From assembly GCF_900142415.1 (NCBI RefSeq), contig NZ_FRAU01000003.1:250307-314306 (forward strand): a DNA stretch of 64,000 bases, in the 5' to 3' direction. Both the position numbers and the translations under genes were made by a program. A model generated the notes under the pieces. It did not search any database, had not been told where the DNA came from, and worked only from the letters and a program-made list of their open reading frames with translations. Source of the stretch: Rhodothermus profundi. Its GTDB lineage: Bacteria; Bacteroidota; Rhodothermia; Rhodothermales; Rhodothermaceae. Within the stretch, counting starts at the first letter, position 1. The number at the start of each line of letters is the position of its first letter. Below, piece after piece: positions 1 to 64,000 of the stretch.

Positions 1-1
1 A

Positions 2-847
2 GAACGCTTCATCGAAGCACTGAAGCCCTACGGCGTAGATCGGATCTACCTAGTGCAGCATGCTGCGCTGGCCCAACACCTGAATGCGCCGGTGCTGGCA
101 GCGCTGGAGGCTGTGTTTCAGGCCGCGCAGCCGGCCGTGATGGCTTTTCCCTCGACGGAAGCCATCAAGGATGTGCTGGGAGCGCTGGCAGCCCGCGTGA
201 GCGCTGCAGCCCTGCCCGACGTCGCCTCGTTCGAGGTGACCCCGACCGTTACGGTCACGCGCCCGGTGATGGCTGCCCGCGTGCTGGCCGATACTGAAGC
301 AGCCGCGCAGCCGGTATTAATTTCAGTGCGCGCAGGCGCTTACCACGCGCAGCCCGCGGAGACTGCTACCGACCCGGAAGTGGTTGCCGTGCCGTTCGAT
401 TTTGATGCCAGCGTGCTGCGGGCTACGCTCCGGGAAGTCCTAACCGGCGCAACCGATCAGGTCGATCTCTCGGAAGCCGACATCATCGTGGCCGCCGGCC
501 GAGGCGTGCGCGACGAAGCCGGTAAGCAACTGGTGGAGACGCTGGCCCGCGAGCTGGGGGCCGCTGTAGGTGCATCCCGCGCCGCCATCGAGGCCGGGCT
601 TTTCCCGGCTTCGCTGCAAATCGGCCAGACCGGTAAGGTGGTTTCCCCTACGCTTTATATTGCCGTGGGGATCTCCGGCGCAATTCAGCACGTGGCCGGG
701 ATGGCCGGCAGCAAGGTAATCGTGGCCATTAATAAGGACCCGGACGCGCCGATCTTCAATATCGCCACGTATGGCATCGTGGGCGATCTGTACCAGATTC
801 TGCCGCTGCTCATTGAAGAAGTACGTCGCATCAAGGCCGGAAGCTAA
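2..847 (+). CDS. etfA: Electron transfer flavoprotein alpha subunit, 5' end outside window
   Basis: Partial gene: the reading frame is open to the left edge, so the N-terminus is missing; a GTG at 53 is internal. EtfA pairs with EtfB and binds the FAD that passes electrons from acyl-CoA dehydrogenases to ETF:quinone oxidoreductase. The C-terminal FAD domain is plain: a GRGV motif, then GAAVGASRAAIEAG, QIGQTGKVVSPTLYIAVGIS, GAIQH, and the closing AINKDPDAPIF. The stop overlaps the next start in TAATG, indicating translational coupling with the fixC-like gene. EtfB presumably lies just upstream of the window. The tight etfA-fixC-fixX order resembles FixABCX/EtfABCX clusters, where EtfAB can be electron-bifurcating; the part visible here does not decide whether this one is. 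Confidence 0.95.
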   Translation, partial: ERFIEALKPYGVDRIYLVQHAALAQHLNAPVLAALEAVFQAAQPAVMAFPSTEAIKDVLGALAARVSAAALPDVASFEVTPTVTVTRPVMAARVLADTEAAAQPVLISVRAGAYHAQPAETATDPEVVAVPFDFDASVLRATLREVLTGATDQVDLSEADIIVAAGRGVRDEAGKQLVETLARELGAAVGASRAAIEAGLFPASLQIGQTGKVVSPTLYIAVGISGAIQHVAGMAGSKVIVAINKDPDAPIFNIATYGIVGDLYQILPLLIEEVRRIKAGS

Positions 848-2175
848 TGGAAGCGGAACGCTTTGGCTGCATCATTGTCGGAGGCGGCGTTGCCGGGCTG
901 AGCGCCGCCATGGTGCTGGCTCGCAACGAAGTCCCGTTTCTGCTGATCGAACGAGGGGCCTACAGTGGCGCCAAAAACGTCTCTGGCGGGGTGCTCTGGG
1001 GCACCGACCTGGCCCGCCTGGTCCCCGAGTACTGGAACGACCCGAACGCCGGCTTCGAACGCTTTGTCAATCATCGACGGCTTACGTTTCTGGATGAGCA
1101 GTCTGCTTTTTCCATCGACTTCAAATCAAGCCACTACGATACGCCCCCTTACATGGGCGTGACGGTATTGCGGGCTGTGTTCGACCGCTGGCTTGCCGAC
1201 AAGGTGCAGGAAGTCATCGACCAGAGCGCCTGCGCCGAATCGTCGCTGCTGGCCTTCGACGTACTTGTAGAGCGCCTTCTGGTTGAAAACGGCCGCGTCG
1301 TGGGCGTTGAGGCCGGAGGCGAACGCTTTTACGCCGACTGTGTGATTCTGGCCGAAGGGGTCAACAACCTGCTCACGCGCCAGATTGGCCTGCAAACCGC
1401 ATACGTCCCGGCCGATTACCTGGCCGTGGGCGTCAAAGAAGTGCTTCGTTTTGATCGCAAGGTGCTCGAAGATCGCTTCCAGCTCACCGAGCGCAGCGGC
1501 ATGGCTAACGAGTTCATCGGCGCGATTACCGAAGGCGTCGAAGGCGGAGGCTTTCTCTACACAAACCGCACCACCGTGTCGATTGGCCTGGTCCTGGGCA
1601 TGGCCGACCTGCGCCGCAAAGGCAAAAAACCCTATGAGTTGCTGGACCGCTTCAAAGCACATCCGGTGGTGGCCGATATGATCCGGGGCGGCGAGGTCGT
1701 CGAATATGCCGCCCATGTGGTCTCTACCGGCGACCTGCGAGCCATGCCGCGTGAGGTGTATGCCGATGGGGTTCTGGTAGCCGGCGAAGCGGCCAACCTG
1801 CTCCTGAATGCTGGCAAAGCCATTCAGGGCATGGACTTCGCAATGCATTCGGGCATCCTCGCGGCTGAAACCGTCCTCGACGCCCGCCAGGCCGGCGACT
1901 TTTCAGCCGCTACGCTCCGCCGCTACCGCGAACGCCTGGAACAGAGCTACGTCCTGCAGAACATGCGGAACTTCCAGGCAGCCGTCCGTTTGCTTCATGA
2001 GCCGGTGATGTATGAACGCATGCCGCGCCTGGTATGCGACCTGGGCCGCGAGTTTTTCCGCGTGGAGAACCGACCGGCTCCCAAGCTGCGCCAGATCCTG
2101 CCCGAGGTCATCCGGCGCCATAGCTCCCCCCTGGAACTTCTGAAACTCACCTACCGGGCCTGGAAAGCCCTCTGA
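847..2175 (+). CDS. fixC: Electron transfer flavoprotein:quinone oxidoreductase, FixC type
   Basis: A 442-residue flavoprotein of FixC size. It begins with a dinucleotide-binding fold (CIIVGGGVAGLSAA, residues 8-21) followed by the acidic end of strand 2 (LLIERG), and has the GAKNVSGG segment typical of ETF-QO/FixC. A second FAD motif, VLVAGEAANLL, lies near residue 310. The family accepts electrons from reduced ETF and passes them to quinone. It lacks the C-terminal iron-sulphur domain of the mitochondrial enzyme, which is supplied by the separate FixX-like gene five bases downstream. The start ATG overlaps the etfA stop by one base. The protein has no transmembrane segment and is probably a peripheral membrane protein. 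Confidence 0.93.
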   Translation: MEAERFGCIIVGGGVAGLSAAMVLARNEVPFLLIERGAYSGAKNVSGGVLWGTDLARLVPEYWNDPNAGFERFVNHRRLTFLDEQSAFSIDFKSSHYDTPPYMGVTVLRAVFDRWLADKVQEVIDQSACAESSLLAFDVLVERLLVENGRVVGVEAGGERFYADCVILAEGVNNLLTRQIGLQTAYVPADYLAVGVKEVLRFDRKVLEDRFQLTERSGMANEFIGAITEGVEGGGFLYTNRTTVSIGLVLGMADLRRKGKKPYELLDRFKAHPVVADMIRGGEVVEYAAHVVSTGDLRAMPREVYADGVLVAGEAANLLLNAGKAIQGMDFAMHSGILAAETVLDARQAGDFSAATLRRYRERLEQSYVLQNMRNFQAAVRLLHEPVMYERMPRLVCDLGREFFRVENRPAPKLRQILPEVIRRHSSPLELLKLTYRAWKAL

Positions 2176-2179
2176 CGCC

Positions 2180-2473
2180 ATGACCATTGCAGAACGCCTG
2201 GGGAAAGTCAATTACCGTAACCAGGATCGCCGGGACGCCCGGCCCCACATCCTGGTGGACACAACCATCTGCAACACACGCTGCCCCCACAAAGCCACCA
2301 CGTACGTGTGCCCGGCCAACTGCTATACCCTCGACGAGCAAGGCCACGTACATTTCCAGTTTGAAGATTGCATCGAGTGCGGCACCTGCATGTACGCCTG
2401 CGATCAGGGCGCGGTCACCTGGCACTATCCGGATCCCGAGCAGGGCCGCGGCGTGAACTGGAATTACGGGTAA
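2180..2473 (+). CDS. fixX: FixX-type ferredoxin-like protein partner of ETF:quinone oxidoreductase
   Basis: A 97-residue protein with cysteines at 31, 35, 44, 48, 64, 67, 70 and 74. The second cluster motif, CIECGTCMYAC followed by DQGAVTWHYP, is characteristic of FixX and of the iron-sulphur domain of ETF-QO. Family knowledge: one 4Fe-4S centre couples the flavin of FixC to quinone. It starts four bases after the fixC stop and is followed 30 bases later by glutaryl-CoA dehydrogenase, so all four genes very probably form one transcript. It is very unlikely to be a free ferredoxin because of the FixX-specific tail GVNWNYG. Confidence 0.93.
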   Translation: MTIAERLGKVNYRNQDRRDARPHILVDTTICNTRCPHKATTYVCPANCYTLDEQGHVHFQFEDCIECGTCMYACDQGAVTWHYPDPEQGRGVNWNYG

Positions 2474-2503
2474 GTTTTCCGGCAACAAAAGGTTGGAAGC
2501 ATC

Positions 2504-3751
2504 ATGGGTTCGTTTCCCTTCAATCCGGACGATGCGTTCCTCTTCGAGTCGATGCTGAAAGAAGAGGACCGCCTGATCATGGAGACGGCGCGCGAGTACG
2601 CGCAGGGTGCGCTGGAACCTCGCGCCCTGGAAGGCAACCAGCAGGGCATCTTTCACCGGGAAATTCCCCGCGAAATGGGCGAGCTGGGCCTGCTGGGCGT
2701 AACGGTCGATCCGAAATACGGCGGCGGAGGCGCCAGCTACACGGCCTACGGGCTGATTGCACGCGAGCTGGAACGCGTCGACTCGGCCTACCGCTCGTTT
2801 ATGTCCGTGCAATCGTCCCTGGTCATGTTTCCTATTGAGAAGTATGGCACGGAAGAACAGAAACGTAAATACCTGCCCAAGCTGGCCACCGGTGAACTGA
2901 TTGGCTGCTTCGGACTTACCGAGCCGGATCATGGCTCGGATCCCGGCTCCATGGAAACCACCGCCCGCCGCGTCGATGGTGGCTGGATCCTCAATGGAAC
3001 CAAGGCCTGGATCACCAACGCACCGATTGCCGACATCGCGGTTGTCTGGGCCCGGGCCCGGACGCATCCGGACGAAGAAGGGGAGATCATGGGATTCATT
3101 CTGGAGCGCGATATGCCCGGCCTCTCGACGCCGGAGACTAAAAACAAGATGTCGCTGCGCGCCTCTTCAACCGGAGAGATTGTCATGGAGGACGTGTTTG
3201 TGCCGGATGCGAACGTCTTGCCGGGCGTGCGTGGCCTGCGCGGACCGTTTTCCTGCCTGAGCAACGCCCGCTATGGTATCGCCTGGGGGACGGTAGGCGC
3301 GGCCGAAGACTGCTACCAGCGCACGCGGCGTTATGTGATGGAGCGCACGCAGTTTGGCTACCCGCTGGCGGCCACGCAGCTTATTCAGACGAAACTCGCC
3401 CACATGCTCACGGAAATCACCCAGATGCAACTGCTGGCCTTCCGACTGGGACAACTGGCCGATGAAGGCAAGGTAACCCCCGCGCAGATCTCTCTGGCCA
3501 AGCGCAACAACGCAGGCAAGGCCCTGGAAATTGCGCGCATGGCGCGCGACATGCACGGCGCCAACGGGATCGTAGGCGACTATCGGGTCATCCACCACAT
3601 GGTCAACCTTGAAAGCGTCAATACTTACGAAGGCACCTACGACATCCATGGACTGATCCTGGGCCGTGAGATTACCGGCATCCAGGCCTTTGTGCCCCGC
3701 GGCAATGACCTGCCCCCGAAGAAAAAGCCCGCTCCGGCCACCACGCACTGA
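2504..3751 (+). CDS. gcdH: Glutaryl-CoA dehydrogenase (decarboxylating acyl-CoA dehydrogenase)
   Basis: A 415-residue acyl-CoA dehydrogenase. It oxidises and decarboxylates glutaryl-CoA to crotonyl-CoA in lysine, tryptophan or aromatic breakdown, passing electrons to ETF. Subfamily evidence: [20 protein letters not shown] (from residue 87) keeps the Glu and Arg that contact the glutaryl carboxylate in the human enzyme (here E90 and R97). [16 protein letters not shown] is the FAD/substrate loop, and the catalytic base is E376 in [16 protein letters not shown]. Length is normal. Its place directly behind etfA-fixC-fixX supplies the electron acceptor chain. A nondecarboxylating glutaryl-CoA dehydrogenase is possible, since single-residue differences separate the two. 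Confidence 0.93.
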
Positions 3752-3823
3752 CCGGAACCCTCGGAAGACCCCGACAGGCCAGAGCAGACAGGAAGGCGAA
3801 AAGGCGGGAATCCCACATTCGCC

Positions 3824-3848
3824 CACTGCTACATGTCCTGTAGCAGTG
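3824..3848 (+). other. Perfect inverted repeat (hairpin) downstream of gcdH
   Basis: CACTGCTACA and TGTAGCAGTG form an uninterrupted 10-bp stem around a 5-base loop. No T-tract follows, so it is not a classical terminator. It may protect the 3' end of the etf-gcdH message or be a protein site. Function is inference. Confidence 0.5.
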
Positions 3849-3921
3849 CGCCCCGGCCTCATCCCTCCTCATTCCGCCAGCACGCCTGCTCCCGGCAAAC
3901 ACCCCTTCTGTCCCCCGGATA

Positions 3922-3949
3922 GCTCCCCCTCAAGGGGGAGCCATTTTTT
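3922..3949 (+). terminator. Rho-independent terminator of the etf-gcdH operon
   Basis: GCTCCCCC, loop TCAA, GGGGGAGC, then CA and six T on the + strand. The stem is 8 bp and very GC-rich. It lies about 170 bases beyond the gcdH stop and is the only good terminator there. Confidence 0.75.
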
Positions 3950-4073
3950 CCAGGCGCGTTATTGAACAACGCTGGCATCAGCACCCAACCCCACTCACAA
4001 AACTTTTTCTGGTTTGCTCCCCCTCCGAGTAAGGGACCGGCAGAAGCCACTCCCAGAGAGACAAATTCTGGAC

Positions 4074-4102
4074 TTGACAATCAAACCTCTGTTTTATTTA
4101 AT
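4074..4102 (+). promoter_or_regulatory. Sigma70-like promoter ahead of the decayed secreted-protein gene
   Basis: TTGACA (4074-4079), a 17-base spacer, then TTTAAT (4097-4102) in an AT-rich stretch. The -35 is a perfect match and the -10 is fair; TAATAT two bases further along is an alternative. It is correctly placed to transcribe the remnant beginning at 4201 and probably the small genes behind it. Confidence 0.5.
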
Positions 4103-4200
4103 ATTATCCAAACCACGGCGACGTGGCGACCCTCTCCGTCACCAGCCGTTCTCGGTTGATTCGGAAGCCCTTTTCTCCCCAACCGAAAACGGAAGAAGCC

Positions 4201-4508
4201 ATGAGACGCACACGGCTTATCCTCTCCATGCTTCTGCCGGGATGCTGGCGGCTGAGCCCAGGCACGCTTCAGGCGCAGCCAGTCCCGCTCGTTGAAGCCC
4301 ACCCCTGACCATAGAAGCCCTCAAGCCGCAGGCTCAGCAACGACTGCCCATGGACTGCCACCTCCAGGGGATACGTTGGCCGGGTCGCATGGAGGCGGGC
4401 TGGCATCGGGTGGAGCTGGCGACGGGCTCGTGGCCGGCGGGTCGTTATGTGGTGGTGTTGCGGGCTGGTGGTCAGCTGCTGACGCAGTCGATCACGCGGG
4501 TTCGGTAG
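4201..4508 (+). pseudogene. Remnant of a type IX-secreted protein: signal peptide plus C-terminal sorting domain, frameshifted
   Basis: An ATG at 4201 opens 35 codons with a signal-peptide look (MRRTRLILSMLL, ending LQAQP) and stops at 4306-4308. In a neighbouring frame the DNA then reads LTIEALKPQ and, up to a stop at 4506-4508, GWHRVELATGSWPAGRYVVV followed by LRAGGQLLTQSITRVR. That is the pattern of the closing strands of a type-A type IX C-terminal sorting domain: G-H-V, PAG-Y, L-GG, T, V-R. No passenger domain is left between the two ends and the frames differ, so this looks like a gene that lost its middle and then drifted. Alternatively, the ends could come from two different ancestral genes. 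Confidence 0.55.
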
Positions 4509-4586
4509 GTAGGGGCTGCGGAGGGGCCGGCGTGGGTTCCTCCGCGCTCGGTTTCGTCTGTTCTGAAGCCAAAGCTGGAGGAAGCG

Positions 4587-5297
4587 ATGCGGAAGGGTTG
4601 GTTGCTGGTCGTGGTGATGTGGTGGGGGTGTAGTTTGCTGGAGGCGCAAAGTCCGGAGGATTTGCGCTGTCGCCGGCCGGAGCTGGTGGTGCCGCCGGAG
4701 GGGCCTGTGGCCTATGCGTTCATCTGTCTGGACAGCCAACCCTGGCGGCCCGACTCAGCTCTCGGAGCGCTAACTTGCAGCATCGGCGAATGCGTTCGTT
4801 ATATTTTGTATTTTGTTCAGCGCGCCCCAACACCCGCGCTTCCCTTCTACGAAGCCGTGCTTTTGTTTGATTTCAACGAAAATCACCTCAAAACTGACAC
4901 CACCTACTACCTGTTCAACTCCAATCCCTTCGACCGAGAAAGGGTTGCCCGGGGTGAGCTTCCGGAAGATGTGCTGGGAATGATGGGAAGTTTTGGAGAA
5001 ATTGATGGAGATTTGAGCCTAAGTTCGTACTGGATTGCGCGGGAGGATTCGTTGCGGAGCTGGGTGCGCTTCAGCCGGATCGACACGGTGCAGACCGAGC
5101 CGTTTCTGCTGGTGTTTTACGAGGGGACTTTTGAGGTAGTGCTTTCGCCGTTTCACCGTTCATATCGGAGTCGGTATCCGGACGCGAAGTTGCATTTTCA
5201 GGGGCGGTTTCGGGTGCCGGCCGTGACGTGGGATTATCTGCACCGCTGCTGGCGGGAGGGCAAAGATTGCCTGCGCGTGCAGGTGCGCACGCTGTGA
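4587..5297 (+). CDS. Unrecognised exported protein
   Basis: A 236-residue protein I do not recognise. The start is supported by GGAGG a few bases upstream of ATG 4587. It opens with KGWLLVVVMWW and a likely signal peptidase I site after LEA (about residue 20). The mature part has several cysteines (C28, C48, C64 and C69 among them, and near the end HRCW and KDCL), which suggests disulphides in the envelope. It also has aromatic and acidic stretches that read as beta strands. It is followed eight bases later by a small lipoprotein gene with a similar end-of-operon position. No enzyme motif was seen. It is probably envelope-located; function unknown. Confidence 0.7.
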   Translation: MRKGWLLVVVMWWGCSLLEAQSPEDLRCRRPELVVPPEGPVAYAFICLDSQPWRPDSALGALTCSIGECVRYILYFVQRAPTPALPFYEAVLLFDFNENHLKTDTTYYLFNSNPFDRERVARGELPEDVLGMMGSFGEIDGDLSLSSYWIAREDSLRSWVRFSRIDTVQTEPFLLVFYEGTFEVVLSPFHRSYRSRYPDAKLHFQGRFRVPAVTWDYLHRCWREGKDCLRVQVRTL

Positions 5298-5305
5298 CAA
5301 CAGCC

Positions 5306-5644
5306 ATGCGAACACGTTGCCTGCTGCGGGCCGCCTGCTGCCTGACAGCCTTCCTGAGCGGCTGCCTGCTGCTCGAGGCCGACGAGCTCTTCGTCGTGCT
5401 GTCGGTGCCGCCCTCGCTGCCTACAGCCCAGCTGCAACTGACGCTCAACGGCCGCCCCTTTCCAATCGAAGGCGCCCGCATCGGACGGGTCAACGTGCCC
5501 TTCTACCGCACCTTCATCCTGCGGGGCCTGACCTGCGACCCGGACACGCGGGCGCGCCGCTACTATGTGCGGCTGACGCTGCAGGTGGCCCCCTTGAGCG
5601 TGCGCCTGAGCCGGCAGCGCTGGTGCGGCAGGCGAAGCCGTTGA
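5306..5644 (+). CDS. Small putative lipoprotein, unknown function
   Basis: A 112-residue protein starting at ATG 5306, eight bases after the previous stop. The N-terminus MRTRCLLRAACCLTAFLSGC has a good lipobox (L-S-G-C, cysteine at residue 20), so it is probably lipid-anchored in the envelope. The rest is short and basic, with a further pair of cysteines that could form a disulphide. I recognise no family. The frame stays open upstream of this ATG inside the preceding gene, but the lipobox makes 5306 the sensible start. Codon use looks like that of neighbouring genes, though a chance frame cannot be excluded. Confidence 0.55.
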   Translation: MRTRCLLRAACCLTAFLSGCLLLEADELFVVLSVPPSLPTAQLQLTLNGRPFPIEGARIGRVNVPFYRTFILRGLTCDPDTRARRYYVRLTLQVAPLSVRLSRQRWCGRRSR

Positions 5645-5742
5645 GGGTGCGGGGTCGTTTTGAAGGCCAGGCGATGGAAGGATTTCCACGCTACATCCCC
5701 TGCACCTGGGTAAGGGCAAAAACAGGTATCCCCCGCGCATTC

Positions 5743-6579
5743 TTATAGGGACAGCCCTGCCAGTCGCTCGGCCAGCGGGCGAAGGAATCGATCGGGATCG
5801 AGCGGGCGGGTGGTGTCGGCCAAGGCGGCTTCGTCGAAGGCCAGCAGAGGACATATGATAGCTTCCTCCGACACCAGTGCGCGTCCGGTGCGGGTGTTAC
5901 CTTCTTCAAGTTGCAGGCGGGCGGCATCGGTTTTCGGTCGAGCGAACGGCCGGGCCTTTTCCAGCAGCAGACGGGCCGTCTGCGGATCGCCTGCCCGCCA
6001 GGCCAGATAGGCCTTCAGCACGTAGGCCGGTACGCTGCGGAAATTCATCGCCAACACCTTGTCAAAAAGACGGTCGGCCTCTTTCAGCCGTCCCTCCAGT
6101 AAGGCCACCTCGCCCAGATGCAGCACCGGTCCGCTGTCCTTGTTCAACGCCAGGGCGCGTTCAAAGGAAGCGCGGGCCGCTTTTAGATCAAACAACGGGC
6201 TTTCAGGATAGCACATCTGCAGCCGCCCGAGCTGCATGAAGGCCCGGTTGCTCCGGGGGTGTGCGGCGGCCAGCCGCTGCCATACCTGATAGGCGGCTTC
6301 CAGTCGCCCCAGTTCCAGATAGGTGTTTCCCAGGTAATAGAGCGCATTTTCATGCAGGCTGTCGAGGGCCAGCGCTTGCTGATAGAGCGAGACGGCCGCC
6401 TCCAGCTCACCGTTCAGACGTCGCTGCGTCGCTTCACGATACAGCTTCCAGAACTGGACGACGCGATTCCGTTCGGCTTCCGTTGCCTCGACCGACTCCG
6501 GCGATGTCGTATGTGAAGTGCATCCCGTGATCAGGATCACCCCGAGCCATCCAAGCCCGACAAGCAAGTTTCGCCACAT
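5743..6579 (-). CDS. TPR-repeat lipoprotein
   Basis: A 278-residue protein. The frame extends further upstream, but the start at 6579 is chosen because MWRNLLVGLGWLGVILITGC gives a lipoprotein signal (I-T-G-C). The body has tetratricopeptide repeats, for example AVSLYQQALALDSLHENALY, YLGNTYLELGRLEAAYQVW and ASFERALALNKDS, ending in a non-TPR tail. TPR proteins act as scaffolds, here probably on the periplasmic side of a membrane. It is the third gene of a - strand operon after the multihaem cytochrome and the FG-GAP/ASPIC-UnbV protein (14 bases between genes), so a role in assembling or docking those two is plausible. Confidence 0.85.
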   Translation of the reverse strand: MWRNLLVGLGWLGVILITGCTSHTTSPESVEATEAERNRVVQFWKLYREATQRRLNGELEAAVSLYQQALALDSLHENALYYLGNTYLELGRLEAAYQVWQRLAAAHPRSNRAFMQLGRLQMCYPESPLFDLKAARASFERALALNKDSGPVLHLGEVALLEGRLKEADRLFDKVLAMNFRSVPAYVLKAYLAWRAGDPQTARLLLEKARPFARPKTDAARLQLEEGNTRTGRALVSEEAIICPLLAFDEAALADTTRPLDPDRFLRPLAERLAGLSL

Positions 6580-6593
6580 TGCTTCTGGGTGCT

Positions 6594-8375
6594 TCAGGTC
6601 GTTGTGTCTTCGACGATGCGCACGATCTGGCGCGCCGGCACATCGGTCAGCACCTGGCGACGCCCGTTGCACGGCCAGACCACTTCAATCGTATCGACCT
6701 GCGCCGCCCTTCCCAGACCGAAGTGGGCCACGGGACTGTTCTGCGACAGGTACGTGCTCTGCGCTCCGATCTGCCGCACCTGAACCCGGCCGCCAGCTAC
6801 CACGCGTACCCGTGCTCCCAGCGCCATTCGGTTGCAAGAGCGGCTTTCGAGCGCCACCTCCAGCCAGCTGTTTCGGTTGCCGCCTTCGTTGCGGAGCAGT
6901 ACGCCCCGGCCGCTGTGATTCACCACGAAAATGTCCACGTCGCCGTCATTGTCGTAGTCCGCGAAGGCTGCGCCGCGTCCCACATAGAGCGAATCGAAGA
7001 AACTGCCGCTGACGGCCGACACCTCGTAGAAGCCATCTGCCCCCCGATTCCAGAAGAGTAAGTCCTTCTGGGGCACAAGCTGATGTGGCTGATCGCGCTG
7101 CTGGAGCGTGCTACCATTGGTTACGAACAGGTCAAGCCGTCCATCGTTGTCATAGTCAAAGAACGAGGTGCCCCATCCCACATAGTCGAGCGAGATCTGT
7201 CCGAGCCCGAACTGGTCGGCCTCATCGCGAAACCGCAGCGTGCCCTGCTCGCGCAGGAGATTGGTATACAGGGCATTTTCCTGGGCTACCCAGTGCGTCA
7301 GGAACAAGTCGAAATCCGTATCGCCGTCCCAATCGCCGACGGCAATGCCCATCGAGCTCCGGTAGTCCGCCACCAGTGCCGGATAGCTCAGGTCTTCGAA
7401 GGTGCCATCGCCCTGGTTTCGGAAGAACGTGTTATCCGACACGTCGTTGGCCACGTAGAGATCGAGCCACCCGTCTTCGTCCAGGTCAACCCAGGCGGCA
7501 CTGAGCCCTTTGCCTTCTGGATCGGCCACGCCGGCCCGGAAAGCAATCTCGGTGAACGTCCCGTCGCCATTGTTGCGATAGAACAGATTACGTTCCGGCT
7601 CAAACGTAGAGGGATTGATACCCGGTGGGTTTTCAATATCGAAGCCCAGCGCGGTGGAATCGTTGCGAACGGGCACGTAACGAACGTAGCCTGTGATATA
7701 GAGGTCAAGATCGCCGTCGTTGTCGTAGTCGCCCCAGGAAGCGCCGGTCCAGAAGCCTTCCGGACCGGCCAGGCCGGCTTTCCGGGTTACGTCCGTGAAC
7801 GTTCCGTCGCCATTGTTGTGGTAGAGCACGTTCTGGCCGAAGGCCGTCACCACCAGATCCGGCCAGCCGTCGTTGTCATAGTCGCCCCAGGCGGCTCCCA
7901 TGCCCCAGCCGCAGAAGCCTACACCGGCTGTTTCGGTGACGTCGGAAAACGTGCCGTCCCCGTTGTTGTGAAACAGTCGGTTGCAGGTGCCCGCCTGGCG
8001 CCCTTCTTCGGGCGTCATCGCGAGGGGCCCGATGGTGCTCACGACATAAAGATCCAGCCAGCCATCCCGGTCGTAGTCGCCCCAGGCGGCGCCGGAGCCC
8101 ATGTCTTCAGGAATCTGGCTGGTGCGCCGGCCTGCGAAATGCCGGAAATGAATGCCCGCCGCCTCCGTTACGTCTGCAAACGTAACCCGCGGATAATCTG
8201 GAGGAAGCGTCCGTTCCAGTCGGGCAACAATGCCCTCGACCTGTTCGCCCGGGCGATACGGCGCCTCCTCCCGCTCTGTCATGCTCCAGACCAGCACCCC
8301 ACCGCCCAGGCTGCCTGCGAGGACCATGCCCAGTGCCCACAACGCCCGGCGTTTTCTGCGCGAAAGCGGCCTCAT
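6594..8375 (-). CDS. FG-GAP/VCBS-repeat protein with C-terminal ASPIC/UnbV domain (CRTAC1-like)
   Basis: A 593-residue protein with an N-terminal membrane anchor or uncleaved signal (about 12-31) and a string of FG-GAP/VCBS repeats recognisable by the calcium-loop pattern D-Y-D-N-D-G-x-x-D-L (AAWGDYDRDGWLDLYVV, AAWGDYDNDGWPDLVV, ASWGDYDNDGDLDLYI and others). They alternate with HNNGDGTFSDVT segments and should fold as a calcium-stabilised beta-propeller. The end (about 500-590) is an ASPIC/UnbV domain (GARVRVVAGGRVQVRQIGA, SPVAHFGLG). Such proteins are extracytoplasmic and of unclear function. It starts four bases after the multihaem cytochrome stop, a strong sign of co-expression. Confidence 0.92.
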   Translation of the reverse strand: MRPLSRRKRRALWALGMVLAGSLGGGVLVWSMTEREEAPYRPGEQVEGIVARLERTLPPDYPRVTFADVTEAAGIHFRHFAGRRTSQIPEDMGSGAAWGDYDRDGWLDLYVVSTIGPLAMTPEEGRQAGTCNRLFHNNGDGTFSDVTETAGVGFCGWGMGAAWGDYDNDGWPDLVVTAFGQNVLYHNNGDGTFTDVTRKAGLAGPEGFWTGASWGDYDNDGDLDLYITGYVRYVPVRNDSTALGFDIENPPGINPSTFEPERNLFYRNNGDGTFTEIAFRAGVADPEGKGLSAAWVDLDEDGWLDLYVANDVSDNTFFRNQGDGTFEDLSYPALVADYRSSMGIAVGDWDGDTDFDLFLTHWVAQENALYTNLLREQGTLRFRDEADQFGLGQISLDYVGWGTSFFDYDNDGRLDLFVTNGSTLQQRDQPHQLVPQKDLLFWNRGADGFYEVSAVSGSFFDSLYVGRGAAFADYDNDGDVDIFVVNHSGRGVLLRNEGGNRNSWLEVALESRSCNRMALGARVRVVAGGRVQVRQIGAQSTYLSQNSPVAHFGLGRAAQVDTIEVVWPCNGRRQVLTDVPARQIVRIVEDTTT

Positions 8376-8379
8376 GGTC

Positions 8380-10383
8380 CTACGGTAGTACCTGAATGAC
8401 CAGGGAATCAGCCGACAACTCAGTCACCGGAGCCGTCAGCGTGGTGTCTGGGAACAGAAAATTGAGCAAGAACTGGTTCACCTTTCGGTAGCAGAGTCGG
8501 GCCTTTACGTGCAACTGACGGACGCCCGAGGGCACCGTAAACGCGTAACGGGCCTGATCGGCATAGCCCGGGAACATAGCCCGTTTATAGCGCACGCCCA
8601 CCATCTCCCAGAGGTTGTGCCGGTCGATCAGGTTGCCGTAGCGGTCCACGGGCTCTGCTTTAAAGACAAAGGAGCCCGGTTCGATGAAGGCGCGGTCGTC
8701 GAGCCGTCCGCTGGCAAACACCTCCCGGCCCTGCTCGTCGGTCACCACCAGTTCAACCCATGCCTGGATGATGTCCAGCGGCCCCGTCGGGAAATCATGG
8801 CCAGCTTTGTTATTCAGCAGCGCTACTTCTATGGTGATTGACTCGCCAGACCGGACACGGGTCGGCGCCAGCACCTGGATGGGGATGACCGGTCCGTTAC
8901 GCCACTTGTCAGCAATTTCTGGAATGTCGATCTCACCGCGAAGCCACTGCTCGACCAGCCGAGCCTGTTCTTTTCCGCCTGGTAGTTCCAGATGCGCCGG
9001 AATGAACTGGTTAGCACCCAGAAAACGATGGCTGCGGTGCTTGCCATCATCCGGCGAGCGGTTGTAGTCGAGCGCGTCACCCCGAGCCGGATCGAACGAA
9101 TCGACCAGGGGCATATGGCATTCCCGGCACTCAATGGTCTTGGCAGGATCGCCCGGATGATTCCAGCGGCTCTTGCGCCAGTTGTCGTACTGATTCTGCA
9201 GTTGAACCCATCCAACGTTGTTGATTTCTTCATCCACAAATTGCTTGTGGCAGGCCCCGCAGAATTCCGGGCTTTTGAACATGCGGCGGCTGAGGCTCTC
9301 GACGTGATGCTTTGGATAGGAGCGGATTAAAAAATTGCTAATCCATACGCCCACCCCGCTTGTATCTCGCTCGAACAAGTAGGGCTCGGGCGCATGAATC
9401 ACATAGTCTGCGTTGCCGCGCACGTCCACTTCCCGGATGGCATGACAGGTCACACACGAAACCCCTTCCTGCAGTCCGATAGGATTGGTCAGGTCATCGC
9501 GGAAAAGATTTTTCGTGCCGCTGAAAAGCGAGATCGGATCGTGGCATCCCCCACAGTAACGGGTTGATTCTGCGCCGTTTTGCGTCCCCATGACGTGCTG
9601 CACCCGACGAAACAGAGGATCTACGGCCGCATACCGGTGTGCGCTGGGCAGCCACTCCTGGTAAATCTGCTCGTGGCAGCCTGAACGCCCGCACGAGGCG
9701 GAGCCTCCCAGCATCTCAGCAGGGATAGCCTTGTTGTTTACGGTGCGCGCCAGGCTCGGCGCAAAAGGGCGGTCAGGCCCGTAGAGATAGCTATAGTCCG
9801 AAGGCAGATCCACATAGCGCACCGGCGCCCGATAGACATAAGCCAGGGCCACAACTACGCCAAACAGGCCCAGCGTCAGTCCGGTCACCGCCATCGAAAA
9901 GTGCCGCTGCGCCACCAAGACTGGCCGCATTGCTTCCCGCTTACGAGCGCGATGGTCGCGCACCATGATCCAGACCACGTGCGGCACAACGGTAACGATC
10001 AATGCGAAGGTAGCCCAGAGGTGCACCCGGCTCCATCCGTAGTGAATGCGCGTTCCCCAGAGCGCCTGTCCTGTTAGAACCAGCCCTGATACAATAGCGA
10101 CCAGCGTTGCGCCCATTCCGGCATAGCCCAGTACCACGAGATGATTCCAGGGCATGCGCCGGTAAACCCACCAGTGCCGCCCCTGATACCACAGGTAAGG
10201 CACTGTGAACACCAGCCCACCTGCCGTATGCAGCAGCACGATAACCTGACTGGACACGCTAAAAGGCAACAGGTAGATGCCCAGACCACTGATCGTCTCA
10301 AACAAGAGCAAGCCGCCTACCCACCACAGCAGACGACGCTGCCATTCTTGCGCCCGAGGATGGTCCGATTGCATAGCGTGCAT
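8380..10383 (-). CDS. Membrane-anchored multihaem c-type cytochrome with b-type-like membrane domain
   Basis: A 667-residue protein. Residues 1-190 hold about five membrane segments (near 19-40, 45-66, 82-105, 120-141, 163-184) with histidines H52, H121 and H135 inside or at the edges of helices, as in diheme b-type domains. The outside part carries five haem c sites: CGRSGCH (231-237, the CX4CH form), CGGCH (277), CVTCH (310), CGACH (375) and CRECH (419). It resembles cytochrome c554-like proteins. A beta-rich C-terminal domain follows from about residue 470. Inferred role: quinol oxidation at the membrane and electron transfer to periplasmic haems. ATG 10374 is an alternative start. First gene of a three-gene operon. 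Confidence 0.9.
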   Translation of the reverse strand: MHAMQSDHPRAQEWQRRLLWWVGGLLLFETISGLGIYLLPFSVSSQVIVLLHTAGGLVFTVPYLWYQGRHWWVYRRMPWNHLVVLGYAGMGATLVAIVSGLVLTGQALWGTRIHYGWSRVHLWATFALIVTVVPHVVWIMVRDHRARKREAMRPVLVAQRHFSMAVTGLTLGLFGVVVALAYVYRAPVRYVDLPSDYSYLYGPDRPFAPSLARTVNNKAIPAEMLGGSASCGRSGCHEQIYQEWLPSAHRYAAVDPLFRRVQHVMGTQNGAESTRYCGGCHDPISLFSGTKNLFRDDLTNPIGLQEGVSCVTCHAIREVDVRGNADYVIHAPEPYLFERDTSGVGVWISNFLIRSYPKHHVESLSRRMFKSPEFCGACHKQFVDEEINNVGWVQLQNQYDNWRKSRWNHPGDPAKTIECRECHMPLVDSFDPARGDALDYNRSPDDGKHRSHRFLGANQFIPAHLELPGGKEQARLVEQWLRGEIDIPEIADKWRNGPVIPIQVLAPTRVRSGESITIEVALLNNKAGHDFPTGPLDIIQAWVELVVTDEQGREVFASGRLDDRAFIEPGSFVFKAEPVDRYGNLIDRHNLWEMVGVRYKRAMFPGYADQARYAFTVPSGVRQLHVKARLCYRKVNQFLLNFLFPDTTLTAPVTELSADSLVIQVLP

Positions 10384-10491
10384 TTTTGTATGGCCACTCC
10401 AAAATGTATTTAATTATACTTTATCTTAAATTGGAAAGTAAGCCTCCGATCCTTTTGCGTCAAGAGCATGCAATTCGTTGAGATGTAACCT

Positions 10492-10517
10492 CCATGCTTT
10501 GCTTACGTAAAGCATGG
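10492..10517. promoter_or_regulatory. Perfect inverted repeat in the divergent promoter region of the cytochrome and efflux operons
   Basis: CCATGCTTT and AAAGCATGG are separated by eight bases and form a 9-bp perfect dyad. It lies 46 bases before the adaptor start at 10563 and about 110 bases before the cytochrome gene on the other strand. It could be an operator for a dimeric regulator or an RNA hairpin in the adaptor leader. Function is inference. Confidence 0.4.
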
Positions 10518-10562
10518 CATCGCTGCCCAGAGCAACATGGTGCAACAACTCATGGGAATATC

Positions 10563-11687
10563 ATGAAACGCGCACTCTGGCTACTGACGGGGCTGGTGCT
10601 TGTTGCCGCGCTGGCATTTTTGGTGTTTTCCTCTGACAGTGGACAGGCGGCGGAAACGGTACCGACGGTTACGGTAAGGCGGGGCGAGATTGTTGACAAG
10701 GCGCTGGCGGTTGGGACCATTGAGCCCCGCGTTGAGATCAGCATTAAGTCTCAGGTGGCCGGGGTTGTGCGTCAGTTGTTCGTAGAGGCCGGCGATTATG
10801 TGGAGGCTGGAACGCCCCTTCTGGAGATTCAGCCCAATCCCACTCCCCAGGAGCTTATTGAAGCTGAGCGGCGGCTCCAGTTGCGTGAGCTTGAAGTAGC
10901 AACGCTATATCGAGAATTTCAGCGGCAGCAGCAGCTTTTTGCGCGCAAGCTGATTTCGGAGCAGGAGTACGAGCAGGCCCGTCAGGCGTACGAAGAGGCC
11001 CAGCTCCAGCTTCAGATGGCCCGAGAGCAACTGGCCCTGTTGCGCGAAGGCCGGGTGCGCACCGAGTCGGGCCAGGTGGAGACAGTCGTTCGCGCGCCGA
11101 TCAGCGGCTACATTCTGGAGAAGATGATCGAAGTGGGCGACCCGGTGGTGCCGCTTACCTCCTATCAGGAGGGTACGGTATTGATGACCATGGCAGATAT
11201 GAGCGACCTGGTCTTTCGGGGCACGGTAGACGAAATCGACGTAGGCCGCCTTCAGGAGGGCATGACGGCCCAGATCAAGATCGGTGCGTTGCCGCAGGCG
11301 CAGGTAACCGGTCGCCTGTCGAAAATCTGGCTCAAAGCCCGAAAAGAAGAAAATACCACAGTTTTTCCGGTGGAAATTGAAATCATCGAGGCCGTTATGC
11401 GGGACCCGCGCGACCCGGAAGGCGCTCCTCGTCCGCTGGTACTTCGGGCCGGGTACTCGGCTAACGCAGAAATCATTATCGAAAAACGCGAAAACGTCCT
11501 TCTTATTCCGGAGCGTGTGATCACCTACAGCGGTGACACGGCGCGCGTGACAGTGGTGCTTCCGGACGGCACGACCGAAACGCGCGTCATCCAGACCGGC
11601 CTCAGCGACGCGCTGCACGTCGAAGTAGTAGCAGGACTGGAGGAAGGCATGAAGGTGCAGGAAAAACCGCTACCGCAAATTCAATGA
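10563..11687 (+). CDS. Periplasmic adaptor (membrane fusion) protein of a MacA/HlyD-type exporter
   Basis: A 374-residue protein. ATG 10563 is preferred over the in-frame ATG 10494 because it begins directly with the signal/anchor MKRALWLLTGLVLVAALAFL. Next come a barrel-sandwich lipoyl half (VEISIKSQVAGVVRQLFVEA, GDYVEAGTPLLEI), a coiled-coil hairpin rich in E, Q and L (about 100-160), the second lipoyl half (VVRAPISGYILEKMIEVGDP) and beta-barrel domains. Family role: links an inner-membrane MacB-like permease to an outer-membrane channel. Two permease genes follow at once (four bases, then six), but there is no ATPase and no TolC-like gene in the window. Confidence 0.92.
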   Translation: MKRALWLLTGLVLVAALAFLVFSSDSGQAAETVPTVTVRRGEIVDKALAVGTIEPRVEISIKSQVAGVVRQLFVEAGDYVEAGTPLLEIQPNPTPQELIEAERRLQLRELEVATLYREFQRQQQLFARKLISEQEYEQARQAYEEAQLQLQMAREQLALLREGRVRTESGQVETVVRAPISGYILEKMIEVGDPVVPLTSYQEGTVLMTMADMSDLVFRGTVDEIDVGRLQEGMTAQIKIGALPQAQVTGRLSKIWLKARKEENTTVFPVEIEIIEAVMRDPRDPEGAPRPLVLRAGYSANAEIIIEKRENVLLIPERVITYSGDTARVTVVLPDGTTETRVIQTGLSDALHVEVVAGLEEGMKVQEKPLPQIQ

Positions 11688-11691
11688 GGCC

Positions 11692-12924
11692 ATGCGCTGG
11701 CTGCCCACCCTGGAGCAGTTACTACACGATTTGAAGGCGCAGCGGCTGCGCACGACGCTTACGGTCCTGGGGATTACCTGGGGCACCGTGGCCGTCGTGG
11801 TGCTCCTGGCCTTTGGCGTGGGCTTTGAGCGGCAGACGCGCAAGAACATGCACGGCATGGGCGAAGGCATTGTCGTGCTCTTTGCCGGTGTAACCACCCG
11901 GCCTTTTCAGGGATACCCCGACGGCCGGCCTATTCGACTCCGCGAGGAGGATGCCTGGCTGCTTCAGCGCGAAATTCCGGCGATTGCTGCCATCAGCCCT
12001 GAATACCTGAACCGCCAGACACCGGTGCGGCGAGGCCGTGCCATCACCAATCCAGCTATTACCGGTGTTTATCCAGCGTATGGACACCTGCGCAACATCA
12101 TTCCAGAGCCGGGCGGACGCTTTTTGAACGAACAGGATTTGAAGCGACGTCGCCGGGTCGTCGTGCTGGGAGATCAGGTGAAACAATTACTATTTGGCAG
12201 CGAAAATGCGGTAGGTCAGCAGATCTACATTGGTCAGACGCCCTTTCTGGTGGTGGGCGTCATGCAACCCAAAACGCAGGCCAACTCCTATTACGCACGC
12301 GACGCCGACCGCATTTTTATTCCAGCTTCGACGTTCCGCGTGCTCTTTGGCGATCGCTACGTAAACAACCTGGTCTATCGCCCCGTTGACCCGGACCTCA
12401 GTCCGCAGATAAAACGGGCCGTCTATACGACTCTGGGGCGCCGCTACCGCTTTGATCCTGCCGACGAAGACGCCCTGGGCATGTGGGATACCAACGAAGC
12501 AGACCGATTCGTCAAGTATTTCTTCCTGGGGTTCAATCTGTTCATGGGACTGATCGGCAGCTTTACGCTGACGGTGGGAGGCATTGGCGTAGCCAACATC
12601 ATGTATGTGGTAGTGCAGGAGCGCACGCGGGAGATCGGCATCAAACGAGCCGTGGGTGCCCGGCGCCGGGACATCCTGGGACCGTTCTTCTTAGAAACGT
12701 TCCTGATCGTAGCGATAGGCGCATTGCTGGGATTCTTTATCGCTTACGGCCTCATCCAGATAGCAAGCGCCCTGCCGTTCCAGGAAGCAATAGGGCGCCC
12801 GGAGCTCTCTCCAGCGGTCGTTATCGTAACGGTGGGCTTGTTGCTTCTGATCGCCCTGCTGGCGGGCTACTTTCCGGCCCGTCGCGCTGCTCGCCTTGAC
12901 CCTGTGGAATGCCTTCGTCACTAA
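11692..12924 (+). CDS. MacB/FtsX-like ABC exporter permease, first copy
   Basis: A 410-residue permease with the MacB architecture: a first membrane helix after an amphipathic start (TTLTVLGITWGTVAVVVLLA), a large periplasmic MacB-PCD domain (about 50-270, including GRFLNEQDLKRRRRVVVLGD and VGQQIYIGQTPFLVVGVM), then three membrane helices in the FtsX domain with the coupling motif RTREIGIKRAVGARRRDI and the end ARRAARLDPVECLRH. No nucleotide-binding domain is fused to it. It is clearly paralogous to the next gene, so the pair probably makes a heterodimer. Substrate unknown; family members export peptides, lipoproteins or small toxic molecules. Confidence 0.92.
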   Translation: MRWLPTLEQLLHDLKAQRLRTTLTVLGITWGTVAVVVLLAFGVGFERQTRKNMHGMGEGIVVLFAGVTTRPFQGYPDGRPIRLREEDAWLLQREIPAIAAISPEYLNRQTPVRRGRAITNPAITGVYPAYGHLRNIIPEPGGRFLNEQDLKRRRRVVVLGDQVKQLLFGSENAVGQQIYIGQTPFLVVGVMQPKTQANSYYARDADRIFIPASTFRVLFGDRYVNNLVYRPVDPDLSPQIKRAVYTTLGRRYRFDPADEDALGMWDTNEADRFVKYFFLGFNLFMGLIGSFTLTVGGIGVANIMYVVVQERTREIGIKRAVGARRRDILGPFFLETFLIVAIGALLGFFIAYGLIQIASALPFQEAIGRPELSPAVVIVTVGLLLLIALLAGYFPARRAARLDPVECLRH

Positions 12925-12930
12925 CGCGCT

Positions 12931-14175
12931 ATGTGGAAAATTCTGCTTCAGGAATTCTGGCACGATCTGAAGGGGCAGCGGCTGCGCGCCTTTCTCACGT
13001 TGTTTGCCATCACCTGGGGCACCCTTTCGGTAGTGTTACTGCTGGCCTTTGGAGAGGGGTTGGGCCGCACGCTGGTTAATGGATTCCTGAACACAGGCGA
13101 TCACATCTTCATGATTTACGGAGGCGAAACCAGCAAAGCGTTCGAAGGACTGCCCAAAGGGCGGCGCATTCGCCTGGTGCGGGAAGACCTAGATCTGTTG
13201 CTCCGCGCCGTGCCCGCATTGGCATCGGGCAGCGTTTCCTATGGACGCTGGGGTACCATCCTGGAGGCCGGCGACGTGCGCACTTCAACCTATATGGAAG
13301 GCGTTGACCCAGCATTTGAGCTGCTACGCCGCGCCTATCCTGTTCGGGGCGGCCGTTTCTTAAACGAGGAGGATCTGCGCCGCAAACGACGCGTCGTGTT
13401 CCTGGGCGATGAACTGGCCCGCCGACTCTTTGGCACGCAGGATCCTGTAGGTCAAACCGTCCACATCGACGGCCTCCCCTTCACCGTCGTGGGCGTCATG
13501 CAGCCCAAGCTGCAGACGACCATGCACAACGGTCCCGATGCCCTGCGGGCCATCATTCCGTCCACCACGTTTGAAGCCATCTACGGCTATCGTTACGTCG
13601 GCCATTTACTGGTGCGCCCTCGCAGCGCAGGCGAAGCAGAACGGGTCAAGCAAGAAATCTATCGCGTGCTGGGCCGCCGCTACCAGTTTGACCCCACCGA
13701 TGAACGTGCGCTTGTCATTTGGGACTTTATCGAGCAGGTTCGCATCCTTAACCGCATCACCCTGGGTATTCAGATTTTCCTGGGACTGGTAGGTGGGCTG
13801 ACGCTCCTCCTGGCCGGTGTAGGGGTAGCCAACATTATGTATGTATCGGTGCGCGAGCGCACGCGTGAGTTTGGCATTAAGCGGGCTCTTGGAGCCCGTC
13901 GGCGTGTCGTGCAGCTTCAAGTGATCTTCGAAGCATTGCTGATTGCGCTTGCAGGCGGCGCCATCGGTCTGTTCATTTCCTGGGCGCTGGTTGAAGCCGT
14001 GCGCCATCTTCCTGCTAAAGAAGGGGCGCTAGAATTTCTGGCCAATCCTGTTCTTTCCTTACCCATTGCTCTGCTGACCGTAGGCCTGTTGACCTTGATC
14101 GGGCTGGCAGCCGGTCTCTTCCCGGCCCGTCGCGCCGCTCGGGTCGATCCCGTTGAAGCGCTGCGCTACGAGTAA
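12931..14175 (+). CDS. MacB/FtsX-like ABC exporter permease, second copy
   Basis: A 414-residue permease with the same layout as its upstream neighbour: a helix near residues 20-45 (FLTLFAITWGTLSVVLLLAF), a periplasmic domain with GRFLNEEDLRRKRRVVFLGD, and a three-helix FtsX domain with RTREFGIKRALGARRRVV and the end ARRAARVDPVEALRYE. The two share order, length and many exact stretches and so arose by tandem duplication. It begins six bases after the first permease stop. The ATPase that must power them is not in this window. No terminator was seen in the 220 bases before glnA. Confidence 0.92.
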   Translation: MWKILLQEFWHDLKGQRLRAFLTLFAITWGTLSVVLLLAFGEGLGRTLVNGFLNTGDHIFMIYGGETSKAFEGLPKGRRIRLVREDLDLLLRAVPALASGSVSYGRWGTILEAGDVRTSTYMEGVDPAFELLRRAYPVRGGRFLNEEDLRRKRRVVFLGDELARRLFGTQDPVGQTVHIDGLPFTVVGVMQPKLQTTMHNGPDALRAIIPSTTFEAIYGYRYVGHLLVRPRSAGEAERVKQEIYRVLGRRYQFDPTDERALVIWDFIEQVRILNRITLGIQIFLGLVGGLTLLLAGVGVANIMYVSVRERTREFGIKRALGARRRVVQLQVIFEALLIALAGGAIGLFISWALVEAVRHLPAKEGALEFLANPVLSLPIALLTVGLLTLIGLAAGLFPARRAARVDPVEALRYE

Positions 14176-14313
14176 GTACTTGATTGGGATCGGCCAGAAT
14201 TGCCGCTCATGTCGCCTTACGCTCCCCTTTTTCCTGCTTTAATACCGCCCAATTGTCTTTTTTAAAAATTAGGCACAGTCCTTGTTTATTTGTAATTTTA
14301 AGAAAATATCCTA

Positions 14314-14342
14314 TTGACACCTAAGTTTATATGGTTTATATT
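14314..14342 (+). promoter_or_regulatory. Sigma70-type promoter of glnA
   Basis: TTGACA (14314-14319), a 17-base spacer, then TATATT (14337-14342), within an AT-rich 150-base stretch. The -35 is perfect and the spacing optimal. It leaves a leader of roughly 45 bases to ATG 14396. No obvious NtrC-like or riboswitch element was seen in the leader. Confidence 0.75.
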
Positions 14343-14395
14343 GCCGCCAGCCTATTAAAAGCGTCACCCCTAATCACCAAAAACAAAAAATACCT

Positions 14396-15847
14396 ATGGC
14401 ACCGCCGTTGATTGCCGAGATGCCTGTAGAGACCCGCAAGCAAGCGATCCAGAAAGTATTCGAGCTGATCGAAAAGGAAGGGGCCCAGATGGTCGATATT
14501 CGTTTTGTTGACTTTCTGGGCCAGCAGCAGCACTTTTCGATCCCGGCCAACCAGTTCGAGCCTGACCATTTTGACGAAGGCGTAGGCTTTGACGGTTCGT
14601 CGATCCGGGGTTGGAAGAGCATTCACGAGTCCGACATGCTGGTCATTCCCGATCCGACGACCGCTTTTATCGATCCGTTCTTTCAGCACAAGACCGTTGT
14701 GCTCATTGGTGAAATTCATGAGCCGGGCACCTTGGAGCCCTTTCCCCGCTGCCCCCGCGGCATCGCCCGTCGCGCCGAGCAGTTCCTGAAGCAGCAGGGC
14801 ATTGCCGACGTAGCCTACTTCGGTCCAGAGGCAGAGTTTTTCGTATTCGACCACGCTTCATTCGATGAAGGCCCCAACCACGCCTTCTACAAGATTGACT
14901 CGGATGAGGGGGCCTGGAACCGCGGCCGTCATGACAGCCTGGGCTACAAGCCCACGACCAAGGGCGGCTACTTCCCGGTACCGCCGACAGACTCGCTCCA
15001 GAATCTGCGGGCGGAGATGGTGCTGCACATGGAAGCTATTGGCATTCCCGTTGAGTGCCAGCACCACGAGGTGGCTTCCGGCGGCCAGTGCGAGATCGAC
15101 TTTCGCTTCCAGCCGCTGCTGAAGTGCGCCGACACGCTGATGAACTACAAATACATTGTCAAAAATACGGCCTGGAAGTACGGCAAGACGGTAACGTTCA
15201 TGCCCAAGCCGATCTTCGGAGACAACGGCTCGGGCATGCATACGCACATCTCGCTATGGAAGGATGAGCAGCCGCTGTTCTTCGGAGACAAGTATGCTGG
15301 CTTGAGCCAGGAGGCACTCTGGTTCATTGGGGGCATTCTGCATCACGCGCCGGCTGTCATTGCCTTTACCAATCCCACCTCGAACTCCTTCCGCCGTCTG
15401 GTACCTGGCTTTGAGGCTCCGGTGAACCTGGTCTATTCGGCTCGTAACCGTAGCGCGGCTATCCGCATTCCGGTCTACTCCAACAGCCCCAAGGCCAAGC
15501 GGATTGAAGCGCGCTTCCCGGACCCGTCCTGCAATCCGTACCTGGCCTTCTCCGCGCTGCTGCTGGCCGGGCTGGACGGCATCCGCAACCAGATTGACCC
15601 GGGGCAGCCCATCGACAAAGACATCTATCACCTGTCGCCGGAGGAACAGGCCGCCCTGCCGCAGGCGCCCAAGTCACTTGAAGAAGCGCTCGAGGCGCTT
15701 GAAAAGGACCATGAGTTCCTGCTGCAGGGAGGTGTCTTTACGGAAGACGTAATTGAGGCCTGGATTCAGTACAAGTACGACAACGAGGTGCAGCAGCTCC
15801 GGATGCGTCCGCATCCGTACGAATTCTCGCTGTACTTCGACGTGTAA
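14396..15847 (+). CDS. glnA: Glutamine synthetase, type I
   Basis: A 483-residue enzyme making glutamine from glutamate, ammonia and ATP; dodecameric and cytoplasmic. Recognised by the beta-grasp N-domain ([30 protein letters not shown]), the metal-binding AEFFVFD, the ATP-loop [18 protein letters not shown], and the glutamate-site NRSAAIRIP and [19 protein letters not shown]. In place of the NLYDLP adenylylation motif it reads DIYHLSPEE. The tyrosine is kept but the surroundings differ, so control by adenylylation is uncertain. It is a single-gene unit: strong promoter in front, strong terminator behind. Confidence 0.97.
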
Positions 15848-15864
15848 GCTAAAGGGCCATCCAG

Positions 15865-15906
15865 GGCGAGGGAGCAGGCGCCATGGCTTGCTCCCTCGCC
15901 TTTTTT
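15865..15906 (+). terminator. Rho-independent terminator of glnA
   Basis: GGCGAGGGAGCA pairs with TGCTCCCTCGCC in a perfect 12-bp stem with a 12-base loop, followed by six T. It starts 18 bases after the glnA stop and ends just before the convergent lipoprotein gene. The T-run is on the + strand only. Confidence 0.92.
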
Positions 15907-15908
15907 AT

Positions 15909-16670
15909 TTACGGCACGCAAAGCACAACAAAAGAAGTCGTAATGATCGGTTTATCAATATCATACGGCTGCTCGTCTGATACCGAACGCACGTGCAACA
16001 TAGGCCAGAGGCGTTCTCCGCAGGAAACAGTTTCTTCGGGAAAGAGCTTAACTTCCACCTGCCGATGAATGCCTGGCTCCAACGGCTTGCGCGCAATAAC
16101 ACCCGGGACTTTCGGTCGATTACCAGCATCTCGATGAATGACCAGATCGGCAGGTTCTCCCACCCCTACCTCTTCGATGATCACCGTCCGGTTAACGACC
16201 TCTTGATCTTCGACCACAATCCATCCGTCCGTTACCTCTCCTCCCTTAAAAAGGAAAAAGCGTGCTTCCACCGGCTGCTGATCCACCATAAAGGGACGAT
16301 CCACCTCGGGTTCAAACTGACCAATGCGTCCAAGATCGCGGTAGAGCATTGCCGAACACCAGGCCACTTCATAATCGCCCAGGGTAAGCGCATAAGGCAC
16401 CGGCAGGTTCAGCCGGATCCCCTCCGCTACAGCCGCCACACCGGCCAATTGCGGTGCTTGATCAATGCGTCGAACGACCACCCATCCATGCTCCGGCGCC
16501 ACCACCTTTTTGATTTTTACCTGCTGGTTGACCAGCATCTGGTTTCCCGCCACAATCTGAGGCGTTAACACCGGCTCCTGGGCGGCATCACAACCGGTCA
16601 GTACCCCGACCAGCAGCCAGCCGACCCACTTGCAGCGCAGCGTATTCCTTCCCCTCATGGCGACGTTCAT
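15909..16670 (-). CDS. Lipoprotein with two DUF7282-like domains
   Basis: A 253-residue protein. The start at 16670 overlaps the preceding gene's stop in ATGA; ATG 16658 is an alternative. A lipobox (VGVLTGC, cysteine near residue 27) follows the signal. The mature part is two copies of one unit: VKIKKVVAPEHGWVVVRRID and VIIEEVGVGEPADLVIHRDA. Each is followed by a 'V-x-E-G/E-P-G' turn and a strand ending in an L-W/ML segment. This pattern resembles DUF7282, an extracytoplasmic domain of unknown function; that family call is from memory of its pattern. It is co-transcribed with the BNR-repeat protein, so it is probably an outer-surface or periplasmic accessory. Confidence 0.8.
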   Translation of the reverse strand: MNVAMRGRNTLRCKWVGWLLVGVLTGCDAAQEPVLTPQIVAGNQMLVNQQVKIKKVVAPEHGWVVVRRIDQAPQLAGVAAVAEGIRLNLPVPYALTLGDYEVAWCSAMLYRDLGRIGQFEPEVDRPFMVDQQPVEARFFLFKGGEVTDGWIVVEDQEVVNRTVIIEEVGVGEPADLVIHRDAGNRPKVPGVIARKPLEPGIHRQVEVKLFPEETVSCGERLWPMLHVRSVSDEQPYDIDKPIITTSFVVLCVP

Positions 16671-19600
16671 TGCATTTGAGGTTGCCGATACTGTTCTAGA
16701 CGTTGCATTAGCTCGCGCAATCGACGCTCCAGCTGCTTTTTCTGCCTGTAGTGCACCGCAGCAGGCGGATACAATGAGCCCTGTCTAACACCTCGCCCGT
16801 TGAAGATCCCGGCCAGGCGGTCCAGCGCCCGACGCGTCTGCTGAAGCGAACGACGCAGCGCCTGCACGCTATCGATGCGAGCCGCGTCTGCACGGCCGCG
16901 CAACTGCTGCTCAAGCGCCTGCACTGACTCTTCTGCAGCAAAAGCCTGGCGCTGCAACGACAGCACCTCCAGCAGAAATGCTTCGCGCATGCGATAGGCC
17001 GCCTCAGAAATTGGCATTTCAGGGTCGGGCTTCACCTGCACCGTCCGTTCCTCCACATAATCGCCCGCTCGCAACACCACCCGGTAGACTCCTGGCGACA
17101 CAAACGGTCCGACGGGCGTAACCGGCCGCGGCAGCTCAGGCAGCAAGCGCTCCGCATACACCAATCCTTCGCGCTGCGGCCGCGTCTCCCGATAAGGAGG
17201 CGGCTCGTGCCGCAAATCCCACACGACCCGCAAGAACTTTCCGGCTTCGCCTGGGCCGCTGAGTTGCCGCACGCGCCGACCGGCCGCGTTGTAAATGTCA
17301 ATCCGAACGCTGTCCACTGGACGACTCAGATAATAGGTGATCAGCGCCCCAAAGGGACGATTCTCTCCGGCGTAAGCAGCCTGGCTCCGATACGACGTCG
17401 CCTTCCAGTAGTGGAAGAAATGAGCAGGCCGGATGGCAAACAGATGCGCAGGCTTTTCGTGAAGCGCAGGCGACCACTCAGCCAGAAATCCGATGTCATC
17501 CATGATCCAGATGCCCCGACCATGCGTCCCGATGACCAGATCCAGATCCCGAGGATGAATGATCAGGTCGCGGTAAATCGTGGTCGGCAGGTTATTGTCC
17601 AGGCGATACCAGTGTTGCCCGGCATCCAGGGAGTAGAAAAGAGCCCGTTCCGTCCCCAGAAAGAGCACATTGGGATTCAACGGATGCTCCACCAGGACAT
17701 GGACCGACCCGTCCGAAGGTAAACCGTTGGTCAGGGCTTCCCAGGTATTTCCAAAATCATCCGTGCGATACACATACGGAGCAAAGTCACCCTCGTGATG
17801 ACCATCCAGCGTTACGTACGCACTACCCGGACTGCGCCGCGAAGCAACGACCCGGCTGACGTAACGTCCGTAGGGTCGCCCGGGCAGATGAATGGCCGGA
17901 ATGTTATGCCCCACTTCGGTCCAGGTGCGACCGCCATCGCGCGACACCTGCACATTGCCATCGTCGGTGCCCACCCACAGGATTTCCGGAGAAAGAGGCG
18001 ACTCCGAAATGGTGGTAATTTCGCCAAACGAAGCCACGCCATCATGCCGGGACAGCCGAATATCCTTCCCGGGCACCCCCATCAGCTTCAACGTATCGCG
18101 GTCAATTTGCCGCGTCAGGTCCGGCGTGCGCCGCCACGTCTCTCCGCGGTCATGCGAAATAAACAGTCGATTTCCGCCCAGATAGACCGTGCGCGGATCG
18201 AAGCGCGACAGCACAACCGGAGTGATCCAATCGAAGCGATAGACTGGCTCCCCTTCGGGAGGAATTGGCCGGATATACAACATGTCCCCTGTTAACGCAT
18301 CAACCCGATAGGCTTCTCCGTTTTGCTCTGAGTTGTACACGTAGCGTGGCGAGGTAGGGTCCGGTGCATGATACATCCCATCGCCAAAACCAATCTGTAC
18401 CCAGTCGTCGTTAAGAATGCCAATCCAGCGACGGGTAGCCGAAGGCCCCATCCAGGAATGGTTATCCTGCGTGCCACCATAGACGTAGTAGAACGGCGTG
18501 CGCCAGTCTACACCAATGGCATAGAACTGCGCAATAACAAAGTTATTGATTTTGCGATAGGTTTCTCCCATGTCCCAGGTTTCAAACAGGCCCCCATCGC
18601 CGGCCAGAAGGAAATGCGCCGAATTGTTGGGATCGATCCAGAGCGCATGGTAGTCCGAATGAATGCCTACGTCATAGGTAGGACGCGTAGGCATCTGGAG
18701 GAAGGTACGCCCCCCATCTTCGCTCTTGTAGAAATTTACTGCCAGCAGGTAGACGCGGTCTTCGTGGTTGGGGTCAACATAGATGTGGCTGTAGTACATG
18801 GGACGCGGATTCAGGCTGTTTACCTTCTCCCAGGAAGCCCCGCCATCATGCGAGCGATAAACCCCTCCTTCCTCCGCGTGCTCAATGACGGCATACAGGA
18901 CCTGCGGGTTGGAGCGCGCAATGGCCAGCCCAATACGCCCCTTATCTCCTGCCGGAATCCCGTTGGTTAGCTTCTGCCAGGTATCTCCCCCGTCTGTGGA
19001 CTTGTAAATGCCACTGCCAGGCCCTCCGCCATTGAATCCCCATACTTTCCGCATCCGCTGATACATTGCTGCATAGAGCACCTGAGGATTTCGGGGATCC
19101 ATCACCAGATCAACCGCACCGGTATACGCATCCACGTACAGCACCTTCTCCCAGGTGCGTCCCCCGTCCCTCGACCGGTACACCCCCCGCGCTTCACTTT
19201 CCTTCCACAGGTTGCCCAGTGCGGCTACGTACACCACCTCCGGATTTTCTGGGTGTACCACGATGCGCGCAATGTGGCGCGTTTCTTCCAGCCCGAGATG
19301 CCGCCAGGTTTTTCCTCCGTCGTCCGAGCGATAGACCCCATTCCCCCACGAAGTGCTCTGCCGATTGTTCTGCTCACCGGTGCCGGCATACAGGATATTC
19401 GGCTGGGAGGGCGCAATAGCCAGATCCCCGAAGGTACTGACTGGCTGATCATCGAAAATGGGAGTCCAGGTCGTTCCGTTGTTCGTGGTTTTCCAGAGGC
19501 CACCGGAAGCGGCTGCCACATAGATCGTAGCCGGATTGTCCGGCAGCGCTTCCACGTCATGAATACGTCCTCCAATACCAGCAGGCCCGATGTTGCGAGC

Positions 19601-19687
19601 AGGTATCTGGCTGAAGATGGCTGGTTGAGCTGTTGCACCCTGCGCCAGCAGGCCGAGCGTCCAGATGAGGAGTCTGAGCTTTCGCAT
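16667..19687 (-). CDS. Large exported BNR/sortilin-like repeat protein
   Basis: A 1006-residue protein with a signal peptide (MRKLRLLIWTLGLLAQG, cut after TAQ). It has many Asp-box/BNR motifs S/T-x-D-G-G-x-T-W (YRSDDGGKTW, YRSRDGGRTW, YKSTDGGDTW, YRSHDGGASW, QVSRDGGRTW and others) spaced by V-L-Y-A/V-Y-V-A strands, predicting two stacked beta-propellers. Near residue 750 comes a 'THGRGIWIMDDI' closing segment, then an Ig-like strand region and a C-terminal coiled coil (about 900-985). Often annotated as glycosyl hydrolase, but no sialidase active-site set was seen, so function is open. The next gene overlaps by four bases. Confidence 0.9.
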   Translation of the reverse strand: MRKLRLLIWTLGLLAQGATAQPAIFSQIPARNIGPAGIGGRIHDVEALPDNPATIYVAAASGGLWKTTNNGTTWTPIFDDQPVSTFGDLAIAPSQPNILYAGTGEQNNRQSTSWGNGVYRSDDGGKTWRHLGLEETRHIARIVVHPENPEVVYVAALGNLWKESEARGVYRSRDGGRTWEKVLYVDAYTGAVDLVMDPRNPQVLYAAMYQRMRKVWGFNGGGPGSGIYKSTDGGDTWQKLTNGIPAGDKGRIGLAIARSNPQVLYAVIEHAEEGGVYRSHDGGASWEKVNSLNPRPMYYSHIYVDPNHEDRVYLLAVNFYKSEDGGRTFLQMPTRPTYDVGIHSDYHALWIDPNNSAHFLLAGDGGLFETWDMGETYRKINNFVIAQFYAIGVDWRTPFYYVYGGTQDNHSWMGPSATRRWIGILNDDWVQIGFGDGMYHAPDPTSPRYVYNSEQNGEAYRVDALTGDMLYIRPIPPEGEPVYRFDWITPVVLSRFDPRTVYLGGNRLFISHDRGETWRRTPDLTRQIDRDTLKLMGVPGKDIRLSRHDGVASFGEITTISESPLSPEILWVGTDDGNVQVSRDGGRTWTEVGHNIPAIHLPGRPYGRYVSRVVASRRSPGSAYVTLDGHHEGDFAPYVYRTDDFGNTWEALTNGLPSDGSVHVLVEHPLNPNVLFLGTERALFYSLDAGQHWYRLDNNLPTTIYRDLIIHPRDLDLVIGTHGRGIWIMDDIGFLAEWSPALHEKPAHLFAIRPAHFFHYWKATSYRSQAAYAGENRPFGALITYYLSRPVDSVRIDIYNAAGRRVRQLSGPGEAGKFLRVVWDLRHEPPPYRETRPQREGLVYAERLLPELPRPVTPVGPFVSPGVYRVVLRAGDYVEERTVQVKPDPEMPISEAAYRMREAFLLEVLSLQRQAFAAEESVQALEQQLRGRADAARIDSVQALRRSLQQTRRALDRLAGIFNGRGVRQGSLYPPAAVHYRQKKQLERRLRELMQRLEQYRQPQMQ

Positions 19688-19725
19688 GGCTCTGGTTGAT
19701 TGGTCGGCTTGCCTTGCTACGAGAA

Positions 19726-19761
19726 GGGGGCCATAGCGCCTACCGGACGGCTATGGCCCCC
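19726..19761 (-). terminator. Hairpin terminator or attenuator between susD and the BNR-repeat gene
   Basis: On the - strand a perfect 12-bp stem (GGGGGCCATAGC with GCTATGGCCCCC) lies 28 bases after the susD stop. Only a weak T-run (TTCT) follows, so read-through into the BNR gene is likely. It may set the ratio of susCD to downstream message. Confidence 0.55.
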
Positions 19762-19788
19762 CTGTGTCATTACCCGCCTAGCTGCGCG

Positions 19789-21105
19789 CTATCCACCGGC
19801 AGCAAAGGGTTGACAGTTCTGCGTCTGGTCGATGTTCGGGTTAGTCTGGCATTCACTCTGGCTGATGGGCAGGCACGAAGCCCGCGGATTGACGCCTGGA
19901 TAGACGATCGTGCCCCCTTCCAGGAAGGGGTGATTCCATCGGTGCAGATCCCAGAGCCGGCGTCCCTCCAGCCAGAGCGTCAGGTGCCGCTCCCGATCCA
20001 GAATAGACCACCCGTCGTTTTCATCAGCGTTGCGCAGATCCCCTATGCCCGAGACCGTAGCCGGATCAATCGGATCCAGGCCATAGAACGTGCGCACCTC
20101 ATTGATTTTGGCCAGAGCGGTAGCCAGATCACCATTGCGAAGCGCGGCTTCTGCCTCAATGAGGCGCATTTCGGTTCCTTTAACTACCGGAATATCCGCG
20201 CCTCGGTCTGCATACTTCTCCTGGCGCAGGTGCGGTGTGCTGCCATCGGCGCCCTGCGCGTTGGGGCAATCTCCCTCCCGGCAGTCGGTAAACGGCGCCC
20301 GGGGATCCGGGCTACCCCGCTCCATGGCTACGCGATGGGCCAGAGTCTGATACGCCGACATCTCATGGCGCTGGTGCGTTTCCAGAAAGATGACGTTATA
20401 CTCACGGGTTGAGTTATCCGAATAGATCGCGTAGTAGACAAAGTCGGTCGGAACGCGCTGAGCGTCGGCTACGGCCTTGCTCCAATCCCCCAGTCCCATG
20501 TAGGCCTGGGCGCGTCCTCCATAGGCTGCCAGCAGAATGTCGTCGGTACCAGCCTGCTGTGCCTGGTTAATCGCTTCCGTAAAAAATTGCACCGCCCGTT
20601 CGAAGGCCGCTTCCTTGGGCTGATCGGGCCCGCCATCAAAGACCACGCGGCAGAAGTTTTCGCCAAGCACCCGGTTGGCCAGACCGGCAAACAGGTAAGC
20701 GCGAGCTACCCGTGGGTCCCCATTGAAGGCATCCCCCAGCACTTTCTGCATGCGCCGCAGGCCATCTTCTGCGACAAAGCGGGCCCGTTGGATGCCTTCC
20801 CAGTAGGCATCTGTGTCTCGATAATCAATAATGCCGTGGCGGGCGCGCGTCGAGAGGAAATAGCTGCCACTGGCTTCCATCTCGTCCGAAAGCCGCGCCA
20901 CGATAAAGGCAATGTCGTCAAAGACGACCGAGAAGTCGGCCGACATGCCGACCACTACGGCATTGAGCGCCCGATCCGTGTTCAGATCTTCGTCCAGGAT
21001 GCGGCCCGGGTTCTTCACCTTGAAGAGCCCTTCTTCACACCCCAGCAACGTGCCCATGCCCAGGGCTACCCCTAACGAGACCAGCAGCCATCTATAACGC
21101 GTCAT
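19789..21105 (-). CDS. susD: SusD/RagB-family outer-membrane lipoprotein
   Basis: A 438-residue lipoprotein (LGMGTLLGC lipobox). It has SusD signatures: FKVKNPGRILDEDLNTDRAL near the start, TPR-like helices in the middle (ARAYLFAGLANRVLGENFCR; AYGGRAQAYMGLGDWSKAVA), and the C-terminal ERHLTLWLEGRRLWDLHRW. SusD proteins are lids on SusC channels and bind the nutrient at the surface. The gene begins 17 bases after its SusC partner. No carbohydrate-active enzyme is nearby in this cluster, so the substrate may be peptide- or lipid-like rather than glycan. That is inference. Confidence 0.92.
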   Translation of the reverse strand: MTRYRWLLVSLGVALGMGTLLGCEEGLFKVKNPGRILDEDLNTDRALNAVVVGMSADFSVVFDDIAFIVARLSDEMEASGSYFLSTRARHGIIDYRDTDAYWEGIQRARFVAEDGLRRMQKVLGDAFNGDPRVARAYLFAGLANRVLGENFCRVVFDGGPDQPKEAAFERAVQFFTEAINQAQQAGTDDILLAAYGGRAQAYMGLGDWSKAVADAQRVPTDFVYYAIYSDNSTREYNVIFLETHQRHEMSAYQTLAHRVAMERGSPDPRAPFTDCREGDCPNAQGADGSTPHLRQEKYADRGADIPVVKGTEMRLIEAEAALRNGDLATALAKINEVRTFYGLDPIDPATVSGIGDLRNADENDGWSILDRERHLTLWLEGRRLWDLHRWNHPFLEGGTIVYPGVNPRASCLPISQSECQTNPNIDQTQNCQPFAAGG

Positions 21106-21122
21106 GGTACCTCCTCCTTACT

Positions 21123-23960
21123 TTAGAATTCAGCTCTTAAGGTTACGGTGAAGGAGCGCGTAGGAGGCAGGTTATAGTATTCCTGCCGGAAGGCGGCAAA
21201 GCTCCGGCTGCCATCTTCAAACGCCTCCGGATCGATGCCCGGATAGTCCGTAATTTTCAGCAGATTCCGCCCCTTGAATTCAATGCGCATGGAGCGCAGA
21301 CCGGGCGGTAGATAGCGCCGCGGCAGGCGATAGGAGACGGTCACGTGCCGCAGCTTAAAGAAGTCAGCGGGCTTGGTCCACATCCCATAGGTCGTGAAGT
21401 TCGGGTCACACAGCGCCCAGTCATAGGTGCGCAGATCAGCCGTCTGCCCGCTTTCGATCTTTTGCTGCACGTCGTAGCAAGGAGGCCAGACGCGGCGTCT
21501 CGTGTTCTGGTAGGCCACCCCGGACGACAGGACGTGTCCTCCCTGCCCCTCGCCCAGCATATCAATCGTCAGGTTACGCCAGAGCGTCAGCGTCATTGCG
21601 ATTCCGAAGGTGCGCGTCGGGTAGGAAGGCCCGATATAGCGTTCTTCCATGATGGGCTCCTCCCCAATGGCATCCCCATTGATCACGACATCATGGAAGT
21701 AAGCCGGTGCCGGGTAGCCCACCCGATAGTACTGGCGCCAGCCGATGTAGATACTTTCCAGACCTCCCAGGTCCAGCACTTTGCTCAGGTTCGTGGAATA
21801 GTGTCCGCTGATCTCCCAGCGCAGATTACGCGACTGAAGCAACACCAACTGCAGTCGCGCTTCAATTCCTTTATTTTCCAGCTCGCCCACGTTGCGCAAT
21901 TGCGTGTTAATCCAGCCCAGCGAGGGGATAGGCTGCACTGGAATCAGGGCATCATAAGTGCGCTGGAAGAAGTACGTAAAGTCGATCAGCACCCGGTTCT
22001 GCAGGAAGAGGCTTTCAAAGCCCAGCTCAATTTCCCGGCTGCGCTCGGGCCCCAGTTTAGGGTCACCGATATTAGCCGGTGTGACGGCTGGCTGCCCTTC
22101 GTCGCCAGAGACCGAATCCCAGGTCCGCACTGCATCGAAGGGGCCAGGCGCCCGTCCGCTTTCTCCGTAGGCTGCACGCAGGCGGAACGAGTCCCACCAG
22201 CGCCTGGGCCAGAAGTCAAGCTGAGAAGCCACAAAGGAAAGCTGCACCTTGGGATAGTAAGCCAGGCCAAAGTCTTCCCCGAAGGTGCTAAACCCATCGG
22301 CGCGCAGGCCTGCCGTTACGTAGACCAGATCGCGCCAGCCGAAACGCTGCTGGATGAAAAAGCCGCCACTGGCAACCGTCACGCGGTCTTCGTCCGCTTG
22401 CGTCTTAGCGCCGGAGCTGACCAGCTTGTCGCCGGGTCCGGCGAAGTCCTCGCCAAAGCCCCAGACGTTAATGAATGAACGGCTGAAAATCTGGCCGCCC
22501 CAGGAGGTGCTGGAAGTGATGCTTCCGGAAAGCTCTCGGTCATACGACCCCATATACTCCAGCGTCAACACCCGGGAGTTGTACTGCTCCGCCTCCCGAT
22601 TGCCCAGCGGCCGGAAGAAGAAGCCCCAGGGTCGTTCTTCCTGATAGTCCTGCGACACAAAATCTAACCCGGCCGTCAGGCGATGAAGCATTGTCGGGGT
22701 CGGCGTCCAGTTCACCGTTACGCCTGTCAGGAAGTGATGGTTAGTCGTAAAGAGCTTCATCTCCAGCACCTTGCTGTCGTCATGGTCGGGCGTGTAATCG
22801 CGCGGCCCGCGCATGACGTTCAGCAACAGCCCTTCCGCGTTGTTGCCATCCGGGACCCAGCGCGTCCGCCGATAGGTATAGGCGCTGTTAAAGCGGATGT
22901 TTAGCTTGGGCGAAGGCGAAAATCCAAAGTTACCTCGTATGGTGTACATCTGGCTGCGCTGCGGATCGATCACGCCATTTTCGATGTTGAGCCGGCTTGA
23001 GAAGAAATAGGTCAGCAGATTCGATCCACCCTGCACACTGAGACTATAATCCTGGATATGACCATTGCGCAGCCAGTCCCCATCTTCTGGACAGCCCGGG
23101 AATTCCGTGCAGTCGTTCATCCAGAGGCCTTTCGGATCCTCTTTGGGACCGATGTGTCCCAGGTTGTGAAAGCCTTGCGTGATGGAAAGACGCCAGACGG
23201 GTCGTCCCTGCGCCCCACGCTTCGTGAAGATCTGAATGACCCCACCGGCTGCTTCGGTACCGTACAACGTAGCCGCGGCTGCTCCTTTAACAATCTCTAC
23301 GCGCTCAATATCTTCGGGATTGAGATCGTTCAGCGGGGAGGCCGCCTGGTTCATTTCGGGGTCTCCCGGATAGTAGAGATTGACCCGCACCCCATCGATG
23401 TAAATGATCGGATCATTGCTAATGAGCGAGTTATTCCCCCGGAGGCGAATGGTTGCACCGGCCCCGACCTGGCCGGAGTTTTCCATGACCGTAATACCCG
23501 GGGCCTTTCCCTGAATCAGATCGCCAAAGTCCGAAATCGCCACGCGTTCCAGTTGCGTGGCCGTAATCTGCTCCAGCGTGTTGCCAATTTCCCGGCGTCG
23601 GGCCAGCCCACCTGTCCCCGTTACCACCACCTCCTCCAGCTCCAGCATGGCCGGCTCCAGCGCAAAATCCTGCACCACCACCTCGCCCGCCCGAACCTCC
23701 ACGCGGACTTGCTCAATTTGATAGCCCACAAAACGGGCTTCCAGCGTGTACGTCCCGGGCGGCACGTTAGGAATGGTGTACCGGCCGTCTACGTCGGTCG
23801 CCGCTCCGGTATTCAGCTCCTGCAGCACAATGTTCACACCGGGGAGCACTTCACCGGTGGTTGCATCCGTTACCGTCCCGCGAATCGTTCCGGTCTGGGC
23901 CCACACCACCGTCGGCCACACCAACCAGAAGACGCTGAGTCGCAGTAGCCGCTGAATCAT
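21123..23960 (-). CDS. susC: SusC/RagA-family TonB-linked outer-membrane receptor
   Basis: A 945-residue protein: signal peptide (cut after VWAQ, residue 22), a carboxypeptidase-regulatory-like domain (about 24-105, GTIRGTVTDATTGEVLPGVN), a TonB-box region (EEVVVTGTG), a plug domain with the SusC signature (QGKAPGITVMENSGQVG, RLRGNNSLISNDPIIYIDGV, EIVKGAAAATLYGTEAAGGV), and a 22-strand barrel ending in a terminal phenylalanine (TVTLRAEF). Family role: TonB-driven uptake of large nutrients together with SusD. It is the first gene of the cluster, with its own promoter and a 16-bp palindrome overlapping it. Confidence 0.95.
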   Translation of the reverse strand: MIQRLLRLSVFWLVWPTVVWAQTGTIRGTVTDATTGEVLPGVNIVLQELNTGAATDVDGRYTIPNVPPGTYTLEARFVGYQIEQVRVEVRAGEVVVQDFALEPAMLELEEVVVTGTGGLARRREIGNTLEQITATQLERVAISDFGDLIQGKAPGITVMENSGQVGAGATIRLRGNNSLISNDPIIYIDGVRVNLYYPGDPEMNQAASPLNDLNPEDIERVEIVKGAAAATLYGTEAAGGVIQIFTKRGAQGRPVWRLSITQGFHNLGHIGPKEDPKGLWMNDCTEFPGCPEDGDWLRNGHIQDYSLSVQGGSNLLTYFFSSRLNIENGVIDPQRSQMYTIRGNFGFSPSPKLNIRFNSAYTYRRTRWVPDGNNAEGLLLNVMRGPRDYTPDHDDSKVLEMKLFTTNHHFLTGVTVNWTPTPTMLHRLTAGLDFVSQDYQEERPWGFFFRPLGNREAEQYNSRVLTLEYMGSYDRELSGSITSSTSWGGQIFSRSFINVWGFGEDFAGPGDKLVSSGAKTQADEDRVTVASGGFFIQQRFGWRDLVYVTAGLRADGFSTFGEDFGLAYYPKVQLSFVASQLDFWPRRWWDSFRLRAAYGESGRAPGPFDAVRTWDSVSGDEGQPAVTPANIGDPKLGPERSREIELGFESLFLQNRVLIDFTYFFQRTYDALIPVQPIPSLGWINTQLRNVGELENKGIEARLQLVLLQSRNLRWEISGHYSTNLSKVLDLGGLESIYIGWRQYYRVGYPAPAYFHDVVINGDAIGEEPIMEERYIGPSYPTRTFGIAMTLTLWRNLTIDMLGEGQGGHVLSSGVAYQNTRRRVWPPCYDVQQKIESGQTADLRTYDWALCDPNFTTYGMWTKPADFFKLRHVTVSYRLPRRYLPPGLRSMRIEFKGRNLLKITDYPGIDPEAFEDGSRSFAAFRQEYYNLPPTRSFTVTLRAEF

Positions 23961-24014
23961 GGCTCTTTACCGTTAGGGTAAGGAATTTTTTTGGAAGCGC
24001 TTTTGGCCTATAAT

Positions 24015-24043
24015 ATATTACAGATATCTGTAAGGCTTTGCAA
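24015..24043 (-). promoter_or_regulatory. Sigma70-like promoter of the susCD operon
   Basis: On the - strand: TTGCAA (24043-24038), a 17-base spacer, TAATAT (24020-24015), then about 55 bases to the SusC start at 23960. The spacer and the first bases of the -10 are occupied by a perfect palindrome (listed separately). Confidence 0.55.
24018..24033. promoter_or_regulatory. Perfect 16-bp palindrome overlapping the susC promoter (candidate operator)
   Basis: TTACAGATATCTGTAA is a perfect dyad. It sits inside the spacer and -10 of the susC promoter, the position expected for a repressor. It is also about 105 bases before the divergent hydrolase gene, so it could control both. No regulator gene is adjacent. 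Confidence 0.5.
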
Positions 24044-24137
24044 TATCTTAACAATGCTTTTTTGATTTTTCAAGATCACTTATCAAAGGTTCCTCTCTTC
24101 CGAATCCTTACTCAAAAAAGCTCCCCTTACATCGCAC

Positions 24138-25073
24138 ATGCGCTGCAGACATAAACTGGGGCTGCTCTGGGTGCTTCTGCTCACTGGATGTGATGCTACC
24201 GATTCGCTGCAGTCGGGAGAAGCTATCTCGTTGGCGCCAGGTAGGGGGTCGTTTCTATACCCCTACCCTTTCTTTGAACAGCCCCTGACTGTATGGTATT
24301 ACCTGCCCGACAACTTTCCTCCTGATGGGCGCGTCGTGATTGTCATGCACGGGGTGAAACGTAACGCACATACCTACCGCGATCAGTGGATCTCTCATGC
24401 CCGTCGCTTTCACTTCCTGGTGCTGGCCCCACGATTCCCAGCGCAACAGTTTTCAAGCCGCGGCTACCATCAGGGAAACATGCAGGATGCCCAGGGACGC
24501 TTCCAACCAGAACGGCTCTGGACGTTTACGGTTATTGATTCACTGTTTCAGTACGTGCGGCGTCTGCTGCAGCTCACTACCAACCGGTTTGCCCTTTATG
24601 GACACTCTGCTGGTGGCCAGTTTGTCCATCGATACGCGCTCTTTCGGTCCTCCACGCAGGCCGACCTGCTGATTGCTGCCAACACAGGCTGGTACACGCT
24701 GCCTCGGTGGGACATTACATACCCCTATGGCCTGAAAGGAAGCCCCCTCACTCGTGTGGACGAGGTGGCCCGCGCGTTCCAGCGCCGGCTCATTGTACTG
24801 CTGGGCGAAAAAGACACCGATCCCCAGGATCCGTATCTGAACAATGCACCGGAAGCGCGGGCGCAGGGTCCCCACCGCTTAGCCCGCGGTCTGTACTTCT
24901 ACCAGAACGCCCGGCAACAGGCCGACTCGCTGGGCCTTCCTTTCTGCTGGGGATTGCAAACCGTGCCTGAGGTGGGCCACAGCAACCGGGGTATGGCTGG
25001 ACCAGCGGCCCAGCTCATCGCGTTCCCTCCGGACTCCATCATGCGGTGTGGGAAGTCGGCCTCATCCTCGTAG
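24138..25073 (+). CDS. Lipoprotein alpha/beta hydrolase (esterase/depolymerase-like)
   Basis: A 311-residue protein with a lipobox (LLLTGC, C18). The fold is that of esterase/PHB-depolymerase-like hydrolases: an oxyanion segment VVIVMHGVKRNAH (66-78), the nucleophile elbow GHSAGG (S157), an acid candidate at D226 or D228 in GEKDTDPQD, and the catalytic H281 in VPEVGHSNRG. Such enzymes cleave esters of polymers or acylated sugars. Being lipid-anchored it acts outside the cytoplasm. It is divergent from susC and shares its control region, which hints that it works on the nutrient taken up by SusCD. The 3' end overlaps the convergent TPP-enzyme gene by 12 bases. Confidence 0.87.
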   Translation: MRCRHKLGLLWVLLLTGCDATDSLQSGEAISLAPGRGSFLYPYPFFEQPLTVWYYLPDNFPPDGRVVIVMHGVKRNAHTYRDQWISHARRFHFLVLAPRFPAQQFSSRGYHQGNMQDAQGRFQPERLWTFTVIDSLFQYVRRLLQLTTNRFALYGHSAGGQFVHRYALFRSSTQADLLIAANTGWYTLPRWDITYPYGLKGSPLTRVDEVARAFQRRLIVLLGEKDTDPQDPYLNNAPEARAQGPHRLARGLYFYQNARQQADSLGLPFCWGLQTVPEVGHSNRGMAGPAAQLIAFPPDSIMRCGKSASSS

Positions 25074-26807
25074 GCGGCGCCAGAGCGCTCGGCCCACAAA
25101 GCGCAGCCGATCCCCCGTGGGAAAGCGGGCCAGCACTGTTTTCACCACGCCCTGCGTAAAACGAGTGCGGCGGCTGTAATCAATGGGCACATCCACCACC
25201 ACGACTTCGCCTTCCTGCGACCAGGCCAGCGCCTCCCGTAACATCGGCGCAAGCGCTTCAGGTTCGCTGCTCAACCGAACGTACCGTCCCCCCACAGCCC
25301 GGGCAATACCTTCCAGCCGCACCTCACCGAGCACCGTGCAGGTCTTCCGGTTATAGGGGATCTCCTGCCCCTGGGAAATCTGACTCAGCTCCCCATCGTG
25401 AAAGACGCAGCAAAGCACGCCCACGCCCATGCGCCGGGCTGTCAGCAGCTCAAGCCCTGTCATTAAAAATGCCCCATCGCCGACAATTGCCACAACCGGT
25501 CGGTCTGGGTAGGCCAACCGAGCGCCTATAGCAGCCGGCACCGCATAGCCCATGCAGTTGAAGTCGGATGGCAGAATAAGCGTACGCGGCTGCCGCACCT
25601 CGAACAGCTCAGCAGTTAGATAGGTGTGGTTCCCATCATCCACGGTAACGATTGCCTCGTCAGGCAGCACCGCCCGCAGCGCATCAAAAAAGTAAGCCGG
25701 GTTAACACGCGCGCCACTGTTGTGCCGATACCAGGCTTCCCGATAGGCTCGTTTGTCAGCCTGAAGCTGCTGCGCAACAGCTTCTCGACGTGCCGGTCGA
25801 TCAACGCCCATATCTCGCAGGGCCTCCAGCAGGCGAGGCAGCACAACCCGACTGTCGCCGGCAATGGCCACCTGAGCCGGATAGTTGGCGTTCAGCACCT
25901 GAGGATCCAGGTCGATATGCACAAGCGCTCCGGGCACGCGCACGCCAAAGCTGCCCGTGGGAATCTCGGCAAACCGAGTCCCGACCGCCAGGAGCGCATC
26001 GCAGTCCTCAAAGGCACGCTCGGCGGCCGGCACCGCCGCCTGCGAAAAACCCATGCCCGCATGCAACGGATGGTTTCCCGGGAAGGCGCTCAGTCCCTGC
26101 AGCGTGGTGGCCACCGGAGCCCCCAGCCGCTCTGCCAGCTCCATCAGCGTCTCCGTAACATCGACCGCGCCCCAGCCGACAAAAATGCCCGGACGTTCTG
26201 CCCGGGCCAATACCCGGGCAGCCTCTTCGATCAGCGCTTCGTCTGGCGCTTCCGGAGGCGGCGGGGGCCTGAAGGTTGGCAGCGCCGGGACTTCATCCCG
26301 GAAGAGCTGTACATTGACGGGAACTTCTACAAAGACAGGTCCAGGCACGCCTGAAACGGCTGTCCGGTATGCTTCAAAAATTGTCGGAACGATTTCATCG
26401 TGTCGGTGCACGCGCCAGAACCCCTTCGTGACGGCTGCCACCAACCGCTCCTGATCTATTTCGTGGAGCTGAAAGCGATAGGGCACGTCGGTGCGAATCC
26501 CGCCCGAAATAACCAGCAATGGCACCCCGGCCAGATAGGCCTCTCCCAGTCCTCCCATGGCCAACGCGGCACCAGCCGCCGGCACGATGGCCAGGGCACC
26601 GATACGATCAGGCGCCACCCGACTGAGGGCATCTGCCATAAAGGCTCCTCCTCCTTCGTGCGTCACCAGCACAGGTCGCACGCGCTCACTCTGGCCCAGC
26701 TCATCGTACAATTCCGTTACGTGCACACCGGGAATCCCAAAGGTGAAAGGCACGGGCAGCTGCTCCAGTGCATACCGAATCAACCAGGCTCCGCTTTTCT
26801 TGGGCAT
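25062..26807 (-). CDS. Thiamine-diphosphate-dependent enzyme of the acetolactate synthase/benzoylformate decarboxylase superfamily
   Basis: A 581-residue enzyme with the three-domain layout: N-terminal pyrimidine domain with the catalytic glutamate E51 (VTHEGGGAFMADALSR), a central Rossmann-like domain (RPGIFVGWGAVDVTE, VHIDLDPQVLNANYPAQVAI), and a C-terminal TPP domain (AIVGDGAFLMTGLELLTARR). The usual GDG...NN metal motif reads GDG...HDGELSQ, with aspartate at the second asparagine, an unusual but possibly functional ligand. It is not a housekeeping acetolactate synthase: no small subunit or ilv genes are near. It lies 19 bases behind a flavin dehydrogenase, so both probably serve one catabolic route. 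Substrate unknown. Confidence 0.85.
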   Translation of the reverse strand: MPKKSGAWLIRYALEQLPVPFTFGIPGVHVTELYDELGQSERVRPVLVTHEGGGAFMADALSRVAPDRIGALAIVPAAGAALAMGGLGEAYLAGVPLLVISGGIRTDVPYRFQLHEIDQERLVAAVTKGFWRVHRHDEIVPTIFEAYRTAVSGVPGPVFVEVPVNVQLFRDEVPALPTFRPPPPPEAPDEALIEEAARVLARAERPGIFVGWGAVDVTETLMELAERLGAPVATTLQGLSAFPGNHPLHAGMGFSQAAVPAAERAFEDCDALLAVGTRFAEIPTGSFGVRVPGALVHIDLDPQVLNANYPAQVAIAGDSRVVLPRLLEALRDMGVDRPARREAVAQQLQADKRAYREAWYRHNSGARVNPAYFFDALRAVLPDEAIVTVDDGNHTYLTAELFEVRQPRTLILPSDFNCMGYAVPAAIGARLAYPDRPVVAIVGDGAFLMTGLELLTARRMGVGVLCCVFHDGELSQISQGQEIPYNRKTCTVLGEVRLEGIARAVGGRYVRLSSEPEALAPMLREALAWSQEGEVVVVDVPIDYSRRTRFTQGVVKTVLARFPTGDRLRFVGRALWRRLRG

Positions 26808-26826
26808 GGTGCTGATTCCAGGATGG

Positions 26827-28440
26827 TTATAAATGACGCGCTGTCAGGCGGGCGGTAAGAATACAGCCGCCCAGAAACGTGCCTTCCAGCGATCCCTGTC
26901 CATGCATTCCCCCGCCTCCGAAACCGGCTGCTTCGCCTACCGCGTAGAGGCCAGGCACGGGCGTATCGTCGGGCCGCAGCACCTGGCCTTCCAGATTGGT
27001 TTTCAACCCTCCCAGACTTTTTCGGCTCAGGATAAAGCAGCGGATGGCAATCAGGGGTCGGGCGCTGGGATCTAAAATGGGCTGAAAGCGACACAGCCGC
27101 AAACGATCTGCTCGATAGGTACGAAAGTTCATCAGGCGTCGCAACTGTTCGTCATTGAAAAAAGCAGGCCCTCGTTCAATCATGGCATCATAGGCTTGAA
27201 TATCGCGAAGCATGCCCTCCCCATCAATCTGCAATCCGAACAGACTGCGCGCATTCATGCCATCAATAAGCGCAGCGGGCGTATCGGCCACAACAATGTC
27301 GTCAGCGCATTCATCAATGAGCCGTTGTACCAGGCGATGGTTGCCACGCACCAGCTCCCATAGCATACGCAAGCGCTTTTTATAGCGAAATGCTTCCATA
27401 TAGTCGCAGCCCGAGACGGCCAGTTCTCGCACTGCGATCTTGTAATTGAGCACAAGCCAACTGTACTGGCCGGGCTGACGCAGAATCTGTTCGACAAGCC
27501 AGCGCGTGTCGGTATAGCCTACCAGAGGGGGCGGTCCGATGCGACGGCCTCGTGCATTACACCAGAGGGCCGATCGGGGTGGAACCAGACTCAAACCGTC
27601 ATGGGGGCGTCGACGGGCCGGATGGTGCACGCCAGCCGCATAATGCCACTGAAGATCCAGATGAGTCAGATGAGCGCCCAGGGCGGCTGCGCGGTCGTGC
27701 AACAGGCCATCCGCATAGCGATGCGCTCCGTTCAGCAGTTTAGGAGGGGGGTTGCCCCAGGGGCGATACCAGTGGGCCCGTAGCTTGCTCAGATCCCCTC
27801 CGCAGATGCCCCCTGAGGCAACCACCACTGCTCCTCCGCGCGCCTCAAAGACAGGACCGTCTGGCTCCACATGTCCCTGCACGCCCACCACATGCCCTCC
27901 TTCCTGGATAAAATCCGTCACCGCATGCCGGAAATACAAGGACAACCGATGCCGGTTCGGATGCGCTTCCAGTGCAGCGAGAATGCGCTGGACAATCTCG
28001 TATCCCGTGCCCCAGGCAATATGCCAGCGCGGCACCGAGTTGAGCGGCTCGTAGAGGCCTCGTTCTGGCCAGTACACCAGCGGCAGGAAGCGCACGCCCA
28101 GCTTGTCTAGAAACTCGAAGATAAGGGGAATCGAATGCTCACAATAATGTTGTGCCCAGCGGCGCGGCCAGTGGTCTTCGGGACCAAAGCGGGCGCAGCG
28201 TTGCCAGTCGCGCCAGGCCAGCTCCGGGCTGTCCTGAATGCGCAGGCGCCGCTGATGGGGTGTATCGACCAGAAAGATACCCCCGAACGACTCGCGCGCC
28301 AGTCCCCCCAGTCGCTCTGGCTCATCGCGATCAAGCAACACGACCCAGCGATTCTTTCCCAGAAGTTCCAGGGCCGTAACGAGACCAGCCAGTCCTCCCC
28401 CGACAATGATTACGTCTGCCTCGTAGCGTAACGGTGGCAT
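26827..28440 (-). CDS. FAD-dependent dehydrogenase related to 3-ketosteroid dehydrogenase/fumarate reductase flavoproteins
   Basis: A 537-residue flavoprotein. It has an N-terminal FAD fold (DVIIVGGGLAGLVTALELL) with VVLLDRDE closing the site, a middle substrate domain, and the C-terminal FAD motif VPGLYAVGEAAGFGGGGMHG followed by GSLEGTFLGGCILTAR. This ending matches the 'putative FAD-binding dehydrogenase' group near KstD rather than succinate dehydrogenase. It probably introduces or removes a C=C bond next to a carbonyl. It is the first gene of a two-gene operon with a TPP enzyme. The start is set by ATG 28440 and the immediate FAD motif. Confidence 0.87.
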   Translation of the reverse strand: MPPLRYEADVIIVGGGLAGLVTALELLGKNRWVVLLDRDEPERLGGLARESFGGIFLVDTPHQRRLRIQDSPELAWRDWQRCARFGPEDHWPRRWAQHYCEHSIPLIFEFLDKLGVRFLPLVYWPERGLYEPLNSVPRWHIAWGTGYEIVQRILAALEAHPNRHRLSLYFRHAVTDFIQEGGHVVGVQGHVEPDGPVFEARGGAVVVASGGICGGDLSKLRAHWYRPWGNPPPKLLNGAHRYADGLLHDRAAALGAHLTHLDLQWHYAAGVHHPARRRPHDGLSLVPPRSALWCNARGRRIGPPPLVGYTDTRWLVEQILRQPGQYSWLVLNYKIAVRELAVSGCDYMEAFRYKKRLRMLWELVRGNHRLVQRLIDECADDIVVADTPAALIDGMNARSLFGLQIDGEGMLRDIQAYDAMIERGPAFFNDEQLRRLMNFRTYRADRLRLCRFQPILDPSARPLIAIRCFILSRKSLGGLKTNLEGQVLRPDDTPVPGLYAVGEAAGFGGGGMHGQGSLEGTFLGGCILTARLTARHL

Positions 28441-28477
28441 GATAGGACCCGTTGGTAAATCCTGACTTCTGGCTGGG

Positions 28478-28512
28478 AAAATACGCCTGCTATGGGGACA
28501 AAATACGCCTGC
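28478..28512. repeat. Tandem 13-bp direct repeat, 22-bp period, in a divergent promoter region
   Basis: AAAATACGCCTGC occurs exactly at 28478-28490 and 28500-28512. The 22-bp period puts both copies on the same face of the helix, as for sites of a cooperatively binding regulator. It lies 38 bases upstream of the FAD dehydrogenase gene (- strand) and just ahead of a TATATTTG element pointing at nth. Confidence 0.5.
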
Positions 28513-28521
28513 CCATCTATT

Positions 28522-28529
28522 TATATTTG
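28522..28529 (+). promoter_or_regulatory. Possible Bacteroidota-type -7 element ahead of nth
   Basis: TATATTTG matches the TAnnTTTG consensus of Bacteroidota primary-sigma promoters. A matching TTG at -33 is not obvious, so this is a weak call. It would leave about a 130-base leader before ATG 28663. Confidence 0.3.
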
Positions 28530-28662
28530 CACCTCTCCATCAGGAAATGCCCTTTGCCAACTCCGCCTGTTTTTCATAGGCTCAAAGGAGCGCGCGCTTT
28601 TCACCTCTTCCCTTGCAGGAGTGCAACTTTTGTTGGATTTTGTAGCAGCGAGAAGCTTTACA

Positions 28663-29328
28663 ATGAAGTTGTCTATGCCGACCGAAACAGCTCGCCAGCG
28701 GATCGACGCCATCTTAGAGCGTCTTCGCAGCGCTTACCCGGAGGCTACGACTGAACTTCGCTGGGCTACTCCTTTCGAATTGCTTATCGTAACGGTTCTT
28801 TCGGCTCAGACGACCGACAAGAAGGTCAACGAGATTGCGCCTGAGCTTTTCCGGCGATACCCAACCGCCGAAGCGCTGGCACGCGCCCGTCCCGAAGAGC
28901 TCGAACCCCTCCTGCGACCGCTGGGCTATTTTCGCCAGAAAGCTCGAACCATTGTACGTCTGGCCCGCCAACTGGTCGAACGCCACGGAGGCGAGGTCCC
29001 GCGTAGCATGGAGGCGCTGACCGCGCTACCGGGCGTAGGACGCAAGACGGCTGCGATTGTGCTGGGCACCGCTTTTGGCATCCGAGAAGGCATCGCCGTT
29101 GACACCCATGTCCGTCGCGTTGCCCAGCGCCTGGGTCTGACCGCACACAAAACGCCCGATAAGATCGAGCAGGATTTGATGACCCTTGTGCCTCGTGCAG
29201 ACTGGACATGGTTTGGCCATGCGCTGGTGCTGCATGGCCGCTACGTGTGCCTGGCGCGCCGTCCTCGCTGCAGTCAGTGCGCACTGGCCGATGTGTGTCC
29301 GCGAATCGGTGTCGCCGTGGCTGCCTGA
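28663..29328 (+). CDS. nth: Endonuclease III (DNA glycosylase/AP lyase)
   Basis: A 221-residue base-excision-repair enzyme removing oxidised pyrimidines. The HhH motif LPGVGRKTA carries catalytic K128; the catalytic aspartate is D147 in AVDTHVRR. The 4Fe-4S loop C196-X6-C203-X2-C206-X5-C212 (CLARRPRCSQCALADVC) is complete. The frame extends 57 codons upstream, but that part is unlike Nth, so ATG 28663 (or 28675) is the start. Length is as usual for the family. It is convergent with yraN. Confidence 0.95.
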   Translation: MKLSMPTETARQRIDAILERLRSAYPEATTELRWATPFELLIVTVLSAQTTDKKVNEIAPELFRRYPTAEALARARPEELEPLLRPLGYFRQKARTIVRLARQLVERHGGEVPRSMEALTALPGVGRKTAAIVLGTAFGIREGIAVDTHVRRVAQRLGLTAHKTPDKIEQDLMTLVPRADWTWFGHALVLHGRYVCLARRPRCSQCALADVCPRIGVAVAA

Positions 29329-29334
29329 AACGGC

Positions 29335-29724
29335 TTACTCAGCCCAGAAAGCGTCCTTAAAATGCGTGATTTCTGGCGGCTGCCCATTGCGCAGGACAAT
29401 GGCCACGACGTCGAACCGGCAGCGGGCGCGTTGCAGGTGGTGTTCATACAAATAGGCGCGCGCTGCCCGGATCAGGTGCCGTCGTTTTTCGGGCGTGACA
29501 GCTTCCTCGGGTCGCCCGAAGTCCAGGCTGCGTCGGGTTTTCACCTCAACAAACACGATCTCGCCGCCATCTTCAGGACGAGGCGCCGGTTCAAAACACA
29601 CCAGGTCAATTTCTGCCCGTTCAAAGCGATACTGGCGGGCCAGAATACGATAGCCCTGTTGTTCCAGATAAGCGGCTGCCAGCTCTTCTCCCTGCTGGCC
29701 AATCGAACGTGTGTCCATGAGCAT
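29335..29724 (-). CDS. YraN/UPF0102 family nuclease-fold protein
   Basis: About 129 residues. The restriction-endonuclease-like fold of the YraN family is clear: GQQGEELAAAYLEQQGYRIL, then the RAEIDLVCFE strand with the acidic residue, and FVEVKTRRS with the E-x-K catalytic pair, ending in RCRFDVVAIVL. The family is widely conserved, often near DNA-processing genes, with a suspected role in DNA metabolism. Start uncertain: GTG 29730, ATG 29724 and ATG 29718 are all in frame within five codons and no clear ribosome site decides. Confidence 0.9.
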   Translation of the reverse strand: MLMDTRSIGQQGEELAAAYLEQQGYRILARQYRFERAEIDLVCFEPAPRPEDGGEIVFVEVKTRRSLDFGRPEEAVTPEKRRHLIRAARAYLYEHHLQRARCRFDVVAIVLRNGQPPEITHFKDAFWAE

Positions 29725-29834
29725 GCGCACGGCTGCGTGTCAGGCCCGTGAACGAAAACGCACGGGATCTCGTTTCCTCCGCGCGCATTCGATGCGAGCC
29801 GTTTGTAGTTTATAGCGAAAAATCGTCCGTACGG

Positions 29835-30662
29835 ATGGCCTCACAACCGCGACCCCTCATTACGTTGACCACTGATTTTGGCACGCGAGACGCGTACGTG
29901 GCTGCCATGAAGGGGGTATTACTCGGTCTGGCCCCCCAGGCTCAACTGGTGGATATTACGCATGACATTCAGCCCCAGGATGTGATGGAGGCGGCCTTTG
30001 TGTTGCGCGAGGCGATCCCTTATTTTCCTCCAGGCACGATTCACCTGGTTGTTGTTGATCCAGGCGTAGGCACAGAGCGACGGGCCGTAGCGCTTCGCCA
30101 TGGCTCTTACTGGTTTGTGGGACCGGATAACGGACTGTTCACGCTCGTGCTGGGCACCGAGCATCCGGATGAGCTCGTCGAGCTTAATCGACCATCCTTC
30201 TGGCGCACGCCAACGCCCAGCCAGACCTTCCATGGGCGCGATATCTTCGCGCCAGCAGCCGGCCATCTGGCCGCCGGTCGTTCGCTTCAAGAAATCGGAA
30301 CCCCGATCGAACGGCTTACTACGCTGCGCTGGATGGAACCATCCGCCAGTAACGAAAGCATCCACGGCTGGGTCATTCACGTAGACCGCTTTGGCAATTG
30401 CATTACGAATATCTCCCGGGAATTATTTGAGCACTACCGCGCAGACCGTCCGTTCAAATGCTACGTGGGCAGCACCCCCTTTACGCAGGTGCAGCCTACG
30501 TATGGAGCAGTAGCCCAGGGCGAGGCGCTTCTCCTGTTCGGCAGCAGCGACTTCTTGGAGATTGCGGTCAATGGCGGCAATGCGGCCGAGCTGCTCGGCA
30601 TTCGTCAGGGGACACCGGTCCACATTATCTTTGAACAGAAACCGACGCGCAACCGCTCATGA
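29835..30662 (+). CDS. SAM hydroxide adenosyltransferase (DUF62/SAM_HAT family)
   Basis: 275 residues. The start is ATG 29835, where family similarity begins (LITLTTDFGTRDAYVAAMKG). Other family landmarks are VDITHDIQPQDV, VVVDPGVGTERR, FVGPDNGLFT, and the C-terminal beta-barrel with HVDRFGNCITNI. Relatives include SAM-dependent fluorinase and chlorinase, but ordinary genomic members hydrolyse S-adenosylmethionine to adenosine and methionine. The Asp-Arg-His set of the hydrolases is suggested by D14, R18 and the conserved H/D segments. The stop overlaps the next start in ATGA, coupling it to the sigma-like membrane protein. Confidence 0.92.
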   Translation: MASQPRPLITLTTDFGTRDAYVAAMKGVLLGLAPQAQLVDITHDIQPQDVMEAAFVLREAIPYFPPGTIHLVVVDPGVGTERRAVALRHGSYWFVGPDNGLFTLVLGTEHPDELVELNRPSFWRTPTPSQTFHGRDIFAPAAGHLAAGRSLQEIGTPIERLTTLRWMEPSASNESIHGWVIHVDRFGNCITNISRELFEHYRADRPFKCYVGSTPFTQVQPTYGAVAQGEALLLFGSSDFLEIAVNGGNAAELLGIRQGTPVHIIFEQKPTRNRS

Positions 30663-31831
30663 ATGCCTTGCAGGCTACCCCCCGCGCCCTGCTTACCCAT
30701 CTGGATGAGCTTTACCGGTTGGCGCAACTGCTAACGCCTGATGCAGAAACGGCCGTCCGACTGGTCCGAACGGTATACCGGGAAGCGCTGGACGCCCCCC
30801 CGCCGGCTGATCAAGCCAGAACCTGGCTGATCGCCCGGTTGCTGCATCACGCGCAGGCTTCCAACACAGCGGAAACCTCAGGCCTGGCCGCCAGCCAGGA
30901 ATTGGCAGAACGCATTTTGAGCCGGGTGCTTCCTGCTGCGATCGCTTTGCTGGCAACGCGCGACCGGCTATGGCTGTACCTGTGTGACGTGCTGGAACTA
31001 ACGCCTGAGACGGCTGCTTCCCTGCTGCAGGATTCGCCGGAAGGCTACACCCGAGCGCATCAGGCCCTGCGCGGAGCACTCAGCCGGTATCTTACCGCCG
31101 GCCAGTTTGCGCTGCTTGAGTTTGGACTATCCGAGGCCCAGATTCGGTCCCACCTGCGGCAGGCCCTGGGTCGCCTGTTACAACCGCCGCCTGGTGCCTT
31201 GCGCACGGAACTGCTCAACCTGACAGGTAGCCCGTCGCTTGCGTCTGCCCCCCCGTCTCGATCGGTCGTGCACCACCCGGCCACCCGCACGCTCGTGGCC
31301 GTTCTGATCGTGCTGATGGCTGGCTTGCTGGGCTGGCTTGCCTGGCGAAGCACCCGCCCTGCTCCATCGCCTTCAGCCTCTCGTCCTTCTGACCTGATCC
31401 GTCGGTCTGTCGAGCTGGCTGCTTCATTGACCGTTGAGCAGCCGCTGACGCATCCAGCCGAAGCCGAACGCTACCTGGCCCAGCAGGGCTGGCGCGTCGT
31501 CATTCCCGACATTGCGGACGCCCGGCTTATCGGGCTAACGCAGGCACCTGTTCTGCCCGAGCTGAACGTTCCCGTACTGCTTTTCGAAGATCGCAAAAGC
31601 GGCCATACCCTGGCAATCTACCTCTACACCTACGCCCTGCTGGATCGTTATCAGAATCGGTTGTTGCTTGATCCCGATGTGCTGCGTCAGATTGAAGAAG
31701 AGCAGCATTTTGACCTGCATGTGCTGGGACGCCAGCAGGTGCTCGTCTGGCGCTACCGGGACGACATTTACGTAGCGGTTACGGAAGGAGACGCTGCCGC
31801 CCTGCGCGAGCGCATAGCGTTTCCGTCGTGA
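30659..31831 (+). CDS. Membrane protein: degenerate ECF-sigma-like domain, one TM helix, anti-sigma-like extracytoplasmic domain
   Basis: 390 residues. Residues 15-70 (ELYRLAQLLTPDAETAVRLV, RTVYREALD, WLIARLLHHA) follow the spacing of ECF sigma region 2. Residues 93-145 (AIALLATRDRLWLYLCDVLE, LTPETAASLLQDSPEGYTRA, HQALRGALSRYL) follow region 4, including the helix-turn-helix spacing, but lack many conserved basic and aromatic positions. One membrane helix spans 210-230. The rest (about 260-390) resembles the outer domain of ECF anti-sigma factors: GWRVVIPDIADARLIG, VPVLLFEDRKSGHTLAIYLY, LVWRYRDDIYVAV. I infer a membrane-tethered sigma/anti-sigma-like sensor. An ordinary structural membrane protein cannot be excluded. 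Confidence 0.75.
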   Translation: MNALQATPRALLTHLDELYRLAQLLTPDAETAVRLVRTVYREALDAPPPADQARTWLIARLLHHAQASNTAETSGLAASQELAERILSRVLPAAIALLATRDRLWLYLCDVLELTPETAASLLQDSPEGYTRAHQALRGALSRYLTAGQFALLEFGLSEAQIRSHLRQALGRLLQPPPGALRTELLNLTGSPSLASAPPSRSVVHHPATRTLVAVLIVLMAGLLGWLAWRSTRPAPSPSASRPSDLIRRSVELAASLTVEQPLTHPAEAERYLAQQGWRVVIPDIADARLIGLTQAPVLPELNVPVLLFEDRKSGHTLAIYLYTYALLDRYQNRLLLDPDVLRQIEEEQHFDLHVLGRQQVLVWRYRDDIYVAVTEGDAAALRERIAFPS

Positions 31832-31832
31832 G

Positions 31833-33170
31833 TCAGCGCAGCGGCAGCGTGATGCGAAACGTCGACCCCTGGCCTGGCCGGGACTGCACCAGCGCAATCG
31901 TCCCTCCATGGTAGTCTTCTACGATACGTTTAGCCAGGCTGAGTCCAAGACCCCAGCCTCGTTTTTTGGTGCTGTAGCCTGGTCGGAAAATATTTCTCCA
32001 CTGGCGTCGGTCGATACCGCGGCCCGTGTCCTGCACGTCGATCTGCACAGCGTCTCCCTGCACGCGGGCACGCACTTCAATGCGACCGTCCGTTCCTTCC
32101 ATCGCATCCAGCGCATTCTTGAGTAAATTCTCAATCACCCACTCAAACAGCTCGGCATTAAGCGGTACCCGAATGTCTTCCGGAACCTGTACCACCAGCG
32201 TTACCTGTTTGCCCAGACGCGGCATGCGACGCCGTATGTAGTCGGCAGTGTTCTGGATAACAGGAGCCAGCGGTTGCTCTTTGAGCCGCGGCAGCGACCC
32301 GATTTCTGAAAAGCGTTGCGCGACCCGCTTCAGGCGTGCAATGTCTTTTACAATTTCGTCAAGTGCTTCCTGCTGCTGCGCCGGTGCAAGGCTGTGGGTG
32401 CGGAGCAGCTCGACCCAGCCCATCAGGCTGGAAAGCGGGGTGCCGAGCTGATGCGCCGCTTCCTTGGCCATGCCTACCCAGAGACTGCGCTGCTCACTGC
32501 GCCGCACGTACGAAAAGCCGAGGTATCCGACCAAGATGAAAAGCCCCATCACAAAAAGCTGCACGTATGGAAATATCCGAAGTTGGCGAATCAGGCGCGA
32601 CTCTCCGTAGTGCACGTACTGCACCAGCTCGGTATCCTGGAAACGAAGTCGAATAGGAATGGGCCGGTGGACGCGATCCATTTCGGCTACCAGAGCGCGC
32701 AGGCGTGCCATAGCCCGCGCTGAGTCGGCAGGCGACAACCCCTCCAACGAATCTGGCACCGGCACATTGCGCCAGAACAGGGGGTGCAGCCCCGTTGCAT
32801 CGGTGATAATAGCAGGAATATCAAAAGCCCCTTCCAGGACAATCTCACTGGCGAGCGTCACGTCAAACGTAGGGGGCATGGTGCGCGCCCAGGCCAGCGC
32901 GGCCCGATACCGGGTGAGCTGTTGATTGTCTATCGCCGTTAACCGATCAAGCTGTTGCTCCAGTTGCTGGAATACGTCCAGGTAAGGATTAACGTGCGTG
33001 CTCGCAGCCAACTGCTCCTGTGCGGCTGCCCAGAGACGCACTAAAAATTCTTCCCGTTCTCGCAGCCGGTTGGCCAACCAGTTTGTATAGGCAACGGAAG
33101 CGACCGCGATTGCCACCGCAGCAATCACCAGACCGAGTTTTAAGTTGACCGAAAGGCGATAGGCCTTCAT
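31833..33170 (-). CDS. Membrane-bound sensor histidine kinase
   Basis: 445 residues. Two membrane helices (about 12-30 and 199-220) frame a periplasmic sensor region of about 165 residues. The kinase core begins at AKEAAHQLGTPLSSLMGWVE, with phosphoacceptor H240. N box VIENLLKNALDAME, G1 box VQDTGRGID, and G2 box KKRGWGLGLSLAKRIVEDYH are all intact, so it should be catalytic. No response regulator is adjacent; the nearest is the single-domain receiver at 42.7 kb. Its 3' end is one base from that of the convergent sigma-like protein. Confidence 0.93.
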   Translation of the reverse strand: MKAYRLSVNLKLGLVIAAVAIAVASVAYTNWLANRLREREEFLVRLWAAAQEQLAASTHVNPYLDVFQQLEQQLDRLTAIDNQQLTRYRAALAWARTMPPTFDVTLASEIVLEGAFDIPAIITDATGLHPLFWRNVPVPDSLEGLSPADSARAMARLRALVAEMDRVHRPIPIRLRFQDTELVQYVHYGESRLIRQLRIFPYVQLFVMGLFILVGYLGFSYVRRSEQRSLWVGMAKEAAHQLGTPLSSLMGWVELLRTHSLAPAQQQEALDEIVKDIARLKRVAQRFSEIGSLPRLKEQPLAPVIQNTADYIRRRMPRLGKQVTLVVQVPEDIRVPLNAELFEWVIENLLKNALDAMEGTDGRIEVRARVQGDAVQIDVQDTGRGIDRRQWRNIFRPGYSTKKRGWGLGLSLAKRIVEDYHGGTIALVQSRPGQGSTFRITLPLR

Positions 33171-33276
33171 AGCATTCCGGATTGCTTATGCCAAAACGCA
33201 CCAGGCGCCTGTTTCCAACCGGACAACGATAATCCAGGGTCCAGTTATGCAGGATAACCGATTGTTTCGGTGGTTC

Positions 33277-34416
33277 CTACTCAAAAAGATCGGGCTGGAG
33301 GCGGCGTTGTTTGATCAGGTCGATCAGTCGTCGATTGGCCCGGGGAAAGGCATAGTGATCCAGCTCTTCCAGCGGGACCCAGCGCAGCGGAAGCCCGGCT
33401 CGCGAACGCGGCTCTCCTTCTTGCAGGGTGCACTGGAACGCATGCAGCGTCACGCGAAAGTGCGTGTAAGCGTGGCGTACCCTGGCCAGGCAGGGTCCCA
33501 CAGCTACCCGCACGCCCAACTCCTCGTACAGCTCACGCGCACAGGCTGCTTCCAGCGACTCACCGGGCTCTCGTTTACCACCCGGAAATTCCCACAACCC
33601 TCCCAGCATCCCTTCTTCCGGGCGACGTTGAATTAGCACGGCACCTGCCTCATTGATCAGAATTCCCAGCGCTACTTCATAGTGCGGCACAGGGGCTCGG
33701 GGCGCCTGAACGGGAAAAGCCGTTGGATTGCCTAAAGCCCGGGCCTGGCATACGCTGCGCAGGGGGCAGTCGCTGCAACGGGGTTGTACCGGCGTGCATA
33801 CGGTAGCCCCCAGCTCCATCATGGCCTGGTTGAACGCTCCAGGCGCCTCAGAAGGAATTAATGCATCGGCCAATTCTTGCAGGGCTCGCCGCGTCGCAGA
33901 AGCGCGAATGTCGTCGTCAATAGCCAACGCACGGGTTAGCACGCGCATCACATTGCCATCAAGCACCGCACGCGCCACCCCGAAAGCAATCGAGGCAATT
34001 GCCGCCGCGGTATACGGTCCAATACCTGGCAATTGCCGCAGCGCTTCGTAGGTCTTCGGCAACTGGCCGCTATGGTGGGCAACAATCTGGCGGGCTGCCC
34101 GGTGCAAGTTGCGTGCGCGTGCATAGTAGCCCAGTCCCTCCCAGCACCGTAGCACGTCGTCCAACGAAGCAGACGCCAGCGCTTCTACAGTCGGGAAGGC
34201 CTCCAGAAAACGCTCATAATAGGGACGAGCCTGGTCCACCCGAGTCTGCTGCAGCATGATTTCCGCTACCCATATCCGGTAGGGATCCTGCGTGCGTCGC
34301 CAGGGCAGATCCCGTGCATGCTGGCGATACCAATCGGGTAGCCTGTGAAACGTCTTTCGAATAGCAGGCGTCAGACGATCCAGATAAGACGTTTTGGAGG
34401 AAGCACGGCGGCTCAT
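33277..34416 (-). CDS. mutY: A/G-specific adenine DNA glycosylase with C-terminal NUDIX-like domain
   Basis: 379 residues. It removes adenine opposite 8-oxoguanine. Catalytic E52 lies in AEIMLQQTRV, the HhH in LPGIGPYTAAAI, and the catalytic aspartate D153 in VLDGNVMRVL. The 4Fe-4S cluster is C207-X6-C214-X2-C217-X5-C223. From about 245 follows the oxoG-recognising NUDIX-like domain, which keeps a near-complete NUDIX box (EFPGGKREPGESLEAACARE, LYEEL), so it may be active. The frame is open 48 codons further upstream, but that stretch does not look like MutY. The start codon overlaps the divergent Omp85 start. Confidence 0.93.
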   Translation of the reverse strand: MSRRASSKTSYLDRLTPAIRKTFHRLPDWYRQHARDLPWRRTQDPYRIWVAEIMLQQTRVDQARPYYERFLEAFPTVEALASASLDDVLRCWEGLGYYARARNLHRAARQIVAHHSGQLPKTYEALRQLPGIGPYTAAAIASIAFGVARAVLDGNVMRVLTRALAIDDDIRASATRRALQELADALIPSEAPGAFNQAMMELGATVCTPVQPRCSDCPLRSVCQARALGNPTAFPVQAPRAPVPHYEVALGILINEAGAVLIQRRPEEGMLGGLWEFPGGKREPGESLEAACARELYEELGVRVAVGPCLARVRHAYTHFRVTLHAFQCTLQEGEPRSRAGLPLRWVPLEELDHYAFPRANRRLIDLIKQRRLQPDLFE

Positions 34417-35998
34417 GCACAATTCCCGACAGCTTGTTGGCATAACATGCCTTCTGTACGTCTGCTTGCTGGTCGGGTTCGGTCCGAACCGCCTGCTTTT
34501 TGCGCAACCGATCTCTGCCGACACGCTCCGCCTCTCAGCAAATTTTCGTCTGGGTACCATTCACATCCTCGAAAGCGCCCCGCTACCCGCCGACGTCGTA
34601 CGAGCCGCCCTACCCTTTCGTCCTGGTGACCCGCTGACCACTGAACGGCTTCAGGCCGGACTGGCTACCATTGCCCGCCTTTATGCCCGGGCTGGCTATC
34701 CCCTGGCGCGCGTTATCATTCGACAGCTCGACCTGGATCCTGCGCATCCGGACCGTTTGCTGCTTACCTTAACGGTAGAGCCCGGTCCTCGGCTCTATCT
34801 GGACCGCATCCTGCTCCAGGGCACCCGGCGAACACAACCTGCATTTGTAGCCCGACTGCTGCACCTGCGTCCTGGCCAGTGGTTGCGCCCGTTCGACCCG
34901 GAACGGATGGCGGAGCGTCTGGCAGCCAGTGGCTTGTTTCGTCGCGTCGATCCCCCGCTGTTATACCTGACCGGCGACACCACCGCCGCTCTGGTCTTCT
35001 CACTCGAAGAAGCGCCCCCTGGCTCGTTTAACCTGCTGCTGGGCTATCAACCCGCCGGCAACGGACGCGGCGGCCTGGTCGGCAGTGGCCATCTGTGGCT
35101 GCGCCACCTCTTCGGAGCCGGACGCGAACTGGAACTACAATTAGAACGGCTACCCGGACGCATCAGTCGCTTCCGATTGGAAGCTGCTGACCCGTTTCTT
35201 CTAAGCACAGCGTTCTTGATTCGATTCAGCTTTATAGGACGCCAGCAGGACTCCACCTACAACCGCCAGGATGTGCGCCTGACGCTGGGATACCAGTTCC
35301 CGTCTGGCCTGCAGATAACCAGCTCCTGGCGACAAGAAATTACACGCCCTGGCCCCGCAGGACTTCGGCTGGCAGGAAGCCAACAACGCATTGCCCGGGG
35401 AAACGCTACACTTCTGGGCTTTGGCCTGCGCTGGCAACAACTGGACCACCCGGTCGCGCCACGCCGAGGCCTGATGCTAACGATTCAGGCTGAACGTGGC
35501 CGCAAAACCCGAAGCACTCGCCAGCTTGCCGGCCTCGACACAATCCGCGTCCAGACGCGCACGCGGCAGGACCGTCTGGAAGCTACGCTCCGTTTTTACC
35601 ACCCGCTGACCGGCCGGCTGGTTCTGGTAGGTGGAGGCGAGCTGGCTTTGCTACGCGCCAGTCAGTACGACGCTGCAGATCTCTACCGGTTAGGTGGTGC
35701 GCGTTCCCTGCGCGGCTATAATGAAGAACAGTTTGTGGGCGTGCGCACCGCTCGGGTACTGGCCGAAGTGCGCTACCTGCTCACATTACCGACGTTTATC
35801 TTTGCGTTCCTGGATGTGGGCTACGTGGCCACGGCACCCCGACCCGATAGGCCCATCCGCACTACCTGGCATCCAGGGTATGGACTGGGAGTCCAGGTGG
35901 AAACCGGCGCAGGCTTACTGAACCTGAGTTATGCCCTGAACCCGAATGAACCGATGCTGGACGGACGGCTGCACCTACAACTAATGCTGGCGCTGTGA
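34415..35998 (+). CDS. Omp85/BamA-TamA-family outer-membrane protein with POTRA domains
   Basis: 527 residues from ATG 34415; TTG 34394, just ahead of GGAGG, is a possible earlier start. A signal peptide ends in LLFAQ. Residues about 45-200 are POTRA-like (PFRPGDPLTTERLQAGLATI, LYARAGYPLARVIIRQLDLD, LHLRPGQWLRPFDPERMAER). The rest is a 16-strand-type barrel with the conserved loop-6 motif LGGARSLRGYNEEQF (RGF/Y) characteristic of Omp85. It is shorter than BamA, with about two POTRA repeats, so more like a TamA-type or accessory insertase. It is followed by rsmE five bases later. Confidence 0.9.
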   Translation: MHNSRQLVGITCLLYVCLLVGFGPNRLLFAQPISADTLRLSANFRLGTIHILESAPLPADVVRAALPFRPGDPLTTERLQAGLATIARLYARAGYPLARVIIRQLDLDPAHPDRLLLTLTVEPGPRLYLDRILLQGTRRTQPAFVARLLHLRPGQWLRPFDPERMAERLAASGLFRRVDPPLLYLTGDTTAALVFSLEEAPPGSFNLLLGYQPAGNGRGGLVGSGHLWLRHLFGAGRELELQLERLPGRISRFRLEAADPFLLSTAFLIRFSFIGRQQDSTYNRQDVRLTLGYQFPSGLQITSSWRQEITRPGPAGLRLAGSQQRIARGNATLLGFGLRWQQLDHPVAPRRGLMLTIQAERGRKTRSTRQLAGLDTIRVQTRTRQDRLEATLRFYHPLTGRLVLVGGGELALLRASQYDAADLYRLGGARSLRGYNEEQFVGVRTARVLAEVRYLLTLPTFIFAFLDVGYVATAPRPDRPIRTTWHPGYGLGVQVETGAGLLNLSYALNPNEPMLDGRLHLQLMLAL

Positions 35999-36002
35999 GG
36001 CA

Positions 36003-36719
36003 ATGACCACGACGTTTTACGCTCCCCCGGACGCTTTCCAGAATGGCTGGGTCCGGCTTCCCGAGGAAGAAGCCCACCATGCACTGCGCGTGCTGCGCCA
36101 TCGCACGGGCGATGAAGTAATTGTCGTGGATGGCGTAGGCGGATGGCACCGCTTGCGCCTGGAGCAAGTAGACCGACGTACTGTGCAGGGACGTATCCTA
36201 GAAACGCGCTATGAGGTGGGCGAACCCTCCTACCGTCTGACCATCGGGCTGGCCCTGCTCAAACAGACGGCTCGTTTTGAAACGTTTCTGGAAAAGGCTG
36301 TCGAACTGGGCGTACATGCCATTGTACCCTTGATCACCGCTCGAACAGAGCGCACGCACTTTCGCCTGGATCGAGCACGACGGCTGCTCATTGCCGCCAT
36401 GAAACAATGTGGCCGTAGCCGTCTACCCGCGCTACATGCTCCCCGGTCGTTTACGGATATATTAAACGCCTCTGAACCCCTCCGCCTGCTCTGTCATGAG
36501 CAGCCAGGCCGTCCACGCCAACGGTTGCATGCGTTGCTGCAGCCTGCCATTGAGGAGGCCCTCGTATTGATAGGTCCGGAAGGCGGGTTTACGGAACAGG
36601 AAGTGCAGCAAGCCGAAGCGGCCGGCTTTCAACTGGTTTCCCTGGGCGCGCGCCGACTGCGCGCCGAAACAGCCGCCCTGGTAGCGGCCAGTGCTTTCCT
36701 TCTATGCCAGGAAATGTAA
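36003..36719 (+). CDS. rsmE: 16S rRNA m3U1498 methyltransferase
   Basis: 238 residues. RsmE uses SAM to methylate U1498 of 16S rRNA. Landmarks: the PUA-like N-domain (HHALRVLRHRTGDEVIVVDG), then the SPOUT trefoil-knot part (LALLKQTARFETFLEKAVEL, GVHAIVPLITARTERT, MKQCGRSRLPAL, VLIGPEGGFTEQEV, SLGARRLRAETAALVA). All conserved motifs are present. It starts five bases after the Omp85 stop. Confidence 0.95.
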   Translation: MTTTFYAPPDAFQNGWVRLPEEEAHHALRVLRHRTGDEVIVVDGVGGWHRLRLEQVDRRTVQGRILETRYEVGEPSYRLTIGLALLKQTARFETFLEKAVELGVHAIVPLITARTERTHFRLDRARRLLIAAMKQCGRSRLPALHAPRSFTDILNASEPLRLLCHEQPGRPRQRLHALLQPAIEEALVLIGPEGGFTEQEVQQAEAAGFQLVSLGARRLRAETAALVAASAFLLCQEM

Positions 36720-36753
36720 CGTTACAACCCGATAACCCAGACCGCATCAGGCT

Positions 36754-37080
36754 ATGCTGAAAAGTACAACGCCCTCTATTGAAGGCCGACGGATTACCGC
36801 ATACCACGGCATCGTAACCGGTGAAGCCATACTGGGGGCCAATATCTTTCGGGACCTGTTTGCAGGCATTCGCGACATCATTGGGGGCCGCTCAGCCGCT
36901 TACGAAAAAGAACTGCGCAAAGCGCGCGATCTGGCCTTTGCTGAGATGGAAGAAAAAGCCCGCCAGCTTGGCGCCAATGCCATTGTAGGCATCGACATTG
37001 ACTATGAAACCATCGCGGCTGGAGGAAGCGGCAACATGCTCATGGTCAGCGTAAGCGGTACGGCTGTCACCGTTGCATAA
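36754..37080 (+). CDS. YbjQ/UPF0145 family protein
   Basis: 108 residues, the normal family length. Recognised by [57 protein letters not shown] and the glycine-rich loop ending [11 protein letters not shown]. The family forms a pentameric dodecin-like ring of unknown function. It lies 34 bases after rsmE and is probably co-transcribed. The following 400 bases contain no gene. Confidence 0.92.
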
Positions 37081-37489
37081 ACGCCGGGTTCTCAGCCAGA
37101 AGCCCCAGAAATGCCCTGCGAGCAAAGCAGGGGCTGGGTGTCCGCTGGAAATCTATCTCTACAAACCTGCATAGCAGACTCGGCCCTTTACGGCTTTCCC
37201 CTTGCATAGGGAGCAGTTCCCAGGGATGGAAGGGGTGCCTTAGAATCTACGTGTTGCCAGAGCCGCTCTGGTAAGCAAAATACCCCCCTCTTCCCCCTTT
37301 CCTCGGAGAAGAGAGGGGCTCTCCGAAGCGGGTGCGTCTGCCAAGATAGCTCCAGGCTGTCTCCTGATGCAATCGCTCAAGGCCAGAGGCAGCCAAGACC
37401 GTCCATTGCCTTACCAGAAGGGGTTACCTGTTACGCTCATGCTGCTTCTGCAAACGCCTCCGTCCCCTGTCAGGCCTCCGTCTTTCGAG
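37081..37489. other. Convergent intergenic region without a gene
   Basis: 409 bases between ybjQ (+) and the PLP-enzyme gene (-). I see weak hairpins only: CCCTGC/GCAGGG at 37114-37132 and TCGGAGA/TCTCCGA at 37303-37326, plus C-rich tracts near 37283-37298. There is no T-run that would make a good terminator, and no coding sequence, tRNA or repeat. Confidence 0.6.
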
Positions 37490-38776
37490 CTAGACTGTCT
37501 CCAGGGCCTGCTCCAGGTCCAAGATGAGATCAGCCGGGTGCTCAATACCCACAGAAAGCCGAATCAGGTTATCCCGAATGCCAATGCGCCGCTGTTCTTC
37601 AGGGGGCACGTCAGAGTGCGTCATGGTGGCAGGATGCTCGGCCAGCGACTCCGTGCCGCCCAGACTCACGGCTAGCTTGATGAGCTTCAGACTGTTCAGA
37701 AAGCGGAACGCCTCGGCCTCTCCCCCCTGCACCTCAAATGAAATCATTGCGCCTGGACTTTTGCACTGGCGTCGAAAGATTTCGTACTGCGGATCTTCTT
37801 CTTTGAGGTGCCCAAGGTAATAGACGCGCTCAACTTTGGGATGCTCAGCCAGAAAGTCAGCCACGCGCCGGGCGTTACGCGCCTGTTTTTCCATGCGGAT
37901 TTTAAGCGTTTCCAGGCTGCGCATGAGCAGCCATCCCGTCCAGGGTCCTGCCATAGAGCCCGTGAAGGTACGCGTAGCCTTGATGGCTTTCATCAGATCA
38001 CGGGAGCCCAAGGCGGCTCCGGCAATAACATCGCTGTGACCGCCAATGTATTTGGTCGCTGAATACAGCACGATATCTGCGCCGTGCTTGAGTGGATGCT
38101 GCCAGAGAGGCCCCAGGAACGTGTTGTCTACCATGACCAGAACGGGACGCTCTGGGCGGCTATGATCCCGGGCAATGCGGGCGCACGCCTCCAGGTCCAC
38201 CAGTCGGTTGGTCGGATTAGCCGGCGTTTCAACATACAGCACGCGCAATCGCTCGCCGATACCTGTACGCTTGATCAGAGCGCGCACTTCGTCTTCCGGG
38301 GTACCCGCCAGAAAGCCTACCGCCTGAACGCCCCACTCGGGCAGAATATGTTTTAGCAGGTAGTCGGTGCCGCCGTAGAGTGGTTCGCTGTGCAGCACAA
38401 CATCGCCAGGCCGGAGGAACGTGAGCAGCGATACAAAGATGGCCGCCATGCCACTTTCAAAGACGGCAGCATCTTCGGCATCGTCCCAGAGCGTAAGCCG
38501 ATCTTCGAGGATCTCCAGGTCGGGGTTATTCAAACGGCTGTAGATGAGTCCAAGCTGCTCGGCGCGTTCCGGCTCACGCAGGCCATAGGCCAACTCAAAA
38601 AAACGCTTGCCCTCCTCAGCCGACTGAAAGACAAACGTCGAAGTTTGAAAGATCGGGCACTTGAGCGCCCCTTCCGACCACTCAGGTCGGTAGCCGTAGC
38701 TCATCATCAGGCTTTCCGGATGCAAGCGATGGCCGTTGATTTCGGCGGGCCATTTGGGCTTGGGTTTGCGCGGCAT
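37490..38776 (-). CDS. PLP-dependent Cys/Met-metabolism enzyme (cystathionine gamma-synthase/lyase, methionine gamma-lyase family)
   Basis: 428 residues. It is a fold-type I PLP enzyme: IYSRLNNPDLEILEDRL carries the Tyr-Arg that grip the phosphate of the neighbouring subunit's cofactor, then FESGMAAIFVSLLTFLRPGD. D217 in VMVDNTFLGPLW pairs with the pyridine nitrogen, and YSATKYIGGHSDVIAGA carries the Schiff-base lysine K242. The C-terminal part has VSLGGTESLAEHPATMTHSD and IRLSVGIEHPADLI. Sequence alone does not separate synthase from gamma-lyase. The long N-terminus (about 35 residues before the core) is a little unusual. It is a single gene with no partner in its pathway nearby. Confidence 0.92.
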   Translation of the reverse strand: MPRKPKPKWPAEINGHRLHPESLMMSYGYRPEWSEGALKCPIFQTSTFVFQSAEEGKRFFELAYGLREPERAEQLGLIYSRLNNPDLEILEDRLTLWDDAEDAAVFESGMAAIFVSLLTFLRPGDVVLHSEPLYGGTDYLLKHILPEWGVQAVGFLAGTPEDEVRALIKRTGIGERLRVLYVETPANPTNRLVDLEACARIARDHSRPERPVLVMVDNTFLGPLWQHPLKHGADIVLYSATKYIGGHSDVIAGAALGSRDLMKAIKATRTFTGSMAGPWTGWLLMRSLETLKIRMEKQARNARRVADFLAEHPKVERVYYLGHLKEEDPQYEIFRRQCKSPGAMISFEVQGGEAEAFRFLNSLKLIKLAVSLGGTESLAEHPATMTHSDVPPEEQRRIGIRDNLIRLSVGIEHPADLILDLEQALETV

Positions 38777-38879
38777 AACCTTCAGCGTAGTTGATTACCG
38801 GGGATTTCCTTCAAATTCGAAAACGCTTCCAGTAAGTGCAAAGCCTTCAGGAGCTTTTGCCTGCTTCTTTACGGAAGCC

Positions 38880-39785
38880 TTACTGCACCAACTGGTTGTA
38901 TTCAGACAGATGCGATGGGTCCAGCTCGCTCAAAATCGTAAAGGCTTCCTGGGCGAAACGCGATCCTTCAAAAATGGCTGCCAGTTCCTGATACTTGGCT
39001 GTAAAGAATAGATCCATGACATACGGACGCGATACTTCCTGATAAAGCGCCTCCATCGAACGCAGCACTTCGAGCACCGCCGTACGGGCTGCTTCGGGAT
39101 CCTGCACAAACCGATCGAGCCCTTCAAAGTGATACTTGAAATAAGCTTGCCGAACCGACCGGTAGCGCGGGTCCAGCAACTGCGTAATCAGCGCAACGCG
39201 GCTACGGTCATCACCAATCTGGTTCCACCCACTGGCACCGGCCGCTTGCGCCAGCTCTGCAATGCGGCGAGCCTGCTCGAAAAACGGTGTACCGCCCAGT
39301 TCGCTGAAGGTATCGTAGTCGTAGCCTAAGATAATGAACGCGTAAAAATCAAGCACCGACGTTAGCGGATGAAACTGCTCCAGATTAAAAATCAGCGGCG
39401 TCCCCTGCGGATAGTCGAATTCCCAGTTTGGATCGCTGAGCTGCAGCACCGTTGTGTACTGCGTTGTGCCATAAATGGGACGCCGTGTTGCCAGTATCAG
39501 CCGGGCCCGGAAACGCGTCAGCGTGATGGCTTCTTCGAAAAAGATCTGCACGGTACAGTCGATGCGCTCAATGTCCTCAAACACGTCGTCTGTCCAGCGG
39601 CGTTCGTTCAGGTAACGACGAATCTGATCCGCCAGCTCACTGAGATAGTCATACTGGGAACCCTGAAGCTGCTGGTAGTTAACCGAGACGTTACAGTTCA
39701 ACTCCTGGGCCTGGAGCGGAATCGTTGTTACCAATAGCAGGCCCAGCACCCATCCGGTAACGCTATGTTGGCGGATTGATGCCAT
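38880..39785 (-). CDS. porD: PorD-like (DUF4835) protein, type IX secretion-associated
   Basis: 301 residues from ATG 39785; the frame extends upstream but signal-peptide character begins here (GWVLGLLLVTTIPLQAQ). The mature start ELNCNVSVNYQQLQGSQY, the early cysteine pair, NLEQFHPLTSVLDFYAFII and GYDYDTFSELGG are typical of DUF4835/PorD, a periplasmic protein reported among type IX secretion genes in Bacteroidota. Its exact job is not established. A divergent PorV-like barrel gene begins 94 bases away, reinforcing the secretion context, and two type IX cargo proteins are encoded at 50-60 kb. Confidence 0.85.
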   Translation of the reverse strand: MASIRQHSVTGWVLGLLLVTTIPLQAQELNCNVSVNYQQLQGSQYDYLSELADQIRRYLNERRWTDDVFEDIERIDCTVQIFFEEAITLTRFRARLILATRRPIYGTTQYTTVLQLSDPNWEFDYPQGTPLIFNLEQFHPLTSVLDFYAFIILGYDYDTFSELGGTPFFEQARRIAELAQAAGASGWNQIGDDRSRVALITQLLDPRYRSVRQAYFKYHFEGLDRFVQDPEAARTAVLEVLRSMEALYQEVSRPYVMDLFFTAKYQELAAIFEGSRFAQEAFTILSELDPSHLSEYNQLVQ

Positions 39786-39879
39786 ACCGGCCGTTGGTAC
39801 GGCGGCTCGTAGCACGTGTTTCCCATGATCAGCGGATTGACTTCCGAGTTGCATCCTTAAACCGATCTGTTTGGCAACC

Positions 39880-40698
39880 ATGTCTAAGGTCGTCAGGCTA
39901 CTGAGCACGCTGCTCTCCCTCGCTCTGATCAACGTTGCCCAGAGCCAATCGCTGGAAGGTGGTGCGCGGGCCATTGCACTTTCCGGGGCCACCACAGCCC
40001 TGGCAGCCGACGTCTGGGCGCACGCCAATCCGGCTGCATGGGCTGGTTTTCGACAAGCGGCGCTGTCGTTGATGGCCAGCCAGGCTTATGGCCTTGAAGC
40101 ATTGCGGTTGGGTGCTGCCACCTATGTCCAGCCGATTGCTCGCCTGACGTTAGCGCTGGGCGCCCGCACTTTCGGGTTCGAGGCCTACCGCGCCACGCAC
40201 TTCTGGCTTGGAATAGCCCATATCGTATATCCAGCCACCCGGCGCCCACTCCAGCTGGGCCTGAGCGTGCGTTACCAGCGCATTGCTATTGAGCGCTACG
40301 GAGCAGCCGGTACCCTTGGCCTCTGGGCAGGCTTGCGGGCAGGCGTTTTTCCCTGGCTTTCCGTAGGGATGGCCGCAACCAACCTGAACGCCCCACGCCT
40401 GGCAGGCCGTGAGCGGCTCCCTCGCACCCTGCGTCTGGGTCTGGCGTACCACCCTCCGGCTCCTTTTCAACTGTTGCTGGACGTATCTAAAGACGCACGC
40501 TATGCACCTGATCTGCGGGTGGGACTGGAGGTGCAGGCCCTGCCCTTCCTGACGCTTCGGGCCGGAACCGGCACGTTGCCCGGCCGCTTCACAGCCGGCT
40601 TTGGTCTGTCGGCTGGACTCCTGCAAACCGATGTCGCCGTCGAATACCACACGATTCTAGGCTGGTCGCCCGCCCTTTCCATAACGCTTATCCCCTGA
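39880..40698 (+). CDS. PorV/PorQ-like outer-membrane beta-barrel protein
   Basis: 272 residues from ATG 39880; the frame also has an upstream TTG at 39871. A signal peptide ends in NVAQSQ. The first mature segment, GARAIALSGATTALAADVWA followed by HANPAAWAG, is the usual opening of PorV/PorQ and FadL-like barrels (G-A-R-A...A-x-N-P-A). The rest alternates hydrophobic and polar residues as strands. The divergent neighbour is PorD. It is followed six bases after its stop by the HhH-barrel gene, so the two are probably co-transcribed. Which of PorV, PorQ or a paralogue it is cannot be told. Confidence 0.8.
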   Translation: MSKVVRLLSTLLSLALINVAQSQSLEGGARAIALSGATTALAADVWAHANPAAWAGFRQAALSLMASQAYGLEALRLGAATYVQPIARLTLALGARTFGFEAYRATHFWLGIAHIVYPATRRPLQLGLSVRYQRIAIERYGAAGTLGLWAGLRAGVFPWLSVGMAATNLNAPRLAGRERLPRTLRLGLAYHPPAPFQLLLDVSKDARYAPDLRVGLEVQALPFLTLRAGTGTLPGRFTAGFGLSAGLLQTDVAVEYHTILGWSPALSITLIP

Positions 40699-40704
40699 GG
40701 TATC

Positions 40705-42687
40705 ATGCGTCCTTGCGTCCTGATCCTGCTGCTTTTGCCAATGCCTGTCGCTGCCCAGCGCATTGCCCCCGACACGCTTTCGTCCCTCGCCCTGGTGGAA
40801 GCAGCTCTGGAAGGGATAACGCTCGAGCCTGCCGCACTGGAAGCGCTCGTCACCTGGCTGGAAGAACGCCGACGGGATCCTCTGAACCTAAACACCGCTT
40901 CAGCGGCCGAGCTTTCGCAGCTACCAGGTCTTTCTCCCCAGCTAGCCCGCCAGATTGTGCGACATCGCCGGCGCCATGGTCCCTTCACCAGACTCTCAGA
41001 TCTGCTGCTTGTGGAAGGATTTTCAGCAAGCTTGCTACATCGCCTGCGTCCGTTTGTAACCGTCCGCCCTGAGCAGAACAAGCCTACTGTCTCAGGGTAT
41101 GTGCTTCAGCGCCTGGACTACCTGCCTCATCAAACAGATAAGGCCTATCCGGGCCTCCCGGTCCGTCTGCAAACGCGCCTTCGGTTACGCTACGGCCATC
41201 TGGAAACCGCGCTTACGCTGGAAAATGACCCGGGAGAGCCGTTTCGCTGGGATCCGGCTACCCACACCTACGGCTTCGATCATCTCGCCGGCTTTGTGGC
41301 CTGGCGCTCAGCTGGCCGCCTACGGCAACTTATCGCTGGTGACTTCAGCGCGCGTTTTGGCTCCGGACTGACGCTCTGGTCGCTACCCACCATCGACAGC
41401 TATCAGGCCGCTGTCGATGCCCCGCTCCGTCAGGGATCAGGCCTCATGCCCTACAGCGGCACAGACGAAAACCGCTACTTCCGGGGCCTGGCCCTGACGC
41501 TGGCGCCTACTTCCACCCTGATGCTTTCTCTTTTTGTTTCGCGCCGGCGACTGGATGCCCGTCTTGACACCCTGGCAGCTTCCCAGCAGACCGGCGTGGT
41601 TAGCCTCCCCACCACGGGTTTGCATCGGACACCTGCCGAACAACGCCGTAAAGGGATGCTGCGCAACAGCACGCTGGGTGGGGCATTGACCGTTGAACAT
41701 GCCTATGGCCAGGTAGGCCTGGTCGGTTACATTGTTCATTTTGCTCCCCCACTCCAACGGTCCCCCCTTCTTCATAACCGCCATGCCTGGCGCGGCCGCA
41801 CCGCCCGTACGCTGGGGTTTTTCAGCCAGTTTCACCTTGGACAAGCCCTGCTTAGCGCTGAAATTGGCGGTACGCCTGGCCGCCCCCCGGGCGTAGTAGG
41901 AGCGTTATCCGGTCCGTTAGGCCGCTCTGCCCGAGGCACCCTGGCCTGTCGCTATCTTCCCACCCGCTTCTTCAGCCCGTATGGAGATCCCTTCGACACG
42001 CGCAGCGGTGCCCCTGCCGGAGAAATCGGTTGCTATGCGGGACTGGAGCTCGCGCCAGCGCCAGGATGGCAACTCTCGGCCGCCTTCGATCAATATCAAT
42101 TATCCTGGCCTCGATATGGACAATTCTGGCCAACCACCGGCCGCATCCACTGGCTACGTCTTACGGTTTATCCCCGCCCCTGGCTGAAGACGTACCTGCA
42201 GTTTCGCTATGACCTTGCAGCATATCGCACAGAAGTGCCAGGGCCGGCTGTCGCTACCTTCAAGGCCACTGCCCCCGAACACTACCTTTCCCTCCGCTGG
42301 CATGGCACCTACACCTTTAGTCCCATGCTACACCTTGAAAGCCGCCTCGAATACGCCCACCGCCTGCGCGCGACCAGCCGCTCCACTGGCTGGCTGTTTT
42401 ATCAAGGATTGCGCTGGCGCCCCTCCTCCTGGCTTCAGGTGGACGTCCGCCTGACGGCTTTTAGCAGTGCGCCATCGCTCCTCCTGTATGTTCCCGAACC
42501 GGGATTGCGCTACAGCATGTCCCTGGCAGCGCTACGTGGCCAGGGCCAGCGCGCTCTGCTTCGCTTGCAACTTAGACCGCTTTCGCATCTGTTGCTGCAA
42601 CTTCGTCATACCAAAATTATGGTAGAAACTATGGGTTGGAACATACAATCCACCTGGCAATTTCTTTTGCTGTGGCAGATAGGTTAA
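40705..42687 (+). CDS. Exported helix-hairpin-helix protein fused to an outer-membrane barrel
   Basis: 660 residues: a signal peptide (MRPCVLILLLLPMPVAAQ), a short helical part, and a ComEA-like double HhH at about 60-120 (LNLNTASAAELSQLPGLSPQ, LARQIVRHRRRHGPFTRLSD, LLLVEGFSASLLHRLRPFV). The rest, about 130-660, is a long beta-barrel-like region with many Y, R, W and L alternations. HhH units of this type bind DNA in competence proteins. A fused barrel suggests anchoring at the outer membrane. Similar fusions occur as hypothetical proteins in Bacteroidota. It may take part in DNA uptake or merely use HhH as a structural unit. Confidence 0.75.
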   Translation: MRPCVLILLLLPMPVAAQRIAPDTLSSLALVEAALEGITLEPAALEALVTWLEERRRDPLNLNTASAAELSQLPGLSPQLARQIVRHRRRHGPFTRLSDLLLVEGFSASLLHRLRPFVTVRPEQNKPTVSGYVLQRLDYLPHQTDKAYPGLPVRLQTRLRLRYGHLETALTLENDPGEPFRWDPATHTYGFDHLAGFVAWRSAGRLRQLIAGDFSARFGSGLTLWSLPTIDSYQAAVDAPLRQGSGLMPYSGTDENRYFRGLALTLAPTSTLMLSLFVSRRRLDARLDTLAASQQTGVVSLPTTGLHRTPAEQRRKGMLRNSTLGGALTVEHAYGQVGLVGYIVHFAPPLQRSPLLHNRHAWRGRTARTLGFFSQFHLGQALLSAEIGGTPGRPPGVVGALSGPLGRSARGTLACRYLPTRFFSPYGDPFDTRSGAPAGEIGCYAGLELAPAPGWQLSAAFDQYQLSWPRYGQFWPTTGRIHWLRLTVYPRPWLKTYLQFRYDLAAYRTEVPGPAVATFKATAPEHYLSLRWHGTYTFSPMLHLESRLEYAHRLRATSRSTGWLFYQGLRWRPSSWLQVDVRLTAFSSAPSLLLYVPEPGLRYSMSLAALRGQGQRALLRLQLRPLSHLLLQLRHTKIMVETMGWNIQSTWQFLLLWQIG

Positions 42688-42748
42688 GTGCCGCTCTGAG
42701 CTGTCGATTCTTCCTTACGTAACCGGTCACACGAACCGGACACGGATT

Positions 42749-43135
42749 ATGCCTGAATCTTCTAAGCCACGGCTGCTAGCCGTCGAAGACAATCCGGAAA
42801 CCCGGTTGCTGCTGCGCTATTTTCTGCAGGAGCACTTCGATCTGCTGCTGGCCGCTACCTTTGACGAAGCGCTGGAGCTTGCTCGTCAGGAGCACGCAGA
42901 AGTGCTGTTACTCGACATCAATTTAGGCGAAGCGCGCACGGGCATTGACCTGCTGCATGAACTTCGCGAACGCCTTTCTTATAGCAACACGCCCGCCATT
43001 GCCTTTACCGCGTACGCTCGCCCAGAAGATCGAGAACGTTTTTTACAAGAAGGATTTGACGAATACCTGACCAAACCTTTTACCCGCCAGCAACTGCTCC
43101 GGGCTATCGAATCGGCCCGGACTCGCCGTTCCTGA
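42749..43135 (+). CDS. Single-domain response regulator (receiver only)
   Basis: 128 residues, a CheY-like receiver with the acidic pair in AVEDNPETR, phosphoacceptor D56 (LLLDINLGE), T87 (AFTAYA) and K109 (LTKPF), and no output domain. It must act by protein contact or in a phosphorelay. There is no kinase gene next to it; the orphan histidine kinase at 31.8-33.2 kb is a candidate partner. A hairpin follows at 43159-43187. Confidence 0.93.
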   Translation: MPESSKPRLLAVEDNPETRLLLRYFLQEHFDLLLAATFDEALELARQEHAEVLLLDINLGEARTGIDLLHELRERLSYSNTPAIAFTAYARPEDRERFLQEGFDEYLTKPFTRQQLLRAIESARTRRS

Positions 43136-43158
43136 GTTTTTTGCGAAAGCCGATCCAG

Positions 43159-43187
43159 CCTCTCCCTTCCGACGTATCTGGGAGAGG
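43159..43187. other. Hairpin between the receiver gene and the SCO1-like gene
   Basis: CCTCTCCC and GGGAGAGG form an 8-bp stem around a 13-base loop. There is no T-run, so it is at best a weak terminator for the receiver gene. Confidence 0.35.
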
Positions 43188-43213
43188 ATACAAAACTGAG
43201 CGGCATTTACCCT

Positions 43214-44050
43214 ATGGTTCGGTCGTCTCCGTTTCTCCTTCTGTTGTTGCTCTGGACAGGCTGCCACCCTTCCCGAACCTATGAAGTGCGGGGGCGCGTC
43301 GTTGGCTTTAGCGATGATCCGCACACGCTCTTCATTCAGCATGAAGCGATTCCGGGCTACATGCCAGCTATGACCATGCCCTTCCGCACCCCCGACACAG
43401 CGGCTGTGGCGCAACTGTCGCCTGGAGACCTGGTTCAGTTCACTTTTCACGTCACGCGCGACAGCTCATGGATCACGGATATCCGCCGCCTACCTCCTGA
43501 TGCGCAGCTAGCGCTGGATGCAGGTCCACGCCCTACCCTCCATGGCCTTCCCCTGCTGCAGGAAGGCGACCAGCTTCCCAATGTTACCCTGCTGACCCAG
43601 GATAGTCTGTTGTTACATACAGCCGAACTGCGAGGCCGCGTCGTAGTGCTCACATTTATTTACACGCGCTGTCCGGTACCTGACTTCTGTCCCCTCATGT
43701 CCCGTCATTTCCAGCAACTTCAGCAGCCGCTCAAAGCGCGCTTTGGCGACCGCACCCGTCTTCTGACAATTAGCTTTGATCCGGCTTACGATACGCCCAC
43801 TGTTTTGCGCCGGTATGCCCGGCAGTACACCGACGACACCCATCACTGGATTTTTGCGACGGGCGACTCCACTACCATTTACCAACTGGCCACCCAATTT
43901 GGCGTGCATTATGAAGCCGCCTCCGGTGAAATCATCCATAACCTGACGACAGCCCTGGTGGGGCCCGACGGCCGCATCGCTCGCATCTGGCGAGGCAACC
44001 GCTGGCAACCGGAGGAGGTCCTGCACGCAGTAGCACGCCTGCTGGAGTAA
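43214..44050 (+). CDS. Lipoprotein with CusF-like copper domain fused to a SCO1/SenC thioredoxin-like domain
   Basis: 278 residues with a lipobox (LLWTGC, C17). Residues 22-95 are CusF-like: YEVRGRVVGF, then HEAIPGYMPAMTMPF supplying H43, M50, M53 and M55 as copper ligands. Residues 115-278 are SCO1/SenC: FIYTRCPVPDFCPLM holds the cysteine pair C153 and C159 (CX5C rather than the usual CX3C), and the conserved histidine is H242 in IIHNLTT. SCO proteins deliver copper to the Cu-A site of cytochrome oxidase. The fusion suggests capture and hand-over of Cu(I) in one protein. No oxidase gene is nearby. Confidence 0.88.
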   Translation: MVRSSPFLLLLLLWTGCHPSRTYEVRGRVVGFSDDPHTLFIQHEAIPGYMPAMTMPFRTPDTAAVAQLSPGDLVQFTFHVTRDSSWITDIRRLPPDAQLALDAGPRPTLHGLPLLQEGDQLPNVTLLTQDSLLLHTAELRGRVVVLTFIYTRCPVPDFCPLMSRHFQQLQQPLKARFGDRTRLLTISFDPAYDTPTVLRRYARQYTDDTHHWIFATGDSTTIYQLATQFGVHYEAASGEIIHNLTTALVGPDGRIARIWRGNRWQPEEVLHAVARLLE

Positions 44051-44053
44051 CCT

Positions 44054-46933
44054 TCAACGCCAGACGCGGCGCCACCGTCTGTCTGACACGCGGTAGCTCA
44101 TCCCTACGCGCAGATCTAACCGCAGATGCGAAAAAATGCGAAACTGCGCGCCCAGTCCTCCTCCTAGCGCCCCTATGTTTTTTACCGGCTGCCCCTCCTT
44201 ATCGAAAGCCCGAGCGCCCCGGAATGGCCGAACAGCCTCGGCAAACCCGTACAGATAAAGGGCTTCAATGTACAGGGGTAGCAGTACAAACCCGTTGTCC
44301 ACAAACTTTAACGGTACCAGGGTGAGTATCCCCAGCCGTCCAAAAAGCCCTCGATCCAGGAAAATGTCATCCCATCCTCGGGGCAGAAAGCGCGTCAGGT
44401 CGTAGATGGCGCCACGGTTTTGCCAGAGCAATCCGGCCTCCAGCCGGATTCCCACGTTATAACGGGCCAGTATGGGGACATACCCATACAAGCTGGACCA
44501 ATAGGTTGCTCGCAGCGGAAAGTCTGTGCGGGACAGATCCCAGAGCATACGGGTAGTCCAGCTTAGCCCCTGATTAGGCATAAGATCCCGCCAGTTCTGC
44601 TGCAGTCGATATGCCAGCGTAACGATTGGCTCCAACGTAGTTCGGGCGTCGTCGGCCAGGGTAGGCTGTCCGGGCCGCGTGTGCCAGAAGAAGCGCTCAT
44701 ACTCGTAGCGGCTCTGAAGCGTCAGTAGCAGCCAACTGGTGTAAATGTTGGATTCTAACAGTACAGGCAGCGTTGCGCTAAGGGCTACGCCGCGCCGTTC
44801 GCGTCCGACTCGTCGGACTACCGAGCGCCGACGCTGCGGATCGTACAGCCGCACCAGTGCACTGGACGGTAAATCGTACAGGAACAGTCCTGGTCGAAAC
44901 GGCCAGCCGCCATAGGCCAGCCACAGGCTGCCCCAGAGATAGCCCTGTCGGTAAAAACTGTGCAGCCGATAGCTCCAGCGCTGGAGCGGATCGGCTCCTT
45001 CCAGGCCCAGTCCGACGGCCCAACTCAGTCCATCTCCGAACCGATCGTTTCTGACTTCTGGAGGAGCCCAGAGCATATAGACCAGGCGGGGGCGCCACAG
45101 GTAGCGCCAGGCGCGATAAGGATGCGTGGCAGATGCCTGAACGCCATCGCTCTGGGTGGTAGCTACTGCCGGTGCCAGTTCAATAGGAGCGAGCCAGTCG
45201 GCCGGTACCTCTACAGCTCGCTCCGGCTGGAACGGCATGCGCACCAGTTCATAGCGTTCGTGGCGGTAGTGAATGAAGGCCAGCCAGCGGCTGTCTGGTG
45301 AAAGCGCTGCTTCCAGCGCGCCAAAAGGAACGTTTGTGAGCCGAAGCACCCGTCCTGTCTCCACCTCCAGGGCATAGATATTGGGCACGCTGTCCGGATC
45401 GGCCGTAAAAAGCAGCCACCGGCCGTCAGCGCTCCAGCTTAGATCGTAGATCGCACCGGTGCGAAATGCCAGCCAGGGCTGCAACCGCAGGCGTCCTTCC
45501 GCGTCGCGCTGCGCCCGGAAGATGCCCTGCCGTCCCCAGTAGTGGAGCAAAACGGCCACTTGTCTGCCCCATGGATCAGGTGCCAGTTGCAGAAAGAACA
45601 CCCGGTCCATTGCCATCACCGGCTCAATCTGCCCGGATGGCGTGATGCGCACCCATTGGTTATAGAACCCCTGATTCTGGAGCGCCCAGACCGAACCATC
45701 CGGGGCCATAACCGGCGCATAAACCCGCCCCCCATGCGTCAGGCGCTGCACGCGGCCGTTCAGCTCCAGGCGATAGACTTCGGCAGTCAGCCGGCCTGAC
45801 AGCAAAGGATCCGGTACGTAGCGAGCTACCAGCAGCGCTTGTCGGTCTGGCGTCAGGGCATAGCGCACGTCTTCTGGCGCGTCGAAGGTGCGCACCCGCT
45901 TCATTCGTCCACTCTCTACATCGAAACGATAATAGCCCGGCCGCTCCTGATAGCCGCGCACATAGGCCACCAACGTGCGAGCGTCCAGCCAGTAAGGTCG
46001 CCGGATGATCAGTCCGCGCTCAGACCGCACCACCTGCATTTCCGTAAAGGGAGCGCGACGAGCCAGCGCAGCCGCTACCTGAGCTTGCACCTCCTGCCTG
46101 AAATGCTGGCCCAGTTCCCACGGGACCTGGCGCGTTCCATACCAGAGGGCCGCGCCAAAACCGAGCAGCGGCATGCGGTGGAACCAGCGAGTAGTCCGCC
46201 AGAGAAAATCTGCGCGTCCCTGGCCAAAGAGATACTGCACCAGATGGCCGCCTCCATTGTAGTGCCGGTCAAACGGCCAGGTATACGCAGGCGCCTCCAG
46301 CAACTGCGCCAGCCGCCAGGGCCGCCGGGCTGCCATCGCGGCCCGAAACTCCATTGTAAAAAAGGGAAAGCGCAGTCGTCCGGCCCCACCTGGGATCTGA
46401 CTTTCGTAATACACCGCCACGCCTTCGGCAAAGCCTGCCGGCGCCCATAAATTAAGCAAGCGGCTCCAGTCCGGTCCGAGCAATCGCAGCCCCCATCCGA
46501 TTCCCATTCCCGCATTCACTTCCGCATGGGCTGCATGCACCAGCTCATGCGGAGCGACGGCATGGGGCCAGCTATAAACAGACGGGGCCACGCGAAGCCC
46601 ACGCAGCCGACTGACGGTAATTTCCTGCCGATACGGCAGAGCCGATACAAAGCCATTGCCGACGTCCTGATAATCGCTCAGAATCACCGGAACGCGAAAT
46701 GCGTGCTGTACGCCTACGAATGCGCGTACGCTATCGTAATATGCTTCAAGCAGAGCTGCCAGCTCCCGGGCTTCGGATTCACGCCCCACCTGATAGATCA
46801 GCTCAAAATGCGTTTGTGGCAGCACGCGATACTGCACACCTGGCGGCCGATAAACGGCTCCATACCACTGCGCCCGGAGGTTCTCGGCAAAGCTTCCAAG
46901 CAGCAGGACCAGCAGGAGTGCTGTGTGACGCAT
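44054..46933 (-). CDS. Exported HEXXH metallopeptidase-like protein with TolB-type propeller and C-terminal outer-membrane barrel
   Basis: 959 residues. A signal peptide (cut near NLRAQ) is followed by a gluzincin-like peptidase part: HELVHAAH (129-136), with FAEGVAVYYE 30-40 residues later giving the third ligand near E170. Residues about 300-600 look like TolB/WD40-type propeller blades (LSWSADGRWLLFTADPDSVP, ALSPDSRWLAFIHYRH). The last 330 or so residues are a barrel of Omp type. An active surface protease anchored by its own barrel is the natural reading, inferred from the motifs. Catalytic competence cannot be judged beyond the metal motif. Confidence 0.8.
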   Translation of the reverse strand: MRHTALLLVLLLGSFAENLRAQWYGAVYRPPGVQYRVLPQTHFELIYQVGRESEARELAALLEAYYDSVRAFVGVQHAFRVPVILSDYQDVGNGFVSALPYRQEITVSRLRGLRVAPSVYSWPHAVAPHELVHAAHAEVNAGMGIGWGLRLLGPDWSRLLNLWAPAGFAEGVAVYYESQIPGGAGRLRFPFFTMEFRAAMAARRPWRLAQLLEAPAYTWPFDRHYNGGGHLVQYLFGQGRADFLWRTTRWFHRMPLLGFGAALWYGTRQVPWELGQHFRQEVQAQVAAALARRAPFTEMQVVRSERGLIIRRPYWLDARTLVAYVRGYQERPGYYRFDVESGRMKRVRTFDAPEDVRYALTPDRQALLVARYVPDPLLSGRLTAEVYRLELNGRVQRLTHGGRVYAPVMAPDGSVWALQNQGFYNQWVRITPSGQIEPVMAMDRVFFLQLAPDPWGRQVAVLLHYWGRQGIFRAQRDAEGRLRLQPWLAFRTGAIYDLSWSADGRWLLFTADPDSVPNIYALEVETGRVLRLTNVPFGALEAALSPDSRWLAFIHYRHERYELVRMPFQPERAVEVPADWLAPIELAPAVATTQSDGVQASATHPYRAWRYLWRPRLVYMLWAPPEVRNDRFGDGLSWAVGLGLEGADPLQRWSYRLHSFYRQGYLWGSLWLAYGGWPFRPGLFLYDLPSSALVRLYDPQRRRSVVRRVGRERRGVALSATLPVLLESNIYTSWLLLTLQSRYEYERFFWHTRPGQPTLADDARTTLEPIVTLAYRLQQNWRDLMPNQGLSWTTRMLWDLSRTDFPLRATYWSSLYGYVPILARYNVGIRLEAGLLWQNRGAIYDLTRFLPRGWDDIFLDRGLFGRLGILTLVPLKFVDNGFVLLPLYIEALYLYGFAEAVRPFRGARAFDKEGQPVKNIGALGGGLGAQFRIFSHLRLDLRVGMSYRVSDRRWRRVWR

Positions 46934-47059
46934 GGGACTCCGTTGTGCTTTGGCGAAAAGATACGCACACTTAACATGCGTTGCAGAATACGCACGCAGA
47001 ATTGGTTCCAGCCCAGGCGCCTGGATGGACCTTATAGTTTCGAGCCTGCGCTATCTCTG

Positions 47060-48355
47060 TCAGATAAGTCCGAGCAGACGTGGTAGCCAGAGGGACAGTC
47101 CGGGAATGAACGTTACTGCCAGAAGAGCAACGAGCAGGGCAATGTAGAAAGGCAGCAATGGACGTACAACCTGCGTGACAGGTACTCCTGCTATGCCACA
47201 TCCAGCAAATAGCACCGTTCCGACCGGCGGAGTGCACAATCCAATACACAGGTTCACTACCATTAGAATTCCGAAGTGCACGGGATCTATCCCCATTTCC
47301 ATTGCTGTTGGCAACAGAATTGGCGTGAAGATAAGAATGGCCGGCGTCATATCCATAAATGTTCCTACGACTAACAACATTACATTGACAAGGAGCAAAA
47401 ACACAACTGGATTTTGCCCTAAGGCGATTAAAGCTTCTCCTACGGCCTGCGGCACGCGTTCAAGCGCCAGAGCCCAGGACAGGGCCATACTGGTGGCAAT
47501 GAGAAGCATGACGACAGCCGTTGTCTTGGCAGAATCTAAAAGCACCTCAACCAGTTCAGAGAGGCGAAGGGCGCGATAGATAACAGTAGACAGCACCAAT
47601 GCATAAACGACAGCGATGGCGGCTGCCTCGGTTGCAGTAAAAATACCTGCTACGATGCCGCCGATCACGACAACAATCAATCCCAGGCTCGGCAGCGCAT
47701 CCAGAAAGCATCGAAACAGTTCGCGTAGCGGAACGCGCTCGCTTGCCCCGAACCCCTTGATGCGAGCAACCACCCCGGCTACAATCATCAGTACCAGGCC
47801 CATAAGAATACCGGGCAGATATCCCGCCACAAAAAGCGCAGCTACTGAAAGTCCTCCGGAGGCCAGAGAGTAGACAATCAGCACGTTTGAGGGGGGAATC
47901 ACGAGCCCTGTTGTGGCGCTCGACACGTTAACAGCTACGCTATAGCCCGGACTGTAGCCGGACGTCACCATCCGTGGATGCATTACACTTCCGATCGCGG
48001 CAGCTGATGCAATAGCACTGCCACTGATAGCTCCAAAAAACATGTTAGAAATAATGTTAACAAAGGCAAGCCCGCCAGGCAGGCTACTCACGAGCGTTCG
48101 GGCCAGCACAATCAGCCGTTGCGTGCTGCCACCTCGCCCCATGAGATTTCCTGCCAGGATAAAAAACGGAATGGCCAGCAGGGTAAACGAATCGAGTCCG
48201 GTGGCCACGCGTTGCGCTATGGCACTAACAGAAGGGGTAAAGTCCATGATGACCAGAAGAAAAAAGAGGGTAGATAGGCCGATGCAAAATGCTACCGGCA
48301 CATTAAGCAAAAGCAAGCCCAGAAAAGAGAGAATGAGGACGATTACTTCCATCAT
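47060..48355 (-). CDS. dctM: TRAP transporter large membrane subunit
   Basis: 431 residues with about 12 membrane helices and the DctM family signatures: PFFILAGNLMGRGGSTQRLI, VNIISNMFFGAISGSAIASA, TTGLVIPPSNVLIVYSLASG and MVVNLCIGLCTPPVGTVLFA. It is the channel of a sodium-driven tripartite uptake system for organic acids. The start overlaps the dctQ stop by four bases. In this locus, between lyases and a KDG-pathway kinase and reductase, the likely cargo is an unsaturated uronate or its keto product. That is inference. Confidence 0.93.
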   Translation of the reverse strand: MMEVIVLILSFLGLLLLNVPVAFCIGLSTLFFLLVIMDFTPSVSAIAQRVATGLDSFTLLAIPFFILAGNLMGRGGSTQRLIVLARTLVSSLPGGLAFVNIISNMFFGAISGSAIASAAAIGSVMHPRMVTSGYSPGYSVAVNVSSATTGLVIPPSNVLIVYSLASGGLSVAALFVAGYLPGILMGLVLMIVAGVVARIKGFGASERVPLRELFRCFLDALPSLGLIVVVIGGIVAGIFTATEAAAIAVVYALVLSTVIYRALRLSELVEVLLDSAKTTAVVMLLIATSMALSWALALERVPQAVGEALIALGQNPVVFLLLVNVMLLVVGTFMDMTPAILIFTPILLPTAMEMGIDPVHFGILMVVNLCIGLCTPPVGTVLFAGCGIAGVPVTQVVRPLLPFYIALLVALLAVTFIPGLSLWLPRLLGLI

Positions 48356-48837
48356 ACATCAACATGCTGTTTTCTATTGTAGTTCAACATGAATATGATA
48401 GCATAAAAAATCAGAAGCAGACCACTTATAGGCAGGACAGCATATATATATCCAATAGGAATACGCAATGCGGCAGACGTCTGATGTAGAGCCAGAGTTA
48501 TATATACCAGTCTAATTCCCCCTATGACCAGGGCGAGCAGCGAAAAAATAATAACAGCAACTCCTTGAATATAAACTGTTACACGTCGACCGAGTGGCTT
48601 CATCATCCGATATAAGAAGTCAATGCCCAGATGGGCTCCTTTCCGATAGGCATAAGCTGCTCCTATCAAGGAAATCCATATAAGCAGATAGGTAGAAAGT
48701 TCTTCGGTAAACGAACTGGGATTGTTCAAAACGAAGCGGGTAAATACCTGCCATGTCACCACCATTACCATGGTGGCCATCAGCAATACCAGGGTATACT
48801 CGACGATCCGATCAATGCGTGTAGCCAGCCTTTCCAT
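48352..48837 (-). CDS. dctQ: TRAP transporter small membrane subunit
   Basis: 161 residues with four membrane helices (YTLVLLMATMVMVVTWQVFT, LLIWISLIGAAYAYRKGAHL, GVAVIIFSLLALVIGGIRLV, IGYIYAVLPISGLLLIFYAI). The DctQ signature is RFVLNNPSSFTEELSTYLLI then AYAYRKGAHLGIDFL. It begins three bases after dctP and overlaps dctM by four. The DNA here is visibly AT-richer than housekeeping genes in the window. Confidence 0.92.
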   Translation of the reverse strand: MERLATRIDRIVEYTLVLLMATMVMVVTWQVFTRFVLNNPSSFTEELSTYLLIWISLIGAAYAYRKGAHLGIDFLYRMMKPLGRRVTVYIQGVAVIIFSLLALVIGGIRLVYITLALHQTSAALRIPIGYIYAVLPISGLLLIFYAIIFMLNYNRKQHVDV

Positions 48838-48840
48838 AGG

Positions 48841-49851
48841 TTACTCCTGCGTAAGGGCTGTAGGCCGGGCAACGGACCGAATCGCGGCAGCCAGTTCTCC
48901 CAGGACGGTGCCCTGAAGTTCTCTATAAAGCGGTGCCACTGCTGCGCGAAACGGTGCTTTATCGGGATGATAGATCGTTACCCCTGCTTCCTCAAGCGCC
49001 TGCAGCGCCGAGGCGGTAGCTTCCTCCCAGAGCTTCCGCTGGTAGGGAACCGACGCAGCTACGGCTAGCTCCACCCATCTTTTTTGTTCGGCAGAGAGCT
49101 GTTCCCAGCGCCACGTCGAAATCAGTAGCACATCAGGGGGCGCGGAATGTTCGTCCAGGGTATAATACTTAGCTACCTCATAGTGTCTGGTTAGATAAAA
49201 GTTAGGCGGATTATTTTCAGCGCCATCAATGACGCCCTGTTGCAGGGCAGTATACACCTCACTGAAGGCAAGCGGCACAGCGCTTCCTCCCATGATATTA
49301 ATCGATCGAACAGAAAAATAACTGCGCATTACCCGGATTTTTAATCCCTTAAGATCCTCAGGAGTTTGTATCAGGCGATTTCGCACATAAAAAGATCGAA
49401 ATCCAGCATCATAATAACAGAGTCCACGTATGCGTTTCTTTTCTCCGGCCAGTAAAATGCGCTTCCCTATTGGTCCCTCCAACACCCGCCATAGATGATC
49501 TGCATCATCAAATAAATAAGGCAGGCTAAAAACACTCATTTCAGGTACAAAATTCTCAAGAACGGCTGAAGAAACTTTTGCCATGTCAAGTACGCCGAGT
49601 TGCAACAGCTCTATGGTTTCACGTTCAACGCCAAGCTGCGCGTTCGGGTAGATCTCAACGCGCATGGTACCTCCGGAGAGTTCTTCCAGCCGCTCGGCGA
49701 AGCGTTCCATGCCCCGGTGCACAGGATGGGTAGGGCCCAGCACGTGAGCAAGGCGCAGCACAATGACCTCCTCACCTGTTCCAGCACATCCTATTAGAAC
49801 AATGCCCACTAAACTTATTGACAAAAGGAAGCGAACGTTTTGCACCAGCAT
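48841..49851 (-). CDS. dctP: TRAP transporter substrate-binding protein (lipoprotein form)
   Basis: 336 residues. A lipobox (GIVLIGC, C22) makes this a lipid-anchored binding protein. Family signs: LRLAHVLGPTHPVHRGMERF, the carboxylate-binding region LKGLKIRVMRSYFS with the conserved arginine, and VYTALQQGVIDGAENNPPNF. DctP family members bind C4-dicarboxylates, sialic acid or uronates; the locus argues for a uronate product. It starts three bases after the upstream lyase stop, so lyase and transporter are one operon. Confidence 0.92.
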   Translation of the reverse strand: MLVQNVRFLLSISLVGIVLIGCAGTGEEVIVLRLAHVLGPTHPVHRGMERFAERLEELSGGTMRVEIYPNAQLGVERETIELLQLGVLDMAKVSSAVLENFVPEMSVFSLPYLFDDADHLWRVLEGPIGKRILLAGEKKRIRGLCYYDAGFRSFYVRNRLIQTPEDLKGLKIRVMRSYFSVRSINIMGGSAVPLAFSEVYTALQQGVIDGAENNPPNFYLTRHYEVAKYYTLDEHSAPPDVLLISTWRWEQLSAEQKRWVELAVAASVPYQRKLWEEATASALQALEEAGVTIYHPDKAPFRAAVAPLYRELQGTVLGELAAAIRSVARPTALTQE

Positions 49852-49854
49852 ACG

Positions 49855-52482
49855 CTAAAACACAAAGCTTTGCACAGTCCGCTGTTTACTTCCAGCTACT
49901 ACCCTGATCCAGTACGGACCAGGAGTAAGTTTTCTCTGAAGCACCTTGCCGACATCCCACATGATCTCTGTCTCGCCCGCCGATAGCCTCCCTTCCCACA
50001 GCACAGTAATGCGGCGTCCCAGAGAGTTGTAAAGAACCACCTGAACGTGCTCGGGATGAGCCAGGAAGATGCGCAGGCGCGTTGTTCCTGAAGTTGGGTT
50101 AGGATACGGCCCGCTTACCACAAATGCGGGATTCGTTTTTTCGACGTCGTCGATGTCTGTTGCCACATCCGTAGCGATGACAATGGTGCTTCCAGGACGT
50201 AGCAGGTTACCAGCAAGTTGAAAGCGGACTTGCCCCTGCTCCGGCATTTCAAAGGCGAGCGGCTGCCCGTCAAGCGTCACCGAGAGCGGCGTTGCAGACG
50301 GAGAAACCAGTTGCAGCGTCAACGTTGCGGTCCCTTCAAACGCTTCCACATGCACTGTATGTCGTGCAGGATCAGAACGATCTACCGCAACGGTGAGCGG
50401 AATGGTAGCAGTAAACAAGGTAGCTCCCTCCCACTGAAGCGTCTGTCCCTCCGTAAGCGCAAACTGCACCACTGTATCCAAGACGCGTCTTGTCCAGGCA
50501 AAAGTAGCATCAGTGGCCAGCGGTCCGGCCGCCCGCACCCTCTGATCCCGCTGGACCGCCACATTGGTGGTGCTTTCCTGGTCTGTTAACTCGATGCTCA
50601 CCATCCCCGCTACGCTCTGGTCCATAAACAGGGGAGGGTTTTCGTCCACCTCAGCAGGATAAAGCACGTGCAGAAAAACCGGATCGTTCGCCTGTTGCCG
50701 CACCGCAATGTACCGCTGCTCCTCCTCGTGCCCCCAGAAAAAGCTTGTCCATCCCTCCGCTTCCGTGATGGTCAGCGTCCGATTTCCTACAAAAGCTGCA
50801 TACAGGCGTCCTCCTTCTCCGTAGGTATCCTCGGGCGCAGTCCATATCATCCAGGGGTCATCGCGCGAAAAAACTCCTCGACCATGTAAATAAACCTGAT
50901 AATTAGCGGTATTTTCTGACGTACCTATGTCATAAACGACCCAGAAACGATTTTCAAGAAAGGCGATGCCGCGACGCACTTCAGCCCCTCCGGCTACTCC
51001 CCGACTGATGGCCTCCATTTCAGCAAAATCGTAAAACGGTGTATCAAGCGCATGGCGCATGCGAGGCCCTTCATTCTGCGCGGTGCTGTAGTCTTCCAGG
51101 GGAAAACCATTAACGGTGATTGTATTATGCGCCTGAGGGGATACGTACCAGGCGCGTCGATCATCGTTGAAGCCTCGCGGCCCATACCCTGCATCTACCG
51201 CAAGAGGTGTATTGTTGGCTTCCAACAGGTAGGAAAGATGATCAGGGTGGTCATGATTGTCCGCGGAAGCGACGCCATGAAATAGCAAATAGCGTGACGT
51301 TACTCCTGCGTCATGCCAGGCGTTACGGAACACGACCTGCCCACTTTGGAGGATCTGGGTCGGCGAAACATCTGGCGCTGTTGCAGGAATGCTGGCGTCC
51401 CACGACAACAGGACATCAATTTCCCAGGTTACGTCTCTCGTTGCTCCCGTGTAGTTCTGGGTAAAGAAACGCGTAGTTTGCCAGTTCCACTGTAGAATTT
51501 CTGCCAGGGGGGCACTGGTGTGCAGCAGAGTTGGCGTGTCTCGGTAGGCAGCCGCTACGGCATGGGTAGGCGCGGGCTTCATATACCCATCTTCAATGTT
51601 GGGCATCCACCCCCGGCCATTTCTAATCCGAACGGGCCACTCAAAAGCTGGTTGATAGTAAGGAAACAGATTTACGCCTGATACATGAAGATAATGCCAG
51701 AGAAAAGGGATCGCATTTACTAGCGTAAAGACGTAATAATGGGGGCCCTCCCGATAAACGCCTTCGTTGCTGAACATATACTTTGTAACTGTGTTCTGGC
51801 GATCCAACGCGAATGACAGCCAAGCCGCTGCATCTGGATGACTGGAAAGCGTTAACGCTGCTGTACCAAGGGCATAGGCTGGTTTTGAACGATGGTTATG
51901 CGGACGCGGCGCATATTGGTCCATGTAGGTATACAGCAACTGCGCTTCGGCAACCAGCTTAGCCCGCAGCTCTGCTTCTAACGCAGAGGGAAGTTGATCA
52001 TATAGCCAGTCGTAAGCTGCACAATAATTTTGAAGCCAGGTAGCCCGATATATTTCATCGTATTCTCCGTCAAAAACCCCGGGCCCATAAGTCTGAGGTA
52101 CATTGTCATAGGCAATATCTAACGTAGCAAGTGCTTTGACAAGTGCCACGAGATCGCCTTCCATTAACCAGGCAAAAGCTAGCGTTTTAGCCATTCGAGC
52201 TCGCTCGCCAGGACTCGTAGCCCGGGGATCTCGGTTTTTGAAATCACGAATATCTTTCTTGATTTCATTAACGAGTTCTGCGTAAGCAGGATCAGTCCAT
52301 CGGGCTCTAATTATATCCAGATCCTCTTCGGAAAACCAGAGCGAAGGATGCTCTTCTGTTTCTGGAAGAATTGCTTCCGTAGGAACGACAAATCCGGTGT
52401 ACGTATCATATTGACTCTGAGCCAGAGACGACCAGGTCAACACGCAAAACCAACCAATCGTATTTATTCGATAAAATCGCAT
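49855..52482 (-). CDS. Heparinase II/III-fold polysaccharide lyase with type IX secretion signal
   Basis: 875 residues. A signal peptide (cut near LAQSQ) is followed by an alpha/alpha-barrel domain (about 50-360) with N196-H197 in PHNHRSKP and GVYREGPHYYVF, and a beta-sandwich domain with DNHDHPDHLSY (408-418) and SPQAHNTITVNG (H452). These follow the layout of PL15/PL17/PL39-type lyases. A type-A sorting domain closes the protein from about residue 790 (GPYPNPTSGTTRLRIF, VVLYNSLGRRITVLWEG, QRTVQSFVF). It is secreted and probably the enzyme that attacks polymer outside the cell. PL family is uncertain. It is first in a tight operon with dctPQM. Confidence 0.87.
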   Translation of the reverse strand: MRFYRINTIGWFCVLTWSSLAQSQYDTYTGFVVPTEAILPETEEHPSLWFSEEDLDIIRARWTDPAYAELVNEIKKDIRDFKNRDPRATSPGERARMAKTLAFAWLMEGDLVALVKALATLDIAYDNVPQTYGPGVFDGEYDEIYRATWLQNYCAAYDWLYDQLPSALEAELRAKLVAEAQLLYTYMDQYAPRPHNHRSKPAYALGTAALTLSSHPDAAAWLSFALDRQNTVTKYMFSNEGVYREGPHYYVFTLVNAIPFLWHYLHVSGVNLFPYYQPAFEWPVRIRNGRGWMPNIEDGYMKPAPTHAVAAAYRDTPTLLHTSAPLAEILQWNWQTTRFFTQNYTGATRDVTWEIDVLLSWDASIPATAPDVSPTQILQSGQVVFRNAWHDAGVTSRYLLFHGVASADNHDHPDHLSYLLEANNTPLAVDAGYGPRGFNDDRRAWYVSPQAHNTITVNGFPLEDYSTAQNEGPRMRHALDTPFYDFAEMEAISRGVAGGAEVRRGIAFLENRFWVVYDIGTSENTANYQVYLHGRGVFSRDDPWMIWTAPEDTYGEGGRLYAAFVGNRTLTITEAEGWTSFFWGHEEEQRYIAVRQQANDPVFLHVLYPAEVDENPPLFMDQSVAGMVSIELTDQESTTNVAVQRDQRVRAAGPLATDATFAWTRRVLDTVVQFALTEGQTLQWEGATLFTATIPLTVAVDRSDPARHTVHVEAFEGTATLTLQLVSPSATPLSVTLDGQPLAFEMPEQGQVRFQLAGNLLRPGSTIVIATDVATDIDDVEKTNPAFVVSGPYPNPTSGTTRLRIFLAHPEHVQVVLYNSLGRRITVLWEGRLSAGETEIMWDVGKVLQRKLTPGPYWIRVVAGSKQRTVQSFVF

Positions 52483-52533
52483 AGTATCCTGGTATTGGAT
52501 GAACTGATTTCAGGTATGCTCTAACTTAATACT

Positions 52534-52564
52534 CCAAAATATTTCCCTCTTTCATTACCCCAAA
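52534..52564 (-). promoter_or_regulatory. Bacteroidota-type promoter for the lyase-dctPQM operon
   Basis: On the - strand TTTG (52564-52561), a 19-base spacer, then TATTTTGG (52541-52534), close to the TTTG-N19-TAnnTTTG consensus with one mismatch. It leaves about 50 bases to the start at 52482. Confidence 0.45.
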
Positions 52565-52608
52565 TGCATATCTACAATGGATGCCATTTGAGGAATAGCT
52601 CGGCGTGC

Positions 52609-53367
52609 TTAGACGAAGTAGAGTCCTCCATTAATCTCCAGCGATTCACCATTGATATAAGCAGCCAGATCTGAAGCGAGAAAGACGACGCTGGACGCAA
52701 CCTCCCATGCTTCGCCCTCACGTCCCGCAAGCGTTGCCCTGGCTACTTGCTGACGCACTTCCTGGGGCGTAAATCGATCATGGAATGTGGTATTGATCAG
52801 TCCAGGCGATACGCAGTTGACGCGAATTTTACGCCTGGCCAACTCTTTGGCCAGACCTCGGGTAAATGATAAAACTCCTCCTTTTGCTGCCGCATATGCC
52901 ACAGCACCATTTCCTCCGCCATTTCGCGCAGCCAGTGACGCAACGTTGACGATCGCACCGCCATCGTTGAAGTGCTTCAGCGCGGCCTTTGTGACCAGGA
53001 AAACGCTTTTCAGATTCACATTAATAACCTGATCCCACAATTCTTCAGGCATATCTATGATGGATGAACGCCGCACAAGACCACCCGCGTTATTAATCAG
53101 AATGTCGAGGTTGCCTCCGAGCTGTCGCACAGTCTCTTGAACCATCCGTTCCACTTCGTCTGGCTTGGTGACGTCCGCCTGCACTGCGACAGCAACGCCC
53201 CCCTTGGCGCGAATGCGCTGCACTACCGCTTCGGCACTTTCCCCCGACATGCGGTAGTTCACGGCCACATGGGCGCCGCTGCAGGCTAACGCCTCTGCAA
53301 TGGCACGGCCAATATCACGGCCTGCTCCGGTGACCAGCGCTCTTTTGCCTGTGAGGTCGATCTTCAT
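52609..53367 (-). CDS. Short-chain dehydrogenase/reductase, probable DEH/uronate reductase
   Basis: 252 residues. Cofactor motif TGAGRDIGRAIA (13-24), NNAG (92-95), and catalytic S144, Y158 and K162 (AVAYAAAKGG), ending in ESLEINGG. All expected classical SDR residues are present. In alginate loci this position is filled by DEH reductase, which turns 4-deoxy-L-erythro-5-hexoseulose uronate into 2-keto-3-deoxygluconate. The assignment rests on neighbours: lyases on both sides and a KDG-type kinase in the same locus. It starts 49 bases after the PL17 gene. Confidence 0.88.
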   Translation of the reverse strand: MKIDLTGKRALVTGAGRDIGRAIAEALACSGAHVAVNYRMSGESAEAVVQRIRAKGGVAVAVQADVTKPDEVERMVQETVRQLGGNLDILINNAGGLVRRSSIIDMPEELWDQVINVNLKSVFLVTKAALKHFNDGGAIVNVASLAARNGGGNGAVAYAAAKGGVLSFTRGLAKELARRKIRVNCVSPGLINTTFHDRFTPQEVRQQVARATLAGREGEAWEVASSVVFLASDLAAYINGESLEINGGLYFV

Positions 53368-53416
53368 CGTTACTCCGTTTTGCTATTTTAACGATCCCTT
53401 ACTTTCCAGCTTCACC

Positions 53417-55648
53417 TCAATCGTGGAACGAAGAGCCAGACGCGACAGCAACTCCTTCGACGGCATAGTTTCCCGTCCACGTAAAGGTGCGTCCGCCAAA
53501 CGTAACGGTGTGCCGCGCCTCCGGATTATCCGGCCCGTTGGTGACCATTATGGTCCACCGCCATCCTCCTTTGCCGACCACCTCCACGACACTGGCCGCT
53601 TCGTTATGCCCCACGACTCGGACCGTTTTGATCTGCGGCCGAGCCTGGAGGCTAACTTCACGAGCCTCATGGAAATAGCCATGTGGCTCGATAACGCTTG
53701 CAAACAGATGCGTCTTCGCCCAACGACGGACCAGTATGAGAGGCTCTCGGCGCAGGTTAAAATGGGGATCATTCGCTCCAATACGCCCCAGAATCACCTG
53801 CGTCGCTGGAGCAGCGGCAACCGTCCAGGTGTAATAGCGATGCCCATCCAGCCAGGTGAACTGAATGACGCTGTCCGTACGCGCCTGCGCTTCTTTCCAG
53901 ATGTGCTGGTATCCGTAGTCAGCCCCCAGCGGCCGAAGCTGTTCGGTATAGCTCTGAAGGCGCACATTTGTCCAGATAGGCTGTCCCAGAAAGTGGATCG
54001 GATAATCATACTGGTGCGTGCTATCCGAAACCACGCGGTATAGATCCACTACGACCGGATAGTCCAACCGACTGTCTTCAATAAGCAGCAGCGTGCGTTG
54101 CATATTCACCCCGGGCCAATAGCCGTTAGCACGGGCACTCATGGCCTGAACAGGCCCTTTCCCATCAAAGAAGTGGCGTTCTCCTGACAGGGTCTCGGCT
54201 ATCTTCGGATCGGCTCGATTCTGACTGATCTCATCTACCACAACGGTATTGTGGGCAATCGTCTGCTTTGCATAACTATTATTTTCGGGCAGATAACGCC
54301 CTCCGTATTTGGGCTCCACATTAATGAACCGAGCAAACCCATAATCCCTGATCACCTGCCGCCCCCCATCGTAGAGCATGAAGTGTAATTTGTCAAAATG
54401 TCCGTGGCCCATTCCATGCGCGCCGTACTTCATGAGCACGACGGTCTGCTGGCGCCCTGTGCCTGCCCGCAGCAACCCGATTCCCCCTCGTTTACCATCG
54501 GCCCCATCCGTGAACTCAATGCTGGGCCATGTCATCTGGGGCACGGCAGCAGCTTCCGCATAAGCTTTTGCTACGGCCAGCCCGGCGCCGTTGAGAATCA
54601 CCTGTCCCTGCTCGCGAACAACACCGAGCAGCGCAGCATCTCCGCCGTAGCGCGCAAAAACCACGTTCGTCCCCAGCACCACGCCCGGTGCCTTCACGTT
54701 CATTGTTAACGAAGCATCATTGATAGGGGGAAAGACCCCATCGGGGAAGGTGGTCTGGACGGTAGCATAAAGGGCCTTTTTGAGAATGCTATCGCGATAA
54801 GCATAAATGCCCCGCTCGGGCTCATTCCGCTCAATTGCTTCCGCAAAGAAAAAGAGCGGCCAGAGCGCATAGCGGGCATAGTAAGGGCCTTCTACATAAT
54901 ACCCATCCGGCGAAAAAAGTTGATCAAGCTGAGCGAAAAAGCCAGCGCTTCCATCTTTTTTCGTGCCATAAAGTGCCTTCTCTACCCACTCGGGTTCCTC
55001 TATCACATAGCCCGTCATGCCCACCGCCGCGACCGCCCAAATGCCGTGATTGTGAATCTTGTCGAACTCCCGAGCCCCTTCGTTTACAATCCAGGAAGCC
55101 ATGGGGCGCAGTACGCTGGTTTCGATATGCGCCCGCTCTTCTTCGCTCAGCCAGTTATAAATGGCATCGTATGCGATAACGGTGTGCACCAACCAGACGC
55201 ACTCGTTAAGCAACTGATGAAACAGCTTTCCCGGAACCTGGCGCTCGCTACGTGGATGCGGCCCCAATTCAGGGTACATGGCCGCATAGGCCATGAGCAT
55301 ATCTCTTACAAACCGGGCATAACGCGCATCACCGGTAATTTGAAAGAGCAGCCCTGCCTTATACATATCCCGGTAGTTCTGCTTGTGCCGTTCGTGCGCA
55401 TAGCCTCCCGCTTCTCCAGGAGGCGGAACGTCCATGGGATGCGACAGGGCCGCCTCCACCTCAACCCGGACCTGCCCCAGAGTGGTATCAAGCAATGCAT
55501 AGTGCCCGATTGCCTGACGGATCGCGGCCGCCTCTGCCGCTGTAATGAACAGCCGCGGATGCTGCTGGGCATACCCGGCCTCCAATCCTCCCACAACCAG
55601 CCCACAGAGACCAATCTGAATGGCGCGTCTTATCATATAATACATCAT
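53417..55648 (-). CDS. PL17-type oligoalginate lyase (heparinase II/III fold)
   Basis: 743 residues; ATG 55636 is an equally good start. A signal peptide ends in GYAQQ. The (alpha/alpha) domain has KIHNHGIWAVAAVG with N200-H201 and GYYVEGPYYARYAL with the tyrosines near 256-260, equivalent to the Asn-His and Tyr of characterised PL17 enzymes. The beta domain has AHGMGHGHFDKLHF (410-423; zinc-type histidines), NSYAKQTIAHNTVVVDE (Y459, H466) and a long sandwich. It is exolytic on oligomannuronate in known members, releasing monomer. It has no type IX signal and so is probably periplasmic. Confidence 0.9.
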   Translation of the reverse strand: MMYYMIRRAIQIGLCGLVVGGLEAGYAQQHPRLFITAAEAAAIRQAIGHYALLDTTLGQVRVEVEAALSHPMDVPPPGEAGGYAHERHKQNYRDMYKAGLLFQITGDARYARFVRDMLMAYAAMYPELGPHPRSERQVPGKLFHQLLNECVWLVHTVIAYDAIYNWLSEEERAHIETSVLRPMASWIVNEGAREFDKIHNHGIWAVAAVGMTGYVIEEPEWVEKALYGTKKDGSAGFFAQLDQLFSPDGYYVEGPYYARYALWPLFFFAEAIERNEPERGIYAYRDSILKKALYATVQTTFPDGVFPPINDASLTMNVKAPGVVLGTNVVFARYGGDAALLGVVREQGQVILNGAGLAVAKAYAEAAAVPQMTWPSIEFTDGADGKRGGIGLLRAGTGRQQTVVLMKYGAHGMGHGHFDKLHFMLYDGGRQVIRDYGFARFINVEPKYGGRYLPENNSYAKQTIAHNTVVVDEISQNRADPKIAETLSGERHFFDGKGPVQAMSARANGYWPGVNMQRTLLLIEDSRLDYPVVVDLYRVVSDSTHQYDYPIHFLGQPIWTNVRLQSYTEQLRPLGADYGYQHIWKEAQARTDSVIQFTWLDGHRYYTWTVAAAPATQVILGRIGANDPHFNLRREPLILVRRWAKTHLFASVIEPHGYFHEAREVSLQARPQIKTVRVVGHNEAASVVEVVGKGGWRWTIMVTNGPDNPEARHTVTFGGRTFTWTGNYAVEGVAVASGSSFHD

Positions 55649-55666
55649 ACATGTTATTTAAGCCTA

Positions 55667-55695
55667 AAGGTAACGTGCTTCTTTTCCTCAGTCAA
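55667..55695 (-). promoter_or_regulatory. Candidate promoter of the PL17-SDR operon
   Basis: On the - strand TTGACT (55695-55690), a 17-base spacer, TACCTT (55672-55667). The -10 also reads TACCTTTA, near the Bacteroidota TAnnTTTG. It lies about 20 bases ahead of the first PL17 start codon. The remaining bases to 55851 contain only a 7-bp hairpin (55790-55806). Confidence 0.45.
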
Positions 55696-55851
55696 GCCTC
55701 CTACGGATCGTTCTCTTCTTCCCGCGCACTTTCAAGCTGTTTTCATACTACCCGATGCAACGCAGTCTCTACTCACCGTCGAAGTTACAGGCAGGAGATT
55801 CCTGCCGCATAAGCGCCTGGGGGATTACTGGTTCTGCTTACGCCCTTCCCT

Positions 55852-57255
55852 TCAAAGGCGATAGGACGCTTCCAGCAGCACGGTGTGGGCTACAATGCGG
55901 TTGGTGTTGACATTAGAAAGCCAGAGATCATCATAGCGCAGGCGAAAGAGCTCGTAGGAAAAGTCGAATCCGAAACGTCCGAAATGCACCCCGCTTCCTA
56001 CCGTGTAGACCGAAGCCATAGCAGGATCGTTGACAAACGCCGCCCCTGCCGGCACAAAGCCCTGGGGCTCGTCGCGATATCCAGCGCGCAGTGCCAGCCA
56101 GTCATTGACCCGAAATTCTACGCCGAGACGGAGCGTACTCTTACCGACCCACGGGGTGAATGAGGCGCCTCCGCTGGGAACATACTGGACCTTATCGAGC
56201 TGGTGGAGATCATAGTCAACGGCGAGTCGCCAGGCATTCGTGGGATAGAGCACCAGTCCCAGGGTAACCTGCAGGGGAATTTGTAGCTTATCCACCCCTT
56301 CCCGGGCTACGCCTTCCGTTGTTTTCCAGCGGCGCTCCAGGGTATACCCCGGTCGCACCACAATGCCCAGAGCAAACCTGTCGCTTGCAAACCGCCCGGA
56401 AAGGACGGTGCGAACTCCCCGGTATTTAGAGCTTCCGGCCAGCATTTCCTCTCCCTGGGACGGTGGCCGCAGCGAAAAGTCATTATTGTATCGTAAGACA
56501 AACTGTCCGCGGTCACGTCGGTACTGCCAATCCTCAGAGGTGCCGGTCAGCACCGTAACCGAAAGGCCGAATGCAAAGCGACCAAACTGAACGGAAATGG
56601 CAGGGGTAACCCCATAAAGGGCCCCTGTACGTTCTCTCATAAACTGAAACCAGTCCACAAGCAACGAATCCCCCTCCTGGACGCGCGGGATAGGGGCTGG
56701 CCTGAGCTGGCCAATGTTAGGATCCAGCGCATTATTGTTCTGGTAGTAGTGGTCCAGCACGGCTAGCTGCCCCAGGCCAATTCCTACTCCCCAGGACATA
56801 CCCCGGGCGCTAAACGGAACGCCGACAGCAATCACCGTTGGCCGCGCTGCCGAATACCTGTAGTGCCAGGGGGGTCGAATTGAATCAAAAGGACGCGTTA
56901 TTACCAGTTTGTCAGGATCATTCTCCAGGACCAGGCTCAGCTCGGCGTAAATGCGATTGGGGATCCACCGCACCTCCTGCTCAAGCGAGGTGGTTCCATA
57001 GCTTCCGCCTATACGGATCTCAGGCTGCCTGAGCCCGCTCAAAGCGGCGGGATCTGCAAACAGCGCTGTTACGTCCTGGTAGGCTCCCGCCACCACCCCT
57101 CCCATTGCACGCACGCGCGCTCCCGGCCATACGGTCTGGTTAAGCCCCTGATGCAGTAAGGGATCCGCCACTCCCTGAGCCGAAGCTGATTCGAAGGTCC
57201 CGAGCATACATCCCAGGACCCATAGCCGCCATATGCTGGAGCGCATTACCTTCAT
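55852..57255 (-). CDS. FadL/OmpP1-like outer-membrane barrel protein
   Basis: 467 residues with a signal peptide (cut near SASAQG). The mature start GARVRAMGGVVAGAYQDVTA, then LFADPAALSGL, matches the N-terminal plug of OmpP1/FadL-like barrels, and strands continue to the end (VLLEASYRL). Such proteins act as diffusion channels for hydrophobic or small molecules, or as unassigned envelope proteins in Bacteroidota. It is 24 bases downstream of the PorV-like gene and the last gene of the series that starts at the kinase. Confidence 0.82.
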   Translation of the reverse strand: MKVMRSSIWRLWVLGCMLGTFESASAQGVADPLLHQGLNQTVWPGARVRAMGGVVAGAYQDVTALFADPAALSGLRQPEIRIGGSYGTTSLEQEVRWIPNRIYAELSLVLENDPDKLVITRPFDSIRPPWHYRYSAARPTVIAVGVPFSARGMSWGVGIGLGQLAVLDHYYQNNNALDPNIGQLRPAPIPRVQEGDSLLVDWFQFMRERTGALYGVTPAISVQFGRFAFGLSVTVLTGTSEDWQYRRDRGQFVLRYNNDFSLRPPSQGEEMLAGSSKYRGVRTVLSGRFASDRFALGIVVRPGYTLERRWKTTEGVAREGVDKLQIPLQVTLGLVLYPTNAWRLAVDYDLHQLDKVQYVPSGGASFTPWVGKSTLRLGVEFRVNDWLALRAGYRDEPQGFVPAGAAFVNDPAMASVYTVGSGVHFGRFGFDFSYELFRLRYDDLWLSNVNTNRIVAHTVLLEASYRL

Positions 57256-57279
57256 CGTGTGGCATGCCGTTTTGACCTT

Positions 57280-58332
57280 CTACTTTAGCTGGGCGCCTAA
57301 CGTAATGCGGTGGGTTACCCCCAGATCTTTGCCCATGTCGTTATAGGAGTAATCAAATGCCAATCTGGCGGAACCAAGGTGTACATACAGGCCTCCCCCC
57401 CAGGTCCACCTTTCTGTGTCATAGTTGATCTTTCTGCCAGCTCGCAAGGCCAGGACATTCGCGAAAACGTATTCCAGGCCGACATGCATTTGCTGATCGT
57501 AGTCGTTAGGATGCACCAGGTCATAGATGAGCGTAAGCCGTTGATTGGACGACTGAAGCAACAGCGGCGAGAGCCCCACAAGGTCCCATGCGATCCCCAG
57601 GCGGAAAATCATTGGAGCAGCGAAGTTCTCCTCCACAAAAACGACTTCAGGCCCAAAGTTTTGAACCGCTGCACCCAGGCGAAGAGACCGGTAGCCGGTA
57701 TCATACTGAAGACCGAAATCAAACAGAAAGATCTGGGTGCTGGTCGCATACGCTTCGCCACTCTCTGGATCGCCAAAGGACAGGGGGCCGTTGTAAAGAG
57801 ATTCGTGCACGTATTTGGCTGTAATGCCAATGCGAAACTGATCATTGAGCGCGCGCCCGTACGAAATGCCTATCGCCCATGCTTGCGGACTGAACATATT
57901 GCCTGTCAGTCCAGGATTGTAGGTTCCATCCGGATTAAATCCAAGGAGATCGGTGCGCGTCTCGACAATTTCACCGTAGTCAACATACTGCACCTGCAGG
58001 CCCAGCCGGCTAAGACTTCCGATCGGAAAGGAAATGGCTGCAGAAGAAATTCTGGTATCAATTAAGTATGGTATATGCGTACCTGTTATCTGGAACCCCT
58101 CTGCCAGAGCGAGGCCCGATGGATTCCAGAATACTGCCTCCACACCTTCTGCTAACGCTACAAACGCATCGCCCATGGCCGTTGCTCGCGCCACCGGCAT
58201 TACCTTGAGAAACTGCATGGAGGTGGTCCCAACCTTCTGCGCCCATGTGGGTCCAGCGATTGTCGCGAGTCCACCCAGCACCACAAGGCGATGCAACCAA
58301 GATATTATTATTCTGGAGCAAATTAACTTCAT
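57280..58332 (-). CDS. PorV/PorQ-family outer-membrane protein
   Basis: 350 residues. A signal peptide ends in TWAQ. QFLKVMPVARATAMGDAFVA and the VFWNPSGLALAEG motif are the hallmark of the PorV/UPF0164 family, followed by alternating barrel strands. PorV binds sorting domains and shuttles type IX cargo to the attachment complex; PorQ-like paralogues exist. The neighbour on the upstream side encodes a sorting-domain protein, fitting a dedicated PorV. The assignment to PorV itself is not certain. Confidence 0.82.
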   Translation of the reverse strand: MKLICSRIIISWLHRLVVLGGLATIAGPTWAQKVGTTSMQFLKVMPVARATAMGDAFVALAEGVEAVFWNPSGLALAEGFQITGTHIPYLIDTRISSAAISFPIGSLSRLGLQVQYVDYGEIVETRTDLLGFNPDGTYNPGLTGNMFSPQAWAIGISYGRALNDQFRIGITAKYVHESLYNGPLSFGDPESGEAYATSTQIFLFDFGLQYDTGYRSLRLGAAVQNFGPEVVFVEENFAAPMIFRLGIAWDLVGLSPLLLQSSNQRLTLIYDLVHPNDYDQQMHVGLEYVFANVLALRAGRKINYDTERWTWGGGLYVHLGSARLAFDYSYNDMGKDLGVTHRITLGAQLK

Positions 58333-58348
58333 TTTATATTACAGGATT

Positions 58349-60649
58349 TTATCGAATAATAACAAACTTCCCACGTGCTACCTCGCCTTCTGGTGTTGTC
58401 ACCACGTAAAAGTAAACCCCTGAAGCCAGGCGTTGCTGGTTACGGGTTACCTGGAAATAGGCTACCGAGTAAGTTGGATCGTTGTGTTCAATGGTTGCTA
58501 CCAGTTGGCCAGCAAACGAGTAGATCTTGATCGTAGCCCGGGCGGGGAGTCCATAAAAACCTATGCGAAGTTGACTTTCTACTTCCCCACCATACCCGGA
58601 ACGCACCACAAATGGATTGGGCACGACATAAACCTTCCCCAGCTTTTTCACCGGCCCCAGTTGGGACTCATGACGCGTAATGTTGGTCCGTCCGCTTGTT
58701 CGCCCATTTTCATCAACGCTCAAAACGGAATAGTAATAGGTCTCTCCTATCCGCGGCTCGGGATCTCGCACGTAATAGTACCCATTCGGCACAAGGGGAA
58801 TGTCTCCCTGATTGATATAGGCAGGATCTCCTGGCCGCACGACAGCAAGCAACGTCCAGGGTCCTACTGGATGAGCGGCTCGGTATACTGCATAGTGGTC
58901 AAGCCGTCCTTGCAGTCTGGGATGATCAAACTGCTCAACTTGAGGCCCCCAGTAGATGATATTATTCCCCTGGTCATCATTGACAACGCGAATGGCCGGT
59001 GCAGGCACCGGAATGGGGAGCTTGTACACACCATCTTTAGGGAATTTCTCAATTTCGTAGGGCGGGCCTTCTGAACTTCCGGTATAGGCTTCTTTGGCTT
59101 TATCTGCAACCTCGCGCACTGTCACAACATCAGAATCAACATAATCAGGGAGTTCATACTCCGACAGATATGTACTTCCATACTCATATAAGAAGCCGTA
59201 GGGATAAGTGGGTGGAAAAGGCGTGCCTCCATAACGGATCGTTTCGTACCAGTTAGGCACCGGATAGAAGGCACGTCTATTTGGCTCACCACAATCTTCT
59301 CCACACGATCCTCCAAAGTCTACGAGTCCACCATCTGTTTCTTCTTTTCGCGCCGCTCCATATCCAATAACTTCAGCATAAGAAAACTCAATTTTATCGC
59401 CAATGTGAAGCGTATAGGGCCCAAAGGTGAACATTCGCCCCACCGCTTTTCGGGTCTGCCGATGATTGAACCGACCGCGCCCTATCCAGTACTGGCGATA
59501 CCATTGATATACGGGGTGCGTGCTGTCTCCTGCGGGCGGATCAATCGTACCGGGGCGATAGGGCGGATTTTTTCTGAAGTCAACGTGAAAGTAGCCCTTA
59601 ATCTTCGAGACGCGCAAATTGCTGGTTTCAAGGCGTATCATCCAGGGCTGGCGAATTTTAGGCCCTCCGCCATATTCCAGCGTCCAGACAATAGCCGAAT
59701 CACCCGGCTCTACAGCGGCATGCGTTTCTTCAGGAGTAGCGAGGTGCTCTGTATCATAATACAGCATCATAAATCCAGGCGCTCCGGGCGCATTGAGCCC
59801 GCCTCCATTTTCTCCACTTCGCCCCCACGCCTCATAATAGACCGGGTCTGGAAGACCATTCATGTGCAGATTGTAAGCTAACCAGCGTGTCGGGTCAAAG
59901 CGAGCTCGCTGATCATTTCGCTCAAAATCAGAATAGAGCCAGCGATTGTACTGACGCTGGTAGCCGAACATGTTAGGAGCAAATCCATATACAAAGCTGA
60001 CCAGTACGTTTGTCAGGGGCTCTTCTGTATCAGGAATTAGATCGCCATTTCTATCACCGGTATATTCCAGTTCATATTCATAGATGATAAAATCGTTATA
60101 ATCAGGATAGCTCCAGGCGCGCGTTGTGCGCTTGACCACAATGCCCAGGGGCGTTCCCCACGTCGAAACAATGATCTCCTCGGCCTCATCAGGGTTGTAG
60201 TCAGGGTTGAGCTCGCCGGACTCCAGCACGGGATAATTCTCAATGCGGTAAATACTAAGTGGAAAGGCCCACTGGCCGGCTACTTGCTCCGGAGAGCTGG
60301 CACCTATAGCCCCACAAAAAGCATACATGCGCTGGGAGGTATCGGCTGCCTCTCCGGAAATATGAATACCTCCTCCCAGAATATGATGCTTTCCATCATA
60401 CTCAATATCATCCACCAGAGTAGCAGAAAATCCTGGCCATTCCATAAGCGGAACACTGGTCGCATTACCTGCCTGGCCCTGGTGGTAGGCCCGTCCTATT
60501 TCGCCGGTATTGTAAATCGTCTGATGCAACATTCCTCGACGATGTATCTCGTATCGCCTCACCTGGGCTTCTATAGCCGGAGCTATCTGCAAAAGCAGCA
60601 ATCCTGAAACTATCTGCTTGAATACATATTTCTCAAAAAACTTCTTCAT
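58349..60649 (-). CDS. Type IX-secreted protein of unknown function in the alginate locus
   Basis: 766 residues from ATG 60649, where a signal peptide begins (MKKFFEKYVFKQIVSGLLLL, cut near EAQ). The body, about residues 30-680, has no enzyme motif I recognise. It is rich in tyrosine, with a fibronectin-type-III-like part near 560-660 (LDHYAVYRAAHPVGPWTLLA, GETYYYSVLSVDENG). A clean type-A sorting domain ends it (VYVVPNPFVVRSGY, ATIKIYSFAGQLVATI, LASGVYFYVVTTPEGEVAR, GKFVIIR). It sits 14 bases after the TonB-receptor gene and before PorV, so a surface glycan-binding role is plausible. Confidence 0.8.
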   Translation of the reverse strand: MKKFFEKYVFKQIVSGLLLLQIAPAIEAQVRRYEIHRRGMLHQTIYNTGEIGRAYHQGQAGNATSVPLMEWPGFSATLVDDIEYDGKHHILGGGIHISGEAADTSQRMYAFCGAIGASSPEQVAGQWAFPLSIYRIENYPVLESGELNPDYNPDEAEEIIVSTWGTPLGIVVKRTTRAWSYPDYNDFIIYEYELEYTGDRNGDLIPDTEEPLTNVLVSFVYGFAPNMFGYQRQYNRWLYSDFERNDQRARFDPTRWLAYNLHMNGLPDPVYYEAWGRSGENGGGLNAPGAPGFMMLYYDTEHLATPEETHAAVEPGDSAIVWTLEYGGGPKIRQPWMIRLETSNLRVSKIKGYFHVDFRKNPPYRPGTIDPPAGDSTHPVYQWYRQYWIGRGRFNHRQTRKAVGRMFTFGPYTLHIGDKIEFSYAEVIGYGAARKEETDGGLVDFGGSCGEDCGEPNRRAFYPVPNWYETIRYGGTPFPPTYPYGFLYEYGSTYLSEYELPDYVDSDVVTVREVADKAKEAYTGSSEGPPYEIEKFPKDGVYKLPIPVPAPAIRVVNDDQGNNIIYWGPQVEQFDHPRLQGRLDHYAVYRAAHPVGPWTLLAVVRPGDPAYINQGDIPLVPNGYYYVRDPEPRIGETYYYSVLSVDENGRTSGRTNITRHESQLGPVKKLGKVYVVPNPFVVRSGYGGEVESQLRIGFYGLPARATIKIYSFAGQLVATIEHNDPTYSVAYFQVTRNQQRLASGVYFYVVTTPEGEVARGKFVIIR

Positions 60650-60663
60650 GGCTAGTCTCACAT

Positions 60664-63504
60664 CTAAAACTCTACCGAAATACCGAAATAGATAGACCGT
60701 GGTGAATTCCTGTAAATTCTCCATTCCTGATTAGCAGCCCAACCTCCGTTAGGCGGGACAATAAGCTCAATGGGTTCGTCTGCATCGCCTTCAAAAGAAC
60801 GTATCAACAGAGGATTCCTGAATACATAGTCATAGTTGAAATGACGATTGTTAAAGATATTTATGACCTCAATGAACGCGACCAATTTCATCCACTGGCT
60901 GAGCTCTTTAAAGGTGCGCGTGATTTTAAGGTCTGTCTGATATTCGGTGGGACTCCGGCGATTCATCAGAACGACTCCTTCCAGTCCACCTCCGGGCCCA
61001 ACGTACGTGTAGGGCCGCCCGCTCCGCACCCTGCTTTTTACAGAAAGGGTCAGGTTACCTGGTATATGGATGCCTCCAAGCTGAAAACCAAAATGCTCCG
61101 GAGTACTTACGGTAAACTGAGCCAACAAATTGTGCGTGCGATCAAAGTCGAGCAAAACATCGTTCAGATTACGCACACCTCCTGAAACGCTAACTTCTCC
61201 ATTGTCAAGTTTTGTGTAGGTCGGAGGAGCATCAAATGGCGAGGAGGTCTTACCTGTGGCTACACTGTAGTGATAGCGTATAGATCCCTGCCACCACCCT
61301 GCCTGACGCGCTAGAGCTATGCGAAAACCGCGAATATCAGCATAATCCCGATTAATGTAGGTCTCGTAGGGCAGCTCTTCTCCCATGCGGAAGTAAGCAA
61401 GCTGCACCAGATTTTTTACATCTTTATAGTAGCCTGAAATATCCAGAACCAGCCGCCACGGAAGCTGCTGCGCTACGCCTACCTCATACATGTTGGTTCT
61501 TTCGGGCTTCAATCGAGGATTCCCCAGACGGAATATGGTTGTCTGATTGGCCCGCTGCACGCGATGCACCTGCAACCGCTCAAACGGTGGCCGCTGAAAG
61601 AAGGCCCCATAATTCAGATAGAACACGGTTCCTACGAAAACGGGAAACGAAATACCGAGGCGAGGCTGGAGGCCATACACCCATGGCGTAGGGGCTTTGC
61701 TTGCAAGTTCAGGACTCAGGTAGGCGTTTTCTCCAACAGGCGGTTTTGTCGGATCAAAATTGGGATTAAGGAAGGGAGCAAATTGATTGGTATAGTACTG
61801 AATATTCTGATTGTAGGCATCAAAGCGAAGTCCTACAAGAGCAATTAACCCCCCATACTCCATCTTGTCCTGAATATAGAACGAAACATCAACCGGATTA
61901 CTCTTAAAGATCTCATCCTGCGCATCCGAAGGACTCGACAGGTTGCGGCGGTTACGTACGTCAAGCTCATAAAAGCGCACCTGCACTCCCGCCTTAAGGA
62001 GATGGTTGTTGGTAAGCTGACTGTTGTAGGCGGCGTCCAGACTCCACGTTCTCGTCCGCTCGTCCAGAAAATCATTCTCCATAAATCCCACCCGGAACTG
62101 GTCCGGGGGATTGTAGAAGCGCCACACCGCTGCGTCTGCGGCATCTTCCCGATAGCGATTGGGCGCCAGCACGGAAGCTCCCTGGCGAAAACGGGTGTGG
62201 AGCGTCGAGAGGTTCACTTCATAGAAGCTCCGGTCCGACAAGACGTGAGCGAATCGAAGCCCCAGCGCATACGCTGTTTCCTTCTGAGGAGCCAGCCCGA
62301 TTGCCCGATCCCACAGCCAGTTCCAGAAACTGCTGCTCCCGCTCACGTCCTCGCTAACGTTGTAGGCTCCTGCGACGCGAAAGCTCTTGTTGCCTCCCAC
62401 ATCAAACGTTACAGTCCCCAGAAACTGACGGGTCTTAAGGGGATGGATATAGGGAAGCACAGGCGCTTCACTTTCAAAACGGGTCGACAAGAAAATGCGT
62501 GCCCATGAAGTAAGAGGCCCACTCAGCGCCACCTGTACATCGCTGTCCCATGCCTTTCCGTATCCGCGAGCTATCTCCTTGCGCGCCTGCTGCCACAACC
62601 CGTAGGCAATCCGTGCGGCCAGGAGACTGTCGCTTCCATAGCGCCCCCCGAAACCATACCCGATAAAGTTGTAATACGCGCCTTCTCCACTCTCTCCCAT
62701 CCACTCTTTTACACTGTTGAAGGCCCGCAAATACGGATTAGCTGTCGAGTCAAATACACTCGGCCCAAAATGCTTGCGCCCCGGCGCCCTCAGCCGAATC
62801 AGAACATCTCCTTGCCACTTTTCACCGTTACCTTCCCGCAGGACAATATTGACCACTCCACTCTGGGCATTGCCATATTCTGCCGGAAACCCACCGGTTA
62901 TGATCTCTACCTCCTCAAGGGCAATTGTGGGCGGCTGAAATGCTCGACTATTGTTAAGAGGGTTAACAATGTTGATCCCATTCAGTAAGTAAATTTCTTC
63001 TCCAATGCGTCCTCCTCTAAAGTGTCCCTCCGAGACATCAACGGTAAGGTCAAATACATCCGCTAAATCATAAATACCGGGTACGCTCAATGCAACGTCA
63101 TCGGGACGAATAATTTCGCTCGAGGCCACTCGTTCTGGATCGATGACAGGACGCTCCGCCACCACAACCACCTCTCTACCGATTTCTAAGAATGTCTCTT
63201 GAAGCTCAAAATTGAGCTCTGTGGTCCTGCCTGAATTGACTACAACGCCTGTCTGAGTAACTTCCTGATACCCGATAAATGAAGCGCGCACCGCATATAC
63301 TCCGGGCGGCACGTTCAGGATAACATAGTGGCCTTCGACGTCGGTGGCGCTCCCCAGCGTCGTCCCTACAATCACCACATTCACACCCGGTAAGGGATCT
63401 CCTGTATCTGCATCTCTAACATACCCCGCAATCTTACCTGTTTGCGCAAAGGCCGAGTATACTCCCCCCCAGACTGTCAGAAGTATAATCTGTCCCCAAC
63501 GCAT
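60664..63504 (-). CDS. TonB-dependent outer-membrane receptor (no SusD partner)
   Basis: 946 residues from ATG 63504; the longer frame to 63594 overlaps the kinase gene and lacks a signal at its start. Signal peptide (cut near YSAFAQ), carboxypeptidase-regulatory-like domain (AGYVRDADTGDPLPGVNVVI, LNVPPGVYAVRASFIGYQEV), plug domain (DLTVDVSEGHFRGGRIGEEI, EIITGGFPAEYGNAQSGVVN), and a long barrel ending in GISVEF. It resembles plain TonB receptors of the locus type more than SusC. There is no SusD gene within reach. Probably imports oligouronates. Confidence 0.9.
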   Translation of the reverse strand: MRWGQIILLTVWGGVYSAFAQTGKIAGYVRDADTGDPLPGVNVVIVGTTLGSATDVEGHYVILNVPPGVYAVRASFIGYQEVTQTGVVVNSGRTTELNFELQETFLEIGREVVVVAERPVIDPERVASSEIIRPDDVALSVPGIYDLADVFDLTVDVSEGHFRGGRIGEEIYLLNGINIVNPLNNSRAFQPPTIALEEVEIITGGFPAEYGNAQSGVVNIVLREGNGEKWQGDVLIRLRAPGRKHFGPSVFDSTANPYLRAFNSVKEWMGESGEGAYYNFIGYGFGGRYGSDSLLAARIAYGLWQQARKEIARGYGKAWDSDVQVALSGPLTSWARIFLSTRFESEAPVLPYIHPLKTRQFLGTVTFDVGGNKSFRVAGAYNVSEDVSGSSSFWNWLWDRAIGLAPQKETAYALGLRFAHVLSDRSFYEVNLSTLHTRFRQGASVLAPNRYREDAADAAVWRFYNPPDQFRVGFMENDFLDERTRTWSLDAAYNSQLTNNHLLKAGVQVRFYELDVRNRRNLSSPSDAQDEIFKSNPVDVSFYIQDKMEYGGLIALVGLRFDAYNQNIQYYTNQFAPFLNPNFDPTKPPVGENAYLSPELASKAPTPWVYGLQPRLGISFPVFVGTVFYLNYGAFFQRPPFERLQVHRVQRANQTTIFRLGNPRLKPERTNMYEVGVAQQLPWRLVLDISGYYKDVKNLVQLAYFRMGEELPYETYINRDYADIRGFRIALARQAGWWQGSIRYHYSVATGKTSSPFDAPPTYTKLDNGEVSVSGGVRNLNDVLLDFDRTHNLLAQFTVSTPEHFGFQLGGIHIPGNLTLSVKSRVRSGRPYTYVGPGGGLEGVVLMNRRSPTEYQTDLKITRTFKELSQWMKLVAFIEVINIFNNRHFNYDYVFRNPLLIRSFEGDADEPIELIVPPNGGWAANQEWRIYRNSPRSIYFGISVEF

Positions 63505-63562
63505 GGCTATGTGTAACACGCCATTGGTTACCCGTTCTGTATCTACTTTCAGCTGTTCCTGG

Positions 63563-64000
63563 CTAGCGCTCAACTCGTCCGGAGCCTGAACCATGCATTA
63601 ATTTCTCTACTTCTCCTGCACTGACCAGATTAAAGTCTCCGGGGATTGTCTGCTTTAAACAGGAAGCTGCTACGGCAAACTCCAGCGCTTCACGCGTATT
63701 GTTTTTCATTAGCAATCCGTAGATTAATCCCCCCGCAAACGCATCCCCACTGCCAACCCGATCTACCAGATGAATCTGGTAACGACGCGACCGATAGGGG
63801 GTCTGGCAATCTCGGTTATCCACCATGAGCGCGCTCCACCCATTGATCGAGGCCGAATAGCTCTCCCGAAGCGTGATTGCTACCGCCTGAAACCCAAACG
63901 TCCTCTTTAGCTCCAGCGCTAATTCGGCGTAGGCGGCTTCGTCGAGCTTCCCGGCCTCCACATCTACCCCCTGCGGTCTGACGCCGAGGCTTTTCTCCGC
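63563..64000 (-). CDS. kdgK: PfkB-family sugar kinase, probably 2-keto-3-deoxygluconate kinase, 5' end outside window
   Basis: The visible 3' part is open to the right edge, so the N-terminus and substrate motif are missing. The second PfkB signature VDRVGSGDAFAGGLIYGLL holds the catalytic aspartate (GDAF), and the end is helical (REALEFAVAASCLKQTIPGD). The region before it (ITLRESYSASINGW, RYQIHLVD) matches KdgK-type kinases. KDG kinase makes KDPG from KDG, following the SDR in the locus. PfkB kinases also include fructo- and ribokinases, so the symbol is context-based. It ends 58 bases before the TonB-receptor start. Confidence 0.8.
   Translation of the reverse strand, partial: AEKSLGVRPQGVDVEAGKLDEAAYAELALELKRTFGFQAVAITLRESYSASINGWSALMVDNRDCQTPYRSRRYQIHLVDRVGSGDAFAGGLIYGLLMKNNTREALEFAVAASCLKQTIPGDFNLVSAGEVEKLMHGSGSGRVER

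Follow-up and report, generated by a model that had tools for sequence, protein, structure and literature searches.

A widespread operon pairs a predicted membrane-bound pentahaem cytochrome with a CRTAC1-type propeller and a TPR protein

Fusion of a b-type membrane domain to a multihaem domain is known from Geobacter CbcL, in which a di-haem b domain is followed by a multihaem domain with nine haem c, and Alternative complex III has a pentahaem subunit. The pentahaem cytochrome (PHC) family, according to the accessible part of one paper, groups the fold of Thermochromatium tepidum c552 with Geobacter ExtKL and Gsu2801 (PMC11976967). In the same part, the small and large pentahaem cytochromes of cable bacteria (sPHC and lPHC) are placed among cytochromes with one or more five-coordinate haems, and a comparison is drawn between pentahaem relatives and archaeal cytochrome nanowires (PMC11976967). 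CRTAC1-type FG-GAP genes were reported in 2025 beside hydrazine-synthase-like clusters, in a paper whose available passages do not mention the cytochrome trio described here (PMC12758564). The trio is likewise undescribed in the available passages of open-licence PubMed Central papers.

The operon was examined in a window of 64,000 nucleotides from Rhodothermus profundi (contig NZ_FRAU01000003.1, positions 250,307 to 314,306), and all coordinates below without a locus or contig label are those of the window. On the minus strand, reading from 10383 to 5743, the order is cytochrome, propeller, TPR lipoprotein. The membrane b/c-type pentahaem cytochrome (8380..10383, 667 aa) was assigned from Pfam, motifs and a structure model, the FG-GAP/UnbV propeller of CRTAC1 type (6594..8375, 593 aa) from Pfam and a structure model, and the TPR-repeat lipoprotein (5743..6579, 278 aa) from an ATG at 6579, Pfam TPR and the sequence LITGC, which we take to be a lipobox. 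Matches above the Pfam cut-off were Cytochrome_C554 for the first protein, FG-GAP_3 and UnbV_ASPIC for the second and TPR for the third. A longer reading frame for the TPR gene, from a GTG at 6672, would overlap the propeller gene. The cytochrome and propeller genes are separated by 4 bases (8376-8379) and the propeller and TPR genes by 14 bases (6580-6593), and these coordinates agree with the preliminary description, which had the three genes bound together by gaps of 4 and 14 bases. An HlyD/MacB-type ABC export set (10494-14175) is divergent from the cytochrome gene, with an upstream region common to both. The G+C content is lower over the final 16 kb of the window (48001-64000), at 0.49-0.57 against about 0.60 before, and this DNA was possibly acquired.

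The structure model of the cytochrome (mean pLDDT 86.4, pTM 0.82) has five long N-terminal helices, residues 17-38, 43-74, 81-109, 115-145 and 150-183. His52 and His70 lie on helix 2 and His121 and His135 on helix 4; all four are invariant in 31 of 31 members, paralogues included, and are candidate haem b ligands. By analogy with known di-haem b proteins, their arrangement would be that of two trans-membrane haem b. The membrane half (17-183) has weak similarity to DUF4405 in 25 of the 31 members and to prokaryotic cytochrome b561 in 12, and it appears to be a b561/DUF4405-like domain; the R. profundi protein itself scored 10.8 bits against DUF4405, under the Pfam gathering score of 26.7. Lysine and arginine number 7 in loop 4-5, 3 in loop 2-3, 1 in loop 3-4 and 0 in loop 1-2. 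Positive charge is thus highest in the would-be cytoplasmic loops, which puts the haem c domain on the periplasmic side.

The soluble half consists of a pentahaem domain (about 223-495) and a strand-rich C-terminal Ig-like domain (about 496-667). It contains five haem c motifs, C231GRSGCH, C277GGCH, C310VTCH, C375GACH and C419RECH, the first of which (residues 231-237, 9673..9693 on the minus strand, recognised by motif) has CX4CH spacing. Both parts of the initial picture of this protein, about five membrane helices with in-membrane histidines and five haem c sites with one CX4CH, were therefore recovered. Foldseek matched the soluble half with T. tepidum c552 (5ze8, E 7.1e-10); the structural alignment covered 334 residues, model residues 223-663, with a Z of 22.2 and an rmsd of 3.5, and 5ze8 was the sole PDB sequence reached by profile (E 5.7e-08). 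Ig-like domains aligned to residues 496-667, and the alignment to 5ze8 reached residue 663. Judged from the model, the cytochrome is a membrane domain fused to the PHC fold of Thermochromatium c552. CcmE is encoded elsewhere in the genome, on contig C2, which makes system I maturation likely, and ResB was not found in a search of this genome.

Comparison with the described systems places the protein as follows. It has both hallmarks of the PHC family (5ze8, ExtKL, Gsu2801, sPHC/lPHC), the PHC fold with its five haem c motifs and a C-terminal Ig-like domain, but differs in the fusion to a membrane domain of five helices, for which two haem b sites are predicted, and in having a propeller gene next to it. 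Its first haem site is CX4CH, where 5ze8 aligned with two residues fewer. The ExtKL equivalog NF040886 gave 40 bits against a curated cut-off of 250 and covered only the C-terminal residues 515-635, so the protein is not an ExtKL by this measure. Like CbcL-type fusions it has a b-type membrane domain and then a periplasmic multihaem domain; unlike CbcL it has five haem c in a PHC fold, with propeller and TPR partners, and it does not belong to that type. Alternative complex III was not among the sequence or fold matches listed for the cytochrome, with which a distant kinship would be compatible. The window cytochrome represents a new pentahaem branch, to which a CRTAC1-type partner is dedicated.

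Over its full length the propeller matched the fold of mouse CRTAC1 (9etn, E 1.1e-32, TM 0.70/0.75), and it scored 74.9 bits for UnbV_ASPIC (cut-off 23.4). On the model it is a CRTAC1 fold, with six DxDxDG-type motifs that are presumably calcium sites. The enediyne proteins UnbV/UnbU are a possible parallel. Aldos-2-ulose dehydratase (4a7k) was also among the fold matches, and a sugar-enzyme role suggested by that match is only a lead. Two features set the window protein apart from CRTAC1/ASPIC-UnbV propellers in general: a membrane helix predicted at its N-terminus (6-31) and its strict pairing with a multihaem cytochrome. In a propeller tree the cytochrome partners lay apart from 22 of 23 other sequences, though with a weak split support of 0.42, and the exception was the partner of a broken cytochrome (locus L073).

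Conservation was followed by scanning genome contigs, which gave 248 relatives, and the counts that follow refer to the best 80 of these; this choice, together with peptide patterns taken from the window protein, favours near relatives. By record title the 80 come from Gemmatimonadota, Acidobacteriota, Bacteroidota, Planctomycetota, Verrucomicrobiota, Marinimicrobia, KSB1, Latescibacterota, Poribacteria and others, and the mean pairwise identity of the cytochromes is 56% (73 of the 80). None of the 80 has lost any of the four membrane histidines or of the five haem motifs, and His249, His360, His452 and His529 are likewise present in all; His589 is kept in 79/80 with one gap and His449 in 77/80. 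CX4CH spacing at the first haem site was found in 79/80, and the exception is a Balneolaceae locus (L067, 7980-10061) with CGSCH at that site. A propeller reading frame lay 3' of the cytochrome by a fixed rule in 77/80, with its start no more than 30 bases from the cytochrome stop in 62 of the 77. Two of the remaining contigs (L066 and L099) stop 154 and 160 bases past the cytochrome, leaving no room for a propeller, and in L073 the cytochrome is split into two reading frames with a propeller after the second. Thus the propeller adjoins the cytochrome in 78 of 78 testable loci. Chance adjacency or an assembly artefact is ruled out by this count, and also by the eight of eight ortholog-bearing genomes in a set of 60 relatives that includes R. 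profundi; together with the invariant histidines and haem motifs and the CX4CH count, the adjacency shows that these features are not due to chance.

The TPR component is more variable in form. By the fixed rule it is a separate gene in 36 of the 77 loci, fused to the propeller (judged by length) in 26, cut by the contig end in 12 and missing in 3. Of these three, L041 has a TPR gene one propeller further on, L042 has 126 bases left, and L054 has no TPR by Pfam. Pfam placed TPR after UnbV in every one of five long propeller proteins examined. Over 73 loci the distances between cytochromes correlate with those between propellers (r 0.85, where 500 permutations gave no more than 0.19), a correlation that shared species history may also cause. 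The operon is real, deeply conserved and widespread, and the trio is old. Its co-occurrence elsewhere, raised as a check at the outset, was thus found outside this genome and in many phyla, and the refuting outcome named there, a trio confined to this genome, did not arise.

Paralogues of the cytochrome were examined in the 60 relatives, where 31 paralogue-type matches were counted by hand. The second cytochrome of R. profundi is 34% identical, has a C-terminal TPR domain and also has CX4CH; at this identity a paralogue may not share the function of the window cytochrome. It is followed by a propeller lipoprotein and then a TPR lipoprotein, in a same-strand run with SusC, SusD, two long UnbV proteins, a 3-keto-disaccharide hydrolase, a GFO/IDH/MocA protein and a sugar isomerase-like protein. 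The run (contig C8:55754-89159; L117:755-15753, L107:1014-19160) also contains a glycosidase, and it resembles a locus for sugar utilisation that has a membrane cytochrome to itself. With up to 22 candidates scored per genome, a propeller lies beside the paralogue on the same strand in at least 16 of the 31 and on the opposite strand in 2. In six genomes, all of one family, the propeller is replaced by a gene for an exported-type FAD_oxidored protein, which lies directly upstream of the paralogue (L109:7021-11307; L011, L018, L019, L022, L023 and L024), and the start of this protein is presumably a twin-arginine-like motif. Since its partners vary, the cytochrome looks like a module for exchangeable periplasmic partners. 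Soluble pentahaem relatives with no membrane domain were also seen (L110:2808-4475 and L111:7790-9646), with five CXXCH and a Met aligned at His249.

A link to hydrazine synthase was found in one genome. In a Marinimicrobia genome (L041/L139) a single same-strand run, L139:2201-14546, leads from the trio through two more UnbV propellers to hydrazine-synthase-like genes; in it an alpha-like protein matched 5c2v_A (E 6.9e-23) and a fused beta-gamma-like protein matched 5c2v_B (4.9e-47) and 5c2v_C (1.9e-22). The presence of a CRTAC1-type FG-GAP gene beside haem-protein genes is shared with the reported hydrazine-synthase-like clusters, as far as the available passages go (PMC12758564). The R. profundi locus differs in that HZS_alpha (PF18582) has no match in the genome and tblastn of HZS-like queries found no such gene within the window. 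Such genes lie near the trio in 1 of the best 80 of 248 loci, and a weak match was seen at the edge of L097. HZS_alpha occurs somewhere in 8 of 24 trio-bearing genomes but near the trio in only one, so the link was rejected as a general rule. Among the 60 relatives PF18582 was found in 3, one of these below the cut-off, and by ORF labels propellers adjoin 5 of 9 HZS_alpha places.

Recurrence of the cytochrome-propeller pair across many phyla suggests that the two proteins probably work as one electron-transfer machine, and electron transfer is the likely work of the trio. Our preferred reading, with a probability of roughly 0.55, is that the trio encodes one quinone-linked complex of the cell envelope, with a periplasmic partner held on the propeller and TPR proteins. 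The four histidines of helices 2 and 4 would ligate two haem b that span the membrane and are in contact with the quinone pool, electrons would then pass to or from the five periplasmic haem c, and the propeller, anchored beside the cytochrome, would form with the TPR protein or domain a platform for a soluble redox partner or substrate. A single complex is supported by TPR fusions, which involve the propeller in 26 loci (judged from length) and, in the R. profundi paralogue, the cytochrome. A point against it is that no constant enzyme gene adjoins the orthologous trio. The neighbour survey took in 108 upstream and 78 downstream reading frames, of which 66 and 56 were run against Pfam, the omitted ones being mostly short, and besides UnbV/FG-GAP (9 upstream, 4 downstream) no family was found in more than 3 neighbours.

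An unlikely alternative is that the cytochrome itself acts on a small molecule, as a periplasmic reductase driven by quinol or as an oxidase, at a haem that lacks a sixth ligand, the propeller and TPR proteins being accessory or structural. Pentahaem cytochromes of cable bacteria are classed with five-coordinate haems in the accessible part of PMC11976967. His589 is not conserved in the paralogues, which leaves four distal histidine candidates common to orthologs and paralogues for five haems. However, the orthologs keep five histidines outside the motifs, across the haem and Ig-like domains, so that all five haems could be bis-His, and the neighbouring genes suggest no substrate.

Less probable again is a conduit exporting electrons to the cell surface. 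The pentahaem relatives include Geobacter ExtKL and have been compared with archaeal cytochrome nanowires (PMC11976967, accessible part), the C-terminal similarity to ExtKL exists although below the cut-off, and one partner is a predicted lipoprotein. This lipoprotein is the TPR protein only. The propeller has no lipobox and its helix 6-31 predicts an inner-membrane-type anchor, so that it would most simply lie in the periplasm with its anchor in the inner membrane. No outer-membrane porin family was among the most frequent neighbour families, and Rhodothermus is an aerobe. Haem handling or cytochrome biogenesis instead of electron transfer is very improbable: the TPR protein matched the CcmH/CycH TPR domain below the cut-off, as many TPR proteins do, but CcmE is encoded elsewhere and the cytochrome has a pentahaem fold with invariant haem motifs. 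Thus, of the membrane-to-surface electron-transfer or haem-handling complex first proposed, the electron-transfer complex is well supported by the invariance of the two predicted haem b and five haem c sites and by a partner gene conserved across phyla, while the surface location is not borne out and haem handling is unsupported.

For the quinone-linked complex, the flavoprotein partner and the sugar-utilisation neighbourhood of the paralogues, together with the di-haem b layout, lean slightly towards inward flow, in which periplasmic oxidation would reduce quinone; given that flavoproteins can also be reductases, this is a lean and not a result. The single Marinimicrobia locus with hydrazine-synthase-like genes would suggest outward electrons.

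A wider and more tentative proposal, which we hold to be possible though short of probable, is that CRTAC1/UnbV propellers of about 550-600 aa are general dedicated subunits of periplasmic multihaem redox complexes, including the membrane pentahaem cytochrome, its TPR-fused paralogue and hydrazine-synthase-like enzymes, and that the trio is an undescribed quinone-linked respiratory complex of many phyla. Soluble members of the pentahaem family figure in discussions of extracellular electron transfer and of conduction in cable bacteria, and the family now gains a branch that is membrane-bound and probably quinone-facing. It also follows that a haem site with CX4CH spacing can be constant throughout a family. 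UnbV/ASPIC (CRTAC1) proteins are a common bacterial family usually annotated without function, and their strict cross-phylum pairing with a cytochrome gives them a testable role.

Follow-up and report, generated by a model that had tools for sequence, protein, structure and literature searches.

What is the role of a protein that carries a sigma-like domain on one side of a membrane helix and an anti-sigma-like domain on the other? This question is raised by a gene of Rhodothermus profundi, which we examined within a 64,000-nucleotide stretch of contig NZ_FRAU01000003.1 (hereafter, the window). The gene lies at positions 30659 to 31831 of the window on the forward strand, and its ATG at 30659 and stop codon at 31829-31831 agree with the reading frame and the length of 390 residues assigned in the initial annotation. 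It is present in a single copy within its own genome, and two Rhodothermus MAG relatives encode proteins with 74-78% identity. The upstream neighbor (29748-30662, forward strand) encodes a SAM hydroxide adenosyltransferase with the SAM_HAT N and C domains. The stop codon of that gene and the start codon of the gene studied here overlap by 4 bp (ATGA, 30659-30662), making translational coupling plausible. A sensor histidine kinase gene (31833-33170, reverse strand) converges from downstream, tail-to-tail. Neither an anti-sigma gene nor a TonB-dependent receptor gene adjoins the gene in this locus. Among the family loci examined, SAM_HAT is adjacent at nearly all, with exceptions mostly at contig ends, and the sensor histidine kinase is present at most.

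Searched alone against Pfam, NCBIfam and PDB, the 390-residue protein gave no clear assignment, with Sigma70_r4_2 of Pfam matched at a subthreshold E value of 0.049. We built a profile of the N-terminal domain (N-domain) from 26 family members. Against PDB, this profile matched ECF sigma factors, SigE best (E = 2.7e-12) and then SigL and SigH, with both sigma2 and sigma4 covered. Alignment with hhalign to 12 ECF sigma factors, of which 11 are encoded in the R. profundi genome and one belongs to family f16, gave a probability of 98% (E = 1.2e-13, 147 columns). Ten column-shuffled alignments and the reversed alignment served as controls, as did the outer-domain profile; all were negative, with E values of at least 0.3 for the shuffled and reversed alignments. 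A sigma2-like domain (residues 8-70; 30680-30868, forward strand) is followed by a sigma4-like domain (residues 86-147; 30914-31099, forward strand) without a sigma3, which is the layout of ECF (group IV) sigma factors. Because the family profile and hhalign both matched while the controls were negative, we assign the N-domain an origin in an ECF sigma factor, in keeping with the degenerate, region 2-like and region 4-like N-terminus described initially. The full-length AlphaFold model, built with three Rhodothermus sequences as input, was poor and unusable (pLDDT 48.8), and the sigma fold therefore rests on sequence profiles.

The residues with which a sigma factor works are largely missing from this domain. 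At the core-binding D..Q motif of region 2.2, most ECF sigma factors in the alignment have the D (10 of 13) and the Q (11 of 13), whereas each of the two is present in only 2 of 26 family members; the R. profundi protein has arginine at both positions (R34 and R37). The region 4.2 segment has a median net charge of +2 in ECF sigma factors but −1.5 in the family (P = 4.5e-7, with the kinship of the sequences ignored); for the recognition helix, the medians are +5 and +1, respectively. The Rhodothermus sequence also has a 4-residue alignment gap behind G129, where the recognition helix of the helix-turn-helix (HTH) begins. With this gap and the loss of charge, region 4.2 no longer offers a complete, positively charged recognition helix. 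Deletions in the HTH occur in families f1, f4 and f13, and in f4 the gaps are larger, with most of the HTH missing in several members. The residues still conserved in the N-domain belong mostly to the hydrophobic core. As judged from these alignments, the sigma half is a pseudo-sigma that lacks the parts for binding RNA polymerase and promoters, and it is probably a signaling or structural module rather than a transcription factor. The initial annotation had suggested that it might be a decoy for core RNA polymerase or for other anti-sigma factors at the membrane; the former is unlikely because the core-contacting D..Q motif is lost. The same genome encodes a further divergent ECF-like protein (L062 1375-2016), with a low Pfam score and a G at the usual Q of region 2.2, that could be a second degenerate sigma.

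The arrangement of the parts recalls IutY of Pseudomonas putida (ECF243), in which a cytosolic ECF sigma domain, a single membrane helix and a periplasmic anti-sigma domain form one chain (PMC5411451). The sigma domain of IutY is functional and is released by Prc and RseP (PMC5411451). The Rhodothermus protein has the same three parts in the same order, and regulated intramembrane proteolysis could likewise free an active sigma domain from it. However, its core- and promoter-binding residues are lost, as are the core-binding motif and recognition helix across the family, and its gene adjoins SAM_HAT and a histidine kinase rather than a TonB-dependent receptor. We consider a working protein of the IutY type very unlikely. 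In ECF48, ECF52 and ECF53, too, the ECF sigma domain has a C-terminal fusion partner made up of membrane helices plus an extracytoplasmic part; these proteins contain a zinc-finger anti-sigma domain, and proteolysis is expected to activate them as sigma factors (PMC8999054). The present family shares this C-terminal fusion, whereas the HxxxCxxC zinc motif is absent from every fused member examined. The claim in the initial annotation that sigma and anti-sigma are normally separate proteins was thus overstated, given IutY and ECF48/52/53; what stands of that annotation is the membrane-tethered, degenerate sigma domain fused to an anti-sigma-type outer domain.

Beyond the sigma4-like domain, residues 148-188 (31100-31222, forward strand) take the position expected of the final helix of an anti-sigma domain (ASD) and its pre-membrane segment. 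Residues 126-192 aligned weakly with an ASD (4%, E = 0.01, compared with at least 0.4 for shuffled alignments), making homology of this segment to the ASD only suggestive. A single membrane helix had been placed initially at 210-230, and hydropathy agrees, with a core at residues 211-229 (31289-31345, forward strand) and no second window above the threshold. The median net charge across the family is +3 before the helix and 0 after it, a bias that supports an N-terminus, and with it a sigma half, on the inside. The R. profundi protein, with flanks of +2 and +3, shows almost no such difference.

The predicted periplasmic part, residues 259-390 (31433-31828, forward strand), had no convincing sequence match in Pfam or PDB when searched as a profile. 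In related families of the class, the same profile found membrane anti-sigma-like proteins of about 280-320 residues, including the anti-sigma factors of f16 (E = 5.5e-30 and 1.8e-28). The hhalign comparison of the outer domains gave 99.6% (E = 1.1e-24), whereas shuffles did no better than about 0.04, and the outer domain is 37% identical over 114 residues to that of an f16 HxxxCxxC anti-sigma. These matches argue for homology, and the anti-sigma-like outer half proposed at the outset was well founded. A single membrane helix combined with a homologous outer domain is also characteristic of class I anti-sigma factors. The AlphaFold model of residues 241-390 reached a pLDDT of 89.9, being confident in only one of five models. 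Structurally, this model came closest to RseB/MucB, in their C-terminal domain (VIA Z = 7.2, about 91 residues; Foldseek E = 2.5e-3), a moderate match that we take as a lead on the fold only; PF17188, the Pfam family of this domain, had no sequence match at the gene. RseB is part of an envelope-stress sigma pathway and is a protein on its own, soluble in the periplasm and with a further domain. In the MucA/MucB and RseA/RseB pairs, MucB and RseB each use this C-terminal domain to bind the anti-sigma factor at its periplasmic part (PMC7400510).

Family f16 contains an unfused counterpart of both halves. Its anti-sigma factors are canonical, combining the homologous outer domain with a single membrane helix and a zinc-binding HxxxCxxC anti-sigma domain, and the gene overlaps that of an upstream, intact ECF sigma factor by about 20 nt (L084, L085). 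The pair thus differs from the Rhodothermus protein in comprising two genes, in the intact zinc motif and sigma, and in lying away from SAM_HAT. When the N-domain profile was searched against the f16 genomes, this adjacent sigma was the top ECF match in both G122 (1.0e-12, followed by 2.0e-7) and G074 (8.3e-11, followed by 1.9e-6), which we count as one observation since the two genomes belong to one genus. Because the best matches of the outer domain and of the N-domain are neighbors, the two halves of the fused protein correspond to the two genes of a single f16 operon, a gene-fusion 'Rosetta stone'. Orphan anti-sigma-like proteins in family f18 (L086, L087, L089, L090, L094) have the same outer domain behind a cysteine-free, anti-sigma-like N-terminus, with no sigma gene adjacent within the stretch read. 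Both f16 and f18 are distant from the fused family, and the tree is not securely rooted; we therefore infer the order of events, with fusion first and losses later.

A helical domain could in principle resemble sigma factors by chance, and the lone sequence does fall below Pfam cut-offs. This explanation is strongly disfavored by the family profile, the profile-profile alignment with its negative controls, the correct succession of sigma2 and sigma4, and the Rosetta-stone match to the sigma gene next to the f16 anti-sigma.

The initial annotation had asked for the same architecture in other genomes, and relatives occur throughout the order, with a match in 50 of the 60 relatives' genomes sampled. 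The N-domain is absent from families f9, f12 and f14, and in f3 it is cut to a sigma4-like piece; in all of these, SAM_HAT is still upstream. One f3 locus (L091 1090-2037) encodes, downstream of SAM_HAT, a sigma4-like helix-turn-helix, a membrane helix and a divergent outer domain, with no recognizable sigma2. On the outer-domain tree, the presence and absence of the N-domain imply three or more changes; f14 falls among sequences that carry the N-domain, and the root and the position of f3 are unsure. The genomes of f15 searched had no outer-domain match. In two of the four f15 SAM_HAT loci read (L101 1498-3596; L105 179-2283), SAM_HAT and the convergent kinase abut with few bases between them, so the gene is cleanly absent there. 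Since the anchor and outer domain persist in several lineages that have no pseudo-sigma, the outer domain appears to be the part retained longest.

These losses raise the possibility that the N-domain is a decaying relic without function and that only the membrane anchor and the outer domain matter. The N-domain has been lost repeatedly and is less conserved across the order than the outer domain (mean column identity, 32% versus 38%). In G012 (L016; one contig) and G028 (L042; three contigs), the sigma-like and outer parts are in different reading frames; this apparent frame change may be a true frameshift, a programmed event or a sequencing error. Against decay, almost every member with an N-domain has an uninterrupted reading frame, and selection on the domain is evident within Rhodothermus. 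Median dN/dS values among seven Rhodothermus genomes (Nei-Gojobori) were 0.135 for sigma2, 0.141 for sigma4, 0.063 for residues 148-188 (the lowest in the protein), 0.585 for the linker 189-206, 0.132 for the membrane helix, 0.377 for the stalk and 0.092 for the outer domain; because synonymous sites are almost saturated and the pairwise values depend on one another, only the ranking is trustworthy. This ranking is at odds with a relic and argues that the N-domain is under purifying selection in Rhodothermus rather than drifting. We regard a functionless N-domain as unlikely.

The reading that we prefer, with a probability of roughly 60%, is a fused sigma/anti-sigma pair in which the sigma has been retired, most likely serving as an envelope sensor with the pseudo-sigma as its cytoplasmic module. 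An adjacent pair of genes for an ECF sigma and a membrane anti-sigma would have fused into one protein, after which the zinc-binding anti-sigma domain would have faded beyond recognition and the sigma half would have ceased to act as a sigma factor. The outer domain, as the principal working part of this one-piece sensor, may bind an envelope partner or ligand. The pseudo-sigma would then keep its fold as a cytoplasmic module, either to bind another protein or to pack against residues 148-188, and would not direct transcription.

A more specific role for the pseudo-sigma would be that of a sigma mimic. In this scenario, the tethered domain titrates a separate anti-sigma factor, or sequesters another transcription component, under the control of the outer domain from the envelope side, making the protein a transmembrane counterpart of PhyR. 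PhyR, which has a sigma-like domain and a receiver and is not a membrane protein, acts on NepR. Both proteins have a degenerate ECF-like domain retired as a sigma, and six family N-domains match the Pfam model PhyR_sigma-like and three match PhyR_sigma2 (best, 5.5e-8). The Rhodothermus protein differs by its membrane helix and outer domain, and Pfam matched no receiver domain in it. A mimic would fit a sigma fold that is kept under selection although the core and promoter determinants are gone, and the genome has two candidate anti-sigma factors of the zf-HC2 type elsewhere, one of them below the Pfam cut-off. However, class I anti-sigma factors mainly contact regions 2.1/2.2 of the sigma factor and, in sigma4, the residues that touch the −35 element (PMC7406223), and these are the faces that are eroded in the pseudo-sigma. 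In addition, there is no adjoining anti-sigma gene, and the N-domain is dispensable in several lineages. We therefore view the mimic as a tentative and rather doubtful alternative to the envelope sensor whose pseudo-sigma binds another partner or packs against its own chain.

Sigma/anti-sigma fusions themselves are known. In the literature searched, we found no order-wide fusion with a dead sigma half beside SAM_HAT, no membrane-tethered pseudo-sigma, and no paper dealing with both a SAM hydroxide adenosyltransferase and an anti-sigma factor.

The order and its relatives offer a natural series, from the separate pair of f16, through the fusion with a disabled sigma in Rhodothermus and many families of the order, to half a sigma part (f3), anchor and outer domain (f9, f12 and f14), and clean absence (f15). 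Within this series, the Rhodothermus protein appears to represent a sigma domain that has been retired from transcription and yet is kept under selection. Automatic annotation could label such proteins as ECF sigma factors. Should the pseudo-sigma prove to be a sigma mimic, it would offer, alongside PhyR, a second way to achieve anti-anti-sigma control.
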